This document shows positions 1 to 64,000 of a stretch of DNA of 64,000 nt, piece after piece; the first letter of the stretch is position 1; every line of letters begins with the position of its first letter. The notes under the pieces are model-generated. The model made no database searches. It was given only the letters and a program-made list of their open reading frames with translations, and was not told the DNA's origin. Made by a program: the position numbers and the translations under genes. This stretch comes from Pontederia crassipes. Taxonomy: Eukaryota > Streptophyta > Magnoliopsida > Commelinales > Pontederiaceae. Location: positions 54,518,203-54,582,202 of the forward strand of contig CM060187.1 of the NCBI GenBank assembly GCA_030549335.1. The letters run 5' to 3'.

Positions 1-1374
1 TTAATTATTAATATTAATAAATAATAATTTATTTTATGATAAATATTTTTTTATGAACTATTATCATAATCACAATTCAATCTTAATAATAAATCAATTA
101 TCAATGATTAATTATACTACTAATATGAATATAAATATCTAATATAATAATAATAATCACAGATAACTATAATCAATAACTTTACTTTTTACTAAACCGG
201 AGTCGGATGGGGTGAAATTAGGTCGTGTCCAATCATTTCTCAATCCAATTCGATTTTTTACATTGGAACCAGAGTCATGTTTGTTCATTAGATAGAAATC
301 GGGTTGGATCCATCAAGATATGATCCACGCCAAAATGATTCCAATTTAATCCATCCGATATTGAATAATGGAGCCGGATGAACTTTTGCAAATGTCAAAA
401 GACCACTTTATAAAGCTCTATATAGAAGATGAAACTCCTACTAAACCTACTTTGTCATGGCATTTTCTAGTCATTGATTAAAACATCCTTGCTACTAGTA
501 GAAAACTTCCAAACACTAAGAGAATGAAGTGAACTTTTTTTTTTAAAAGCCCCTTCAGGAATTCTGGGTCAGATGGTTACCAACTTATCTTCTACTAATA
601 CAATTAGAGAATAGTAGGTAATTTATTAGTATACTTTGTATTCAAGATCTTCATGAAAAGAATAAAGTATGAAATAAGGAAAAAGACAGTCGACGAATGA
701 GACTTGTCCAGTAGCAATGGCACTTACGAGCATCCAACTAATCACCACAATCATTTCTTCGAGATTGTAGGATATCATGTCCAAGCTTATCAGGCCGTGA
801 CAAGTAAGCAAGTAAGTTTCATCAAAGGTAGGAGGATCCACAAGAGATAATCCATACCATGAGTAAGATAAAGAGAACCAAACTATTCCTCCCAATTAAG
901 GTGGATATACTCAAGGCATTTGATCAACTTATTATCTAAGAATCAAAATCTCTCTCCAATATTTGCATCCTAATCATTTCTTGCATTATATCTCCTACCA
1001 TACATGCCCTATGGAATGGGAATGAAATAGAATGGTTCAAAATATAGTGCTATATCCGGAAAGGATGACCCATTGTCACCTTATATCATTGTGTTATGCA
1101 TGGAACATCCAACATACTTGATACAAGAAGCAATCGACAAGGGATAATAAACAACAATGAAGGCAGGAGCAAACGATCTTACGATCTCTCATCCCTTCTT
1201 CGAAGACAATATTCCTTTTCACATCTGAAACAAACTCCATATTCCCTTTACAAATCCAAATCTTAACAAATAAAATATCTGAGTCTTCAATGCATGCTTG
1301 TTTAAGGACGCCAATTTATCAGTCTGAGAGTTCCAATCATCCATGACAGATTACGCAAGGTGCACTCCTCAAGG
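1..1374. other. intergenic, no gene seen
   Basis: This stretch is AT-rich and has no reading frame with recognisable protein similarity. The 89-codon minus-strand frame at 626-895 has no family I know and ordinary composition, so I do not call it. The 190-400 part has patches such as cggatg and gggttgg that look like the remains of a hAT-type MITE, but no ends could be defined. Confidence 0.5.
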
Positions 1375-1529
1375 GATGTTTGGTACGAGGTCACTGGATT
1401 GCAGAACAAATAATTTCGTTCTCAATATATTCTTGTCAATATTTTTATTTTTTCTAGTTCTCGAAATGACGATGAATGAGTCTCACACAATCTTAAAAAA
1501 TGATGTTTGAATCCCCGTACCAAACACCG
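1375..1529. mobile_element. short MITE with GTTTGGTACG inverted ends
   Basis: The left end reads gatgtttggtacgagg. The right end, read on the other strand, begins ggtgtttggtacgggg, so about 13 of 16 bases match as terminal inverted repeats around a core of roughly 125 bp. Ends beginning GGTGTTTGG are typical of PIF/Harbinger (Tourist-like) MITEs. I could not fix a target-site duplication, so the family is an inference. Confidence 0.45.
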
Positions 1530-1863
1530 CCAGAGTGCATGATCAAAGGATTTGGAGGTTCCTTTTTTGCGAACCACCCATAAGACTAATTACAAGAGAG
1601 TAGAGACATAATAGCAGATTGGGGGCCTCAGGGGAATGTGTTGCATGCCTAAAACATCACTGATCCAACATTGCTGCACATAATTATTTATTTTTGCACA
1701 TATTCGAATCGCTACCATTGATTGAAGCCTGGTTTTCATCTAATCTGTGGAACATGCATGGACAACAAGGAAAACCCAGCTCCAGCTGGGCAGTACTTAT
1801 CGGAGCAACCTGCTGGTGACACCGGAAATCGAGATGTCGAGCCAGCAAACATCATTCCTATAT

Positions 1864-1866
<3 letters not shown>

Positions 1867-1898
<32 letters not shown>
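1867..1898. repeat. (TA)n microsatellite
   Basis: An uninterrupted AT dinucleotide run of about 32 bp, followed by ttgtacatata. It is a simple repeat with no coding meaning. Confidence 0.95.
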
Positions 1899-1901
<3 letters not shown>

Positions 1902-2414
1902 ACATATAGTGCACGTCCTCCTGCCGTGAAATGGGCACTACCGTCGGTAGGTTGGATGGGGCTGATGCTTGTTTTCGCTCCTGAATAGATGAACCCCCAC
2001 TGGCCAGTGCAGGTATAATTTCTGTGAAGTGGCGGAGGAATCTGGATGGCCGGATTGATGTGTCACCTTTCAGTACTCTCCAAGAACTACAATACAATTA
2101 TGCATTCAACTCGCCGAGGGCGAGAACTACCATCCACGCATAATGGAATCAGACTCGCGAACCGCGATAGACCCGAGCTGGTACCGCAGGCGGGACTTCA
2201 AATTTTGCGACAGAAGCAAAGAGGACTTGCTTACAACCCGTCTTCCACAGAGACGGAGCTCATGGTTCCACCTCAAGCATTAGGAGCCCTTTGTTGGCTG
2301 ATGCAATGGGGTCCCCTCCCTCCTACCATGCCTGCATAATTTCATTGTAACCAAGGCGCTTCCCAACAATACTAGTCAAGAGGTAATTTGATCCATACTG
2401 TGAAGGTGATTCTA

Positions 2415-2770
2415 TGATGTTTGTCAACACAAATCCAATAAAAGAGTGTATGGATTACCAAATGTTCAGTTTGTCCCATACTGTTCGAAGGCATATAGAT
2501 TGTTAGGTAGGAAGGACCGTAAGGTGATGGTATATCTACAAAATAAAGCAATAAAGAAGACGAGAGATTTCCAAACAAAACATTAGCTCACATTCAAGTA
2601 GTATGAATGTGTTTGCATGGTGTTTGTCATAAGAAGACATTGCTCTGACAACCCAAAAAATCATGTATGGATTGCAAAATATTTGGTTTTGTCCTATGCT
2701 ATTTGAAGGCATAATGATCTTTGTAGGACTGTAAGGTAATGGTAATATACAAACTAAAGCAATAAAGAAG
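2415..2770. repeat. diverged direct duplication of about 150 bp
   Basis: Two similar blocks lie head to tail, at about 2415-2560 and 2618-2770. Both run through tgtttgtca, then gtatggatt, a cag/ggtttgtcc motif, gaaggcata, a gtaaggt step and the ending gcaataaagaag. The copies differ by many substitutions and small gaps, so the duplication is old. No coding potential is seen in either copy. Confidence 0.75.
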
Positions 2771-3376
2771 TCATTGGACTGGTTAAAAATACTAAAAGCC
2801 ATAAAAAATTAAAAATGTACTATCAATTGGCATCTTAGAAAGACCGGATATGTAATGTATTAATAGACCTTAGCACATAATAAACCATAAAATATGATTA
2901 GCACATCGCTGCTTTAAAAAGTTATCATAAATAGTATTTTTTTTACTCCTCCCAATGAGAAAATTCACCCTCGACAAGATCGAACTGCGACGCAACAGAG
3001 GCAGATGCAAAAATCGAAGGAATGAACAAGGCAATTTGTCAAACATCAAATCTGCAGTTTATTTGATAGCTTCATTCACTCAAACAATGAAGAAAATTGA
3101 CAGGGATAATGTTATACAGAAATAGCTAAAAGGTTCGATCTTTGACATGAATCCTAAGACAAATCATCAAATATAGAAGATCGAAACTTGCAAATTCTCA
3201 AGCTTCTCTCGTGTTGCGCCTTTAAGATTCAAACTTTATTACAGTTTGGGGCAATTGACAGAGAAGCATACACTGTCGCAATCATATTCTTAGAGCAAAA
3301 TTCCTCAAAGCAGAGCAGGCATAACGACTTACGCCCCGAAGAACTAAGCGGAGGCAGCGCGTAAGAAATTATTTTG
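2771..3376. other. intergenic, downstream of the DUF538 gene
   Basis: AT-rich sequence with no gene recognised. It lies immediately 3' of the minus-strand gene ending at 3377 and must hold its 3' UTR and polyadenylation signals. I could not single these out with confidence. Confidence 0.4.
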
Positions 3377-3910
3377 TCACCTCGCCGCTGCCTTCAGGGC
3401 ATTGCCGTCGCCACGACCTTCGTCAGGGCAGTTCATGCCGCAGCCGCAGCCGGGACACTCGTAGAAGTTGTCAAGAGGAAAATCTGCGGAGGCGACGCCG
3501 ACGGAGAACTGGAGGTTGTTGCCGCCGCGTACGACCTCGACGATGTTGAGCCAGAAGAAGAGCACCTTGACGCTAACGCCGCGGAGGCGGTCGAGGCGGT
3601 CGCGGGCGATCCGGCCGGAGATGGTGGACTGGTAGCGGAGCTGGTAGGATCCCTCGAGGGAGAAGCTGCAAGTGCTGTTGAAGCGGGCGGAGAAAGCGCC
3701 GGTGGAGGCGTCGAGGTCGTAGTCCAGCGCGCCCCTGGGGAGGATGCCGACGGGGAAGTCGTAGGATTGCAAGACCTCGTAGGCCGACGGCTTCTGATCG
3801 CCCTTCAGGCCATCGCTGGCTTCGTTCGGGAGTGAGATCAGGGCCTCCGAGAGTTGGTGGCGGAGGAGGAGCAGGAAGGAGAGGAGTGAGAAGAAGCGAA
3901 ACGGCGACAT
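3377..3910 (-). CDS. DUF538 / SVB-like secreted protein
   Basis: A single-exon gene of 177 aa belonging to the plant DUF538 family, which includes Arabidopsis SVB (trichome branching); the biochemical activity is unsettled. I chose the ATG at 3910 because it is followed directly by a signal-peptide-like stretch (FRFFSLLSFLLLL), whereas an ATG 13 codons upstream would bury it. Hallmarks follow in order: PSAYEVLQSYDFPVGILPRG near residues 40-60, a YDLD then F-N-STCSFSLEGSYQLRYQS block near 63-95, and GVSVKVLFFWLNIVEVVR near 110-130. The C-terminus is Cys-rich (ECPGCGCGMNC). Length and motif order are normal for the family, so it looks intact. The coding strand is very GC-rich compared with its surroundings. 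Assignment to the family is firm; the role is not. Confidence 0.9.
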   Translation of the reverse strand: MSPFRFFSLLSFLLLLRHQLSEALISLPNEASDGLKGDQKPSAYEVLQSYDFPVGILPRGALDYDLDASTGAFSARFNSTCSFSLEGSYQLRYQSTISGRIARDRLDRLRGVSVKVLFFWLNIVEVVRGGNNLQFSVGVASADFPLDNFYECPGCGCGMNCPDEGRGDGNALKAAAR

Positions 3911-3949
3911 TGTTGTGTTCTCGTTCTGTTGGGTCAACAGGGTCGCCAA

Positions 3950-5802
3950 TCAGACTCGTATTAAATGTCTGGTTTCGTTCGTATAAATTTCTTCCCGATC
4001 TAATCTTAAAATTCAAAACCTTTCAAACTCTACTTTCTAATTTCGAAATATTATGTCATGTCATTTTTTATATATTAAAGAAATAAGAGTATAGTTCGTA
4101 TTTGTAACTATTAGAAAAGCAATTAGATAAACTTTTGAATTAAGTTAAGGAAGGAAAAATAAATGCCATGTCCGATTGGATGCGGAAAAAATGCACTTGA
4201 GAAGGTTGTCAAGGAAATAATCTTAGAAAAAACGAGTGATTTCAAATTTGTTATTTATTTTACTAAAACTTATTTTGTTAATAAAAATGTAAAAAAAAAC
4301 GTTTAAAATTTGAAGTTAGGAGATTCACATTCTCAATCACTTAGAATTGTAAATTTTTGCTGCAAACATTTCCAACACGATCACAACGTTTTCTCCAAGA
4401 TTGATGTTGCAATAATTGTGCATGTGATTCTACTGCATTTTTTTGTCATCAATTGGGAATCATACTGCAACGGCCATTTTCACATGCATGGCGACACGTC
4501 TAAATATATCTGATATCTGACTGACACGGCGCACGGTGGTACATCATCTTTCAATCGTATGGTGCTGACAGAAATTAGTTAAATTTGATGTAATAATTAA
4601 TTATCTAACTCCTTTTCCAACGAAAAGAAATTGCAAGCCAAAATATTTTCATATAAAAATAACGAGTTGAATTTAAAATCTTAGAATGAGACAAAAAATA
4701 TTTATTTATTGTCCACTCGAGATCCTCATTATTTTACAACCTTCATCCTTTAATTTTAGTAAAGGAAATGATTAAGATTTGAGGGCAACAATAAGAAATT
4801 TATTAAATTTTAACTTTTTTTTATTATTCCTTTCAAATGGAATTAATTCTATTTTTTTAAACTAATGTTAAATAGGAATTAATAACCGATATTTAACATA
4901 AGTAAAACGATGCATATTCAAATGCTCTCAAACAACCATTTCCCTTGTTCAATTATTCCAATTGCTCTCAAACAATTCCTACATTTTTTTTTTCATTTAC
5001 CGTCTAGTGTCCGAGAAGTTGTGCCGATCGTTTAATATAAGAACATAATACTAAAAAGTATTTGATATAAAACTGATTATTTTATTTTATAATTTTCAAA
5101 TCTACTATATTATCTCGTTTGATTAAAATAAATTATTCCGATAATTTTGAATTACCACTTTACAAAAAAAAGTGACTTTCTAAATTACTCGGAATGCAGA
5201 AAATATTCGTTCCATCAAAAGTTTTATTTTAAATATTTTATTACTAATTTTTGTATTATTTAATTTTTTTACAAATAACTCTTAATTTGTTTCACTTTTT
5301 TTTATCTATATTAACTTTTTTCTTTATAATAATATGTGATTAAAATCTAAAATAAGTTTTAAAGATAATTTAGTAATTTATTCTTTAATTTTTTTATTTT
5401 TTATTTATATTATCAATATGTATTAAACATTATAGTTTGTATTATTAATAATTTAAATAATAATAATTTATTTAAATAATGATCTAAATTATTGATTAAT
5501 TAAAATGATAATGCACAAAATAATTCGTAAGAAGTGTGCGTAATGTTCAGAGCCTCGGCCCACAGTTGTTTACAAACAATTTCTACATCTTGTTCACAAC
5601 TACACTTTGGTCAAGTTCGGCTCAAAAATACATTCCGAAAGGCCCAATCTCACCACTTGCAAAGCACGAGATTGAAAATTGCAGTTTCCGCAAATGCCCT
5701 CTTTCCCGCTCAAAAAATGTGAGCGGTGACTAGCGAATCCGGAGAGCCTACGAGCGAAGGGAACTAGGAAAGAAAAGACTGCTGCGTGTCTCCGGCGAAG
5801 TG
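3950..5802. other. intergenic between divergent DUF538 and FANCI genes
   Basis: The two flanking genes are transcribed away from each other, so this 1.9-kb gap must hold both promoters. It is strongly AT-rich with many A and T runs, especially 4550-5520. GC rises abruptly near 5690, just before the FANCI start. No repeat family, RNA gene or further reading frame could be supported. Confidence 0.5.
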
Positions 5803-8800
5803 ATGTCGGCTGCGGGCGCCGCCGTCGATGGAGTCCTACACCGCGTCCATCGCCGTTCGGCGGAGCCTCTCACTGTCGATTCGATCGTCCGCCTTGCCGG
5901 CGACCCATCCGCGTCCCTACCCTCCACCGCCACCGCCGCCGCTCTCGTCTCCCTCCTCGAAGCCTCCTACTCCTCGACCGGAAATGGCGCATCCTCCGCA
6001 TCCTACCTATCCTCCCTCCTCTCTATCGTTGCCCGCTCCCCTCCCTCTTTCTCATTCTCCTCTTCTTCTCTCCTCCCTCCTCCTATCATTCCTCCGCCGC
6101 TGCCGCAGCTGTGGCGACGTCGCCGCTGGAGAAGTCTCCTCCGTCCTCAGCCTCTTTGGTCCTCATTTACCCTCCATCGATCGCGCTCACATCCCGGACA
6201 TTTTGGACGTCCTATGCTCCGGCCTCGGTGAGATCGTCGACCCGGATGATGCTCTCCCCCTTAACCTCCTTCCGCGTCTCCTCGACCTTTCCGCAGGCGA
6301 TGCCTCTGGAAAGGAGCTCGTGGATTCCACGATCGAACGCTTCCTTGCCGCCGAATGGTCTAAGGCCGTGCTGCTCAAGGTCGTCTCGCTCCTGCGCGAG
6401 CTTCCGGCGATGGTCTCAAGGGTTAAACTTTTAGATCTCCTCGAGAAGGCCTTCGACGGAATGAGGACGGTTGATCTCCAGGATTTGCCATCAGTAGTCT
6501 ATCAACTTCTCCTCTTGGCCTCTTCCAGGGGGTCCAACAAGAGGGCAGTGATCAAGGGAATTCTTGGATTCTTTGAGGGGAGCTTGAAGGGCCCGCCTTC
6601 GATTGTCCGCCAGGTGTGTGGGACGATCTTGATGCATGTAAACTTCGCGGTGAAGCAGGACCCCTCGTTGGGGCAGGAGTTGTTGAATGTGGTTCGAGCC
6701 CATCCTCGGGTTCTCAACCACTTTGCATTCTCCGTGCTGTTCTCGGTGGCGAAGGTATCACGCTTCAGAGAAAGCTGCATCGCCGCACTCAAATTAGCCG
6801 TCATCTCCGCCCACCGAGATTACAGGGTCGTAAGGTGAAGAACTGAAACTTCCGTTTTGAAGTCTATATCTGGAACTTTCTCCGTTTCCTGTAATTGAGA
6901 TACTAACATTTGTAGGGATTGTAAGTGGTTGCCAGAATGCCTGAAAGAAGAGTGCCTGGAAACTGTTAAATGCATACAGGAAGCCCTGATAAAATCAGTT
7001 AGTTTCAAATTTGGTCTAAACTAAGGTTTATGACGCACTTCATTGTGATATAGTGAGAAAACTTGGTTATATTGCAGGTTAATGAGAGTGGCTGTGGTCG
7101 AGAACATGTTGTACCTAGTATTGTGCAGTTTGGTTTTGTCTTGCTGGAATCTGTTGATGGGGAGAATTGTGAACAGGAGGGTACTTCTTCAGGTTTCATG
7201 GATATCGAGGAACTTGGTACTCTGATGTTGAAGACACTGTTTGAGATCCATGATATGTCTAGAAATGAGGTTAGTCTGAGTTTACCTGAAAGAAGTCCGA
7301 CTAATGAATGATGCTTGCATGTTTAAAAATGTTCAATTACTTCTGGATGATTTATTTAATTCCATTTGTACAGGGAGACCAAATAAAAGTGTGAAAGTTA
7401 GCAGTTCAAGACCTCTTTTCCAGGCTCTTAATCAATTGTTCTTATTCTCTTTCATTGCTTACGATGCAGATAATTCAGCAATGCAATTTTCTCATCCTTT
7501 CTCTGAAGCCTCAAAAGAGCATGCCAATCATCAAGTAAAAGGAATATTAACTGAGCTACAACTTATTTTGATGTAGCTCAAGTACATATCTTGATAGACT
7601 ATTATTTTCTTTGATAGATTGCTCGGTAATCTGGTTCAAAGCTTCCCTTACCCTATGTTGGAATATGTATCACGACTGAAGGAATTACTGGACTATTTCA
7701 CTTTCTTGCAAGAAGGAACTGCAGTTGCTGTTGTTCATGCTATTCTGCCACTTAGTAGATTCAGCCATTCCCTACAGGTGTGTGGAAGTATCCTAGCATC
7801 AGTGACCAATCTGAAATGGGCATAGTCTCAATTTATCCATGCATAGTCTCGGTTTATCCACTGACATCAAGATCTACTTGATTACTGCAGGATTACTTAG
7901 TTTTAGTTATTCGAAAGGCTATGTTTAAACGGGAAAATACAGTTCGAGCAGCCGCTGCTGAAGCTATTATCGATTTGATTGTCATGGAAAATAAATCCAC
8001 AAAAAGTTCTTTAAATTCTTTACAAGATTCTTCAAGTCAAGCAAGTTGCAGCCAGCAGGCTGACATGCCTAATGGTATGGTAGGAGGTCTTTTTAATGAG
8101 CTCAATGGACTGCTCCGAAGATGTCTCTGTCAGCAGGTGTGCTTTATGTTTGTCAAATGTCCACACATTTTTTTTTCGGTTACAAAGGGAGGCCAAGGGC
8201 CTAGACCATATCTTTCTAAGAACTGATAAGTTATTTTTGACAGGCTAGAGTAAGAGGGATTCTTTATCAAGGCCTCATAAAGCTTGTCATTTTGGAACCG
8301 CCTATTGCAAATTCTATCCTTGATCTTCTCTGGCCTCATTTCCTTCGCTTTTACCAAGAGGTAAGGTTGTGTACATTTTTCGTTTCATAAGATCTTTCTA
8401 CAGGTTAAAGCATTGATTGGCTTCCTTGTTGTCATTGGTTCATAATGTTCTATTCTTCATTTCTTATTGACAGGGTACCAAAACTCCCCTTCAACTTGAG
8501 GTTTGCTTCAAGTTGGAGAATGGAAAAGTATGTTCAGTAGAACCTCTGGACTGCCTTATATCTTGTGTATCTTGGATTCTGCATCTTCAGCCACATAGCA
8601 AATCTGCACATCACCCTGAAAATTCTTGGCCATGCTTTGGGTTCTCTCTTTCACAGGACAATGAGGTAGTCCTGCAATTCCTATTCAATATTTCTTGTAA
8701 AATTTCAATTTGTGCAATGCAATCATATTCTTTTCTTAAAGCTTCTGTAGATTGGTAAAACAACACCTGGAGAGTCATTCTCAAATGCCTTATCAAACAT

Positions 8801-11800
8801 AAAAAGGCATCTAAAAGGTTACAGATCAGAAGGTTGAATTTTCCACTCCCTTTACATTGTTTAACTGACTGTGAAACTTCTTTTGAATTTTTATCGAACC
8901 ATTGTTGGTTTCTTTTCCTTTCTCAGATGCTGTAGGTCAGTGTCAAGATACTGATCTCCTTTCACTTCAAGGAGAGAAATCATTTTATCATGGCCGACTT
9001 TTGCTTGGGATCATTGAAGTACTTGTTAATGTTGCTGCTTCAGGTTTAGAAACAGCAAAAGAAGAAGAAAACCATACACTCCAGAAAGAAATTATGGAAC
9101 TTGTCAAATCTTATGATATAATTGAAAAGGAATTAAGCATGAACAAGCAGAGAGCTGGAAATAGAAAAGGTCCTTTGAAAGACCTCTCTGATAAGGTCAA
9201 TAATGAGTCCAAAGACTATGCACAAGTACCTCAACTGAGAACCTTCTTTGCAACCTCTACTGTGCAACAGCTTCTAATATCTGTGGTTAGGTCATACAAT
9301 GCCTATTCTTCTAATAGACAGAATATATTATCTGCTACTGAAAGAAGCAATCAATCATATTCATGTATGGAAGATTCATGCTTGCAATTAATATCATTCA
9401 CGTTAAAAGCATGCCTTCATCATCTGCAATACATTGCTGCTACAAGAAGTGGGCTTGGTTGTGATCCTTTGACAACAATATTGCATGGGGATATTAAACA
9501 GCTTGGGAAACCATTAATGCAGCTGGTTTGGCTACTCAAGTCACATTTGGAACAAGAGGACAATATCAAAAAAAGAGAAGTCAAGGGCAAAAGAAAATCA
9601 GAATGTAAAGGAGACCAACTTTCTCTATCATTTTTATGCTTGCATGAATTTCTTAAGTTGAACTTGTCTGGAACCAGTTTTGCTGAACTGATCAAGGATA
9701 TGAACTCTTTTGCTGAACTGGATCCTGAAATCTTAAGACATGATGTTGAAGGTGGTTCTCAGGATCGTGCCTTTATGGAAGAAGGCCAACATGCCAGAAG
9801 TTTGCATTTGTTTCTTGAGCAAAGGTTAAAACCAATATATTCCTCACTTCTGGCACATTCACTTTTCAGTGAGTCTGTGGTAAGCACAAAATGTGTCCTC
9901 ATTTACTTATATTATTTGAAAGAATTATGTTCTAGCTACGTAATTTTGTTCTTCTATTAGATATGTTCTTTGACAAGTTTCCTGAGTTTTCATAACACTC
10001 ATACATCTTTTTTTTCTTTTATTTATTGTTTGACATCGATAACGATTGATTTGCAAACTGCCTAGATGCACCCAACCAACTAACAGTTTGTTTAGGTACA
10101 CTCAACTAGTCTTGGATATGTGTAACTTTTTATTTTGGCTGAATATAAAAGTGGGTTACAAAAAGGTTGTTAGAGTTTGAATTCCTATTTAAGATTTAGA
10201 TTTGGAGTGAGACAGACTTATAGTTTATTTAATTAACATTTTGTTTTTTCTATTTGGTTAGGATTATTATTATTTATTTGGTTATGATTTTTTGTTTATC
10301 ATTGAAATTTGAGCTTTCCCAAGGGGTAGGAATGCATGATTGATTAAAAGGTTATAAATATGTAACGCTCTGCGGCCGAACCCTAGGCGACACTACATTT
10401 GCATGATTCTTCATAACCTAATTACATTTGACATCACAAAGGGAGCATACTAATATAGAAACAATTAACTTAAAACACAACAAAAGACTTCATAATCATA
10501 TTGTTGAAGAATCTCCAAATCAGATAGAGATTCTGGAAATAAATATTTGTGTTGAAGATTCTCCAAATCAGGATTCTGGAAATAAATATTTAGGTCAATA
10601 AATATTTGATATGATAAGAGAAATTGCTGGAGATAATTGAGGGCCAATAATTTCTCCATATCAGCAATGATTCCTCATTCCTGTGCAACAGCCAGCAATT
10701 ACTTTCCTTTTGTAGTGAATTTCTATTTTTGATATTTCCATGTAGTCTTCTATATATGAGGACACATTGTTATCAATAGTGATATGGAAAACAATATTTT
10801 CTTCTACATGGTATCAGAGCAACGATCCTAGATCGGGGTTCTGTACCTTTGTCCTTTCTCTCCTTTGTTCCTCTTCTCCACCCTTTGCTTTCCAGCGACT
10901 CCTCTCTGCCCCACAGGGGCATCTCTGCAGCTTTGCTGTCACATTTATATGATACCCTAAGTCCTTGAGGGCTTCCTACGCCTTTGAGGCGTCCTGCACT
11001 CCATAAGGAGTGTCCTACTGAGATTTGGCTTGCAGTAGTTTCTGCTATATATATATTTTTTATCCCAATGGATTCTTCTCTCATTTCTTCTGGCGTTCTT
11101 TCTGTTGCTGAAGCCAAATTTCCTACCCCCTCTTCTCATGTTGTTCAGGGTACTACCATAAAACTCAATGGTACCTCGAATTATACACTTCGATCTCAAG
11201 CTTTTCGAATTTCTTGGTGGACAGAAGAAGTTATATATCATTACAGGGGCTGTTTTGAAACCCACTGATGAAGGATTAGAGAAGTGGGAACAAGACAATT
11301 ACCTTGTCATGAACTGGTTGATGAATAGCATTGAGCAACGAATATCTGCCAACCTACTTTACAAAAAGAATGCCAAGGAGATATGGTCCAGTCTTGAGAA
11401 GAAATATTCACAATAATCTAGTGATGCCGAACTTGCTGATATTTATCGTCGCATCTGGTCGATTAACCAAGGTGATATGTCGTTAGTAGATTACTACACT
11501 GTTATGGAATCATTATTTGAAGAACTATCCATTTTTGATCCATCATGTTGCGAGAAGCAAAATAATCAGAGGGTAAAGTGGCAGACCTATTGATTTCTTG
11601 ATGGACTTAGTTCTCAAACCAAGCTGTCAAAGATCAGATGTTATCCTCTAATGTCATCCCTGACTCAGAAATGGTATACAATCGTCTTCAAAAGGTTGAG
11701 TCCAACACTCAGCCTACTATGATTTCTGCAGACACCATTGCTCTTGCTGTTGGTCGTGGTTCAACTGTATCTGGCTCGCGTCGTGGACGAGGACATGGTC

Positions 11801-14800
11801 GTACTCGTCCCTCACAGCCCTGTGTGCATTGTAAACGCACAAATCACTCTTCTGATAGATGCTGGGAAAAATTTGGGAAACCTACTTGGGCTAATCAAGC
11901 ATCCTCTTATGATCATGCTGCAAAAGCCACTGGTCATCATAACTCATCATCTCCCTTTTAGCTATCTCAGGAGGATTATACTCGTTTGATGAGTATACTG
12001 CGACCTTCTACCACTACTGATTCTACAGTTGCTGGATTGGCAGACACATCAGGTAGTACTGCCCATTTGGCATCTATTAGTGCTTACGAAAAATGGGTGA
12101 TTGATTCTGGTGCTTCTTATCACCTCACTGGGAATGGTACTACTCTATCACATTCTGCCCCAACTAATATAATTAAATCTGTTCGCCTGGCTAATGGAAG
12201 TTTTTCTCCAGTTATATCGGTTGGAACTATTGAGTTTTCTTCTAAACTCAAGCTTACAGATGTTTATTGTGCTCCTGAGTTTCCTTTAAACATATTATCT
12301 GTTAGCAAGCTATGTAAGCAATTGAAATGCAAGGCTATTTTTGATGAACATCATTGTTATTTTCAGGACATCCAGACGATGCAAGTGATTGGTGGGGGGT
12401 ATGAGAAGAATGGACTTTACTACTTAGTTATTCCTGCTCTGTTTGCTGGTGCTGCCTCCATTTTCGTTGATCATGTCCTATGGCATCGTCGTCTGGGTCA
12501 TCCTTCTTCCTCCGTGCTGCGTGAAATGTTTCCCAAACTTCCTAATAACCTTCAGATAAATTGTGAAGCTTGTTAGCTTAGGAAACATCATCGTACCTCA
12601 TATCCTCAACGTTCTGATCCTTCAAGTACTTCTATGTTTAATATGGTTCACTGTGATGTTTGGGGTCCTTGTCCTGCTAAAAGTATTGCTGGTCATCGTT
12701 ACTTTGTTGTCTTTGTCGATGACTATAGTCGTTTGTCTTGGATATTTTTAATAAAAAGTCGTTATGAGATCTTGAGTATTCTCAAGCATTTCTTCAATGA
12801 GGTTCAAAATTTCTATTCATCTACTGTTAAAGTTTTTCGATTCGATAATGCCTTAGAATTTGTGCAGCGTGAGCTCCAGTCATTCTTATCCTCCAACGGG
12901 ACTATTCATCAAACCACTTGTGCTTACACTTCTCAGCAAAATGGTGTTGCTGAGAGAAAACTTCGTCACATCCTTGATGTTGCTAGGGCCCTTCTCATTC
13001 ATATGAAAGTTCCCAAGCACTTTTGGGGGGATGCAGTTTTAACTGCAGTTTATCTCATCAACCGTGTTCCCTTCTCTGTTCTTAAGGGAGAGGTTCCATT
13101 TAGTTTGCTCCATCCAAACATGGATGTTTTCCCTCTTCCTCTTCGAATATTTGGTTGTGTTTGTTTTGTTCACTTTTTTAATATTGCTGACAAACTCTCT
13201 CCTAGGGATGTTAAGTGTGTCTTTTTGGGTTACTCACGTATCCAAAAAGGGTATTGTTGCTACGATGTTGTATCCAAAAGATACTATGTTAGTCGGGATG
13301 TCACTTTCTTTGAAAAAGAGAGCTTTTTTGACTCAATGGGAGATTCTATTGTACTTGAACCAGCCCCTTTACAGGTTTATCATCGAAGAAGTAAGCCACC
13401 TATGCCTATCCCTTTACCTATTGTTCCTGTTACTGACTAGGCACTCGAGCAGGCTTCTTCGCAGTCCTCTTCTAATCCACAACCAGAGCTTGCACCGGAT
13501 GCTCCTTTGCCCACAAGTGGGTATGCTGATGATAATCGACCAATAGCTTTGCGGAAGCTTGTAAGATCTTGTACTTTACATCCTATGTCTCACTACACTT
13601 GCAGAATTACATAATTTTTCTTTGGCTCTAATGAGTACAATTACTCCCAAGCACTATCTTGAGGCCTTACATGATCCAAAATGGAAGCAAGCTATGGATG
13701 ATGAAATTAATGCGTTTCTCTCTCGGGATACATGAGATTTAGTTCCACGACCTGCAAATACAACTTAAGTTGATTGTCGATGGGTATATACTGTTAAATA
13801 TCATCCTAACGGCACTGTGGACAGATTCAAAGCTCGACTTGTTGCCAAAGGTTTCACTCAAACTTATGGAGTGGACTATTTTGAGACTTTTTCTCCTGTT
13901 GCTCGTCTTAGTTCAGTTCGGATTCTTATTTCTATTGTTGTCAACAAAAATTGACCCTTACATCAGCTTGATATCAAGAATGCATTTCTATATGGTGATT
14001 TAACAGAAGATGTATTCATGTCACAACCTCCTAGCTATGAGGTTGAGGGGGAGTATGTGTGCAAACTCAAGAAGGTTATTTATGGTCTTAAGCAAAGTCC
14101 TAGGGCATGGTTTGATAAACTTAGCGGGGAGATAAAAAAAATTGGTTTTTCTCGTTGCACTGCTGATCACTCTTTTTGTAAGAAAGAAAGAGCACGGGTG
14201 TGTTGTACTTGTTGTTTATGTGGATGACATGATTCTCACAGGTGATGACACTGAAGGAATTCAGGAAACTAAAAATTTCTTACAAAAGATCTTTGTCACA
14301 AAAGATCTTGGAAAACTCCGCTACTTTCTTGGAATTGAGGTTGCGAGAAACTCACAAGGGTTGGTCCTCTCTCAAAGAAAATATGTGATGGATATTCTAG
14401 AAGACGCTGGTATGTTGGGTGCTAAGCCATCATCCATTCCTATTAATGGGTTTACCAAATCAAGGTCTAGTGATGATCCTCTTTTTGATGATACTAAAAG
14501 ATAGAGGAGCATTGTTGGAAAACTTTTATACTTGACAGTCACAAGACCTGATATTAGTTTTACTATTAGTCGTGCTAGTCAATTTATGGAAAAATCGCAT
14601 TATAGTCATTGGAATGATGTTTGTCTTATTCTGAAATATCTTAAAGGCTCTCCTAGAAAAGGTTTATATTTCAAAAACAATGGGCATTTGGATTTTTCGA
14701 CTTACTCGGACGCTGACTATGCTAGTTCTATTGAAGATAGACGTTCCACTACAGGTTTTGCTACTTTCTTGGGAGGCAATTTAGTCACATGGCGCAGTAA

Positions 14801-17800
14801 GAAATAATAAGTTGTTTCTCGATCAAGTGCTGAAGCTGAATACCGAGCCATGGCGCATACTGCTTGTGAAGTGATATGGATTATTTTGTTACTTGCTGAT
14901 TTGGGTTTTCCTATTGCACTTCCAATTCCAATGTATTGTGACAATCGCTCTGCAACCTATATAACATCCAATCCTGTATTCCATGAGAGGACGAAGCACA
15001 TTGAGGTTGATTGTCACTTCATACGTGATGCTGTTACTAAAGGAAAGATTATTACTCCCTACATTTCTTCTGAACTACAGTTGGCTGATATTTTCACGAA
15101 AGGGTTACCTAAGAAACGCCACAACTTTCTACGTGACAAGTTAGGCATGATTGATATCTATGCTTTAGCTTGAGGGGGAGTGTTGAAGAATCTCCAAATC
15201 TGATAGAGATTCTGGAAATAAATATTTATGTGTTGAAGATTCTCCAAATCAGATAGAGATTCTGGAAATAAATATTTAGGTCAATAAATATTTGATATGA
15301 TAAGAGAAATTGCTGGAGATAATTGAGGGCCAACAATTTCTCCATATACATTGTTATCAATAGTGATATGGAAAACAATATTTTCTTCTACACATATAAT
15401 TCCCCAGATGACATCATCTAGGCCATGGGCCACATAGGGCTCTAACAATAGACCCAACGTAGAGTTCAACATATAACACCATGAATATAAAGAGTTTGTA
15501 TAAAAGTCTACAACTCAAGGCCGACATAAGATAACTTGGACCGTGGGCCCGATCGATACATGTGCAATTCGTCTTCATCATGGGGCTTCCACTGTCGAGC
15601 TTAAGTCTTCTTCGTTCCTGCACGGATCCATGGGGCATAGGGGATTTCTCCTCCTGTTAGAGTATCTTGAGGCTCGTGCATGCTATGAACCTATAACATG
15701 AATTATACGTGTCATGGCATATGCAACAACAAACAACAACAACAACAACAAAGCCTTATCCCACTAGGTGGGGTCGGCTACATGGATCATACGCCGCCAT
15801 ATTCGTTGATCCATGTTCATGAGATTCGACAGGGTTTTACGCTGGCTGTCGGGGCCTAACACAACCCTCCTCCTTTATCCGGGCTTGGGACCGGCTATAA
15901 AACATAGGCGGAGTTGTGTCATGACATATGCATTGCAACATAATGGAACATAGGAAATATGTATGCTATGAGCTACATGCACTTTATATGGCATCCGAAC
16001 AATCATCGTGGTAAGGTAAGATAATCATATTACATCATTAATCATTATGCTATGGCATATTTTGCACTTATCTTGTTTACCTTTAACATCTTCATTCATC
16101 GCATCATATGAAAATAAAACATACATTTGCATCCCTTTAAATGCATACATCATCATCCTCATCGTTTCAAATCATTTCATCTTAGTCAACTTATGTGATC
16201 ATATCATCTTTTCATCTTTCATATTTAATTAGATAGCTTCTTATCTTGGTGATTGAGAAGTCCATGTTGACTCGTCGATTTTGGCTAGAGAGGTTGAGAT
16301 TGTTCCATTGGACACCAATCACTCTCACCCTTAGGTGAGGTCTTTGTTTCATGAGGAACATGACACTTAAACTAGCTAGTGCCATCATTGTTCCCCTCAA
16401 TTCGAATGATAACAACAAGATACCTTCGTCAATCCATCAATACATACAATCATTCAATACATGTGATAAATTTTAATCCTATTTAAGGTTGTCCAGGCAT
16501 TATAATTTTCATCGGGTAGGATCGAATCGATGAACTCGATGACTCGACCCGACCTAGGTTCGGGTCAGAGGTCGGGTCGGCCCAACCACAATCCAATGGT
16601 GGGTCGGGTACAGGTTGGGAAATCCCAAACCGAGTAAGCCCAAACTGACCCGATGATCCAATTTTATTATTTCTACTTTTTTATTTAATCCTAAGTCTAT
16701 ATTTGATTTAAAATTCTAAAAAATGATAAAATAAAATATTTTAAGAGTGGAAAAATATTTAAATATTTTAAAAACTTTTTATGTTTTAAAATAAATATTA
16801 AATAATTTAATAAAGTAAGAAAAAAAATTAAAAACAAAAAAAGGGTGGTCAGGTGACTCGACCACCTGACCTGACCCACCCTAACCCGGTTCCTGGCGGG
16901 TCGGATCAGATTTACCCCTCTAAATGGCTCCAACCCGTCTAGGTCGGGTCGGGTTTGTTCACGGGTCAAGTTCCCAACCCGTGAACACCCCTAGTTGTAT
17001 CCATATGAATCTCAGGGTAGTAGGTCAAATGGGTTGTGCTCATCTAAAGCTACGGGCAGATGGGCGAGTCAACCATCTAAAGCCATGAGCGGACTAGGCG
17101 AGTCTCATCCATTTGAAGCTGCGGATCGAGCCAAGTGCAGAATAGGCGGGTCACATCCGTTTGAATTATGCCAAATCAGGCAGGTTGTATATGCAGGTGG
17201 GCCATGTTGATTCTGTCCACCTGAATTTGTTTGCAAAGTATGATAATTCTAGTTATCATGTGGAGGAATTTGAGTCACATGGGGACTGTTAGAGTTTGAC
17301 TAGAATTCCTATTAGAATTTTGGTATTTAAGCGAAATTTATGGGTTATTAAATTAGAAATCTGTTTTTCTATTTTTTTAAGATAATGTTTTTCTATTTGA
17401 TTAGAATTTTGTTTATCATTGGAATTTGAGGTTTCTCCTTGGGGAAAAAAAATCTCAAAACTCGTCCCCAAATGAAAGTCCTTAGTTGTAACTCCCATTT
17501 ATGGGGCAGCTTTTGTTGCCCATCTGTCGATGAGCCTGAGGAAGACTCAATGACCTTTCTTATGGGAGGGCTTGAGAGTATTAGGTTCGTATAAAGTTTT
17601 GTTACCCGAACACGTAGTCCAATAAAGGGTGAACCTCATTAACAAATTTTTGGGTTTGCTTTGCCTGTGAATCTTCTTTCTCGTTCAACATTCAGAACAG
17701 ATTAGTATCAAACATACATGTTTTGGTACCATATGTAAGAATGATAATAGAAATTTTTTTTTTTTCATATATCAGCTAAGCTTATTAACTCCGCCTATAT

Positions 17801-19437
17801 TTTATAGCCGGTCCCAAGCCCGGATAAAGGAGGAGGGTTGTGTTAGGCCCCGACAGCCAGCATAAAATCCTGTCGAATCTTATGAACATGGATCAACGAA
17901 TATGACGTCGTATGATCCATGTAGCCGACCCCACCTATTGGGATAAGGCTTTGTTGTCGTCGTATATCAGCTAAGCTTATTATATTTCATAAATTTTTTG
18001 TTTTGCATCTCACTCCTTACATTTTATCAAAGGCAATTAGTACATATTGTTGTTGTCTATTGCTTCAAGTTCTGTGAGTACGAATCTATCTAGAGGTTAA
18101 CAAAATATTCTTAGATTCTTTTCTTATTTGACAGGTACTAGCTGAGTTGATGTTAAACATCGGGAAGAAATTGCCATCTGAACGGAGAAATTCTTATGGA
18201 ACATGGGCTGTGAGCGTATGCCAGACTACAACAGTAGAGAGTTCCATTGCAGCAAGGAGTATCATCTTTCTTGCAATCGATCTCCTCCCAGCTCCAACCG
18301 ATTTGTGTATTGCACATGACATGGCCTTGGAGCTGCTTAAAGTTATGGGGTCTGAAGATACTGATCCAGAAGAAAAGTCCAAGAAATTTCCTCTTATTAA
18401 TCGATCTACAAAGGATGAAATTTCAAAGTTATTTTTTCAAGTGGCTGAATCTTGTATTATTGATCTAGATTGGGGAACATCAAAAGTTAAGCTACTTTCT
18501 TCATGCAATCTTGAAAATCTTGGCGTGGAAAAGAGGTTTCCTTTTGGTGAAAGGTTACCTGGTCTTAATTTGGAAGAAGCGTTGTATTCAAGGTCTGAAG
18601 CCTTGGTTCTCTTGTTATCTTCCTTTGCAGAAATGAATCTCAAGGGTATAAGCACCAGACTCTAAAAGAACAATAATTTTGCTGCTCATGTAATGTATTC
18701 TTATGTGTTCTTTGATTTGCAGATTCTCAAGCTGAGCAACTACTGAAAATCTGTGCAAAGTTCTACAGGCTTTTAGCTCAGATGGCAAAGCTTAGAATCT
18801 CACCCAAAGGTACAAAGCAAATTTTACCTAGTACAAAGTTTCAGAAACTGGTAGAAGTGACTTGCAGAAGACTCACCAGTCCTCTATATGACTTTGTTGC
18901 TTTTGTACAAAGGGTAACTAACTCAACAATTGTGCATTCGCTTTTAACTTGAGATATTGGTTTACTATACTTTCTAATAAAGATATGTATTTATGTTACA
19001 GAATCAGCAAGAGAACACAAATGACAGGGGAATCATAAGCAAGATCAAAAGAAGAGAGTAAATGTATACCTGATTTGATTTTCCAAATTGAAGACTATGA
19101 GAAATATCTCATCCAACTGAGTAAACTGAGTAAAATCAATTTATTGAGGCATGCTAAACGCAGTACCGCAAGGGACTTCAAGATTTTGGAGACAAAAAAA
19201 ATTGCTGTGGAAGAAATGACACCTGGACCTGAACCTTCCAAGGTCAATTCTGCATCTGACAATGAAACTAGTGGGGAATCTCAAGGTTCAGATATGTTAA
19301 AGGAGGTTTCCTCCCCTGCAGCCAATGATGACAATGCCGAGGATTCCGAACGTGATCAGGAAGAACAGGAGATGATCATAAGAAAGAAGAAAGCTAAGAC
19401 GAGCAATGTGGTGGAGGACTCAGATACTGACTCATAA
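5803..19437 (+). CDS. FANCI: Fanconi anaemia group I (FANCI) homologue, 13 coding exons
   Basis: FANCI pairs with FANCD2 as the monoubiquitinated clamp of DNA interstrand-crosslink repair. Exons, all with GT-AG joins that keep phase: 5803-6834, 6916-6997, 7078-7269, 7470-7534, 7618-7777, 7891-8136, 8244-8360, 8474-8665, 8751-8817, 8927-9879, 18135-18645, 18723-18913, 19002-19437. The product would be about 1,410 aa, near family size. Exon 6 carries [11 protein letters not shown], which aligns with the human segment bearing the ubiquitinated lysine, then an SQ cluster ([10 protein letters not shown]) like the human ATR-target cluster. The last exon has [19 protein letters not shown] and STARDFKI, the family's conserved C-terminus, then an acidic tail. 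Intron 10 is 8.25 kb and full of transposons. Oddities: the N-terminal frame (ATG 5803) and the rest of exon 1 are in different frames, switching between about 6040 and 6080 in a CT-rich tract. The last exon also changes frame near 19051-19060 in a GA-rich tract. Either assembly error or recent decay could explain this. Confidence 0.88.
10168..10335 (+). repeat. possible fragment of an old LTR, related to 17287-17690
   Basis: The block begins tgttagagtttga and ends near tttatcattgaaatttgag, followed by a cc-aaggggtagg step. The same order of words recurs at 17287-17450 in the same intron and orientation. The TG start and the repeated layout suggest long terminal repeat remnants of an older element now split by younger insertions. 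This is an inference from similarity only. Confidence 0.35.
10502..10808 (+). repeat. 5' LTR of the copia element
   Basis: About 307 bp, beginning tgttgaagaa and ending tctaca. Its first 50 bases are present twice in tandem. It is longer than its 3' partner, but the shared parts are nearly identical. Confidence 0.9.
15181..15392 (+). repeat. 3' LTR of the copia element
   Basis: About 212 bp, beginning tgttgaagaa directly after a purine-rich tract and ending tctaca before the second copy of the 5-bp duplication catat. It shows the same tandem doubling of its first 50 bases as the 5' LTR. Confidence 0.9.
15398..15725. other. intron filler with no defined element
   Basis: This belongs to FANCI intron 10, between the copia element and the first SINE. 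It is richer in GC than the rest of the intron (for example catgggccacatagggctc) and reads like the interior of an older repeat. I could not find ends or coding similarity. Confidence 0.4.
15726..15915 (-). mobile_element. SINE (Au-like, GTT-tailed), minus strand
   Basis: Read on the minus strand it starts aactccgcctatgttttata, passes through ggtcccaagcccggataaag, ggagggttgtgtta and a tcgaatc word resembling a pol III B-box core, and ends in the tail tgggataaggctttgttg with a GTT run. It is flanked by a 17-bp duplication, gtgtcatggcatatgca at 15709-15725 and the same with one change at 15916-15932. The sequence type matches the widespread plant Au SINE group as I remember it; that identification is recall, not a search. 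Confidence 0.85.
15933..16482. other. intron filler, no element defined
   Basis: AT-rich FANCI intron 10 sequence with many cat- and atc-rich words. I see no coding frame and no clear repeat ends here. Confidence 0.4.
16483..16994. mobile_element. hAT-like non-autonomous element (MITE)
   Basis: The right end, read inward on the minus strand, is ctaggggtgttcacgggttg, followed by repeated gggtcgggt words. The left end ttaaggttgtccaggc matches it loosely, at about 12 of 16 bases. The core is an AT-rich block of about 200 bp between two GC-rich gggtcgggt arms. This layout is a familiar plant hAT MITE type. I could not find a clean 8-bp duplication, so the left boundary is uncertain. Confidence 0.55.
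17287..17690 (+). repeat. possible solo LTR, tg...ca, 404 bp
   Basis: It begins tgttagagtttga and ends gttcaaca, the TG-CA form of a long terminal repeat. Its first 160 bp resemble 10168-10335. A gggga tract lies just upstream. No internal retroelement domains were recognised between the two blocks other than those of the younger copia element, so this may be a solo LTR or the end of an eroded element. Confidence 0.4.
17788..17962 (+). mobile_element. SINE (Au-like) with perfect 20-bp duplication
   Basis: It has the same structure as the copy at 15726-15915, but on the plus strand: actccgcctatattttatag, the cccaagcccggataaagg block, the tcgaatc word, and the tail ending gctttgttgtcgtcg. It is flanked by the identical 20-mer tatatcagctaagcttatta at 17768-17787 and 17963-17982. 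The perfect duplication marks a recent insertion into FANCI intron 10. Confidence 0.92.
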
Positions 19438-20332
19438 GGATGATGCGTCATATTTATGCATGACCAGGGGGATATCTTTTGGACTGCTAGTTGATGATAC
19501 AGTGAAATACGATCAGAATATTAGATACTGTGGACGCAAGACTTAAATAATACATATCGCTGATGAAGTGATAATAAATACACATCTTTCTGATTCCGTC
19601 TGCTCTCTCCATACCCAGATCTCAATCATTAGATTCTGACCCCCCCCCCCCCCCCCCCCCCCAACCCCCCAACCCCCACCCCCACCCCTCCTCATTTCAG
19701 TTGCTCTAATTTTCTTATCTTGAAAGACTTTTACTGTAACTCTTTTTGGAATTCTGTACTTCTAGTTGATTAAGAATATTTAAATATTATATGGATCAAC
19801 TTATTTTAATCCAAAAGTAAAAAAAATGTTAACAGCATTGAAATACTATATGAATTAATTTCTCTTAATTCAAGAGTAAGAAATATGGAGCCATACGAGC
19901 TCAAAGTATGCCAGTGTGCAAGGCCACAATCGCTGCCTGTGTTCTCATTCCTCTTGTTTATCAGAAGTGAACTTATGATAGATGTCGCAGAAGCTGAAGT
20001 AGGACTGCCTCGGAAAACACAATTTCAAAGGACTTTTTCCTGGTATACATAGATAAGTTTGCCCATAGTGTTAGTAATCAACTTGTATTAATTATAAGTT
20101 TAAATTTAGATATTTTTTATCTATCGTGGTATTGATCTACTATAAATAAGAAGGACAAGTCAACATTTTATCTTTTTTCATAAACATAAAAACATTCTCA
20201 ATAAAATTGTTTTTCATATTTTAGTAAATACACTCATAGAGAGCGTTTCAACAATTATCCAGATGACGTACAAGTGGTAAAACTTAATTTCAACACAATC
20301 GTAATTTATATTTAATTATACAATAAATACTG
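19438..20332. other. intergenic between FANCI and SINE/LC8, with a 23-base C run
   Basis: It includes the FANCI 3' UTR side. A run of 23 C at 19640-19662 is followed by imperfect C-and-A repeats to about 19690. The rest is AT-rich with no reading frame of note. Confidence 0.6.
19640..19662. repeat. poly-C tract
   Basis: 23 consecutive C, extended by aaccccccaacccccac-type repeats. Such tracts are error-prone in sequencing, so the length is uncertain. Confidence 0.9.
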
Positions 20333-20502
20333 AACTCCGCCTATATTTTATAGTCGGTCCCAAGCTCGGATAAAGGAGGAGGGTTGTGTTAAGTCCCGAC
20401 AGTCAGCATAAAATCCTGTCGAATCTTATGAACATGGATCAACGAGCGTCGTATGATCCATGTAGCTGACCCTTCTAGTAGGATAATACTTTATTGTTGT
20501 TG
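20333..20502 (+). mobile_element. SINE (Au-like), older copy
   Basis: It has the same order of words as the other SINEs (aactccgcctatattttata, cggataaaggaggagggttg, a cctgtcgaatc word, a GTT tail) but more substitutions, for example in the tail. The duplication is not clear: tatac begins both flanks, then they diverge. I read this as an older insertion, upstream of the LC8 gene. Confidence 0.85.
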
Positions 20503-20709
20503 TATACGACAAATTTTCTCTGCATCATTTATCTCAAATTTTGTCTTCTGTCATTACACATCTTAAACATTTTTCCTGTTGATACATTCCATTCTGTAAA
20601 AGGGAAAAAAAACTGTAAATACTTGTGATCTATAAAGTGGCAACAATATCAAATTCGCCTTCCTTTTTAAGCACGCCACCACTTTTCGCCATTGGATTCC
20701 ACTCTCTTT

Positions 20710-20716
20710 TATAAAT
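20710..20716 (+). promoter_or_regulatory. TATA box of the LC8 gene
   Basis: tataaat lies about 115 bp before the start codon at 20831, in the ctcttttataaatcc context usual for plant promoters. It is the only TATA-like word close to the GC-rich first exon. Confidence 0.55.
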
Positions 20717-20830
20717 CCACCACCACGCCCTCAGATCTCTTCCTTCCTCTCCAACTTCAGGCCTCGCAAAGATAGGATTACCCGCGGAGAGAGAGAGACG
20801 GCGAAGACGGAGTCCACTATCCGGCGGCCG

Positions 20831-23800
20831 ATGGGGGAGGAGATCAAGAGCGCTTCTGGCGCCACTGCAGCTGGCGGCGCAGCGTCGGGGCAGGCGTCGC
20901 CCAAGATCGTCTTGAAGAGCGTCGATATGAATGAGACCATGCGGGAGGAGGCCTACCACGTCGCCCGCGCCGTACGTACATCCTTCCCAGTGGAATGTTT
21001 ACTTTGAAGTGGTCTTCATGGCTTTTGATCCCTTGTTGTGAATTATGAACGCATCTTCTCGATTTCTGATGTTTTCTTGTGTGGAAATCGGAAAAACAAA
21101 CAAACAAACAGGCGTTCGAGAAGTACGCGATGGAGAAAGAGATCGCGGAGTACATCAAGAAGGAGTTCGATCGCAAGTACGGCCAGACCTGGCACTGTAT
21201 CGTCGGCCGCAACTTCGGTACTGTAGTCGATCTCTTTGTTTTAGTCAGAAACACTTACATTTATTTGAATAGCATTCCCAGCTGATGCTGTCACTATGCG
21301 CCGTTGCTAGGATTAGGGTGTAATCGTGTATAAGGTCCATTGTGGCCATTTTACCTGATCTTCTTTTCAGCTACTATGCTAAAATTTGGGGATTTTGGTT
21401 GGTTAGCGTGAACAATATACATTTTGAAGATAGATTCTTAAGAATGGTAGCAAATGCAACAATTGAGTTGGATCAAGCTTGGAATTGTATGCTATATATT
21501 TTTCGATATACTTAAATATGTTTCTTTTATATAGCCAAATGGACGAATATTTCTTCATTGAATTACGAGTTTCTGAGCTGCCTAAATGCTTTTAAGATAC
21601 GGCAAGGAGCAGTTAAAATGCTTAAATATTTCCAGTGTAATGTAATGCTTTTCCTTTTTGCCTTCTCAGATTCACCTGAATGTGCTTACCTCTGTTTTTA
21701 CTTTTTATGTTGTTAATTATGTAGAGTCAGTCCATGCTTCACATTTCATGCATTACTGACACAAACTGCATGTCTATACAATTTTTTTCCTTTTGGTGAT
21801 GAAGCTTCCAATTAGTATTTTCTTTCTTTTGATGGAAACCTCTAGTTAAGTTCATTAGATGCGCCAGTAAGAAGAGTGGATCAAATAATCTGGAGTCCGA
21901 TTAAAAGAAGGAGAGGGAGGTCAAGGCGGACACTTGGCGAACTAATAGAGCAAGATCTATTGGTGAATAATATATCGAAAGGTTTGGTTACTAATAGAGC
22001 AGAATGGCGTCGTATGATCCATGTAGCCGACCCCACCTAGTGGGATAAGGCTTTGTTGTTGTTGTTGATGGAAACCTCTAGTTAGTGTTGTACTTTGTTT
22101 CTATTTTGCACATAAAATGATTTGACTTTCAATGTATCATCATTAAGTCACCAATTAACATCATCATTTAGTTTCGCATAAATGTGGTACAGTTTATACT
22201 CGTAAAATGACATCAGACAGCTGGCACTAGCAGTTGTAGTTGTTTCTATTGTCTCAACAATCCTTCTTGATTCGATTTAAATTTGTCTTACTGTTTTAAC
22301 TACATTCGATTGAAGAACATGTACCAGTTTGGAATATTCTGATTGACCATTGTTTGTTGGTGGTTTGGATTTCTTTTACCCATAGGTGAGGACTGTTGCT
22401 CATGTTTAACTTCTATGCATCACCTGATCAACTAATCACAGTAGTTTGATAATCCTTTTATATGTAGTGAACTAGTGAAGTTTCCCATCATTTCATAACA
22501 GAGATATACATCTGCATCACATGATGTTCACATTAGTAACCTTTATGAAAGGTTTTTCCTACTTTATGCACTGTTTCCTTAATTTTAATTGCTTCCTGTT
22601 TTTCCGATTCTTCACGATCACTTGTCAACCTATATCTTCCTGAATACTTTTTTTGCTTAGTTGTCACATGAAACCTTCCCTTCTGTTCTATATGTTCATG
22701 CACGTATTAAAAGAAGCTTTCTCAAAAAAAAATATCTCAAGGAAATAAAAGGTTTTAGATTCTCCTAACAAAAAGGTTGAAGATTAAAGCAGTTATGTTT
22801 GTATAAGTTGGAGATGTATATACACCAAATTTCAAAGATGTCATCAAGTGGTTAATGGCCCTGTCACTTGTAAATTGTTTGTGTGATACTTTCTTTTGAG
22901 TGTTGTTTATACTGATACATTTCTCAGATCTTTATTTATGTGCTGTCTACGGATCACTTTTGGTCAGTTCTTTTTTCCGTTGAATAGCTTGGGTTCAAAG
23001 CATCATATCAGATAATCTGGGTTGAGTCATTCTGACTACAACATTGCCCTTCAGCAAGTGATTACTTAGTTTTAAATTGCCTGAGCTTCTTTTTTACTTG
23101 ATTTTATCTTAGCCCAATATGAGCTTTTAATTATTCTTTGATTTCTTTGACTACTTGTGATTGTCATCTCTTCAACAACTTAGGACCATTGTGTGAATAA
23201 ATATCCTATCCCATTGTTTTTTAAAGACGTTTCTGGGTACCAATTAAGGTCACTGGTGTTTTGCTTCCCATTTCTGACATGTTAAGCCTACACATTGGTG
23301 AATGTTTAATGCACCTTAGAAAATAAGATAGTACAACTAAAATTTTAGTATCATTATATGAAGTTAATTTTGTTATTGTCATGATTTTGGCATCTCATTT
23401 GCTTGTCCCTTTTATCTTTCAATTCTAATGAGGTGAGGTAATGACATTCATTGACTACATTTCCTTATGAAAAGATACTTCAAAGAAGTGGAAGAAGAAG
23501 AACAAGAAGGCAATATACTGTTGCACGATGGAAGGTTTATTGATCTGTTAATTGCTGACTGATCAGGATAGAATTGTATGAAGTGACATGATTAATTTAT
23601 TTATGTTTTATATCTTTTTTTAATATCAGCTATTGATAAATAAAATATTGTAGGTGCACATTTCATTCGCATTCTTATTGTCTAAATTAATGTGTTTATT
23701 GAACATATTATTGGCTGGATGTAATTCTGAGGACTTCCTCCTCCTGTTTGTGTTTGTATTCTTGCTTCACTTTACTAAAACATTCTCAGCAAGAAAAAAA

Positions 23801-24088
23801 AATTGAATTTATCCTTTGGGTTAACTATGTTTACAATGGTTCATAGTAATGTGGACATTCATTTTAAGGTTTAATACGTAGTTTGATGTTAACAATATTT
23901 CTTCCTTTTACATTTCTAGCAAAGTAGTAAGCTCAGTTCAAATAGTTGTGGATGTTAAATATTGTGGCCGAACTACTCATTTGGTAAGTCTTTCTTGTGA
24001 CACAGGATCATATGTTACTCATGAGAGGAATCACTTCCTTTATTTCTACGTGGACTCAAAAGCTGTGCTGTTGTTCAAATCTGGATGA
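20831..24088 (+). CDS. dynein light chain LC8 type (DYNLL)
   Basis: Three exons, 20831-20971, 21112-21217 and 24006-24088, with GT-AG joins that keep phase, encode 109 aa. LC8 is a small dimeric hub protein; in plants, which lack dynein heavy chains, it acts as a dimerisation partner, for instance at nuclear pores. The N-terminus is a plant-type Ala/Gly-rich extension of about 25 residues. The core then follows: [55 protein letters not shown], then [20 protein letters not shown] and VLLFKSG at the end. All conserved landmarks are present (the TWHCIVG strand, the FGSYVTHE strand, the terminal FKSG). Intron 2 is 2.8 kb and holds a truncated LINE. The gene looks intact. Confidence 0.95.
21849..22064 (+). 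mobile_element. 5'-truncated LINE, last 63 codons plus GTT tail
   Basis: An insertion in LC8 intron 2, flanked by an 18-20 bp perfect duplication (gatggaaacctctagtta at 21831-21848 and 22067-22084). From 21849 one open frame of 63 codons runs to a TAG at 22038-22040: an [20 protein letters not shown] segment, then [15 protein letters not shown]. This K-R-GR...W..I..ADP pattern is the usual C-terminus of plant LINE ORF2 proteins. The stop lies inside a tail, gggataaggctttgttgttg, shared with the SINEs of this window. The element is heavily 5'-truncated, as expected of LINE insertion. Confidence 0.85.
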
Positions 24089-25107
24089 AAAAACTCGGCC
24101 ATGTTCTCTAAGTGGCTTGTAGCCTTGTATTTCCTTATGAGTGCTTAACCTATTTGTCCTTTCCAAGGATCCCCCAGACTTGCCTGTACATCTCATCTTT
24201 TCCACAATTCGAGCATCAGCTGGAACTTGATGAGCATCCATTGGTCCCCATATTCATTTTCAAGTTTAAGTTGAGTCAACTTAGAGATGTAGCATATTAT
24301 TTTATTGGCTCTATGTAAAGCTATTAGATTAGCAGCAAATATTTATTCTATACATGGTTTTGCTTTGGAGCTGCGATTCCTATTACTCCGATTGGAAATT
24401 TAGGGGCTCCCGGATCAGACTAGCTGCGATTGACCGGAGAAATGTACGTAGGCTTTGGGAGTCGTCCAAACCGCAAAGAAAAGTTCATCCGCGTTGATCC
24501 ACACTACAGTGTTGTGATACAATGCATCTTTTTCTTACTGTCTGAAAAAAAACAAGAAAATTGACTCTGTTTTGTAGAAATTTTACAAGAAATCAGTTAA
24601 AATAAAAATCTCTTCAAGAACATGAATGATATAAAGTTAGTTAATCCCTTATCAACATCACACTCGATAGCTCTTTTCCCTATAAGCTTGGGGCTACAGG
24701 AAGCTACTAGTAGCAAGCGAGCTTTTAATCTTGTCAAATTGACTGTAGTGAAGTTAATAATTCATGGAAAAGGATAAATCTCTCTAGGATTAGTCGGAAC
24801 CTCGTTCTTACAGTAGCTTTCAGTAGAACCCCAAGATATAGAAAAGTTACTTGGATTTGGGGTGTGAATATTCGATGGAAAAAGTAGTCGAAGAATTTTC
24901 TCCTGAAATAAATTGAATAAGAGAAGAAAAGAAAAAGAGATTCTGTTTGTGATGCATTGCATTGGTTTATATCTAAATTACGGACTTAATCATAAAAATG
25001 TACTTTTCGAAAGAGAAAAAAACAGAATGAAATTTCTTATATAATGTGCATGTGTCCACGATTCAGTACTAAGGATCATCTATGATTGGTTGTCTTATGA
25101 ATCTAGA
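24089..25107. other. intergenic, 3' of LC8
   Basis: It starts with the LC8 3' UTR. The remainder is AT-rich with no gene or repeat that I can define. Confidence 0.5.
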
Positions 25108-25910
25108 GTAAATTATGTCAAATGCTCTCTAACTTTTATGTTTGCAGCGATATCATCTAACTTCACTTTCGACGAGAAGGAGTAAATTATGTTATCTTTT
25201 AACTCGTTTCATCCGGTACTTTTCCTTACATGCGATCGGCCATTTCCTGGTCACGGAGTTGACGCGGTGCTGACACAACGTGTTCTCTCTTCTCCACATC
25301 GACATTGCAATGACATGGCAAAATAAAATAAAATGCCACGTCGTCGGAGGGGTGACCCTCCTTCTCTAGCCCTTCTTGCCGGAGCTCGCGCGGCATAGGC
25401 ACGCAGGCAGGGGGGCCTTTTGCCTACGTGTGCGCGCCGATGACGCACACAGGCATAGGGGGGTTGACTCCCCCTTGCGTCGTCGACGCATGCAGGCAGG
25501 CAGGAGGGGGTGGGGAGTCGAGAGCTCGCAGGGGCGACCTCCCTCCCTCCCCCCCCCCCCCCAATTGCGTGCGTCGTTGGCGCACGCACGCAGGCAAAAG
25601 CGCCCCCTTGAGCTCCGGCAAGGGGCTTCGACGAGAAGGTAAGCGCGTCGAAGAAGGAGGATCGCCCCTCCTGCGACGTGATATTTTTTATTTTTTAATA
25701 TTGTCATGTGATTGTAATATCTATGTGAGATGAGAGAAGACATTATGTCAGCGCCACATCAGCTTTGTGACTGAGAGAGGGCTGATCGTTGGTAAGAAGG
25801 GCACCAGGTGAAAATGAATTAAAAAGATGAAGAACATTCGTGTTACTAAGTGAAATGGGTATAATCGGAAAAGCGACCAAAGTTGGAGTGACTTCCACGT
25901 AATTTCCCCT
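25108..25910. mobile_element. foldback element with GC-rich core (copy 1)
   Basis: Long imperfect inverted arms of about 250 bp face each other. The left arm has gtgctgacacaacgtg, ttctctcttctccacat and aaataaaatgccacgtcg. The right arm on the other strand has ggcgctgacataatgt, cttctctcatctcacat and aaaaaatatcacgtcg in the same order. The outer ends are taaattatgtcaaatgc on the left and gaaattacgtggaagtc on the right. The core (about 25340-25680) is strongly GC-rich with G and C runs and its own short inverted repeats. No transposase is present. Superfamily unknown. Confidence 0.65.
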
Positions 25911-26449
25911 ATGAATCGACTATGATATCAAAATGACAGAGAATAGCTTTATGATGAGTCTGCAATTAGAACTTAGTTTAAACGAAATATAACCTAGAAT
26001 AAGGGGGAAAAGAGATTTTATAAAATTAGAACCTTTAATTCAAGCTATTATAACTGTTAACTATGCACCAGCATTATGTGTTTTTCTTAAAATCAATTAT
26101 CTTTTAATACACCAATAAATCAAATATTTATTTCACGCATAAAAAGGTTAGTTTTATATCAAATATTTTAATATTTATTTCTAGAACATCTATTTTTTTA
26201 AGTATTTGGAGTATATACTTACACAAAATAAGATGTATTCGAATCATATTATTATTTTTGTAGGAAAACTAGACTATTATCAACAATCAATAAACATATT
26301 CATTGAGGAAAATATCACTTATACAAAAACAAAATTTAAATCCATTGAGATAAAATATCCATTATAAAACGAAAGGAAAATAAAGGAAGTCATGAGTTAA
26401 GGAGGTGAAAACGGAGCTCCATAATTTTTATTCACCGTTCGAGCATAAA
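25911..26449. other. intergenic, AT-rich spacer
   Basis: It separates two foldback elements. No gene, repeat boundary or regulatory word could be supported. Confidence 0.45.
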
Positions 26450-27300
26450 GGATAAATTGAACTCCAGAATTTCATTTTGTAACTACACTAACCTTCAATT
26501 ATTAACTTTTTGACCGACTGCCCTTTAGGTTTACCGATTGCCAATATACGTGAATACAACATGTCATATTTCTCTTTCTTTTCCACGTGTGCACGCGTTG
26601 GACGTGATAAAATATTTAAAAATAAAATAAATATTAAATGATAAAATAAAATTTTAAAACAATATAAAAGTTTAAAAAAATAGAGAGAAGGGGGCATTCT
26701 CCCCTCCCCTTGACCTTCGGTAGCTTCGTCCGTGCCGAACGTGCAGAGGGGGTGACCGTGGCAAAAAAAGGGGTGTTGTCACCCATCTATGAATTTCGAC
26801 TTTCGACGAGCTTGCAGTGCATCAGCACGTGCACAACGCAAAAGGGTGGAGGGGAGTTGACCCCCCTCCCCCTTTTACCTTCGAGTTTCACCGACATGTG
26901 AGGCCGCCCCTTTCCTTCGGCGTCAGAGAAGTCGGTAAAGGTTGAGGGAAGGAGGCGGTGCCCCCTTCCCTCTCTTTTAAAATTATTATTATATTATTTT
27001 AAATAATTTAAATTTTTAATGATTTATCACATCTGACACATGCATATGTGGAGAAGAGAGAAATATGACATGTGACGTCCATGTAGATTGACAATCACTT
27101 TTGTCGTCCGACGGTCTCGTGCGACAATATTTTCACGTCCCACGAGGCTCGTGGGATGGTGGAAATGCGCTCTTCCGTCCTACGGGGGGAGAGTGCACTT
27201 TCACCTTCCCACGAGGGCCATACCCAGTGAAAATGATAGTTGATGAACGAGATTAATAATTGGAGGTGAAATTGAAGGATAAAGTTAGGAAAGTAAGTAA
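26450..27300. mobile_element. foldback element with GC-rich core (copy 2)
   Basis: The left arm reads gtcatatttctctttctttt then ccacgtgtgcacgcg and an AT-rich run. The right arm, on the other strand, reads gtcatatttctctcttctcc then acatatgcatgtgtc and an AT-rich run, so the arms pair over about 100 bp or more. The middle (26690-26980) is GC-rich with gggagggg-type runs, as in the other two foldback elements. The outer ends are vague: the words ccttcaattattaa and cctccaattattaa mark them. Confidence 0.55.
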
Positions 27301-27618
27301 AATTGAAAGATAGAAATTTATTTTAATCCACGACTAATGAACTATTCTAGCTATTTTGACCAAACCAAAAGTAGGAGAGCTCATCCACTTGGGATTTCGC
27401 TTGTTTCAGGAATCGTATTTCAAAATGTAATACCATAACTGACCAAATAAATAATATTAGTTTAAAAAAATTAAGTTAAAATTAAATTAGAAATTATTCG
27501 CAGAGGCAGTTTTATCGTTTCCTTGAATTGTTCTCTCTATAACATCCAAATGAAGAAGTTAATGAAAGGGTGAAATCAATGTGTGTGAAAGACATTTGTT
27601 GATAGAACTATTCACATA

Positions 27619-28306
27619 GGCTGTGTTTGAATTGTGGATTTTAAGTTCTCGTAAGTTTTTTAGAACTAATCGATTTAATTAAAAAGTTTGAGTTGATGTT
27701 TGGATGAAAAAGTGTAATGATGGAGATTTTAAAAATTGATTTGATAAATAAATTTTAGTAAGTGTTTAGTTAAAGAGTAAGAACTAAGAATATATTTTAT
27801 TATTTTATGAGATATAAAATGATAGTAAATAAGAATATGTTATTAATATTATAATTTACATAAATTATTATTATATTATTATTTCATTTATTTATTTCAT
27901 TAAATATTTTAAATATTATTAATATTATAATTTATGTAAATCTAAATATCCAAATATAATAATTTACGTACATCTTACGGTCCAAATATAATGTAATTTT
28001 TTAAAAAATAATTGAAAAGTTTAATTAATAAAGTATTTATTAATTATAAGAACTAAATATTTCATAATTTTTAATTAATTATATTTAATAATTTATTTTA
28101 TAAGATGATTAATAATGTATTAATATATACTAAATTATATATACATACATTATAAAATAATTAAAAAAATGAAAAAAAGTCAAAAGTTGTGACTGACATG
28201 ACATAAAAAGTAAAAAAAAAAAAGAAAAGACAAGCTGATCAAAGTTCTGACTGACCGAACCTCACCGAACAAGACCAAGTTTTAACCTCACAAATCAAAC
28301 ACAGCC
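27619..28306. mobile_element. PIF/Harbinger-like MITE, 688 bp
   Basis: The left end is ggctgtgtttgaattgtgga. The right end on the other strand is ggctgtgtttgatttgtgag, so the terminal inverted repeats match at 17 of 20 bases. A 3-bp duplication (ata at 27616-27618 and 28307-28309) flanks it. GGCTGTGTTTG ends with a 3-bp duplication are typical of Tourist-like elements. The interior is AT-rich with no coding frame. Confidence 0.75.
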
Positions 28307-28573
28307 ATATAAAATAACACCATCCATGCGTTAAATTACAATCGATAAATAATTAATTTACACACATCTCGAACTCATAAATTAATTATAAAGAATTATT
28401 TTTACCCTCGAAATTTTCATTCATTGGTTGGATAATGAATTTTCAAGAGTGACACTGGAGCAACTTTTTCCCTAGAACTAGAAAGGTTCCGGTGAAGCCT
28501 GATCAGCTTCATCTCCACGCGCCGCTCGCTCTCGCCCTCGGTGCCGTCGGGTATTTTGTCCCCGATTCCAATA
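28307..28573. other. promoter and 5' UTR region of MCTS1
   Basis: GC rises from about 28480 toward the start codon at 28574. The segment must hold the MCTS1 promoter, which lies right against the MITE. I could not assign a TATA box. Confidence 0.4.
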
Positions 28574-31500
28574 ATGTTCAAGAAGTAAGTGGCCGCCGAT
28601 CAATCTCTCGTCGCGAAGAAAAATCTATACGTGTAAACTATCGGATTGGTCGCAGATTGGATGAAAATACTTTGAAAAAAGAGAGATTTTTTTTTTTGGT
28701 TAGAAAGAAAGATGATTTTCTGTCGGTTCTGTTTTCTTTCATCTCTTTCTAAGTTAGGGTTTCTGCATGCGATTTCATCCTTCTTCTTAATGAGTCTGGG
28801 GAATCCGATTTGTGCTAAAGCTTATACCGTGCAATTGTTTGTTGATTTCACGTACCGATTTTGTGTCACTAAGTAGAATCAAGAAATCCGTCGTCTTGTT
28901 GGCGTTACAAGGTACTGAAACATTAAGTGATGCATTTTTTTTCTTTTATTATTGTTTGTTGTTTATGGTGTTCCTGTATAACAATACAGCAATCTGTGTG
29001 CTTATATTTGTGAAAATGATTGTAAGGAATACGTGTCCAGGTACATACTAAAAAAGCATTTCGGGGTATGTTTTTGGCAGTTGTTTCTCCTTGCTTCAAC
29101 TATACTTTTTTTTTCTCCTGAAGGTTCTCCTCCGAAGATGTTTCTGGACAGAACCAGGTGAAGTCATCTGTACAACGGAAGATTCGGCAAAGCATTGCTG
29201 AGGAGGTTGGCTAAGAATTTGATTGCGAATTTCATATTTCTTCTTCATATTACTCTACTTCAATTTCTCATTAAAAAAAAAGCCTCTTTTGATGTCATAT
29301 TTCATGGCAGTATCCTGGACTTGAACCTTTGTTGGACGATCTTCTTCCCAAGAAGGCACCTTTTATTGTTGCAAAATGGTTAGTAACTATTCTTTTCCTA
29401 AAAGAAATATTAAGTCATAATCTGATCTAACGGAGATTTCTCTGTACAACTATGCGCTTGATGCTTTACTTAGCTGAACTTAATTTGGCATAGAACATGT
29501 TAGCAGCTCACTGGAATGTAATTCTCAACGACTAAAAATGCCCCTAAGCTATTATTATAATATTCTATTTTTTTGTGTGAGGAAGTTTCATGGACATACC
29601 CATGTTATCATCACATCTACACGTTGAAATAATTAAAGAACTTTATTTTATCTAGATATTCAATTGGATAATGATGTTGTACAATCTAGATTCTAGTGAT
29701 TTGTTTTTTGGTCAATTTAGTTTCCATGAAAGTAGCAAAGGATATAATCAATATTAATATTCTTATTTGAATTTATCTCTATCATGTTGTGTGTTTGGAT
29801 TCCACATTTGATCCTTTATCATCTATGTTGTTCTATTTTTTCATACTATCTGATGAAAACTCATTAGGTCTTCCAGTGGAGAATTAATGAAACTTCCAAA
29901 CTTAGGATTTAAGATAGCTTCTTGTCGTTATATCAACATATTCAACATTTTTTATTTCCTTTTTTTTGCAAAACTAGATTTTTTTTCTGTTAATGTTGTA
30001 ACTGTTGACTTCAAATGATTCCAAGTGACAACCAGTAGTGGACATGGACCACATGGTGTATGGATGATCTTGCTTTGTTCGTTCAGTTTAAAAGCATTTC
30101 TGTACTTTCATCATTATAACTGTACAAAAAGCTTCAGTTTCTTTTATTATTTCTTTTAGGCCCCTTGAAGCCCTTTGAAGAAAGCCCCAGTTATTTTAGT
30201 GCCATAAGATTTATGTCCTTGCATAACTGAGGCGTCTGATGTATGATAATTTAATTGCATATGGATTCTCTCTATTTGATCTCTGGTTTTTCATGATTGA
30301 GGATTATGATATTATTTAATATAAATTAACCTGGCAATGTTCTTTATTTCTTTTAGTCAGAATCACATTAATCTTGTAGTGGTGAACAATGTACCACTCT
30401 TCTTCAATGTGCGGGATAGTGCTTATATGCCAACGTTGAGGCTGCTTCATCAATGTATAGTATTTATTCCATGATCTTCATCTTAATTATGATGTCTGTA
30501 TGTTATGTTTCTTCTCTTTGATATAAAGGCCATCTTCTTCATAGATATAAACTTCTTCAAATTCTGGTGGTGCAAGAATGCAGAAATACTTTAATAGGGT
30601 GTGATTTTCTGACTTCTCTCTTTTACATTACACATTTTCAGATCCTGATATCATGAAAAAGTTCCAAGTGGATAGGGGTGCAATCAAGTTTGTTCTTTCA
30701 GGTGCCAACATAATGTGTCCTGGCTTGACATCTCCTGGTGGTGCTTTGGATCCGGAAGTATCATCAGAATCCCCTGTGGTATGCAGATTAATCAGCTTCA
30801 TCATAGCAGCAGATATACTTTAGTCATTAACTTGGTTCCTCTAATGTTCGTTGTGATTTGGGCTGAATGATCTGGCACCAGATGTTGGTCATTCATGCTC
30901 ACAATTTGTCCCGTCAATTAATGTTAGGTGAACTTCATATGATAACAATAGGCAATGAGGTTGCGTTCCCTGTAATTTGGGCCAAATGATCTACTTGCGC
31001 CAGACTTCAGTCCGTCATACTACTGAACCTGTCAACTAAGATTAGGTGAACTACTAATGACAATAATAGTTGATGGGACTATATAGGCATACAATGTAAA
31101 TGTTTTATGTACTTATCTGTGAGGCTTTATGTCCCTGTTTATCAGCAATAAGGTAAGGGTTTACAATGCAGTTGTGGAAATTTCACATTAGATAGAAGTA
31201 TTCCAAGTTGTTCCACCTTTGTGATAGTGATAGTTAAGTAGTTATCTCTTTATTTAAATATGGTTTATCTTATTGCACCTTATCTCACAACTTTTAACAA
31301 ATGTGTTGCCCAGAGGATTTTAAGTGTACTAGTGATGATACGTGAAATGTTTATTTAATAGATCTGTTAGATGCCATATTGAGAAAATCATATGCTTTTA
31401 TATTATTTGAAATACAATGCATCAAATTTTAAACTTTGGGGTGTGGGTTTCAACTTGCTGGTTTGTCATTTCAGGCCATAATGGCTGAAGGGAAGCAACA

Positions 31501-34500
31501 TGCTTTGGCTATTGGGTACACAAAACTGTCAGCAAAGGATATGTAAGCTGTCTACCTTCATTTTTTCCGTTTTAATGGTTTCTTGTTTTTTCATGAAAAG
31601 TTAAATTTACTTGCATAAACTTGATTACTTCAAAGTGGGGGGAAATGTTAGCTGGAGGCTTCTTCTATCACAGTAGTACAAAGCAAGGATATTGGAAATC
31701 ATTTCATTTTTTTGCCAACAAAGGCTTAAGGGTTTTCTTTCTATAGTAATTTTCTGGGGTAACATGTACACAAGTGAGTGAGATTAGTGCATTTGAAAAT
31801 ATCCAATTATCTTGAATCTTCTTTGTGAGAACCAATACATTTTATTTTTTTCCTCTCAGATAAGCGATTGAATTTCATAAATTCTTTGTTTGCCAATTGT
31901 TGATATCTCATTCAGTCTTTCCATAAACAAATTCTCTATCTTCGATGTCAGTTAAAATGACTTGTAGTATCGTGAATGACGTGAAAACAGCAATAAAATG
32001 CTGCGCCCTAGTGTGGGAAAAGGGAGGTTTTAAGGGGTTGAATACCCTACACGTATGAATACCCCCACACAGGTGAGTACTCCAACATCACAAGAAAACT
32101 TCGAATAAGCTTTAAAATTTATAAGTCCTCAACATACACGATGAGATTGCAAGACTGCAAGTATACTGTAGTCGATGTAGTATTTGAGGTTCGTCCCAAG
32201 AGAGAGCGCAGTCGTCCCTATGTGAAATACTTTGCTGAAAACGGGGAAAGAAAATTTTAGTAACAAGGGCATGGAAAAATAGTCTAAAAACTTAATAGCT
32301 TTGAAGTAATAGCTTTGAAGGAATCCGACCAACCTTTCGGCCCATATCAAATTCCCACCGATGATAAGTCCCTCTCTGTAGCCGACCCCACCTAGTGGGA
32401 TAAGGCTTTGTTGTTGTTTGTTGTTGTTGATAAGTCCCTCTCTGGCGAGATTCCTTTTGTTAAGTAATGGCGAACTTATTCCACTAAACTTCAGGCAATT
32501 AGCTCTAGATGCAATGAAGCACTATCCCTCAGTGACATCTATAGTTGTAGCTTGGCCTTTGTACAGCCTCTCGGCCCATTTGCAGAGATGCAAGGAATAG
32601 ATTCCTTCTCGGTTGGATACCACTGATTTGATAGGTTCCAGAGCGAGTTCATTAACAGAGAATGACAATAAAGACGATTCAGGAGCCACCCAAGTTCACC
32701 TCTCGATATGTTCGAAATGTGCAACTAATGACCTTTAAAACGTTCCTAAACCATTGTCCTGCCTCTCGGCACGCATATGATGCACAGGTCATCGAACACC
32801 CTCTCGGGCGAAGGCCATGAACGCTACGGAAAGCTTGAACGAAAAACTTATCACCTTACTAAATCAGAAATCAGAACAGAAATAACATGAAACTCAACCC
32901 ACCACGATGAACAAACTTTACTTCCGCCCCATGCCTCTCGGTGATATGAGCTAAAATAGAGGATTAGATCTCCCTCTCGGGCATAGTAAGATCGATTCCT
33001 CAACTCCACAAAAACACATTTAACAATCTAAGTAAAAATTAGGAAGATAGCGATGCAATGGAAATGGAAAACAGGAAATCGGCATGTTGCATATCATAAA
33101 ACCAAAAGATAAAGTAAGAACTAAACATCCCGAATCAGACTCCCCCAGCCCGAGCTGGATGATTAGTTACACATCGATAAGTAGAGTGACACAACACTCA
33201 AAATCATGCACTGTTCCATCAAGCGATAGTGTTTAGAAAGAAAAACTCTTCTTCTTCCTCTCCCCTCCGTGCTCGCCGAAAAACCCCCTGGCACTGATAC
33301 TTTTTCCCAATGATAGATGATTCCCCCTTTTGTTTGCCTTTTTGACGTTTCTTAAACCTCTCCCCTCCAGCTGTCCGGTACCTTTCTCTATTTTGTCTTC
33401 TAGCACCCCCCAAAATGTCCCTAGGAAGTTTCCTTCCTGCCACTAGTGAAGGGCTAGTGAAGGGGTTGTCGGTTTGTCCCCTGGCACAACCTCCTGTTTG
33501 CTGTTTGGACCGACTTTATATGGTGAACCAGCTGCCCTCTTTCAGTTAAATCACCCAAGTGGCAAAATGGGGTCAGATGTCGTTCAGATGTGTGCTGCTT
33601 CTCCGGTGGTCGGTTAAGAATTCCTGCGGGGAAACTGGGCACCACTTCGGTGGTCAGAGAAGTGCAATTAAGCCTTTGATGACAAATATAGAACAGATGT
33701 GGAAAATCATGAAGTTCGCGAATTCAGAGAAGAAACATGCATTCTAAGCTGAAACATAACAAATATGTAAAATGAATGCACGCCGGATATGAATAAAAAC
33801 ATGTGAATAGTTTCTCCACATCATAAAACACATACAACAACAACAACAAAGCCTTATCCAACTAGGTGGGGTCGGCTACATGGATCATACGACGTCATTC
33901 CACTCTATTAATATATTCGTTGATCCATGTTCATGAGATTCGACAGGGTTTTACGCTGGCTGTCGGGGCTTAACACAACCCTCCTCTTTTATCCGGGCTT
34001 GGGACCGACTATAAAACATAGGCGGAGTTATCATAAAACACATAAATGATGGTTTTTGTTGGCTAGGTATGAATTTGACTATTTCCTTCGGAATCACCAC
34101 TATGGTTTTTTTCAGATCTGTGATGGGTAATAGATCACCAACAAAAATCCTCGTTTGTTCTTTAATTTCTAGTTGTCAACGATGGGGAGAAAGAACTCTC
34201 CCTCTCTCTCATTTTGTTTGTTCGGTACTTTTTATGAATTCTTCCAGTAGCATGTGTGTCTGTTAAGCCATTTTGCCATGTGTTGGTAAAGTGTTTCATC
34301 AATTTTTTGGTTAGCACAGGCATTTAAATGTTGTTGCAAACTACAGCAGTTGCACCATCATATCAATTAATTCATCAAATATAACTTGGGCTTTTCTGGC
34401 ACTATTCTCTTTTGGTTTTCATGTCATTTCTTGATTGTTTGCCATCTTATAATGCTTGCATAAAGAAACTACATGTAATTCTGTGGTACCCAAGTCCTGT

Positions 34501-34959
34501 TAATAAGTCACAGTATTGAGGATGTACTGTTTGCTACTGTTGCAGAAAGACTATTAACAAGGGGATAGGCGTTGATAATATGCACTACCTAAATGATGGC
34601 CTTTGGAAGGTATGCTTTTCCTGACATAATCAAGATTGAAGGGAAAGGAAAATTTTCCTTTTAGATGTCATTTTCTTGGTTTAGTAGTTGTTATCAGATG
34701 TATCGTTTTAGATATAAAGTTGAACTCTCTACATTTCTGCAAACAAAGCCTTCTGCCAACTTGATCTGTAGCACTGCATCTTCAAAGCTTTTATTGCGTG
34801 TGAATTTTATGCACAACTGTTAGAATGTTTTCCTCCCTGTTGTGGCTGTTTGCATCAGTTCTATGATGATACAACGAATGGTACTTGAACTTCCTATTTC
34901 TTCTCCTTTGCTTGCTTCATTTCATTTGCCATGGTGTGCAGATGGAACGATTTGAATGA
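28574..34959 (+). CDS. MCTS1: MCTS1/Tma20-type PUA-domain translation factor
   Basis: Eight exons keep phase at every join: 28574-28584, 29124-29205, 29311-29378, 30357-30454, 30642-30778, 31475-31542, 34546-34609, 34942-34959. They encode 181 aa, the same length as human MCTS1. MCTS1 with DENR recycles 40S subunits and supports re-initiation on the ribosome. The start MFKKFSSEDV matches the family, and the N-terminal domain has [17 protein letters not shown]. The PUA domain carries [28 protein letters not shown], the near-invariant [12 protein letters not shown], and [20 protein letters not shown] at the end. The first coding exon is only 11 bases and the last only 18. Intron 6 is 3.0 kb and carries a foreign block of about 1.8 kb, a 49-bp tail insertion and a SINE. 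No frame damage is seen. Confidence 0.95.
31950..33790. other. unidentified foreign block in MCTS1 intron 6
   Basis: The composition changes abruptly from AT-rich intron to mixed sequence at about 31950, and back near 33790. It contains gcaagtatactgtagtcgat, which resembles the start of a widespread plant repeat, and at least five copies of cctctcgg (32567, 32762, 32800, 32934, 32973) plus near-copies. No transposase, polymerase or host domain was recognised in any frame. It is probably a non-autonomous transposon or the remains of one. Confidence 0.5.
32379..32427 (+). mobile_element. 49-bp SINE/LINE tail-only insertion
   Basis: The insert is only the shared retroposon tail: tagccgaccccacctagtgg, gataaggctttg and a GTT run. 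It is flanked by the perfect 17-bp duplication tgataagtccctctctg (32362-32378 and 32428-32444). The duplication proves a separate target-primed insertion rather than a deletion remnant. It lies inside the unidentified block of MCTS1 intron 6. Confidence 0.88.
33835..34029 (-). mobile_element. SINE (Au-like), long-tail subfamily
   Basis: A minus-strand copy flanked by the perfect 15-bp duplication atcataaaacacata (33820-33834 and 34030-34044). It holds all SINE words of the other copies. It also has about 20 extra bases, reading attaatagagtggaatg on its sense strand, just before the common tail. Those bases match the coding end of the LINE fragment at 21849-22064. Confidence 0.9.
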
Positions 34960-35644
34960 AACGAATTCAAACATCAAAATTCTGCATCAACTTTTAGAAG
35001 AGAGCCAAAGCTGATAAAGTAATCTTTTCACAAGAAATGAAAATCAATGGAGTCAAACTGGAAGATTTTGCCTTAACCAAATCTTCATTTTTCCTGTTTA
35101 GCTGATTTCAGCTTTCCTGTTTAGCTGGAAAAGCCCTGATATGTTGAAATTATTTATCATAGTTATGAACTTCCTCTGTATGTTGTGGTTGACATTATTC
35201 CGAAATAACATATATCAATGTCTACTATTTGGTAAAACATATTATAAGTAGCCACTAGTGCCTAAATATCACTACTGTTTGAGATGCTTCTCTGATCGCA
35301 TAAAGAGGTTGAACACTAGCGAAGCATTTGTTCTCACATTTGACTTTATTTATTATTTTCTTATTTACTCATTAAAAAGATATCTTTCCTTTTTAAACGT
35401 GAAAGACGACATTCTTTGTAAATTAGTTCAGGCATAGGCCTTCTTTTAGCATTTATCTACATGAATCATATCTCACTTGGACTCTATTTGATGATTTAAT
35501 GGATATTGTCATCGTTACAATATTATGAAATCTTGATTCTTTACAATAATCTTAGATATATATATATATATATATATTCATTTTGTGTCGTGAATAAATT
35601 AGAAAACGATGATTAATATTAATTATGTTCAGCTACGTGGATTC

Positions 35645-36092
35645 ACTAAGGGCTGACCAAATCCAGATTGGAGACTCATCCTGATTTGAATCAAGGTTTT
35701 TAAAAAATTGTTCTGGTCATCAGGACCAACACCGAGATGTCTCGGATGAATCGGGATAAAAATCGGGACAGCCTCGGTTCAAATTCATCTATAATAAATA
35801 AAAATTTTAAAATATAATGATAAAAAATTTAATTAAATAAAATGGATAGAAAAATTATGAATTAAGTTGCAATAAAATAATATACTATAATGAATATTTA
35901 AAATAAATGATGAGATATAAAAGAATAATATAAATATAATAATTTTAAATCCGATCGAGTCTGAATTTGATCTCAACCAAAATTTAAAATGTGAGGCCCA
36001 ATCTCGACCAAATTAATCGGATCGAAAGAGTTAATTTTGGATGGGTGTGGACCGACACTATTAAGATATTTCAATCCATGTTTCACCCCTAA
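35645..36092. mobile_element. possible hAT-like MITE
   Basis: The left end tcactaagggctgacc and the right end, tttaggggtgaaac on the other strand, are loosely inverted. The layout is an AT-rich core between GC-richer arms with repeated tcggg and ccgat words. The flanking 8-mers acgtggat and acgtgctc match at 5 of 8. The evidence is weak. Confidence 0.3.
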
Positions 36093-36492
36093 ACGTGCTC
36101 CCGAGTTCCATTATCAGCCGGAAGACCTTTATTTTTAATTTAATTTCGAGATTCTTAATAGAAAATTAAGTTATTTTTTACTTTTAAGTTTCTCCATTGT
36201 ATATTTTAGCTAAAATAGAAGATAGAATCCTCCAACTACTCCAACCCATCTTTAAGGTTAAATTTGTCATTCTACGAATCGAATTTATCCATCGTGGACA
36301 ACGTGTGGTTGTAGTATATTTGAAAAGGATGCGATTTAGTCTTCCAAATATGGATGTTATGTGACGTGTTAATGAGTTTGAGGCTTTGAGCACGTGTGCA
36401 ATTGTCAAAGCAAATACAAAAACATCGGGAGCGGTATCACAGCCAGCATTAGTAAATGTGATTATATCGCGAATTATTTTATTTTATTATTC

Positions 36493-36493
<1 letters not shown>

Positions 36494-36528
<35 letters not shown>
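36494..36528. repeat. (TTA)n microsatellite
   Basis: About 11 consecutive att units, in the AT-rich gap upstream of BCKDH-E2. Confidence 0.9.
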
Positions 36529-37405
36529 GTTATTTAGATAGAGTAGGTAGGGAATTTGATTTCCATCTTTATATTATTAGTTTCAATTTTCAAGATATAG
36601 TTGGGACTCATTATTACATACATTTATTAGTTATCCTAATGTAACCTTTTTTTCTTTTCAATTCTTTGCATCGATAAATAGTTATATTTCGGATTTTATC
36701 TGCTCGAACTAACATCATTTAGATTTTATTTTATAATATATTCAAATATGATCCCTTCTTTGTAATACGAGAAAAAATGCAGTTGATCCAAAAGATAAGG
36801 AATTGACTTTAAAAAAAGGAACATAAATACATTGATTTCTAGCAGAACAAAAAAAAACTACAATTTAATTCGAAAAGAAAAATATAATGCAAGACATAAA
36901 AACTTGGTTGTTTTCTTTTCTCACAATATTATTTCCATTTTTCATTAATTAAGAGGTAGATAAGCTCGTCGTCTGAAAACGACACGTCATCCGCCTGCTT
37001 AATGCTAATAATTTCGTATCGTGCACTCCTCTTCTTACTCCCTTGGCAAACTCTTTGATGCCACGTCATCCATTACACCTCGAGTCCATCTGGTCACATT
37101 AAAATATTGTTACACCTTTAATCACAACTATCATCCTAAAAACAGTAACATTTAGAACCTAAATACAGCCATAATCTATTATTAATTAGCTAATAATTTC
37201 GAGTTAAAATAAAATCGAGCGTGCTTTGCAATATAATAATGGTAAAAACTGATGGCACAAACAAAATCTTGTCACATGAATAATATAATATGTATACAAT
37301 CCATAAATGAATTAAATCAAATATCAGAAATAAAATTAGAATAAAAAGCGCCATCTCAAAGTGCCAAATTACTCCCAAAGTCTCGTCCCCTCCCTCCCTC
37401 CTACG

Positions 37406-40400
37406 ATGGCCCTGCGACGCCTCTTGCGATCGCCCTCGCTCCGCCATCTCCGCCCTACGCCACCGCTGCTGGAGCCTTGCGTCGCCGCCGGTGAGCTCGT
37501 CCGTCGGCCGACTCCGCCCTCTGAATCATGCCGTCAGATGAGTTCGACTCTCCGTCGGCGCTTGGCCCCAAGCTCTTTCCCGCTGGTTTGCTCCTCCTCA
37601 TTCCTCGACCTCGAACCTCGAATAGTTTTCTTTGCACTTCCTAAAAGTGGTTCCTTTTCGTGGGCATTTTGTTGTTCTGAACCGGCGAGTAGCTCGAGGG
37701 ATTGTGTGCGAGGATAGGGGCTCGAAGCCTGTCGAATCAGGCGTGGATCGATGTCCCCGCGGGGGAGGTGGTGGAGGTTCCATTGGCGCAGACTGGTGAA
37801 GGGATCGCCGAGTGCGAGCTCCTAAAGTGGTTTGTCAAAGAGGTAAAAGTTGGGACCTTTTTCTGTTACTTCTGGTGCAATGTGTTTGCGACCGGGCTAC
37901 TACTCTTCGAGCTGGTGAGGAGGTACTTAAGATGATCTGGATTTGTGTTTGCATCAGAGTTCCTTCGCTGTTGACTCGTTTCGCATATGATGTTTCCTTG
38001 TGTGAAAGATTTGTTTTGGTCATTGTGTTGGTATATGCCTGTGTTAAATCCTATTTGTTTTGTGGCGTTAAATGATGTCATGTTTAAGTTGATTTGTTAC
38101 TTCGTGAATTCACTCGATTTATTTTATCTCTTGGTCGTAACATGGATAATTTAGGAAGAAAATTAGTATTAATTCTTGAGTGTACCAATTTCGAACTGAT
38201 ATCATGTCAAATGTTAAGTTAGTATCTTTTCTAAAACTTATAGACATCAACACAATCACAAGCCATTTTGAACATAACTCCTAGAATGTACAAATTTATC
38301 AGACTTTTGCATCATGATTTGTTTCAGGTTGGCCTGCCTAAATGCAGTTAGACTATTTACTATGTTATTCATTGCATGAAAACTTAGTCACAAGTGTGAT
38401 TCCAATTTTTCCATTCAGGGTGATCATGTAGAAGAATTTCAGCTGCTTTGTGAGGTGCAGAGTGACAAAGCAACTATTGAGATCACCAGCCGTTTCAAAG
38501 GACGAGTTCTTCAGATGCTTTATACACCTGGTGATATCGTGAAGGTCGGGGGAGGGGGTATTTTCTGTTTCAACTGTTCACATCCTTTTGTGAGTAAGCT
38601 TCATGTTTAACTTTCTGGTTGCAGGTTGGTGAAACTTTGCTGAAAATACTTGTTGGTGATGCTGATGGTCATGGGATTAATATTCCTGTTAATTACGAGT
38701 TAGGCAAACCTGAATCTCAGACTTCGTCAGCTGAAACACATGGAACTTTGTCCACTCCTGCTGTTAGGAATCTTGCAAAGCAGTATGGTCTAGATATAAA
38801 TGATATTCATGGAACTGGAAAAGATGGGAGAATTCTGAAAGAAGATGTTCTGAGATATGCTGCTTGCAAGGATGTTGATAATAAACAACCCTTTTCAACA
38901 CCTCCAGATACAGATGAAAGGAAAGATGGGTTTGAGCTATTCAAGGAAAGGAAAGCATTTGATACCAACATGGTAGATACATTTTATGAGGATAAGGCTA
39001 TTCCTCTCAGGTATTGGAGTTTTGTATAATTAGATTAATTGAATGTTATTATCTATTGGTTAGATCAAATATTGGAGGTATACACTATACACTATACACT
39101 ATACAAGATTCATCCAATTAGTAATTTCCTTTATGTGAAAATCTGCAAGGGGTTCAGTGCTTTCTTTATTAGTTATTTTATTCTAAAACAGTATGAACCT
39201 TCCTTTGATGGTTAAGTTTCTCCTTTAATGATATTAACATCATTGATTTGGGCCATGGAAACAGCCTCCCGAAGAAAGCAGTTGAAGTCACATACATATG
39301 CTCCCTTCCATTTTATATTATTCGCAGAGCACTTAATGATAGTTACTCTGAATACAGTGAACATAGTGAATTTTTCAACCTGTTCACTACCTGAACAACA
39401 ACAACAACAACAACAAAGCCTTATCCCACTAGGTGGGGTCGACTTAATATCTATGTTCATAAGATTCGACAGGGTTTTACGCTGGTTGTCGGGGCCTAAC
39501 ACAACCCTCCTCTTTTATCCGGACTTGGGACCAGTCAATACAAATAACCAAAAAAAAAAAAAATAAAACAATAGGCAGGCTCCAGTAGGTACTCAATTGA
39601 ACCATGAATCCATGATCATCAATTGGTAATAGTATCTAAATCCAGTGTGCAATCAACCTGAATCTTCCTGTTTCACTTGGTGAAATTTTCCAATCCTAGT
39701 TAAAACAGCTAGATAGCACCAAAAAACACAAGGACGACAACAACAACAACAAAGCCTTATGCCACTAGGTGGGGTCGGCTACACAAGGACACAATACTTA
39801 AAATGGTTTTTTATGTAACATATGCTCTATGAAGATAATTGAACTGAACTCTGACATCACAAGTAGAGACGTTAAAGAACTGTGTGGACCTTACATTGTC
39901 ACCCAGTTCTTCTACCAGGGGAAATGAACATCCTCCTGAATTTTTCTTCCTTATAAATGTTATTATCTGTTGACCACAATGAATTTGCTAGAAGCCTTTG
40001 TAAATTTAGGGTTCAAGACATTCACACAATTGGATGGTTTATACCGAAAGTTTTGAAATTTAAAGCAAATTTTATTCTATCGTCCTATATTCTCTCTCTT
40101 ACAAATTGATGTATTGCTCAATATAATAATTTTGAAGTAGAAATCACATCCCTACTCTTCAGAGAGAAAAAAACACATCCTTTCTTCTTTGGATTGTTTT
40201 TCCAATCCTGATTCATCATGCAGATGTTGGTAGCAGAGGCAGCATCGAGCCTATTATCTACCTCTCATTTTTCTCTTTCTTCAACACAGTGAATTTAAAA
40301 CTTGTTCTCCATTTTTTTCTTGGCTTCTTTCTTCAAGTCTCAGGCTAGCTGTTTTCAGAGCTTGCTTCTTCACCCATTAACTATTTCCACTCTTTTAAAT

Positions 40401-42616
40401 GCCTGAAACATGTTCCATCTTGCTAAAATGCCTGAAACATTATATGGTTATTTAAATATGGAAAACTCAGTCCTCAACTGCTTTAACACCTTCATACGTT
40501 TCATCCGCTATTTCTGGTCTTCCACTCTTTTTTCTAGTTGTTTGATTTCTACCATATCCCTTGCGGATTCCTTATGCTAATGACTGAGGATAATGCATTT
40601 TATTGCAGGGGATACCACAGGGCCATGGTTAGGTCAATGACCTTGGCTGCAAAGGTTCCACACTTCCATTATCTTGAAGAAATAAATTTTGATGCCCTCA
40701 CAAAACTTAAAAAAACCTTCCAAAATGAAAACAAGGATCAGAATGTGAAGCACACTTTTCTTCCTTTTCTCATTAAGTCTCTTTCCATGGCATTGACCAA
40801 ACATCCACTCTTAAATAGCTGCTTCAATGAGGAAGCCAACGAAGTAATTTTGAAAGGTAGTTCTTACACTTAATTGTACTCGGTTTCATTTTGATGCACA
40901 TGAAAATATATTATCAGAGTGTAGTTTTTGGACACTGAGCACTCTGATTTTTGGTTAATTAATTCATTGCAACTTCATTGTGCAATATCAAGTAGTTCTC
41001 ATTTGTTCAAGACTAATTTAGTTATTGCTTTGTGCAGGGTACCATAATATCGGAATTGCAATGGCAACTCCTTATGGTTTAGTTGTACCAAATATTAAGA
41101 AAGTGCAATCGCTATCCTTGTTGGAGGTTAGTTGCAAATTCATGCATTCATCCAATTATCTTGCCTTTTTTTCTCAGAGCTTGATTTGTTCTACTTTAAC
41201 CTTTTGTGGGATCTTGTCTCTGAAACTTCCATGTATTTGATAAATTTTTTATCATGACATTTATGTTGTGTTAATCTTCTAGTGATGATCATGTGAATTT
41301 GAAGATAGTGATTATATACATTGCTCTCAACACACATGTAGCATTTTATAGGAAGCCATCAATAAATTTGGATGGCTGCATAACCTGGCAACAATCCTTG
41401 TTTTCTCAGGAAAAAAAAATAATAACATGAACTTGTATTGCTACAATGCCAGTTTGCAAGAGAGAGCTAGAATATAATAGCTTTAAAAAATGTGTTACTT
41501 TCCCCTAAGGGGCCGTTTGGTATGAGGTAATCTAGACAGATTACTGGTAACTTTATTTAAAATTCTCAGAGCTCACCACATTACGTCATTTAACTGTGAC
41601 CAAGTACTGGTAATTTCAAATGTTTTGGTAATCTTGATTACCACCTTCGCCTAGCAAGCAAGAGAGGTGGTTTTCTAGATTAAGTGTTGGTTGGAATGCA
41701 CTTTGACAAAAATATCCATTCAATCAAAATTTTAATTCAAATAGAAAGAGAATTCACAAAGGAGACATACTGTATGAGTGCCCAAGGAAACACATGTTCT
41801 TGCTACTTGCTAGTTTCTTTAGCTTACATTCCCATGACTAGGAAATGACTTTCTCAGGCATTTATATAATGTAGAAAGGAGTGTTTTTGTGAGATTGGAT
41901 GCTCGACTTGTTGACTAGATGTAATTGGCTTGCTATTGCAAGAAATTAATACATAGTGGTTCCTTGCTGGGGAGATTATTTCAGTTATATTTCATCATTA
42001 TATGGCAGTAGTTCCTTGCTACTTCACTTATTTCAATCATGTTTGGTTTTACCATTTTATCTTCGTCCTTCTTCTCATGCATGCTAAAGGTGCTCACTTT
42101 GCCCACAGATCACGAATGAATTGGCTAGATTGCACCTGTTAGCATCAAATAACAAACTAAGTTCTGATGATATCACTGGAGGAACCATAACTTTGAGCAA
42201 CATTGGAGCCATCGGTGGCAAGTTTGGATCACCGCTTGTGAACTCTCCTGAAGTTGCCATTGTTGCACTTGGACGAATTCAAAGACTTCCCCGTTTTGAT
42301 GATGACGATAATGTTTATCCCGCTGCAGTTGGCAATGTAAGTTGACCTATATTTACCGGTTTAAATTTTAGTAGTGCATATATACATACACACATATATA
42401 CTCAGACATATTGCCCTCTTGAAGAATGCCATTTCATGATGTGCTTTGCTCGCCTTGACTATGGATACTAAGATCTTTCTCACTGTTGCCCTCTTCTCAC
42501 AGGTAAATATTGGAGCAGATCATAGGATTGTGGATGGAGCAGCAGTCGCTAGATTCTGCAATGATTGGAAGCATTTGGTGGAAAAACCAGAGTTGCTCCT
42601 ACTACACCTGCGATGA
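37406..42616 (+). CDS. BCKDH E2: lipoamide acyltransferase of branched-chain 2-oxoacid dehydrogenase
   Basis: This E2 core enzyme transfers branched acyl groups from lipoamide to CoA in mitochondrial Val/Leu/Ile breakdown. Exons: 37406-37585, about 37693-37842, 38419-38544, 38625-39010, 40609-40856, 41038-41126, 42109-42336, 42503-42616, all phase-consistent, giving about 506 aa. Order: an Arg/Ser-rich N-terminus typical of a mitochondrial presequence; a lipoyl domain with [19 protein letters not shown] and [11 protein letters not shown], where the lipoylated lysine is about residue 127; an E3/E1-binding domain, [16 protein letters not shown]...[17 protein letters not shown], near 195-232; then the catalytic domain with the DHRIVDGA motif (H476-x3-D480-G) near the end. 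Closest by memory to Arabidopsis BCE2. The exon 2 start could instead be 37699; both keep frame. Intron 4 holds a SINE and a tail-only insertion. The gene looks intact. Confidence 0.94.
39394..39537 (-). mobile_element. SINE (Au-like), truncated and diverged
   Basis: Minus strand, in BCKDH-E2 intron 4. The GTT tail, the gggataaggc step, the tcgaatc word and the ggtcccaagtccgg block are present. The 5' 25 bp seen in other copies are absent, and the stretch between the tail and the tcgaatc word is shorter and altered. No duplication could be defined. An older copy. Confidence 0.8.
39736..39780 (-). mobile_element. 45-bp SINE/LINE tail-only insertion
   Basis: On the minus strand the insert reads agccgaccccacctagtgg, cataaggctttg, then a GTT run. 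It is flanked by the 10-bp duplication acacaaggac (39726-39735 and 39781-39790). It starts within a base or two of the same position as the 49-bp insertion at 32379-32427. It lies in BCKDH-E2 intron 4, about 200 bp from a larger SINE copy. Confidence 0.82.
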
Positions 42617-43998
42617 CTTGGCAAGAGGAAATGGGATAATTATGTACGATCCAAGTCCCTCGATGTCACATTCTAAATCCATAGGCAAATAAAGTACATT
42701 CTAATTTTTATCGAAAGTTTTCATAATAGTGCCAAAATAACACTGTTATAATTATAAGATCACCTCCTGATAATAAAGCAATCATTATTATCGTTGCAAA
42801 CTCAATTTTGTATCTGTTGAAAACTTGAAATACCAATAGCTTATATAATGTAATAGTCAACTATTATTTACACTCTACCATTGATAATGTGCATACATCA
42901 CGATGCCCAGGTAATAATGTATATTATGCGATACAGGCAACAATGACCATATAGTGGATAATCCTAATACATGCATGCTAATTGTAAAGATTGTGCCTAC
43001 TTGCTTTATTAGTTTACAGCATTTAGGACTGGGCTAAAGTTATTATCCATTCTTGAGAATTAAAAGAATCACAAAAAAAAAAATGGCAACTCATATCAAA
43101 AGTTAAAACCAAATCGATTTCATTTAAAAGTTGAAACTTGACAGTCCAAAAATGAATTTTGCCCCTGACTAAAAAATGGTTCCAACGTGGTCGACTAAAA
43201 ATACGTTCTCGATCCAATGTTTCGTCACACGCACTCTATATATTACTACAACAGTAAGCACATTTGTATTTGATACTACTTTGTTTGATCGAGTAATAGA
43301 ACACATTTGGATTCGGATTCACTTTAGAGGAGTGCTGGGGTAATTCAAACACAATTTATGGTAGAGAAAAAAATACTTTAAAACGAATTGCCAAACTATA
43401 TTATCTCAGAAATGTTCATATCTAGTGGCATATTAACACAATTTATAATGTCGATTATTAAGCTTAATTTCAAGAGGCGGATTGTTTAATAAATTAATGA
43501 TAATTATATTCCTAGTTATATTTTTAATGACAAAAAAATGAGGCCTATTCGCATACCAAATGTTATAGAAAAAATATACATTAAAAATCGTCAATAAACT
43601 AATATAAAAGATCCAAAGACGATTCTTGATATATTATCATTTTTTCATGAAAATATAAATTAGGATAAAATACATTAAATTTGACACCACATTATGATAT
43701 GCATATGCAGTGTGCGATGCCCATATGATTTTCAATAGATTATAAATATTATCAATTTCCAAAAAAAAAAGAGATCCGAGATCAAATTTGATAGTATGAA
43801 AATAACCATCCGCTAAAAACGCCGTCAACATTTTTTTAATAAATTAAAAATATTGTTTTATGAGAAACCAATTGGAAGGTCAAGATCGCCTAATCATTGA
43901 CTCACACTTAACCCTTCAACCGACGGTCAGATCTTGCGACGAATCAAACCTCATCTTAACCATAAACAGGCCGCGCGTACATCAGACCGCTTTCTTCA

Positions 43999-44008
43999 TA
44001 TATAAATA
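43999..44008 (+). promoter_or_regulatory. TATA box of eL18
   Basis: tatataaata, 107 bp before the ATG and about 20-30 bp before the telo-box. Confidence 0.6.
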
Positions 44009-44029
44009 ACCCCGAGAAACAGAGTTCTA

Positions 44030-44037
44030 AAACCCTA
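44030..44037 (+). promoter_or_regulatory. telo-box (AAACCCTA) of eL18
   Basis: aaaccctag follows the TATA box. Telo-boxes near the start site are a known hallmark of plant ribosomal protein and translation genes, consistent with the eL18 gene that follows. Confidence 0.7.
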
Positions 44038-44114
44038 GAAATTGTAGGCGCGAGGGCGCGGCGAGAGGGCGCGGCGAGAGGCGGCGGAGAAGACGAAGCG
44101 GGAAGGGAGCGGCC

Positions 44115-46471
44115 ATGGTGGATATCTCATTTGCTCTATTGGACTTCCTTTGCACATTATCTGTCTGCCCTAAATCTTTCATGTTCGTTCTGCTTCTTAG
44201 GGTATCGATCTCATCGCTGGCGGCAGGAGTAAGAAGGCGCGGCGCACCGCCCCTAAGTCCGACGATGTCTACCTCAGACTCCTGGTCAAGGTGAGATCTT
44301 TTATCCAGATGTGGTAACCACTGGAGTGGATTTGAGCTCTCTATTATTTAGACAAGGCTGTATCCTTCGGCGAACATTAGTGTTTTCCCGTGTTCTGTTG
44401 CTTTTGAGCAGATATACAGGTTCTTGGCGAGGAGGACGAATAGTAAGTTCAATGCGGTCATCCTGAAAAGGCTCTTCATGAGCAAGATCAACAGACCCCC
44501 CATTTCGCTTAAGAGGCTCGTCAAATTTATGAGTGGAAAGGTGTGAATTTTTTAACACAGTTTTCTTGATCTACTGGAATATAAGCCTTTCTCTGTGCTA
44601 AATGGTTGGTTCTCTTCGTTGTGTTGTTAAATAAAGGATGGTCAAATTGCGGTCGTAGTGGGCACGGTTACTGATGATAAAAGGGTTTATGAGGTCCCTG
44701 CTATGAAGGTGACGGCTCTAAGATTTACTGAGACTGCGAGAGCTAGGATTTTGAAGGCCGGCGGGGAATGCCTGACTTTTGATCAGCTTGCTATCCGTGC
44801 TCCTCTCGGACAGAACACGGTATTGATTGCTATCAACATTGTGGTTCTTATGGTCATTATGGTTCTCGTCATTGTTATTTATGGAGTCATCTATTCAGAA
44901 ATTGATATTTGCGTTAAGTAATTTTTAGTGCCAATACAATGCTGTTTTGTTTAAGCTAGATAAAGTGAGATTGTTAATGTAACATATTTTAATCATCAAA
45001 AAGTTTCTTTTATTACAAATTAAAGAATGGATTATTAAGTGCCATACATGAAACTTTCATACCGTTGGCTTTAGTAAATTATTTTGAGTTGTTCCTTTAA
45101 TCTGAGAATCAAGAATTTTAGAACGAAATGCATTTACCATTTTATTTTAAATTGGTTCCCCGTGATGTACACTTCAACCATGCTAATTCTGATATTTATT
45201 GACTGTAAATCCATATTTATTATGCTGAGGGAACCTTTCATTTATTTTAAGTTGAATTTTTACTATTTTTGGTTATTTTATTTTTTATTTTCATATTCAT
45301 TCTTCAGAAGTGAAACAATCTTTTTTTTAATGTTTTGAATCAGGAACTTGGATGTTTCATAGTTTAGATAAATGTGTTAATCATCCAACTTAGCAGTTGT
45401 CTTTGGCATCTATTAAGTGTGATTTGGCAATTTGATCGTTTAGTTATGCCACTTTTTAGATATCATACGAATTTTGAAGACCATGAATTGTAAATTTTGA
45501 TGATGGTGTTAGTGTATGATCTGTAAAAAGTTCTATTTTTTTCGGTGTCACTTCCAATTTATTTGTATGAAGCCATGATTATACTGTTTTAATCCCAGCT
45601 CATTATGAGTTCTTCCATTAAGTTGAAGATCAAGGAATGGATTTTGAACAATATCTGAGCTTATGATTTATATCACGTTTCAAATTTTTTTACAGTCTCT
45701 TTCAATCTATTTGTACTAAGCCATGATGATATTGTTTTAATCCCAGCTCATTATGAGTTCTTCCATTAAGTTGAAGATCAAGGAATGGATTTTGAACAAT
45801 ATCTGAGCTTATGATATATAACAAGTTCAAATTTTTTTAACAATGCCATTTCCAATCTATTTGTACCAAACCATGATGATACTGTTTTAATCCCAGCTCA
45901 TTATGAGTTCTTCCATTAAGTTGAAGATCAAGGAATGGACTTTGAACAATATCTGAGTTTATGATCCATCACAAGTTCTAAATTTCTTATACAGTCATTG
46001 CTAATCTATTTCTATGAAGCCATGATGATACTGTTTTAATCCCAGCTCATTATGAGTTCTTCCATTAAGTTGAAGATCAAGGAATGGATTTTGAACAATA
46101 TCTGAACTTTTATTTTAGAATATATGTTTTCTTTCTCAGAATTGAATTAGCGATTCATTTCACTTATGGACGCAGTGCGTTTGCACGAATCCTGAATATT
46201 ATCTAATTGATCTTTCTCTTAGGGATCTATCACTTTATGCTGTCTGTTGCTGCTTGTTTGTAATTGTCATTGGAATTATCTCACCTTTTGATTTTTTGTG
46301 AATGATTAACAGGTGCTTCTCAGGGGCCCAAAGAATGCTAGGGAAGCTGTAAAACACTTCGGTAAGGCACCTGGAGTTCCACACAGCCATACCAAGCCTT
46401 ATGTTCGTTCCAAGGGAAGGAAGTTTGAGAAGGCTAGAGGACGGAGAAACAGTAGAGGATTTAGGGTCTGA
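44115..46471 (+). CDS. RPL18: 60S ribosomal protein eL18
   Basis: Five coding exons, 44115-44117, 44201-44290, 44412-44540, 44637-44819 and 46313-46471, all in phase, encode 187 aa, the usual plant eL18 length. It is a core protein of the large subunit. Motifs in order: [113 protein letters not shown] and [20 protein letters not shown]. The first coding exon is the ATG alone, with the intron starting at the next base, a layout seen in other ribosomal protein genes. Intron 4 is 1.5 kb with a tandem array. No damage is seen. Confidence 0.96.
45530..46110 (+). repeat. four tandem copies of a 149-bp unit in eL18 intron 4
   Basis: The word gccatgat(t/g)at followed by actgttttaatcccagctca recurs at 45572, 45720, 45870 and 46019, a period of 148-150 bp. 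Each copy continues into ttccattaagttgaagatca and ttttgaacaatatctga. About 85 bp of each unit are nearly identical; the remaining 60 bp vary more. It does not resemble a transposon end or code for protein. Confidence 0.92.
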
Positions 46472-47272
46472 TGCAGTTTTGTTCTATTCGTTTTGTTTCC
46501 GATATGGATTTATGTGCTGTCACATTAGCACCAACTTCTCCTCATCATTGCAATTGACTGTTTCTGTTTCAATAGACTGTTTTGAAAAGAATTGGAGGTT
46601 TTGAAATTTACTTTCAACCTTCGAAGGCAGTTTGATCAATTTTGTTTACCGCTTTGATCAATACGCCCAACTACATTTTTTACTAGGTTATGCTAGTCAT
46701 CCAACGTTAAACTACATCTGTCTAATAGATTTATTTATGTTATCGAAATGATTCGCAATATGTAATAAATGTGCAATCTTTTTAAAGGTGCAGTTCAAAT
46801 TTGGTACAAACAGATATTGCCGTTAGCAGAATTGTGTCCAAAAAAAAAAAATGTTGCACGTAATTTGGTAGGCAAGTTACTATAGAAAAAATGTGTCAAT
46901 AAGTAATCTTTTTATTTTCGATCAAATGCTTTGTTGTCATACATAGATGAGAAATTCAAATCAGATTTCTTTTTCGGTAACAAATTGAAAACAGATTTTA
47001 CTATGCAACCGGATAATAAAAATGCTGCAAGAACGTACGTCTCATCCAGTGTGATAAAGTTTACTGATAACCATTTCGAAGCCAAAGGAAACGCATTTTA
47101 AATGTTTTCTGACCAAATCTGCAAGCTCTTTTGTAACTCCACCTGCTAATTGGAACCACGACAGCTGATTATTGCTTAAATTAATGGGGTATCAAAGGTA
47201 CAATGAGTTCAAACTGTTGGCTTACATGATTTATGACAGAACAACATCAGCATCACTGCATCAGCATGTTTC
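46472..47272. other. intergenic between convergent eL18 and epoxide hydrolase copy 1
   Basis: It holds the eL18 3' UTR and, from about 47100, the former 3' UTR of the minus-strand epoxide hydrolase copy. That last part (gcttaaattaatgg ... tcaaaggtac ... atgatttatgacaga) is similar to 51870-51965, which marks the matching 3' UTR of the second copy. Confidence 0.65.
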
Positions 47273-49283
47273 TTAATTTCTTGGAAAGCTTCGGAACTTC
47301 TGGATGAAGTCATAGATGTGATCAGATATCTCATTTGGTTTTTCTTGGTTGATGAAGTGGCCAACTTCTTCCATGACGGAAGGGAACGTCTCTTTTGAAG
47401 CCACCCTTGTGCACGTAGTCTTGGACGACAGGAATGCGGTAGGTCAGGTCAAGATCCCCCACAATAAACTTCACTGGTACTTTGATCTGGGCGCTGTTCC
47501 AAGGGGCTGTCAGTTCGCAATTCCTGCACGCGGTAAAAAGAGAATGACTAAGTGGATGCCGAAGAGAAATCATACCACAACGATTATAGATACCAGGCTA
47601 TTTCAATGCGACAAATTATAGTCCTCCGTCTTGCAATCTGTTTACAAGATAACAAAATTCCAATTGGACAGGAAGTTCCTCACAAATTCAAGCATCGATA
47701 ATAGTTCAGTGCTCCAGAGAAACCCGACTTGTCAAATTTTGCGGCAAAATAGTTAATATCTTCTTCTGACAGCCATGGCGGCAAGGTATTTGGAGTGTCA
47801 GTTCTTTGGGTAGAACTGCTGATGGTTTTCGGTATGCGAAGAACAACTTGAGTGACAATGCTGTGCCAGCTTGAGCAAATTCAGCTTCTGCTCGTCCAGG
47901 TTCCTGATATGATGTGATGCAAAATTCATAAGAGATAAGAAAGCAAAAGAGGTCGAATTGTTTTAACAAGGATATCTAACTATGAAACACAAGCTGTACT
48001 TATGCTCGACCATTCAAGATAGCTAATTTAGGGCCTTTAGGCCACAACATAAATATTCTGGGGCTACCCCACAAAAACATATTGAGGTTAGAAGCAACAA
48101 GGATATTTTAGGTTTGTGGTGACAACCGAAAACAAATAGAGACATAGATGGTTAGCTTATTTAATTCCTAAATTTCTGAAGAATAAAAAACATTAATATG
48201 CATTATCAAGTAATGTTGACATAATATCGCTACTAAATACTTTTTTTCCGTAACAAAATACTGATCCTATTTTCCTTCACTAGATAACTGAATAATCACA
48301 AACAGGTCTCATAAGCAGTCTCCAAAATCACCCTGGATATGAAAGACCAATACCCAAACACTCAATCACCCAAGTCAGGACTTATTTATTGAACTTGCCG
48401 ATGTTTAGGTTTCCTAGCGACAATAAATGCGCCCAACCTCCAGTTCAATCCATAGAAGCCATGAAAGGGGCTAGAATGGCCAACAGCTGATGCCATAGCT
48501 GGAAACTACGCCAAGCCTGCTCGTTCGTTTCTGGCCTATGATAGAACAACAGTGATTCTGGTCACCTACTTGAGAGTTGTTTTCTCACACATATATATAT
48601 ATACATATATGAATCGTTAATTGCAAACGCAGGCAATAAAAGAACACAACCAATTATTACGGTGAGTTGATTTTGTCTACCTGGAAGCGGCAGACATAGT
48701 GGTTCTCCCCGTAGATTGCCCTCATACTGTCAACGGGCCTCCCCGCTCCCCATAGGTTGAAGGGCACGCTCAAGTTCCACCAGCGCCTTCACCTTGTCCG
48801 GCCGCAGCATGCAAAGCCACCACGCCACGATCGTGCCCCAGTCGTGCCCCACTACAAACACCTTGCCTCCCAAAGTCCACCAACATCGTAACTTTCAGTC
48901 AACGAAGCATAAAAGAATTTCAAGCAAAAGGAAAACGAAGCAATCTCTCTGATTTCCCTCTTTTTTATTACTTTCGCCGGTCAAGATCGCAACTTTACGA
49001 CAATATGATAAAAAAAAGGCGTTGCCTTTCACCTGGTCTTGGCCAAGGGATTCGATGAGGGCGACGATATCTCCGACGAGGTGGAAGATGGTGTAGGATC
49101 TGATGTCCGGCGGGGCGTCGGAGTCGCCATAGTCGCGGAGGTCCGGGAGATGATCTGGTGGCGCCAGGAGTACCAGAGCTCGGGGAAGCCGTGGATGAGG
49201 AGCACCACGGGGCCCTCGCCCTTCTCGGCGACGTGCATGTTGATACCGTTGACGGCTACCACGCGATGATTGATCCCTTCCAT
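47273..49283 (-). pseudogene. soluble epoxide hydrolase, copy 1 (degraded)
   Basis: Plant soluble epoxide hydrolases are alpha/beta-hydrolase enzymes that open fatty-acid epoxides. Four exons are visible on the minus strand: about 49283-49035 ([20 protein letters not shown] and the oxyanion motif [14 protein letters not shown]), about 48873-48686 (VFVVGHDWGTIVAWWLCMLR with the nucleophile Asp of GHDWG), about 47910-47700 (EPGRAEAEFAQAGTA) and about 47520-47273 (ELTAPWNSAQIKVPVKFIVG and HFINQEKPNEIS). Exon 1 lacks about 13 codons after the HGFPELW block, with a frame change. Exons 2, 3 and 4 each show at least one further frame change relative to the family. Damage in every exon makes assembly error unlikely, so I call it a pseudogene. 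Confidence 0.88.
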
Positions 49284-49295
49284 CTTTCTTTCCAC

Positions 49296-51840
49296 CTTCT
49301 TCGGACAGTTCTGGGTCTTATGAGTTATGAGTATTACTGAGGTAGCGTTTCCTTATAAGTAATCTTCGTAAATTATTAAGTAATATTGTATTAAATTATT
49401 TGGATTCATCACATTACTCTGATCATTTATGACAGATAATGAGTAATCTGCATTGTCCAAACAATTCACATTGTCTATGAAGTGGCAATGCATGTTACCT
49501 ATGAGAGGGTGAGTAATCCACATTACCACCCGAGTTGTAATCTTTTAAATTTTACTTTTCGTAATTATCCTTTATAATTTTATTTAAATAAATTTTAAAA
49601 CACATTGAATAAATTATAACAATAATTAAATAAATTATAAAATTAATCAAATAAATAATATTATTATCATGTTTTAAAAATATATTAATTATTTTATAAA
49701 TTTTAATTTTATGGGTGAAGAATATATATTTGTAATTTAAGTTTACGAAGTTAAAAATAATTTATATATCTAGACATAAATATTGGTAAAAGTTGAATGT
49801 TAACGCATAAATCTTTATTTTCTTATAAATAACTAATATGAATTATCAGATAAATTACTTATGCATACTAAATAAGATAATATATATTACCGATAATTTA
49901 ACAAGAGGTAATCTTTCTAAAAAGTAATCTACATTGCTAGGTAATGTTGATTGGCAATACAATAAACGCACCCTTAGTTCGTAGCGTTGGAGGCTGTGTC
50001 AACATTACCCAACTATTCTTATGAAATTATTAATAATATAAATTATCTTATTTACTTCCTACAATTGATATCATATTTGCCTATTAAAAAAATGTTATTA
50101 ATGGCTTGACAGTTGACACTGCCGACTACACGATTCTAAATGGTCTTATTCACGATGGATCGACCTTTTTTAATATGTGGTCAAAGTACCCATAAAAAAT
50201 ATTATCAAATAATATATATCTTTTACTAGAATGACTCTTACATTGATATTATATAATTTGATCGAAACTTCGAACATTCATTCATAAAATTGATATATTA
50301 AATAAATATATTTATGATGATAAAATTTTAATTATAAATAATAATAATATATTATAATAAAAATGATATTCATTATAATTAAAAATATTATCATTATTCA
50401 TTGAAAAAAAATAATGTCATTATTTTATGATTTATTATATTTTTATTTTTTATTTGTGTATGATCAGATGGTAAATATGAAAAGAAAAAATTACATTGCC
50501 ATTTGAGTACTAAATATGGACAGACACCTCCCTTTTAAATAACGTGGATTAATATTTTTTAGGTAATTTACATTGTTAAATAATTCATGATGCTCATAAA
50601 TTAAAATCAATAAATAAGATAATGTTATTGGTTATAATTTTGGTTCAAATTTCTAAGAACATGAAAAGATTATCGAATGTTTCATTAGAGAAATGTCACA
50701 TCCTTCGGTGAGACTCTGACTATTTCTTATTTGATATATGTGTATTTAACAAATCATGTCATTATCAATCGGAGTTAATCTACGTGATAAATATTTCTGT
50801 TAATTAATAATTTGAATTCGATTTAATGTGCATGCACAAAGCTAACCAGAATTAAGTGTGTGTTGATCTTAATATTTTCTTTGATAAAACGCTAGTCTTT
50901 ATTTTTGTATATATATTCCCTGATTACAAATCTTTTAGCCCGTTTTTTCCCCTGTATTAAAATGAAATAATTCAAAATAATCTTGAACATGAACATGGTA
51001 TTAAAATGAATATCTTGCTTTCTACCTCGGAAAGAATTTGAATTTCTTTATAACATTTCTTTCCATTTACCTTCTTTCTTTCATTGAGAAATTTACTTCT
51101 TTATTGAATATTAATAGAGGGGCAACTAGTTCTTTATATTTCTCTTCAAATTCCTATTTTTTTTTATCATGTATGCTGACTCTAGATGGTCTATAAATTA
51201 ACTTACATTCTAGTTTTGTTTTGAAAGGAAGTAGGCAGAAAGTTGAATTTTTTTCATCTTCTGTTCGGCAAGATCAGCAAATTTCCATTCAAATTTTATT
51301 TATATAAATCAATGATTAAAACACAATACGTTATCAACTAAATCCGCATTATAGTTAGTAAAATTGGTAGGGTTTTTTTTTTAAGGGTTGCATGTGTATT
51401 GGGGAAAAGGTTATAGATATTTTTTTATCATTGGTAGTGCAAGAAAAAAAAGAAGACTGAAATTGTTTTATGTAAAAAGGGAAAATATGTTCGAAAAGAC
51501 GTTCAAAAAAGACCTAATTGCATAAATTTTAATGAAATAATGACATCAATGTGAAGAATTAGATTAATTCAAAGATAAAAACCACAAAAATGAACAACGT
51601 TTTTTTAGATATAAAATTTCTTCTCCAACTAATACAAACGAATAGAATAACAATAACTTCAAAAAGTAATCTTAGATCTTGTAGAATATTGCTTTCAAAA
51701 TAAAAAGATCGGTGTCAAAATGATTTCATTGCAATATGAAAAATTAATGAAAAGACAACAAAAATCAGTGTCTAAGGTTTTTATTGAGATTATTCTCATT
51801 CCCCAATCAAACTAGGGACTAGGGAGGATTCTTCTTTCTC
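49296..51840. other. AT-rich gap with MITE-like block
   Basis: About 49336-49975 contains many gtaatct and attacc words in both orientations, a left end near ggtagcgttt and a right end that reads gggtgcgttt on the other strand, so a Tourist-like MITE is plausible but not proven. The rest (about 50000-51840) is very AT-rich with no gene or defined repeat. Confidence 0.45.
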
Positions 51841-51967
51841 CTCATTTCCTCTCGGCGTGCCAAACAGTGACGGTTGATTAGTGCTTAAATAATGGCTTGT
51901 CAAAGGTGCAGTAATTGGCACCTCTACACACGATTACATTACATGATCTATGACAGATCTTTAGAAT
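51841..51967 (-). pseudogene. 3' UTR remnant of epoxide hydrolase copy 2
   Basis: gcttaaataatgg, tcaaaggtgcag and atgatctatgacaga occur in the same order as at 47170-47240 behind copy 1. This matches the 3' flank of copy 2, now separated from its last exon by the copia and foldback insertions. Confidence 0.65.
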
Positions 51968-52276
51968 TCTTAATTAATGTTTTGAATTCTATTTTAATTA
52001 TAAACATGTTTGGATCCAAAGAAGTAAAAAAAAAATCTGTTTGACATATTCTGTATATTTCTTTATCATGAGAGTGTTAAGGAATTGATTTATTTTTTTA
52101 TTACAAGGTATGTGTCATATTTTTGAGATTAATATAAATTCTCTAGAGGTCTAAAAAGAAATCATTCTGATCTTGTAATCCTCTTTTGTTTATTCCATCA
52201 AATAAAACTCTGCGTCGCCTTAAATTTCTCAAGTTTTCTCATGATACATAATTTCTCTCGTGCAGAAATCTTAACA
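51968..52276 (+). repeat. 5' LTR of the older copia element
   Basis: About 309 bp, ending aatcttaaca just before the primer-binding site. The internal words aaactctgcgtcg and aatttctctcgtgcag match the 3' LTR. Confidence 0.85.
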
Positions 52277-54771
52277 AACTGATATCAGAGCAAAGCTTCA
52301 TCCTCGATCCTCCGTCAGGCGTAGAGATGACATCACATAACGTGAACATCGAGAAATTCACGGGACGAAATAATTTCAGTCTCTGGCAGATCAAAATGAG
52401 GGCACTTCTGAAACAAGGAATTTGGATACCGCTCGTGAACATGCTGAAGAACAAATCAAAGGATGAAGACTTAAAAGACAAAGAAAAGGAGTCCGATCTC
52501 GCAAGTTTGGCGGCACAGGAAGAGAAGGCGCACTCTATAATCCTGTTGTGTATGAAAGACGAGGTGATTATCGAAGTCACCGATCAAGAAATGACGACTG
52601 ATTTGTGGTCGAAACTTGAGAGTCTCTACATGACTAAGTCTCTAACCAACAAGTTGTTGTTGAAGCAACGTCTGTTCGTCCTCCACATGCAAGAAGATAC
52701 CCTTCTGAAAGATCATCTTGATCAGATGAATACTCTTTTGATGGAATTACGAAACATAAATGTGAAGATTGAGAATGAAGATGCTACCCTACTTCTATTG
52801 ATGTCTCTTCCTCTGTCATACGAAATTTTTGTTCAGTCTGTTATCATCGAAAGAGACATAATTACTCTGAAAGAAGTAAGATCGAGTCTACATACTCGTG
52901 AACTTCATCATAGGACATCTGACAAAACTGTGGAGATTCAGGCCGCAGGGTTGGTAACAACCACAGAGAAGACAAACCCTAAAAAGGGTAAGTCGAAGAA
53001 GAAGAATATCAATCGGAAGGACTTCTATAACTACTACAAAGAACCGGGTCACTGAAAGAAGGATTGCCCAAAAAAAAAAAAGAAGAAAGACACGATTGCT
53101 GCAGTAGCTCACCAAAATAGCGAATCTGATAATGATTTGCCTCTTATGATGTCTGATCAGAGATGTTTGGAGGAGAGTTGGATTCTCGACTCAGGATGTT
53201 CTTACCATATAACTCCGCACAGAGAGTGGTTCTCAACTTATCAGAATATTCATGACGGAAACGTCATCATGGGCAATGATGCAGCCTGTAAAATAGTTGG
53301 AATCGGCTCAATTCAAATAAGAAGTCATGACAATTGGGTGAGGATATTGACAGATGTCCTTCATGTTCCGCAACTAAAGAAAAATCTGATATAGTTAGGA
53401 GTTCTGAACTTCAAAGAATGTCGGATGGATGCTGTAGGAGATATTCTCAAGATCACCAAGGATGATGTTGAAGTCATGAGAGGAGTCAGGCAAAAGTCCT
53501 TGTACATACTACAAGGCACAGTAATTTCTGACGTGGCTGTAGTAGGTAGTTCGTCCAAATCAAAATTAGAAGCATCTAAATTATGGCATATGCGACTTGG
53601 ACATATGAGTCAGAAATGGATGGACATCCTCGGTAAACATAATCTTCTGCATGATCAGAAGATATCTGAAATCGAATTATGCAAGCACTGTATTTTTGGC
53701 AAACAAAAATGACATCAATTCAGTAAAGTCATGCACAAGACGAAGGTAATACTCAATTACATCCACGCTGACTGTTGGGGCCCCTCTCGTGTTTCATCTT
53801 TAGGAGGTTCTAGATACTTCCTATTTGTGATAAATGATTACTCAAGGATAACATGGATATTCATGATGAAGTACAAAAGTGAGACATTTAAAGCTTTCAA
53901 GCAATGGAAGACTCTGGTGAAGAATCGGACATCGGAAAAAGTAAAACGTCTTCGTACCGATAACGGTTTGAAGTTCTGTTCGTCTGAATTTGATCGATTC
54001 TGCAAGGATGAAGGCATTTCTAGACATCGCACCGTCAGAGATACACCACAGCAGAATGGTGTAGCAGAACACATGAACATAACTCTTTTGGAGAGGGCAC
54101 GGTGCATGCTCTCTAATTTTGGTCTGAACAAGTCATTCTGGACTGAGGCTGTTAATACGGAGTCCTGCAACTGTGATCAATATGAAGACTCTCATTGAGG
54201 TATGATCAGGAAACTCTACTGATTATACTAATCTGAAAGTCTTTGGTTGTCCAACATATTATCATATCAGCGAAGGAAAGTTGTAATCGAGGACCAAAGA
54301 AGGAGTTTTTATGCGATATGGTGCAGGTGAAAAATGCTTCAGAATTTGGTCTCCCTTAGAGCAGAAGGTTATTCATAGTAGAAATATAACTTTTGATGAG
54401 ATGTTTATGCTCAAGCAGAAATCAAATATTGTTGACTCAGCAGAGGAGGGTGTCAACAAACAGGTGGAGTTTGGATTAATTCCAATTCAGAATGTGCCAA
54501 AAGAATCTCATCAAGTTGAACAATCATAGTCTAAGGAGCAAGCAGAAGAAGCAATGACAAATCTAGCTGCAGGGCATGCTCGCAGACAAGTAGGTCTTTC
54601 TAAGCATTATGACTTTGGGGATATGGTTGCATATGCATTCCAAATAGTTGAAGAGATGGAAACCAAATCAAGCTACAAGGATGTTATCATATGTGCAAAA
54701 TCAGAACAGGGACTGACGGCGGCAGAGAGTGTTAGATATCTGATTGTAGGATTCAATTCAAGGTGGAGATT

Positions 54772-55110
54772 TGTTAATTAATGCCTTGAATCCTACTTTA
54801 ACTGAAAATCTGTTTGGATCCAAAGAAGTAAAAGAAAATTTCTGTATATTTCTTTATCATGAGATTGTTAAGGAATATATTTATTTCCTTACTGCAAGGT
54901 AGGTGTCATATTTTTGGAATTAATATAGAGTCACAGTTGGTCTCTAATTCATATCATCTGTTAAAGAGAGTGCATATATAAACTCTCTAAAGGTCCAAAG
55001 AGAAATCAATCTGATATTGTAATCCTCTTCTGTTTCTTCCATCTAATAAAACTCTGCGTCGACTTAAATTTCTCGCGGTGCATAATTTCTCTCGTGCAGA
55101 AATCTTAACA
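54772..55110 (+). repeat. 3' LTR of the older copia element
   Basis: About 339 bp, preceded by the purine-rich tract aaggtggaga and ending aatcttaaca. It is similar to the 5' LTR with many substitutions and length changes. Confidence 0.85.
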
Positions 55111-55171
55111 AGAACTTACATTAGCATTTTTCTTTCTTTTTGACAACTTTAGAACTACTAAATGAAGTCAT

Positions 55172-56207
55172 AAATTACACGAATGGTCCTCCAACTTTGA
55201 GTCGATTTCCAATTGGTCCACCAACTTCAATTTATAACCAGAACGTCCTCCATCTTTCATTTTCTTGCACGCTTAGTCCTCCTGACCGGTGATAATTGAT
55301 TTTTCGGTTACCTTGCTTACGTGACGAACTTTCTATCTCATCCACATCAATTTAAGTCCCCACGTCATCATAAAAATTATAAAAAAGATGAAGTTGTTCA
55401 CGTCATTAAAAAATAAGAAAATGAGCTGCGAGTGTGTGTGAGAGAGAGGGGGGCGACGACCGCCCCCCTCTGGTCGAGCTCCGATGAGCTTGACCAGCTC
55501 GTCGGAGTCGACCAGAGGGGGCGATCGCCCCCCTCCTCTCTCCAGCATGACGAGAGAGAGAGAGGGGGGCGATTGCCCCTCCTTCTCTCCAGCACGATGA
55601 AAGTGGTCGAGCTCGCTCAGAAGGGGGCAGTCGCCCCCCTCCCTCTCTCTCCGTGTTGGAGAGCCTCTCTCTCCGTGTTGGAGAGCCTCTCTCTCCGTGT
55701 TGGAGAGCCTCTCTCTCCGTGTTGGAGAGCCTCCTGGAGAGCTCCTCTCATCAAGCTGGTCGAGCTCGCCCAGAGGAGGGCGATCTCCCCCCTTCTCTCT
55801 CCTGTGCATGCGGGAGAGAGAGGAAGGGGGACGGTCGCCCCCTCCTCTCTCCAGCACGACGAAAGAGAGAGAGGGGGGCGACCTCTCTCCCGTGCGTGCG
55901 GGAGAGAGAGGGAGGGGGGCGGTCGCCCCCCTCTCTCTCGCACCCGTAGCTTATTTTTTTAATGACGTGAACAACTTCATCTTTTTTTATTATTTTTTTA
56001 ATTTTTATGATGATGTAGCGGACTTAAATTGACGTAGATGAGAGAGAAAATCCGCCACGTAAGTAAAATAATCGGAAAACCCACTATTACCGGTCATGAG
56101 GACTAAACGTATAAGAAAATGAAAGATGGAGAACGTTCTGATTATAAATTGAAATTGGAGGATCAATTGAAAATCGATTCAAAGTTCGAAAATCATTCGT
56201 GTAATTT
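55172..56207. mobile_element. foldback element with GC-rich core (copy 3), inside an exon
   Basis: The ends are aaattacacgaatggtcctc on the left and aaattacacgaatgattttc on the right (other strand). The arms pair for about 250 bp, through agaacgt(c/t)ctccatctttc, attttctt...cg(c/t)ttagtcctc, ac(c/g)gg, and aagatgaagttgttcacgtc next to the core. The core (about 55425-55950) is very GC-rich, with gagagagaggggggcg and cgcccccctc blocks in both orientations. It is inserted in the last exon of the second epoxide hydrolase copy. No transposase frame. The target duplication is unresolved. Confidence 0.85.
55653..55733 (+). repeat. 22-bp tandem repeat inside the foldback core
   Basis: The unit gtgttggagagcctctctct plus cc starts at 55653, 55675, 55697 and 55719, an exact 22-bp period with almost no variation. 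It lies in the GC-rich core of the foldback element. Confidence 0.93.
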
Positions 56208-57153
56208 GCCGTGTGATCTGATATCTCGTTTGGTTTTTCCTCGTTGATGAAGTGGCCAACTCCTTCTATCACGACCACCTCCTGAAGGAAGGGAACGTCT
56301 CTCTTGAAGCCGCCCTTGTGCAGGTAGTCTTGGACGCCAGGCATGTGGTAGGACAGGTCAAGATCCCCCACCACAAACTTCACCGGAACTTTCACCTTGG
56401 TGCCGGTCCACGGAGCTGTCAGTTCCCAATTCCTGTGCGCAGTCCAAGAGAATGACTAATCAGTTGCAGAGTAAACATAATTACCACGACGGTGCGGTAT
56501 TGGAATATCTTTGCAAGTTCTGTATCATCCATTTTTGGAATTGAACTAACAGAAGCCAGAAAAAATCCATTCATTCTTCAGGATAGCAATTCAGCATTTT
56601 ACTTTAAAAAAATTTCTAGTGACCCTACACAACAATTACTATCATCAGACTGCTAAAGATGCTTGGATATAGCCATCAGTCCGGACATAAATGGATTTAT
56701 TCTTTCTTTGAAATTTTCATTACATGGTGATACATTGCATGTCAGCTGTGATAAATAAAACTACAAGCATACGGGTAAGAGGTAACACTGAGATAGTTTT
56801 ATTTATGTGAGAATTTATTTATCAACATAAATACTGAGAATTTATGTTGCCAATATGTGAAGAACTTATACTAGCAAGCATGAAACACTTAAGCAGGATT
56901 CACGAAACATACAAATTCACGCATCGATAATAGCTCAGTCCTCCGGAAAGCCAGACTTCTCAAATTTGGCAGCGAGATAGTTGATATCTTCTTCTGACAG
57001 CCATGGTGGCAACGTAGTTAGAGTTTCAGGGGACAGTCCAAGTCCTTTTTCCTTGGGTAGGAAAAGTGCTGATGGCTCTCGGTATGTCAAGAATTTCCTT
57101 ATTATCATTGATGTGCCAACTTGAGCAAATTCAGCTTCAATTTTTCCAGGTTC
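56208..57153 (-). pseudogene. soluble epoxide hydrolase, copy 2 (exons 3 and 4, interrupted)
   Basis: Exon 3 (57153-56913, after an AG acceptor) reads EPGKIEAEFAQVGTSMIIRK, then LPPWLSEEDINYLAAKFEKS. One base is missing from a T run after SGF, which shifts the frame near its end. Exon 4 starts at 56432 and reads WELTAPWTGTKVKVPVKFVV, LHKGGFKRDVPFLQEVVVIE and GVGHFINEEKPNEISDH. It is then cut by the foldback element; the exon resumes at about 55171 with tatgacttcatt (YDFI) on the far side. Exons 1 and 2, which carry the oxyanion hole and the nucleophile, are not found upstream, so the copy is dead. It is less decayed than copy 1 in these two exons. Confidence 0.88.
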
Positions 57154-58117
57154 CTAACATAATGGGATGCAAACTTCATACCATAAACAAGAAAGCAAAA
57201 AAGGTGGAATAGATTTGACATGGAAATCTAAGTGTAAATTTTTTAGTTAAGCTGGACCATTCAAGATATATAGTTTAGGCAACAATATAAACTACTGTGT
57301 CCTCGTAAAGAAATTCAGATCAGAAACAACAAACATGGCTAGCTTAATTCATTTCTTAAAAAAATAACCAAAAGACGACCAATATCCTTCGAGTTCAACG
57401 ATATTTTTTTAGGACATTGAATTTTAAAGGAGTGCAATTGTGATTTGTGACACGTAATTGAATATCGTCTAAATAAAACATAAACGATGTCTGGTATATT
57501 ATAAAAGTGACTATGCCTTTTGACTTCTACCTTTTGAAAAAAAAATGAACAGAACGATATGTATGGATAATGACATTGTTTTTTATCGGCAAGAAAGTTA
57601 TAGTATGACTTGTAGAACTCATCTCAGACAAATCCAAATGATAAGCGAATAGATGTATATATTTAAATCATTAAACTGTAAAGGAAGGGAAAGAACACCC
57701 ATGCAATTATCACAGGGGAGTTGTTTTTATATGTTCATAAGCATCCATTCACTTAAAATGTCACAAATATTAAACTTATTTAACAGCTTTTGCCCGCAAA
57801 AGAGTATTGATTTCTTGTTTAAATATTATGTATTTATTAGCCCATGACATCTAAGAATGAATCAGATACATTTATAATGTTTAACGTATAAATTATTGTA
57901 CACGCTCTAAACATGTACATATAATTATGTTTTGGATATAAAAAGAAAAAAAAGGTATTCTTTACCAGGGACATAGAGCTCTCTCTCCTTCCGGCATTAT
58001 TCTTACTTTTGTAAATTTTTAGAATATTGATTTTCACAATTAAAGGTTATATAGATCTTCCCCACTCATTTAGTAGCATTACTATGCCAATTAAGTTTAT
58101 TGCACTACTAAAAAATT

Positions 58118-58119
<2 letters not shown>
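57154..58119. other. remnant intron and spacer upstream of epoxide hydrolase exon 3
   Basis: AT-rich. In copy 1, exon 2 lies about 0.8 kb upstream of exon 3; here no exon 2 appears over the same distance. Nothing else is recognised. Confidence 0.5.

Positions 58120-58166
<47 letters not shown>
58120..58166. repeat. 47-base poly-C tract at the LINE 5' edge
   Basis: 47 consecutive C, immediately before LINE 5' UTR-like sequence that is itself C-rich (cccccgccccacccccac). The tract gives long artificial Pro or Gly runs in translations. Its true length is uncertain. Confidence 0.92.
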
Positions 58167-58168
<2 letters not shown>

Positions 58169-60590
58169 AACCTGACAAAGATTCCATCCTCCCATACGTC
58201 CCCCGCCCCACCCCCACCCCACACCCCCAGCGACGGCCCCGCACCATCGGACGACGCTGACCCTCTGAGAAGAAACTCGAAGAGACTCTGCGCCAAGGAT
58301 CAATCTGCCAACCCCTGGGCAGGAAAGATGGCTTTTGCCGAAGTCCTCCCCTCCCCCGAGGTACTTCTAGCAAGAGCAGCTGCCAACCCAACAGCACCAC
58401 CACTTCTGAAGTTCTCCCCTCCCCCGAGGTCCCTTCCGAGGTAGAGGGTGATCTCAGACTGGATGATGTTGTTGACGCCTCAAATCGCAAATGCTTGAAG
58501 ATGACAGTGGAAGACTTCGAAGTTGAGCACTTCGCTAGGGAGTGGAGGTCTGCGCTCATTGTCAAACTCCTTGGCCGCTCTGTAAGTCCAGCATCGCTTA
58601 AGGTTCGTCTCTCGCAGCTCTGGTGCCGGAAAGGTGGCATAACACTGATTGATCTGCCCAATGGATTTTATATTGTCAAGTTTGAAGCCAGTGAAGATCG
58701 TGACTGGGCGCTCTCGGGAGGTCCCTGGGTAATACTTGGCCATTACCTGTCTGTGCGTACATGGGTCCCCAACTTTCGGCCATGGACGGAGGGTATCTCC
58801 AAAGTTGCAGTCTGGGCACGTATACTGGACCTTCCGATCGAACTCCACAATAGATCAGTGCTCCGGAGGATCGGTCACGGCCTAGGGAAGCTCATAAAGA
58901 TTGACTCATCTGCAGGAACGCGTGCTAACTTCGCCCGCATTTGCATCGAACTGAATCTGGATGAGGCTTAGAGATCCGAGACTCTCGTTACAAGGTGGAG
59001 TATGAGGGGCTTGGGTTCGTCTGCTTCCACTGTGGGAAGATCGATCACCGGAAGGAGACATGCCCTGGCCTCAAACCTGAGCAAAAGGAAAACGAACTAC
59101 TCGGCGCCGGATCGTCCGTCGACGCACAGTTGGCCTCTCGGCGAGGTCCGACCGAAGACGATCCGTACGGGCCTTGGCTCTTGGTCCAACGCAGGAAACG
59201 GCCCGCACGTCCTCCTAGAATCGACAACCAATCAATTGTTCAGGTTTCCAACACGACATCAGATCGTCGCAGCCAAGGTCAGAAGATCCCCCAAGGCACT
59301 TCAAAAGGCTCCAGCATCAAACTGACAATTGGAGTGCCAAAAGATACTATAGAAAATCCTCAGGACACAGTCCAGGCAACACCTGATGGAGGTCATCCCT
59401 CAGATGGAAATAACCAATTTTTCAAGGACCTACATGAGAACGGGGCTCGAGGAAAACATATTTTCCCAGCCCGGGACATAGAAATGGAAAACACGGTCGC
59501 CGAGGCAAGATCTCACTCATCTCTCGTACCAGTACAATCCACAGCTGGCCACTCCAACCCCAAACTTGGTCGACATGCGCCATCCACCAAAAATATACTT
59601 AGCAACAGCGGTACATGTGTTAGCCACTTGGTCACACATCCCCACATGACCTGTCATTTGAGCGGCAAGCCGCCGTCCAACACGAAAGGGCCTGCGACCA
59701 CGTATCAGCAATGGATGAAGACACAGATGGCATGTTCGTACATGAACCTGCACCAATGGACGTCTCCTCCGGTCATGGAGAACTTCTCTCCACGCCGACG
59801 TCGAAACCCTGCTAACCATGCTTGCTCATGGGGTATTCTCTCACCTCCTTTTCTCTATCATTATGTTGCCAAAAATATTCTGCTGGAATTGTAGAGGCGC
59901 TGGGAAGCCTTCCTTTCTTCCCACACTCAAGGAATACTTACGGAAGGAACATCCAGATATTGTTATTATTCTGGAACCTCGGATTAGTGGAGTTAAAGCG
60001 GATGCAGTCTGTCGCCAGCTCCGCGCATTCCATAATGAAAGGATTGAAGCACGTGGTTTCTCTGGTGGAATTTGGCTCTTCTAGAAGCAGAACACCACCA
60101 ACATCTCCCTCTTGGAGAGACACGACCAAGCCATGCACTGTTGCATCAACTCCCAAAACCAATCTTGGCTACTCACTGCGATATATGGCAGCCCACAAGA
60201 GGATCGTCGCAATCTCCTATGGGAATTCCTCACTAGCCTTGCGCCACACTCCAATAAAAGCCCTTGGCTTCTAATTGGAGACTTCAACCAAGTCATGAAT
60301 GAAGCAGAAAAAATTGGAGGTGCTCCATTCCGACGAAGACCTGCAGCTGCTTTTCTCGAAGCTGTCAACTTTTGTAGACTCCTGGACCTCGGGGCAACAT
60401 GACAATGCTCAGTTTTCAGCTTTGCTAGAAGCATTATCGACGAAGGCAACTCCATTGCGCCTGTAAACAAAACGTTCATCACCCTCATACCTAAGAAAGA
60501 GCTGCCACAAACACTGCATGATTTTAGACCTATAAGCTTATGTAACATTTCCTACAAACTATATTAAAAGGAAAGTAATAAGCAAGGAGG
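58167..60590 (+). mobile_element. plant LINE (L1-type), internally deleted and 3'-incomplete
   Basis: GC-rich 5' leader 58167-58500. ORF1: DUF4283-type domain at 58501-58968 (VKLLGRSVSPASLKVRLSQL, GFYIVKFEASEDRDWALSGG, PWVILGHYLSVRTWVP), a frame change near 58969, then the zinc knuckle CFHCGKIDHRKETC at about 59022-59063. ORF2 starts at 59863: an APE-type endonuclease with IFCWNCRGAG, SGGIWLF followed by a stop at 60082, then TAIYGSP and the metal-site motif LIGDFNQV near 60280. After LLDLGAT (60402) the sequence jumps to the first part of reverse transcriptase ([25 protein letters not shown]), so several hundred codons are missing. It ends near 60590 with most of the RT, the RNase H region and any poly-A or GTT tail absent. 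No target duplication found. Confidence 0.88.
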
Positions 60591-61238
60591 ATAATGTGTC
60601 CTTGATTTTTTTTATAAATATTTTTGAAAGCACAAATTGTAATACTAATTGATATGTGTATAGTAATTAGGCGTGGTTACTATGCATGTAACTAACCAAA
60701 ATATAATAATAATAGTAATAATATATATGTTATATAAATTTTGGATTAATAGATAATAATTATCCATGATAATTAGACATAATTATCTAATTACAAAAAA
60801 ATATCTTATTGCAATTTTACTATTAAATAAATGTCAATATTTATTCTAAATTAACAAACAAAAATATATCATCTTATTCAATAAATTAGAAATCCTATTA
60901 TCCATATGATGACATTTAAACAAATTGGAAATCACCTTATATCATATGATGTATAATTTGGCATATGGAGATGTTACCATATTATGAAGTTAGTTAACTC
61001 CACAATAATTTGAATGCAATATTTTAATTTAAATTCAACATGCTTCTAGGTAATTAAAATTAATTAAACACAATATATTTAATTATTTAGTAATTGAAAA
61101 AATTACTTGATGATAGTTCTCTTATTTTAGCAATCATTTTTATCTCATCATTCTGAAGATATTATGTTATTATATAAATACCTATGATGAACTAACTTGA
61201 CTCACAATTTTTCTCTACGTTAGATTTTTCCTTTGGTA
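60591..61238. other. AT-rich spacer
   Basis: No gene or repeat is recognised between the LINE and the hAT-like element. Direct repeats of aatta and ataat words are only composition. Confidence 0.5.
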
Positions 61239-62245
61239 TAAAAATGGCACCCGACCTTGTTTGGGGCGGGGGACACTCCTCCCCCCGATTCCGCTGATCG
61301 GACCCGTCCTCATCCCCGCCCCGAATCCCCGTGGGACCCCGAATCCCGCGGGGATCCTGATCCCCAAGGTGTGCAACTCTCTAGGCGGATGTCATGATCA
61401 GCGGCCGTTAGAGCCACCCTTCACTTCGGTGAATCGTAGCAGATGATGAGCAGGAGACGGACCTCAACTGGAGAAACAACCTGCCCTTCAGTGCGCTGAC
61501 AGGGAGGACGAAGGATGGGAAGCATCTCTTTAGGACAGAAGGCCCGGACATCAGGCCATCGATGGAGCAGCACCCAGATGATGATGGTCGATGGCAATGT
61601 TGAGGGGTCGGTCTCGAAGGCTTCTAGATTTCAGGCCGCAAGAGAAGAGGTGACAACAACGGCGCACTCAGTGGCAGCAACACGGAGGATTTCATGATGC
61701 CAGCAAGATGACCAACTCCTTGCCATCGACGCCAATAGATGACCAACTCCTCGCCATTGAGGCCATCATTGGATCAACAGCAAGACGCGACCATAGATTA
61801 CCAATCCCGCTCCTCGTTGACAACGACGACAAAGGGGTCTGCAAGGGCGGGAGAGGGACGAAGACTGCCAGTGGAGAGGACAGCGAGGAGGATGGCGCCA
61901 GTAGAGGCAGAGTAGAGGGAGCGGTACAGCCGGTCGTGGGCGAGTAAAGGTGTTGGACGTCGTGGAAGGAGAACATTTGGAGGAGGAGCAGACATTGGAG
62001 ATGAGAAGGGGAAGGAAAAGGTGTCGAAAGGAGAAAGTGATTAGGGATTTAGGGTTTCTTACTTTCTTATATATCTATGCGGAGATTCGAGGACCCGACG
62101 GGGCGAGGGAAACTCACCCTGCCCCGATCTACAAAAAGGGGGCGAGGGCCAATTTGTTCCCTGTCCCCGCCCCCGTTGGGGGAAAAATCCCCGAATGTGG
62201 AATCTCCGCAGGGGCTCGCAGGGGTGAGGGGTATTGTCATCCCTA
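61239..62245. mobile_element. hAT-like non-autonomous element with perfect 8-bp duplication
   Basis: The flanks are ctttggta at 61231-61238 and again at 62246-62253: a perfect 8-bp duplication, the hAT size. The left end is taaaaatggcacccg and the right end on the other strand is tagggatgacaataccc, a short imperfect inverted repeat. Subterminal zones are rich in ccccg, gggga and gcggggatcc words in both orientations, typical of a common plant hAT group. The 1,007-bp interior is GC-rich and has no transposase. The block at about 61690-61780 contains a short direct repeat (gatgaccaactcct twice). Confidence 0.85.
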
Positions 62246-62292
62246 CTTTGGTATCACCCACCATCTCTCCCTCTCACATACACAAACTCTCT

Positions 62293-62294
<2 letters not shown>

Positions 62295-62339
<45 letters not shown>
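62295..62339. repeat. (TA)n microsatellite
   Basis: About 45 bp of uninterrupted TA, preceded by ctctctcc. Confidence 0.95.
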
Positions 62340-62342
<3 letters not shown>

Positions 62343-64000
62343 GCAAATTAATAATATCATCGTTATGAAACATAAGTAACTTCCTAAGTTATCAATAACC
62401 ACACATAAGTTAGGTAGTTATTGGAGTAGTGGACAATAAAAGTAATATATAACCACACATATATAATGGCTGAATCCGTAGAGCACGAAGCCAAGCTCCT
62501 CGACTAAAAAAACGATTCAAAACAGTGTCCTACTTCCATCCAAAGCCTCTGATCAATTTTGTTGTATGAAAATATCATAGTGGTAAAATTTGCTCATTTC
62601 CATATGACAGATTCGTTGCTTTTAAGTGTCTTTTATTTCAAATAGCGCAATTAATTACTCACTCTTCTTAATTACAAATTTATCTATATTTGGATTATTT
62701 TTGTTTGATAATGTTCTTTTTGACTTTTTTTAGGTTCGTGCATTATTTAGAAATTGACTTTATTTATTAGGTGATATCAATTACAATGTCGTTCGGTTGT
62801 GATAAATTATATTATGTGAAAATTCAACAATTGACAACTTAAAGTTTTTTTTGTCCCCAATGATTTATTATTTTTAGTCTAGATAATTTATTTCTTTGGA
62901 TTTAAATTTGCAAAATTCATATTTGTTTATATATATTCTATAGTAATTTTACCCAACAAAATTTATATATTCTGAAATTTTATTTTCTTACTCTTAGATC
63001 TTTTTGCTAATTATTCTTCTCTACTGTATTTTTCTTAAGAATTATATTATCATGGTTCTTTAACTTTAGAAGTAACATTTTTTAGAAGTAACATTTTTTT
63101 CTTACTGTATTTTAGAAGTAACATTTTTTATTCTTTAACTTTATCAAACTTAACTACAAAGGTGTAATAGCATATACAACAATTTTATATAAAGCTAAAT
63201 TTGCCAATGTTGGAAATAACTCAGATTATCAGCTCATAATAAGAAATTAGTTGTATATATTATTAGTAGTTATTTGGTAACTACAAATAACCACCACAGA
63301 GTGGTTACCTTTTAGGAAGAATGTATGGATAATTAGACAAAATATTTTCTTAATATAGTATCACCGCCTCTATTTTTTCGTCAAGGATCTGTCTTTGGAT
63401 TGCAATTTAAAATATAAAAAAATCAATCATAGACAAAATAATATTATACTACATAATTATTCCAGATTCAAATAAATATGTAGAAAAGATAATTTTATTT
63501 CCCGAGAAGTTCTTAGATTTTTAAAGTTACCTAAATACTATCTTTTGTGTTAACAAGATATATTTTTTTATTTAAAATTTTTAAGTCATGGTAAAAAGAA
63601 TTCGATGACAAAATAATAAATTCAAAATTTTAAAGTTGTTCATAGTCATGTTAACATTATAATAATTATTCTAGAATAAAAAGACGTATATAATGAAATT
63701 GAAATTACATACAAAAATTAGATTTTATAGAGTGCTAAAGCTCTTACATGAAAAGTTATCAAATTATATTGTAATAATTCATAAACTTATGATCTATATC
63801 TTATATGGTTAATGTATTATTATATTTAAAAAGTTATGATAGAATAATTATTTGAAGCTTTATAAAATTAAAAGTATAATTTTCTAATGAAGCATGACAT
63901 GCTTTCCATTCTTAAAAAAATGTCTAATATTAACTAGATCAATAAAAATGGTGAAAACATTATCCAAAAAAATTATGTCAATTGAAATTACTTAATTAAT
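62340..64000. other. AT-rich intergenic sequence to the window end
   Basis: No gene seen. A short direct repeat, agaagtaacattttt, occurs three times at about 63069-63128. Otherwise there is only AT-rich sequence. Confidence 0.55.

What the first reader, a model, noticed from the sequence alone, without database searches (positions are those of the whole stretch)
21849..22064. SINE family and a LINE share one 3' tail, including the LINE's last codons and stop
Seen: the LINE fragment in the LC8 intron ends [19 protein letters not shown], and its DNA from cgtcgtatgatcc through the stop to gggataaggctttg and the GTT run is the same as the 3' ends of the SINEs at 15726, 17788, 20333 and 33835. Known: SINEs borrow partner LINE machinery by copying its 3' end. 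Inference: the partner of this SINE is this LINE, and the SINE tail is literally LINE coding sequence plus 3' UTR. Having both partners in one window makes the match direct.
Basis: partly seen in the sequence, partly recalled or inferred. Interest (0 to 1): 0.72.

Follow-up and report, generated by a model that had tools for sequence, protein, structure and literature searches.

The report
Mini-LINEs made by skipping LINE's middle
In this plant genome the supposed SINEs are short copies of a LINE, joining its ribozyme-like 5' end to its last codons and 3' tail, and they seem to be made afresh again and again across a hairpin predicted between the start and stop regions of the LINE RNA.

Summary
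Window 21849-22066 is a clean 5'-truncated LINE insertion with an 18-bp target-site duplication, and its last codons, stop and 3' tail match the SINEs. The 39 other LINE copies scored genome-wide carry the same 3' end, so it is no chance fusion. But the tail is only half of it. The SINE head is the 5' end of the same LINE: a twister-P1-like ribozyme, leader and first codons (97% identical), about 3 kb upstream of the tail. So the SINE is the LINE with its middle removed. It also does not behave like one SINE family: 72 mapped short copies on one contig show 47 junctions, and 23 copies carrying the exact head of the youngest-looking LINEs show 20. Junctions cluster where the start region (LINE 99-112) is predicted to pair with the end of the ORF (3112-3126), a helix with core pairing probability 0.93-1.0 in two folded full-length RNAs. 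Best explanation: reverse transcriptase repeatedly jumps across the base of this helix, leaving out the ORF; a minority of copies then multiply. Short internally deleted LINEs and RTE twister heads are known; repeated formation at a helix-set hotspot, in a plant, I did not find described.

The parts
21831..21848 (+). target-site duplication, left copy (right copy 22067-22084)
   Evidence: exact 18-bp repeat
21849..22066 (+).
17788..17963 (+). short copy: LINE 1-116 joined to LINE 3106-3167 (2-nt ambiguity); target-site duplication at 17768 and 17963
17782..17841 (+). twister-P1 ribozyme-like 5' end of that copy, including 5-6 nt of flank
   Evidence: 66.7 bits, E 6e-13, Rfam gathering score 67.2
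15736..15914 (-). short copy: LINE 1-116 joined to LINE 3106-3170, same junction as 17788; twister match at 15861-15920
20334..20503 (+). short copy: LINE 1-112 joined to LINE 3109-3167, a different junction (from BLAST; the junction script failed on it); twister match at 20329-20387
33834..34028 (-). short copy: LINE 1-118/119 joined to LINE 3094/3095-3170 (BLAST extends the tail to 3091), a third junction; twister match at 33975-34034
39401..39532 (-). short copy, 5'-truncated: LINE 23-106 joined to LINE 3127-3170; no twister match at E 0.01
32377..32424 (+). tail-only insertion (LINE from 3124) with 16-bp target-site duplication at 32363 and 32429
39737..39783 (-). tail-only insertion (LINE from 3124); 10-bp direct repeat at 39726 and 39781

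Best explanation
[quoted passage not shown] The LINE RNA carries a twister-like ribozyme at its 5' end and folds so that its first codons (99-112) pair with its last codons (3112-3126), closing the ORF as a 3-kb loop. During target-primed reverse transcription the enzyme starts at the TTG tail, copies through the 3' arm of this helix, goes mostly 0-25 nt (sometimes more) into the loop, and then jumps to the adjacent 5' side, a few nt past the 5' arm, and copies to the 5' end. The result is a 150-200 bp insertion with both LINE ends and no ORF. Shown: both LINE ends, junction diversity, head haplotypes matching those of LINE copies, junctions at the base of a strongly predicted helix, an RTE-like insertion signature. 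Inferred: that the jump is made by the reverse transcriptase, that the helix forms in the plant and guides the jump, and that the ribozyme cleaves and sets the 5' end.
For: Both ends: in L009, L024 and L028 (and 5'-truncated L017) the SINE head lies 2.99-3.00 kb upstream of the tail on the same strand, at 95-98%. Sample of the first 100 exact heads on C1: of 99 oriented, 13 run on into the LINE ORF and 78 are head+tail; 72 mapped with 3 or fewer mismatches give 47 junctions. Identical heads, different junctions: 49 pairs among 64 copies, only 4 sharing a junction. For the youngest-looking LINE haplotype, 25 of 37 non-LINE places on C1 were examined and gave 23 short copies with 20 junctions. 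Hotspot: 60 of 72 5' breakpoints lie at 112-121 and 60 of 72 3' breakpoints at 3096-3112; 62 of 72 keep both helix arms whole. Helix: core pairing probability 0.93-1.0 in L028 and L009, two closely related copies; the 5' region's strongest partner among 597 LINE windows is this 3' region. Same machinery: in 26 short copies with a clear target-site duplication, T is first in 21, and T is 65-73% at -11 to -9, like the signature described for plant RTE (PMC13295347, introduction read). Jumping ability: 3 of 73 intact 5' ends carry a partial second head.
Against: Shared junctions are commoner than random pairing of breakpoints predicts (46 distinct against 55 expected, 0 of 5000 simulations), and same-junction copies have more similar heads (2.4 against 3.9 differences, 0 of 5000 permutations), so some short copies do replicate as families. 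No inserted nt was called in any of the 72 (small ones could be scored as mismatches; 37 of 78 joins have no mismatch at all) and microhomology is at chance level (46 of 72 none, 63% expected), which suits end-to-end RNA ligation as well as a jump. The helix is not unique in strength: 5 of 2893 random LINE window pairs and 1 of 2000 shuffles are as strong, and for the 3' region the start region ranks only third of 608 windows, just behind two others. The helix varies too little between LINE copies for a covariation test (L024 and L115 differ in the 5' arm), and no activity was measured.
Confidence: 0.6

Rival explanations
1. Joined at RNA level: the LINE RNA is cut or degraded in its ORF loop, the two ends held by the helix are sealed by the plant tRNA ligase (as in tRNA or bZIP60 splicing, recalled), and the short RNA is then reverse transcribed.
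For: No inserted nt called and chance-level microhomology at junctions; junctions just outside a strongly predicted helix.
Against: Junctions are imprecise by 10-25 nt, unlike known splicing of this kind (recalled). Partial double heads suggest that this enzyme can change template, which makes ligation unnecessary but does not exclude it.
Confidence: 0.2
2. A genuine self-amplifying SINE of one old origin whose hairpin loop is eroded or rearranged at each round of copying.
For: Excess of shared junctions and head-junction association; most junctions could be carved from one longer founder loop.
Against: Short-copy heads match several LINE haplotypes exactly, including the youngest-looking one (20 junctions in 23 copies); some copies reach beyond a typical founder loop (LINE 179 in L110, 3057 in L076, 3074 in L159).
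Confidence: 0.12
3. Full-length LINE insertions lose their middle later, in the chromosome, by a DNA-level deletion between the inverted repeats.
For: Short copies sit in their own target-site duplications and mostly have their own junctions.
Against: It would have to hit about six in seven 5'-complete insertions (78 of 91) at one hotspot and spare the rest; identical junctions occur at separate sites.
Confidence: 0.04
4. The LINE captured the head from an older SINE, so the SINE came first.
For: Short copies outnumber LINE 5' ends (15,532 head matches, LINEs included, against 1,498 LINE 5' matches).
Against: The head contains the ORF start codons; by eye L155, L131, L067, L093 and L061 form a stepwise LINE series that the short copies track; twister heads are reported at RTE 5' ends in general (PMC7761336, passage).
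Confidence: 0.04

Closest known systems
SIDEs (short internally deleted elements): R2 SIDE of Drosophila (PMC3414825), Persaeus of Lepidoptera (PMC6740152), TbRIME (named in both)
   Same: 5' and 3' ends of one LINE without the middle; the R2 SIDE also keeps a 5' self-cleaving ribozyme; moved by the LINE's machinery. Persaeus is inferred to have arisen several times, and its authors already suspect a structural motif (short direct repeats) and template jumping.
   Different: Five Drosophila SIDEs are put down to four events, whose authors prefer DNA recombination; Persaeus origins are counted between clades. Here dozens of junctions occur within one genome, at the base of a predicted long-range helix, without excess microhomology, in a plant LINE.
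Plant RTE LINEs and their SINEs (Ohshima 2013 PMC3747384; Nakatsuka and Ohshima 2026 PMC13295347)
   Same: SINE 3' end shared with an RTE LINE (tobacco TS SINE, about 100 bases, both ending in TTG repeats); T stretch about 10 nt before a target-site duplication starting with T.
   Different: SINE heads are described there as coming from tRNA, 5S rRNA or 7SL RNA, and the legume SINEs end in T runs; here the head too is the LINE's own and the tail is TTG.
Twister ribozyme at RTE 5' ends (note 'in preparation' in PMC7761336)
   Same: Twister-type sequence at the 5' end of an RTE-like LINE, proposed there for 5' processing.
   Different: The passage I saw says nothing of short derivatives.

Membership tests
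SINE (classical) | head from tRNA, 5S or 7SL RNA | tested here: not met
   No tRNA by ARAGORN in the window; Rfam finds twister-P1 in 4 of 5 window copies and 16 of 16 sampled loci; head is 97% LINE 5' end.
SINE (classical) | 3' end shared with a partner LINE | tested here: met
SINE (classical) | copies descend from master elements and share one body | tested here: inconclusive
   47 junctions in 72 copies, yet some same-junction groups with similar heads.
SIDE | both ends from one LINE, internal deletion | tested here: met
SIDE | inserted by the LINE's machinery | tested here: met
   target-site duplications and T signature; inferred from sequence, not assayed
SIDE | propagates as its own family | tested here: inconclusive
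   minority of shared junctions
RTE-clade LINE | single ORF with APE-type endonuclease and reverse transcriptase, very short 3' UTR | tested here: met
   L028 ORF 83-3142, RVT_1 E 4.1e-37, Exo_endo_phos E 4.6e-7; that this layout marks RTE is recalled
RTE-clade LINE | groups with RTE in a reverse transcriptase tree | not tested
   no reference set fetched
twister-P1 ribozyme | match to RF03160 | tested here: met
   16 of 16 loci at E 2.4e-7 or better, but only 2 of 16 (L129, L061), 0 of 4 matching window copies and not L028 reach the gathering score
twister-P1 ribozyme | self-cleavage | not testable with these tools
   73 of 99 copies begin exactly at AACTCCGCC, where cleavage would fall in the alignment (cut position recalled)

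The most novel reading that the evidence does not exclude
A LINE whose RNA ties its start region to its stop region so tightly that most of its 5'-complete insertions are ORF-less. A genome-wide 'SINE family' of (by extrapolation) over ten thousand copies is then largely not a family but a continuing by-product of LINE reverse transcription, and the helix may limit the LINE's own spread.
Probability: 0.5. Interest if true: 0.85.

Novelty: new variant of a known kind. Interest (0 to 1): 0.72.

Why it matters
It would give a direct, countable record of reverse-transcriptase jumps in nature: thousands of junctions on a defined RNA. It offers a concrete route by which SINE-like elements arise from LINEs, and it warns that some annotated plant SINEs may be LINE by-products that track LINE evolution. 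It also makes testable whether long-range RNA structure steers target-primed reverse transcription.

Tried and rejected
Rejected: tRNA head. Rejected: splicing as a source of the junction, since breakpoints scatter over 10-25 nt on each side rather than at one donor and acceptor. Rejected: microhomology as driver (chance level). Considered: a ribosome at the start codon protecting the 5' fragment; it could explain the 5' cluster but not the 3' one (inference). No relatives elsewhere: a head 28-mer and 27-mer have no exact match in viral contigs or GTDB genome contigs, which are not plant collections. Literature: no held paper has a 17-letter stretch of the head or a 16-letter stretch of the tail as running text. 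Searches for SINE/RTE, internal deletion, twister and SIDE showed no plant SIDE in their listings, which were capped at 15-20 titles where more papers matched. Only open-licence papers are held; Nishiyama and Ohshima 2018 is recalled and was not found under the DOI I tried. The partition function for a third LINE (L024) did not finish. A sample of 16 unclassified tails gave 10 short copies, 4 longer LINE 3' ends and 2 tails truncated at 3087 and 3093; too few to map a stall site.

Rows dropped: one search lost 1 of 100 loci (head not at the expected place) and left 6 of 78 short copies out (cost above 3: L070, L072, L079, L118, L127, L134, among them a tandem and internal duplications). By eye 3 of the 8 'notail/other' loci (L083, L119, L151) are also short copies and L140 is a longer LINE deletion. 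One search used 64 of 72 (7 without an intact TATAG, plus L100, dropped). Searches cover 25 of 37 non-LINE young-haplotype places on C1, five of them fetched earlier. One search counted loops in 50 of the 100 places listed. The 26 target-site duplications were picked by hand from the 60 loci, and three starts were moved 3 nt to keep the TTG tail out; the first T can still be confused with the tail, the T stretch at -11 to -9 cannot.

Full report
What was claimed. Tool checks confirm this. The fragment is bracketed by an exact 18-bp target-site duplication, so it is a single 5'-truncated retrotransposition product. A genome search scored 40 places for the LINE 3' end, the window's own included, at 97-100% identity, all running to the same tail; only the best 40 of 2349 first-look candidates are scored, so this is a lower bound.

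The LINE. Twenty LINE loci were fetched. L028 is full-length, with an uninterrupted ORF at LINE positions 83-3142 (1019 codons) that holds an APE-type endonuclease domain (Exo_endo_phos, E 4.6e-7) and a reverse transcriptase (RVT_1, E 4.1e-37). It ends [12 protein letters not shown], with a 3' UTR of about 15 nt before the TTG run. I call it RTE-type from recall of the clade's layout and from its insertion signature; no tree was made. Of six copies checked, L028 alone has the whole ORF open; L017 and L027 are 5'-truncated but open to the end, and L009, L018 and L024 are broken.

The head is LINE too. Aligning the SINE at 17788 to the LINE loci gave two matches on the same strand in L009, L024 and L028, and in 5'-truncated L017: SINE bases 1-116 at the LINE 5' end (97.4% in L009 and L028) and bases 115-176 at its 3' end, 2.99-3.00 kb apart. 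The 5' ends coincide: LINEs L009 and L028 and the short copies begin AACTCCGCC, exactly so in 73 of 99 sampled heads. The head includes the LINE's start codons, so the short copies carry the first and the last codons of the ORF.

The 5' end looks like a ribozyme. Rfam's twister-P1 model (RF03160) matches the LINE 5' end (E 3.4e-12), four of five short copies in the window (E 7e-8 to 6e-13; the fifth is 5'-truncated) and 16 of 16 further loci (E 2.4e-7 to 5e-15). Only 2 of the 16, and none of the others, reach Rfam's gathering score, so the assignment is strong but mostly below the curators' threshold. In the alignment the element starts at the point where twister would cut (position of the cut recalled). 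A review states that truncated but active twister ribozymes are conserved at the 5' ends of RTE retrotransposons, as work in preparation (PMC7761336, passages).

Not one SINE family. Whole-genome pattern counts, with reversed patterns as control (0 in these three), are: head 40-mer 15,532 (up to 2 mismatches); LINE 5' 40-mer 1,498 (up to 3 mismatches); tail 36-mer 31,942 (up to 3 mismatches). I took the first 100 exact heads on contig C1. Of 99 that could be oriented, 13 run on into the ORF, 78 are head plus tail, 6 were scored as having no tail and 2 as other; by eye three of the last eight are short copies with a deletion. Extrapolating gives roughly 12,000-13,000 short copies, assuming that the sample represents the genome. 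Of 72 short copies mapped cleanly to the LINE, 47 junctions are distinct. A gapped pattern found 7,783 hairpin-bearing junctions genome-wide against 1 in the reversed control, and the first 50 listed loops include 34 different ones, point mutations counted.

Repeated births. LINE heads fall into what looks by eye like a stepwise series of haplotypes (which is older is inferred), and short copies match several of them exactly. For pairs of short copies with identical heads, 45 of 49 have different junctions. The sharpest test is the youngest-looking haplotype: 1,217 exact matches genome-wide, 45 of the listed places on C1, of which 8 coincide by eye with LINE 5' ends listed. Of the 37 others I examined 25; 23 are head-plus-tail copies with 20 different junctions and tails identical or nearly so (0-4 mismatches in 46) to the LINE. 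Single-founder amplification without change at the junction does not give this. Against a pure version of my reading, same-junction copies do have more similar heads than chance, and distinct junctions are fewer than random pairing of breakpoints would give (46 against 55), so a minority of short copies have multiplied.

Where the junctions fall. The 5' breakpoints are at LINE 112-121 in 60 of 72, and the 3' breakpoints at 3096-3112 in 60 of 72. These are the loop-side edges of a helix between LINE 99-112 (ACATGGATCAACGA) and 3112-3126 (TCGTATGATCCATGT, one bulged A). In the partition function of the whole 3.17-kb RNA of L028 and of L009, two closely related copies, its ten core pairs have probability 0.93-1.0. 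The strongest partner of the 5' region among 597 windows of the LINE is this 3' region; but 5 of 2893 random window pairs are as strong, and for the 3' region two other LINE windows score marginally better than the start region. 62 of 72 short copies keep both arms whole; three short-copy hairpins fold as expected (z -3.8 to -5.1), and the whole 17788 copy folds at z -3.0 with this hairpin. Microhomology is at chance level and no inserted bases were called.

Insertion chemistry. Of 49 short copies among the first 60 loci, 29 have a flanking repeat scoring 13 or more (my count; two of these are TA-rich). In 26 picked by hand, the first base is T in 21 and T is enriched at -11 to -9. This resembles the signature that Ohshima's group reports for plant RTE LINEs and their SINEs (introduction of PMC13295347 read). 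Three of 73 intact 5' ends carry a partial extra head, and L072 holds head-tail-head-tail in tandem, as might be expected of an enzyme that changes template, although L072 could also be two insertions.

Mechanism. I favour reverse-transcriptase jumping across the helix base (0.6). RNA ligation across the same helix (0.2) is the main rival, because the junctions are clean. Loop erosion in a true SINE (0.12), later DNA deletion (0.04) and SINE-to-LINE head capture (0.04) are less likely for the reasons given in the rivals.

Known and new. SINE/RTE partnership by a shared 3' end in plants, with TTG tails in tobacco TS SINE and its LINE, is in print (PMC3747384 passages; PMC13295347 passages and introduction). 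Short internally deleted LINE elements are a known kind, called rare; the R2 SIDE keeps a ribozyme head, and its authors note internally deleted L1 insertions in cell culture (PMC3414825, abstract, passages and discussion). Persaeus is inferred to have arisen several times in different moth clades, with direct repeats and template jumping suggested as cause (PMC6740152, passages and discussion). So repeated origin and template jumping have precedents. I found no report, in the capped listings, of such elements in plants, of an RTE twister-headed short form, or of continual formation within one genome at a helix-set hotspot; the library holds only open-licence papers, so this is not proof of absence. 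I therefore file it as a new variant of a known kind.

Noticed in passing
window 45155-46113 (+): A cluster of C/D snoRNA genes: snoR53Y and four snoR69Y-like copies in a row, three of the four above Rfam's gathering score.
   Followed up: no
window 55515-55947: Several weak microRNA-precursor matches on both strands, far below threshold; perhaps an inverted repeat such as a MITE.
   Followed up: no
L066, L075, L084: A second, partial copy of the head (19-26 nt) directly before the full head, as if the enzyme jumped to another RNA after reaching the 5' end.
   Followed up: partly
L072 and L079: L072 is head-tail-head-tail in tandem; L079 repeats part of its head, suggesting jumps back on the template or nested insertion.
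   Followed up: partly
L140: A LINE head followed after about 130 nt by reverse-transcriptase domain sequence, by eye: an internal deletion away from the hotspot.
   Followed up: no
L028 position 83: The youngest-looking LINE haplotype has an in-frame upstream ATG (CATG where others have CCTG), lengthening the ORF by four codons.
   Followed up: no
L065 and L087: Heads ending at about LINE 116-119 with no tail and unrelated sequence next; no target-site duplication found.
   Followed up: no
L178 and L081: Heads followed directly by a TTG run without the rest of the tail: junctions at the very 3' end of the LINE.
   Followed up: no
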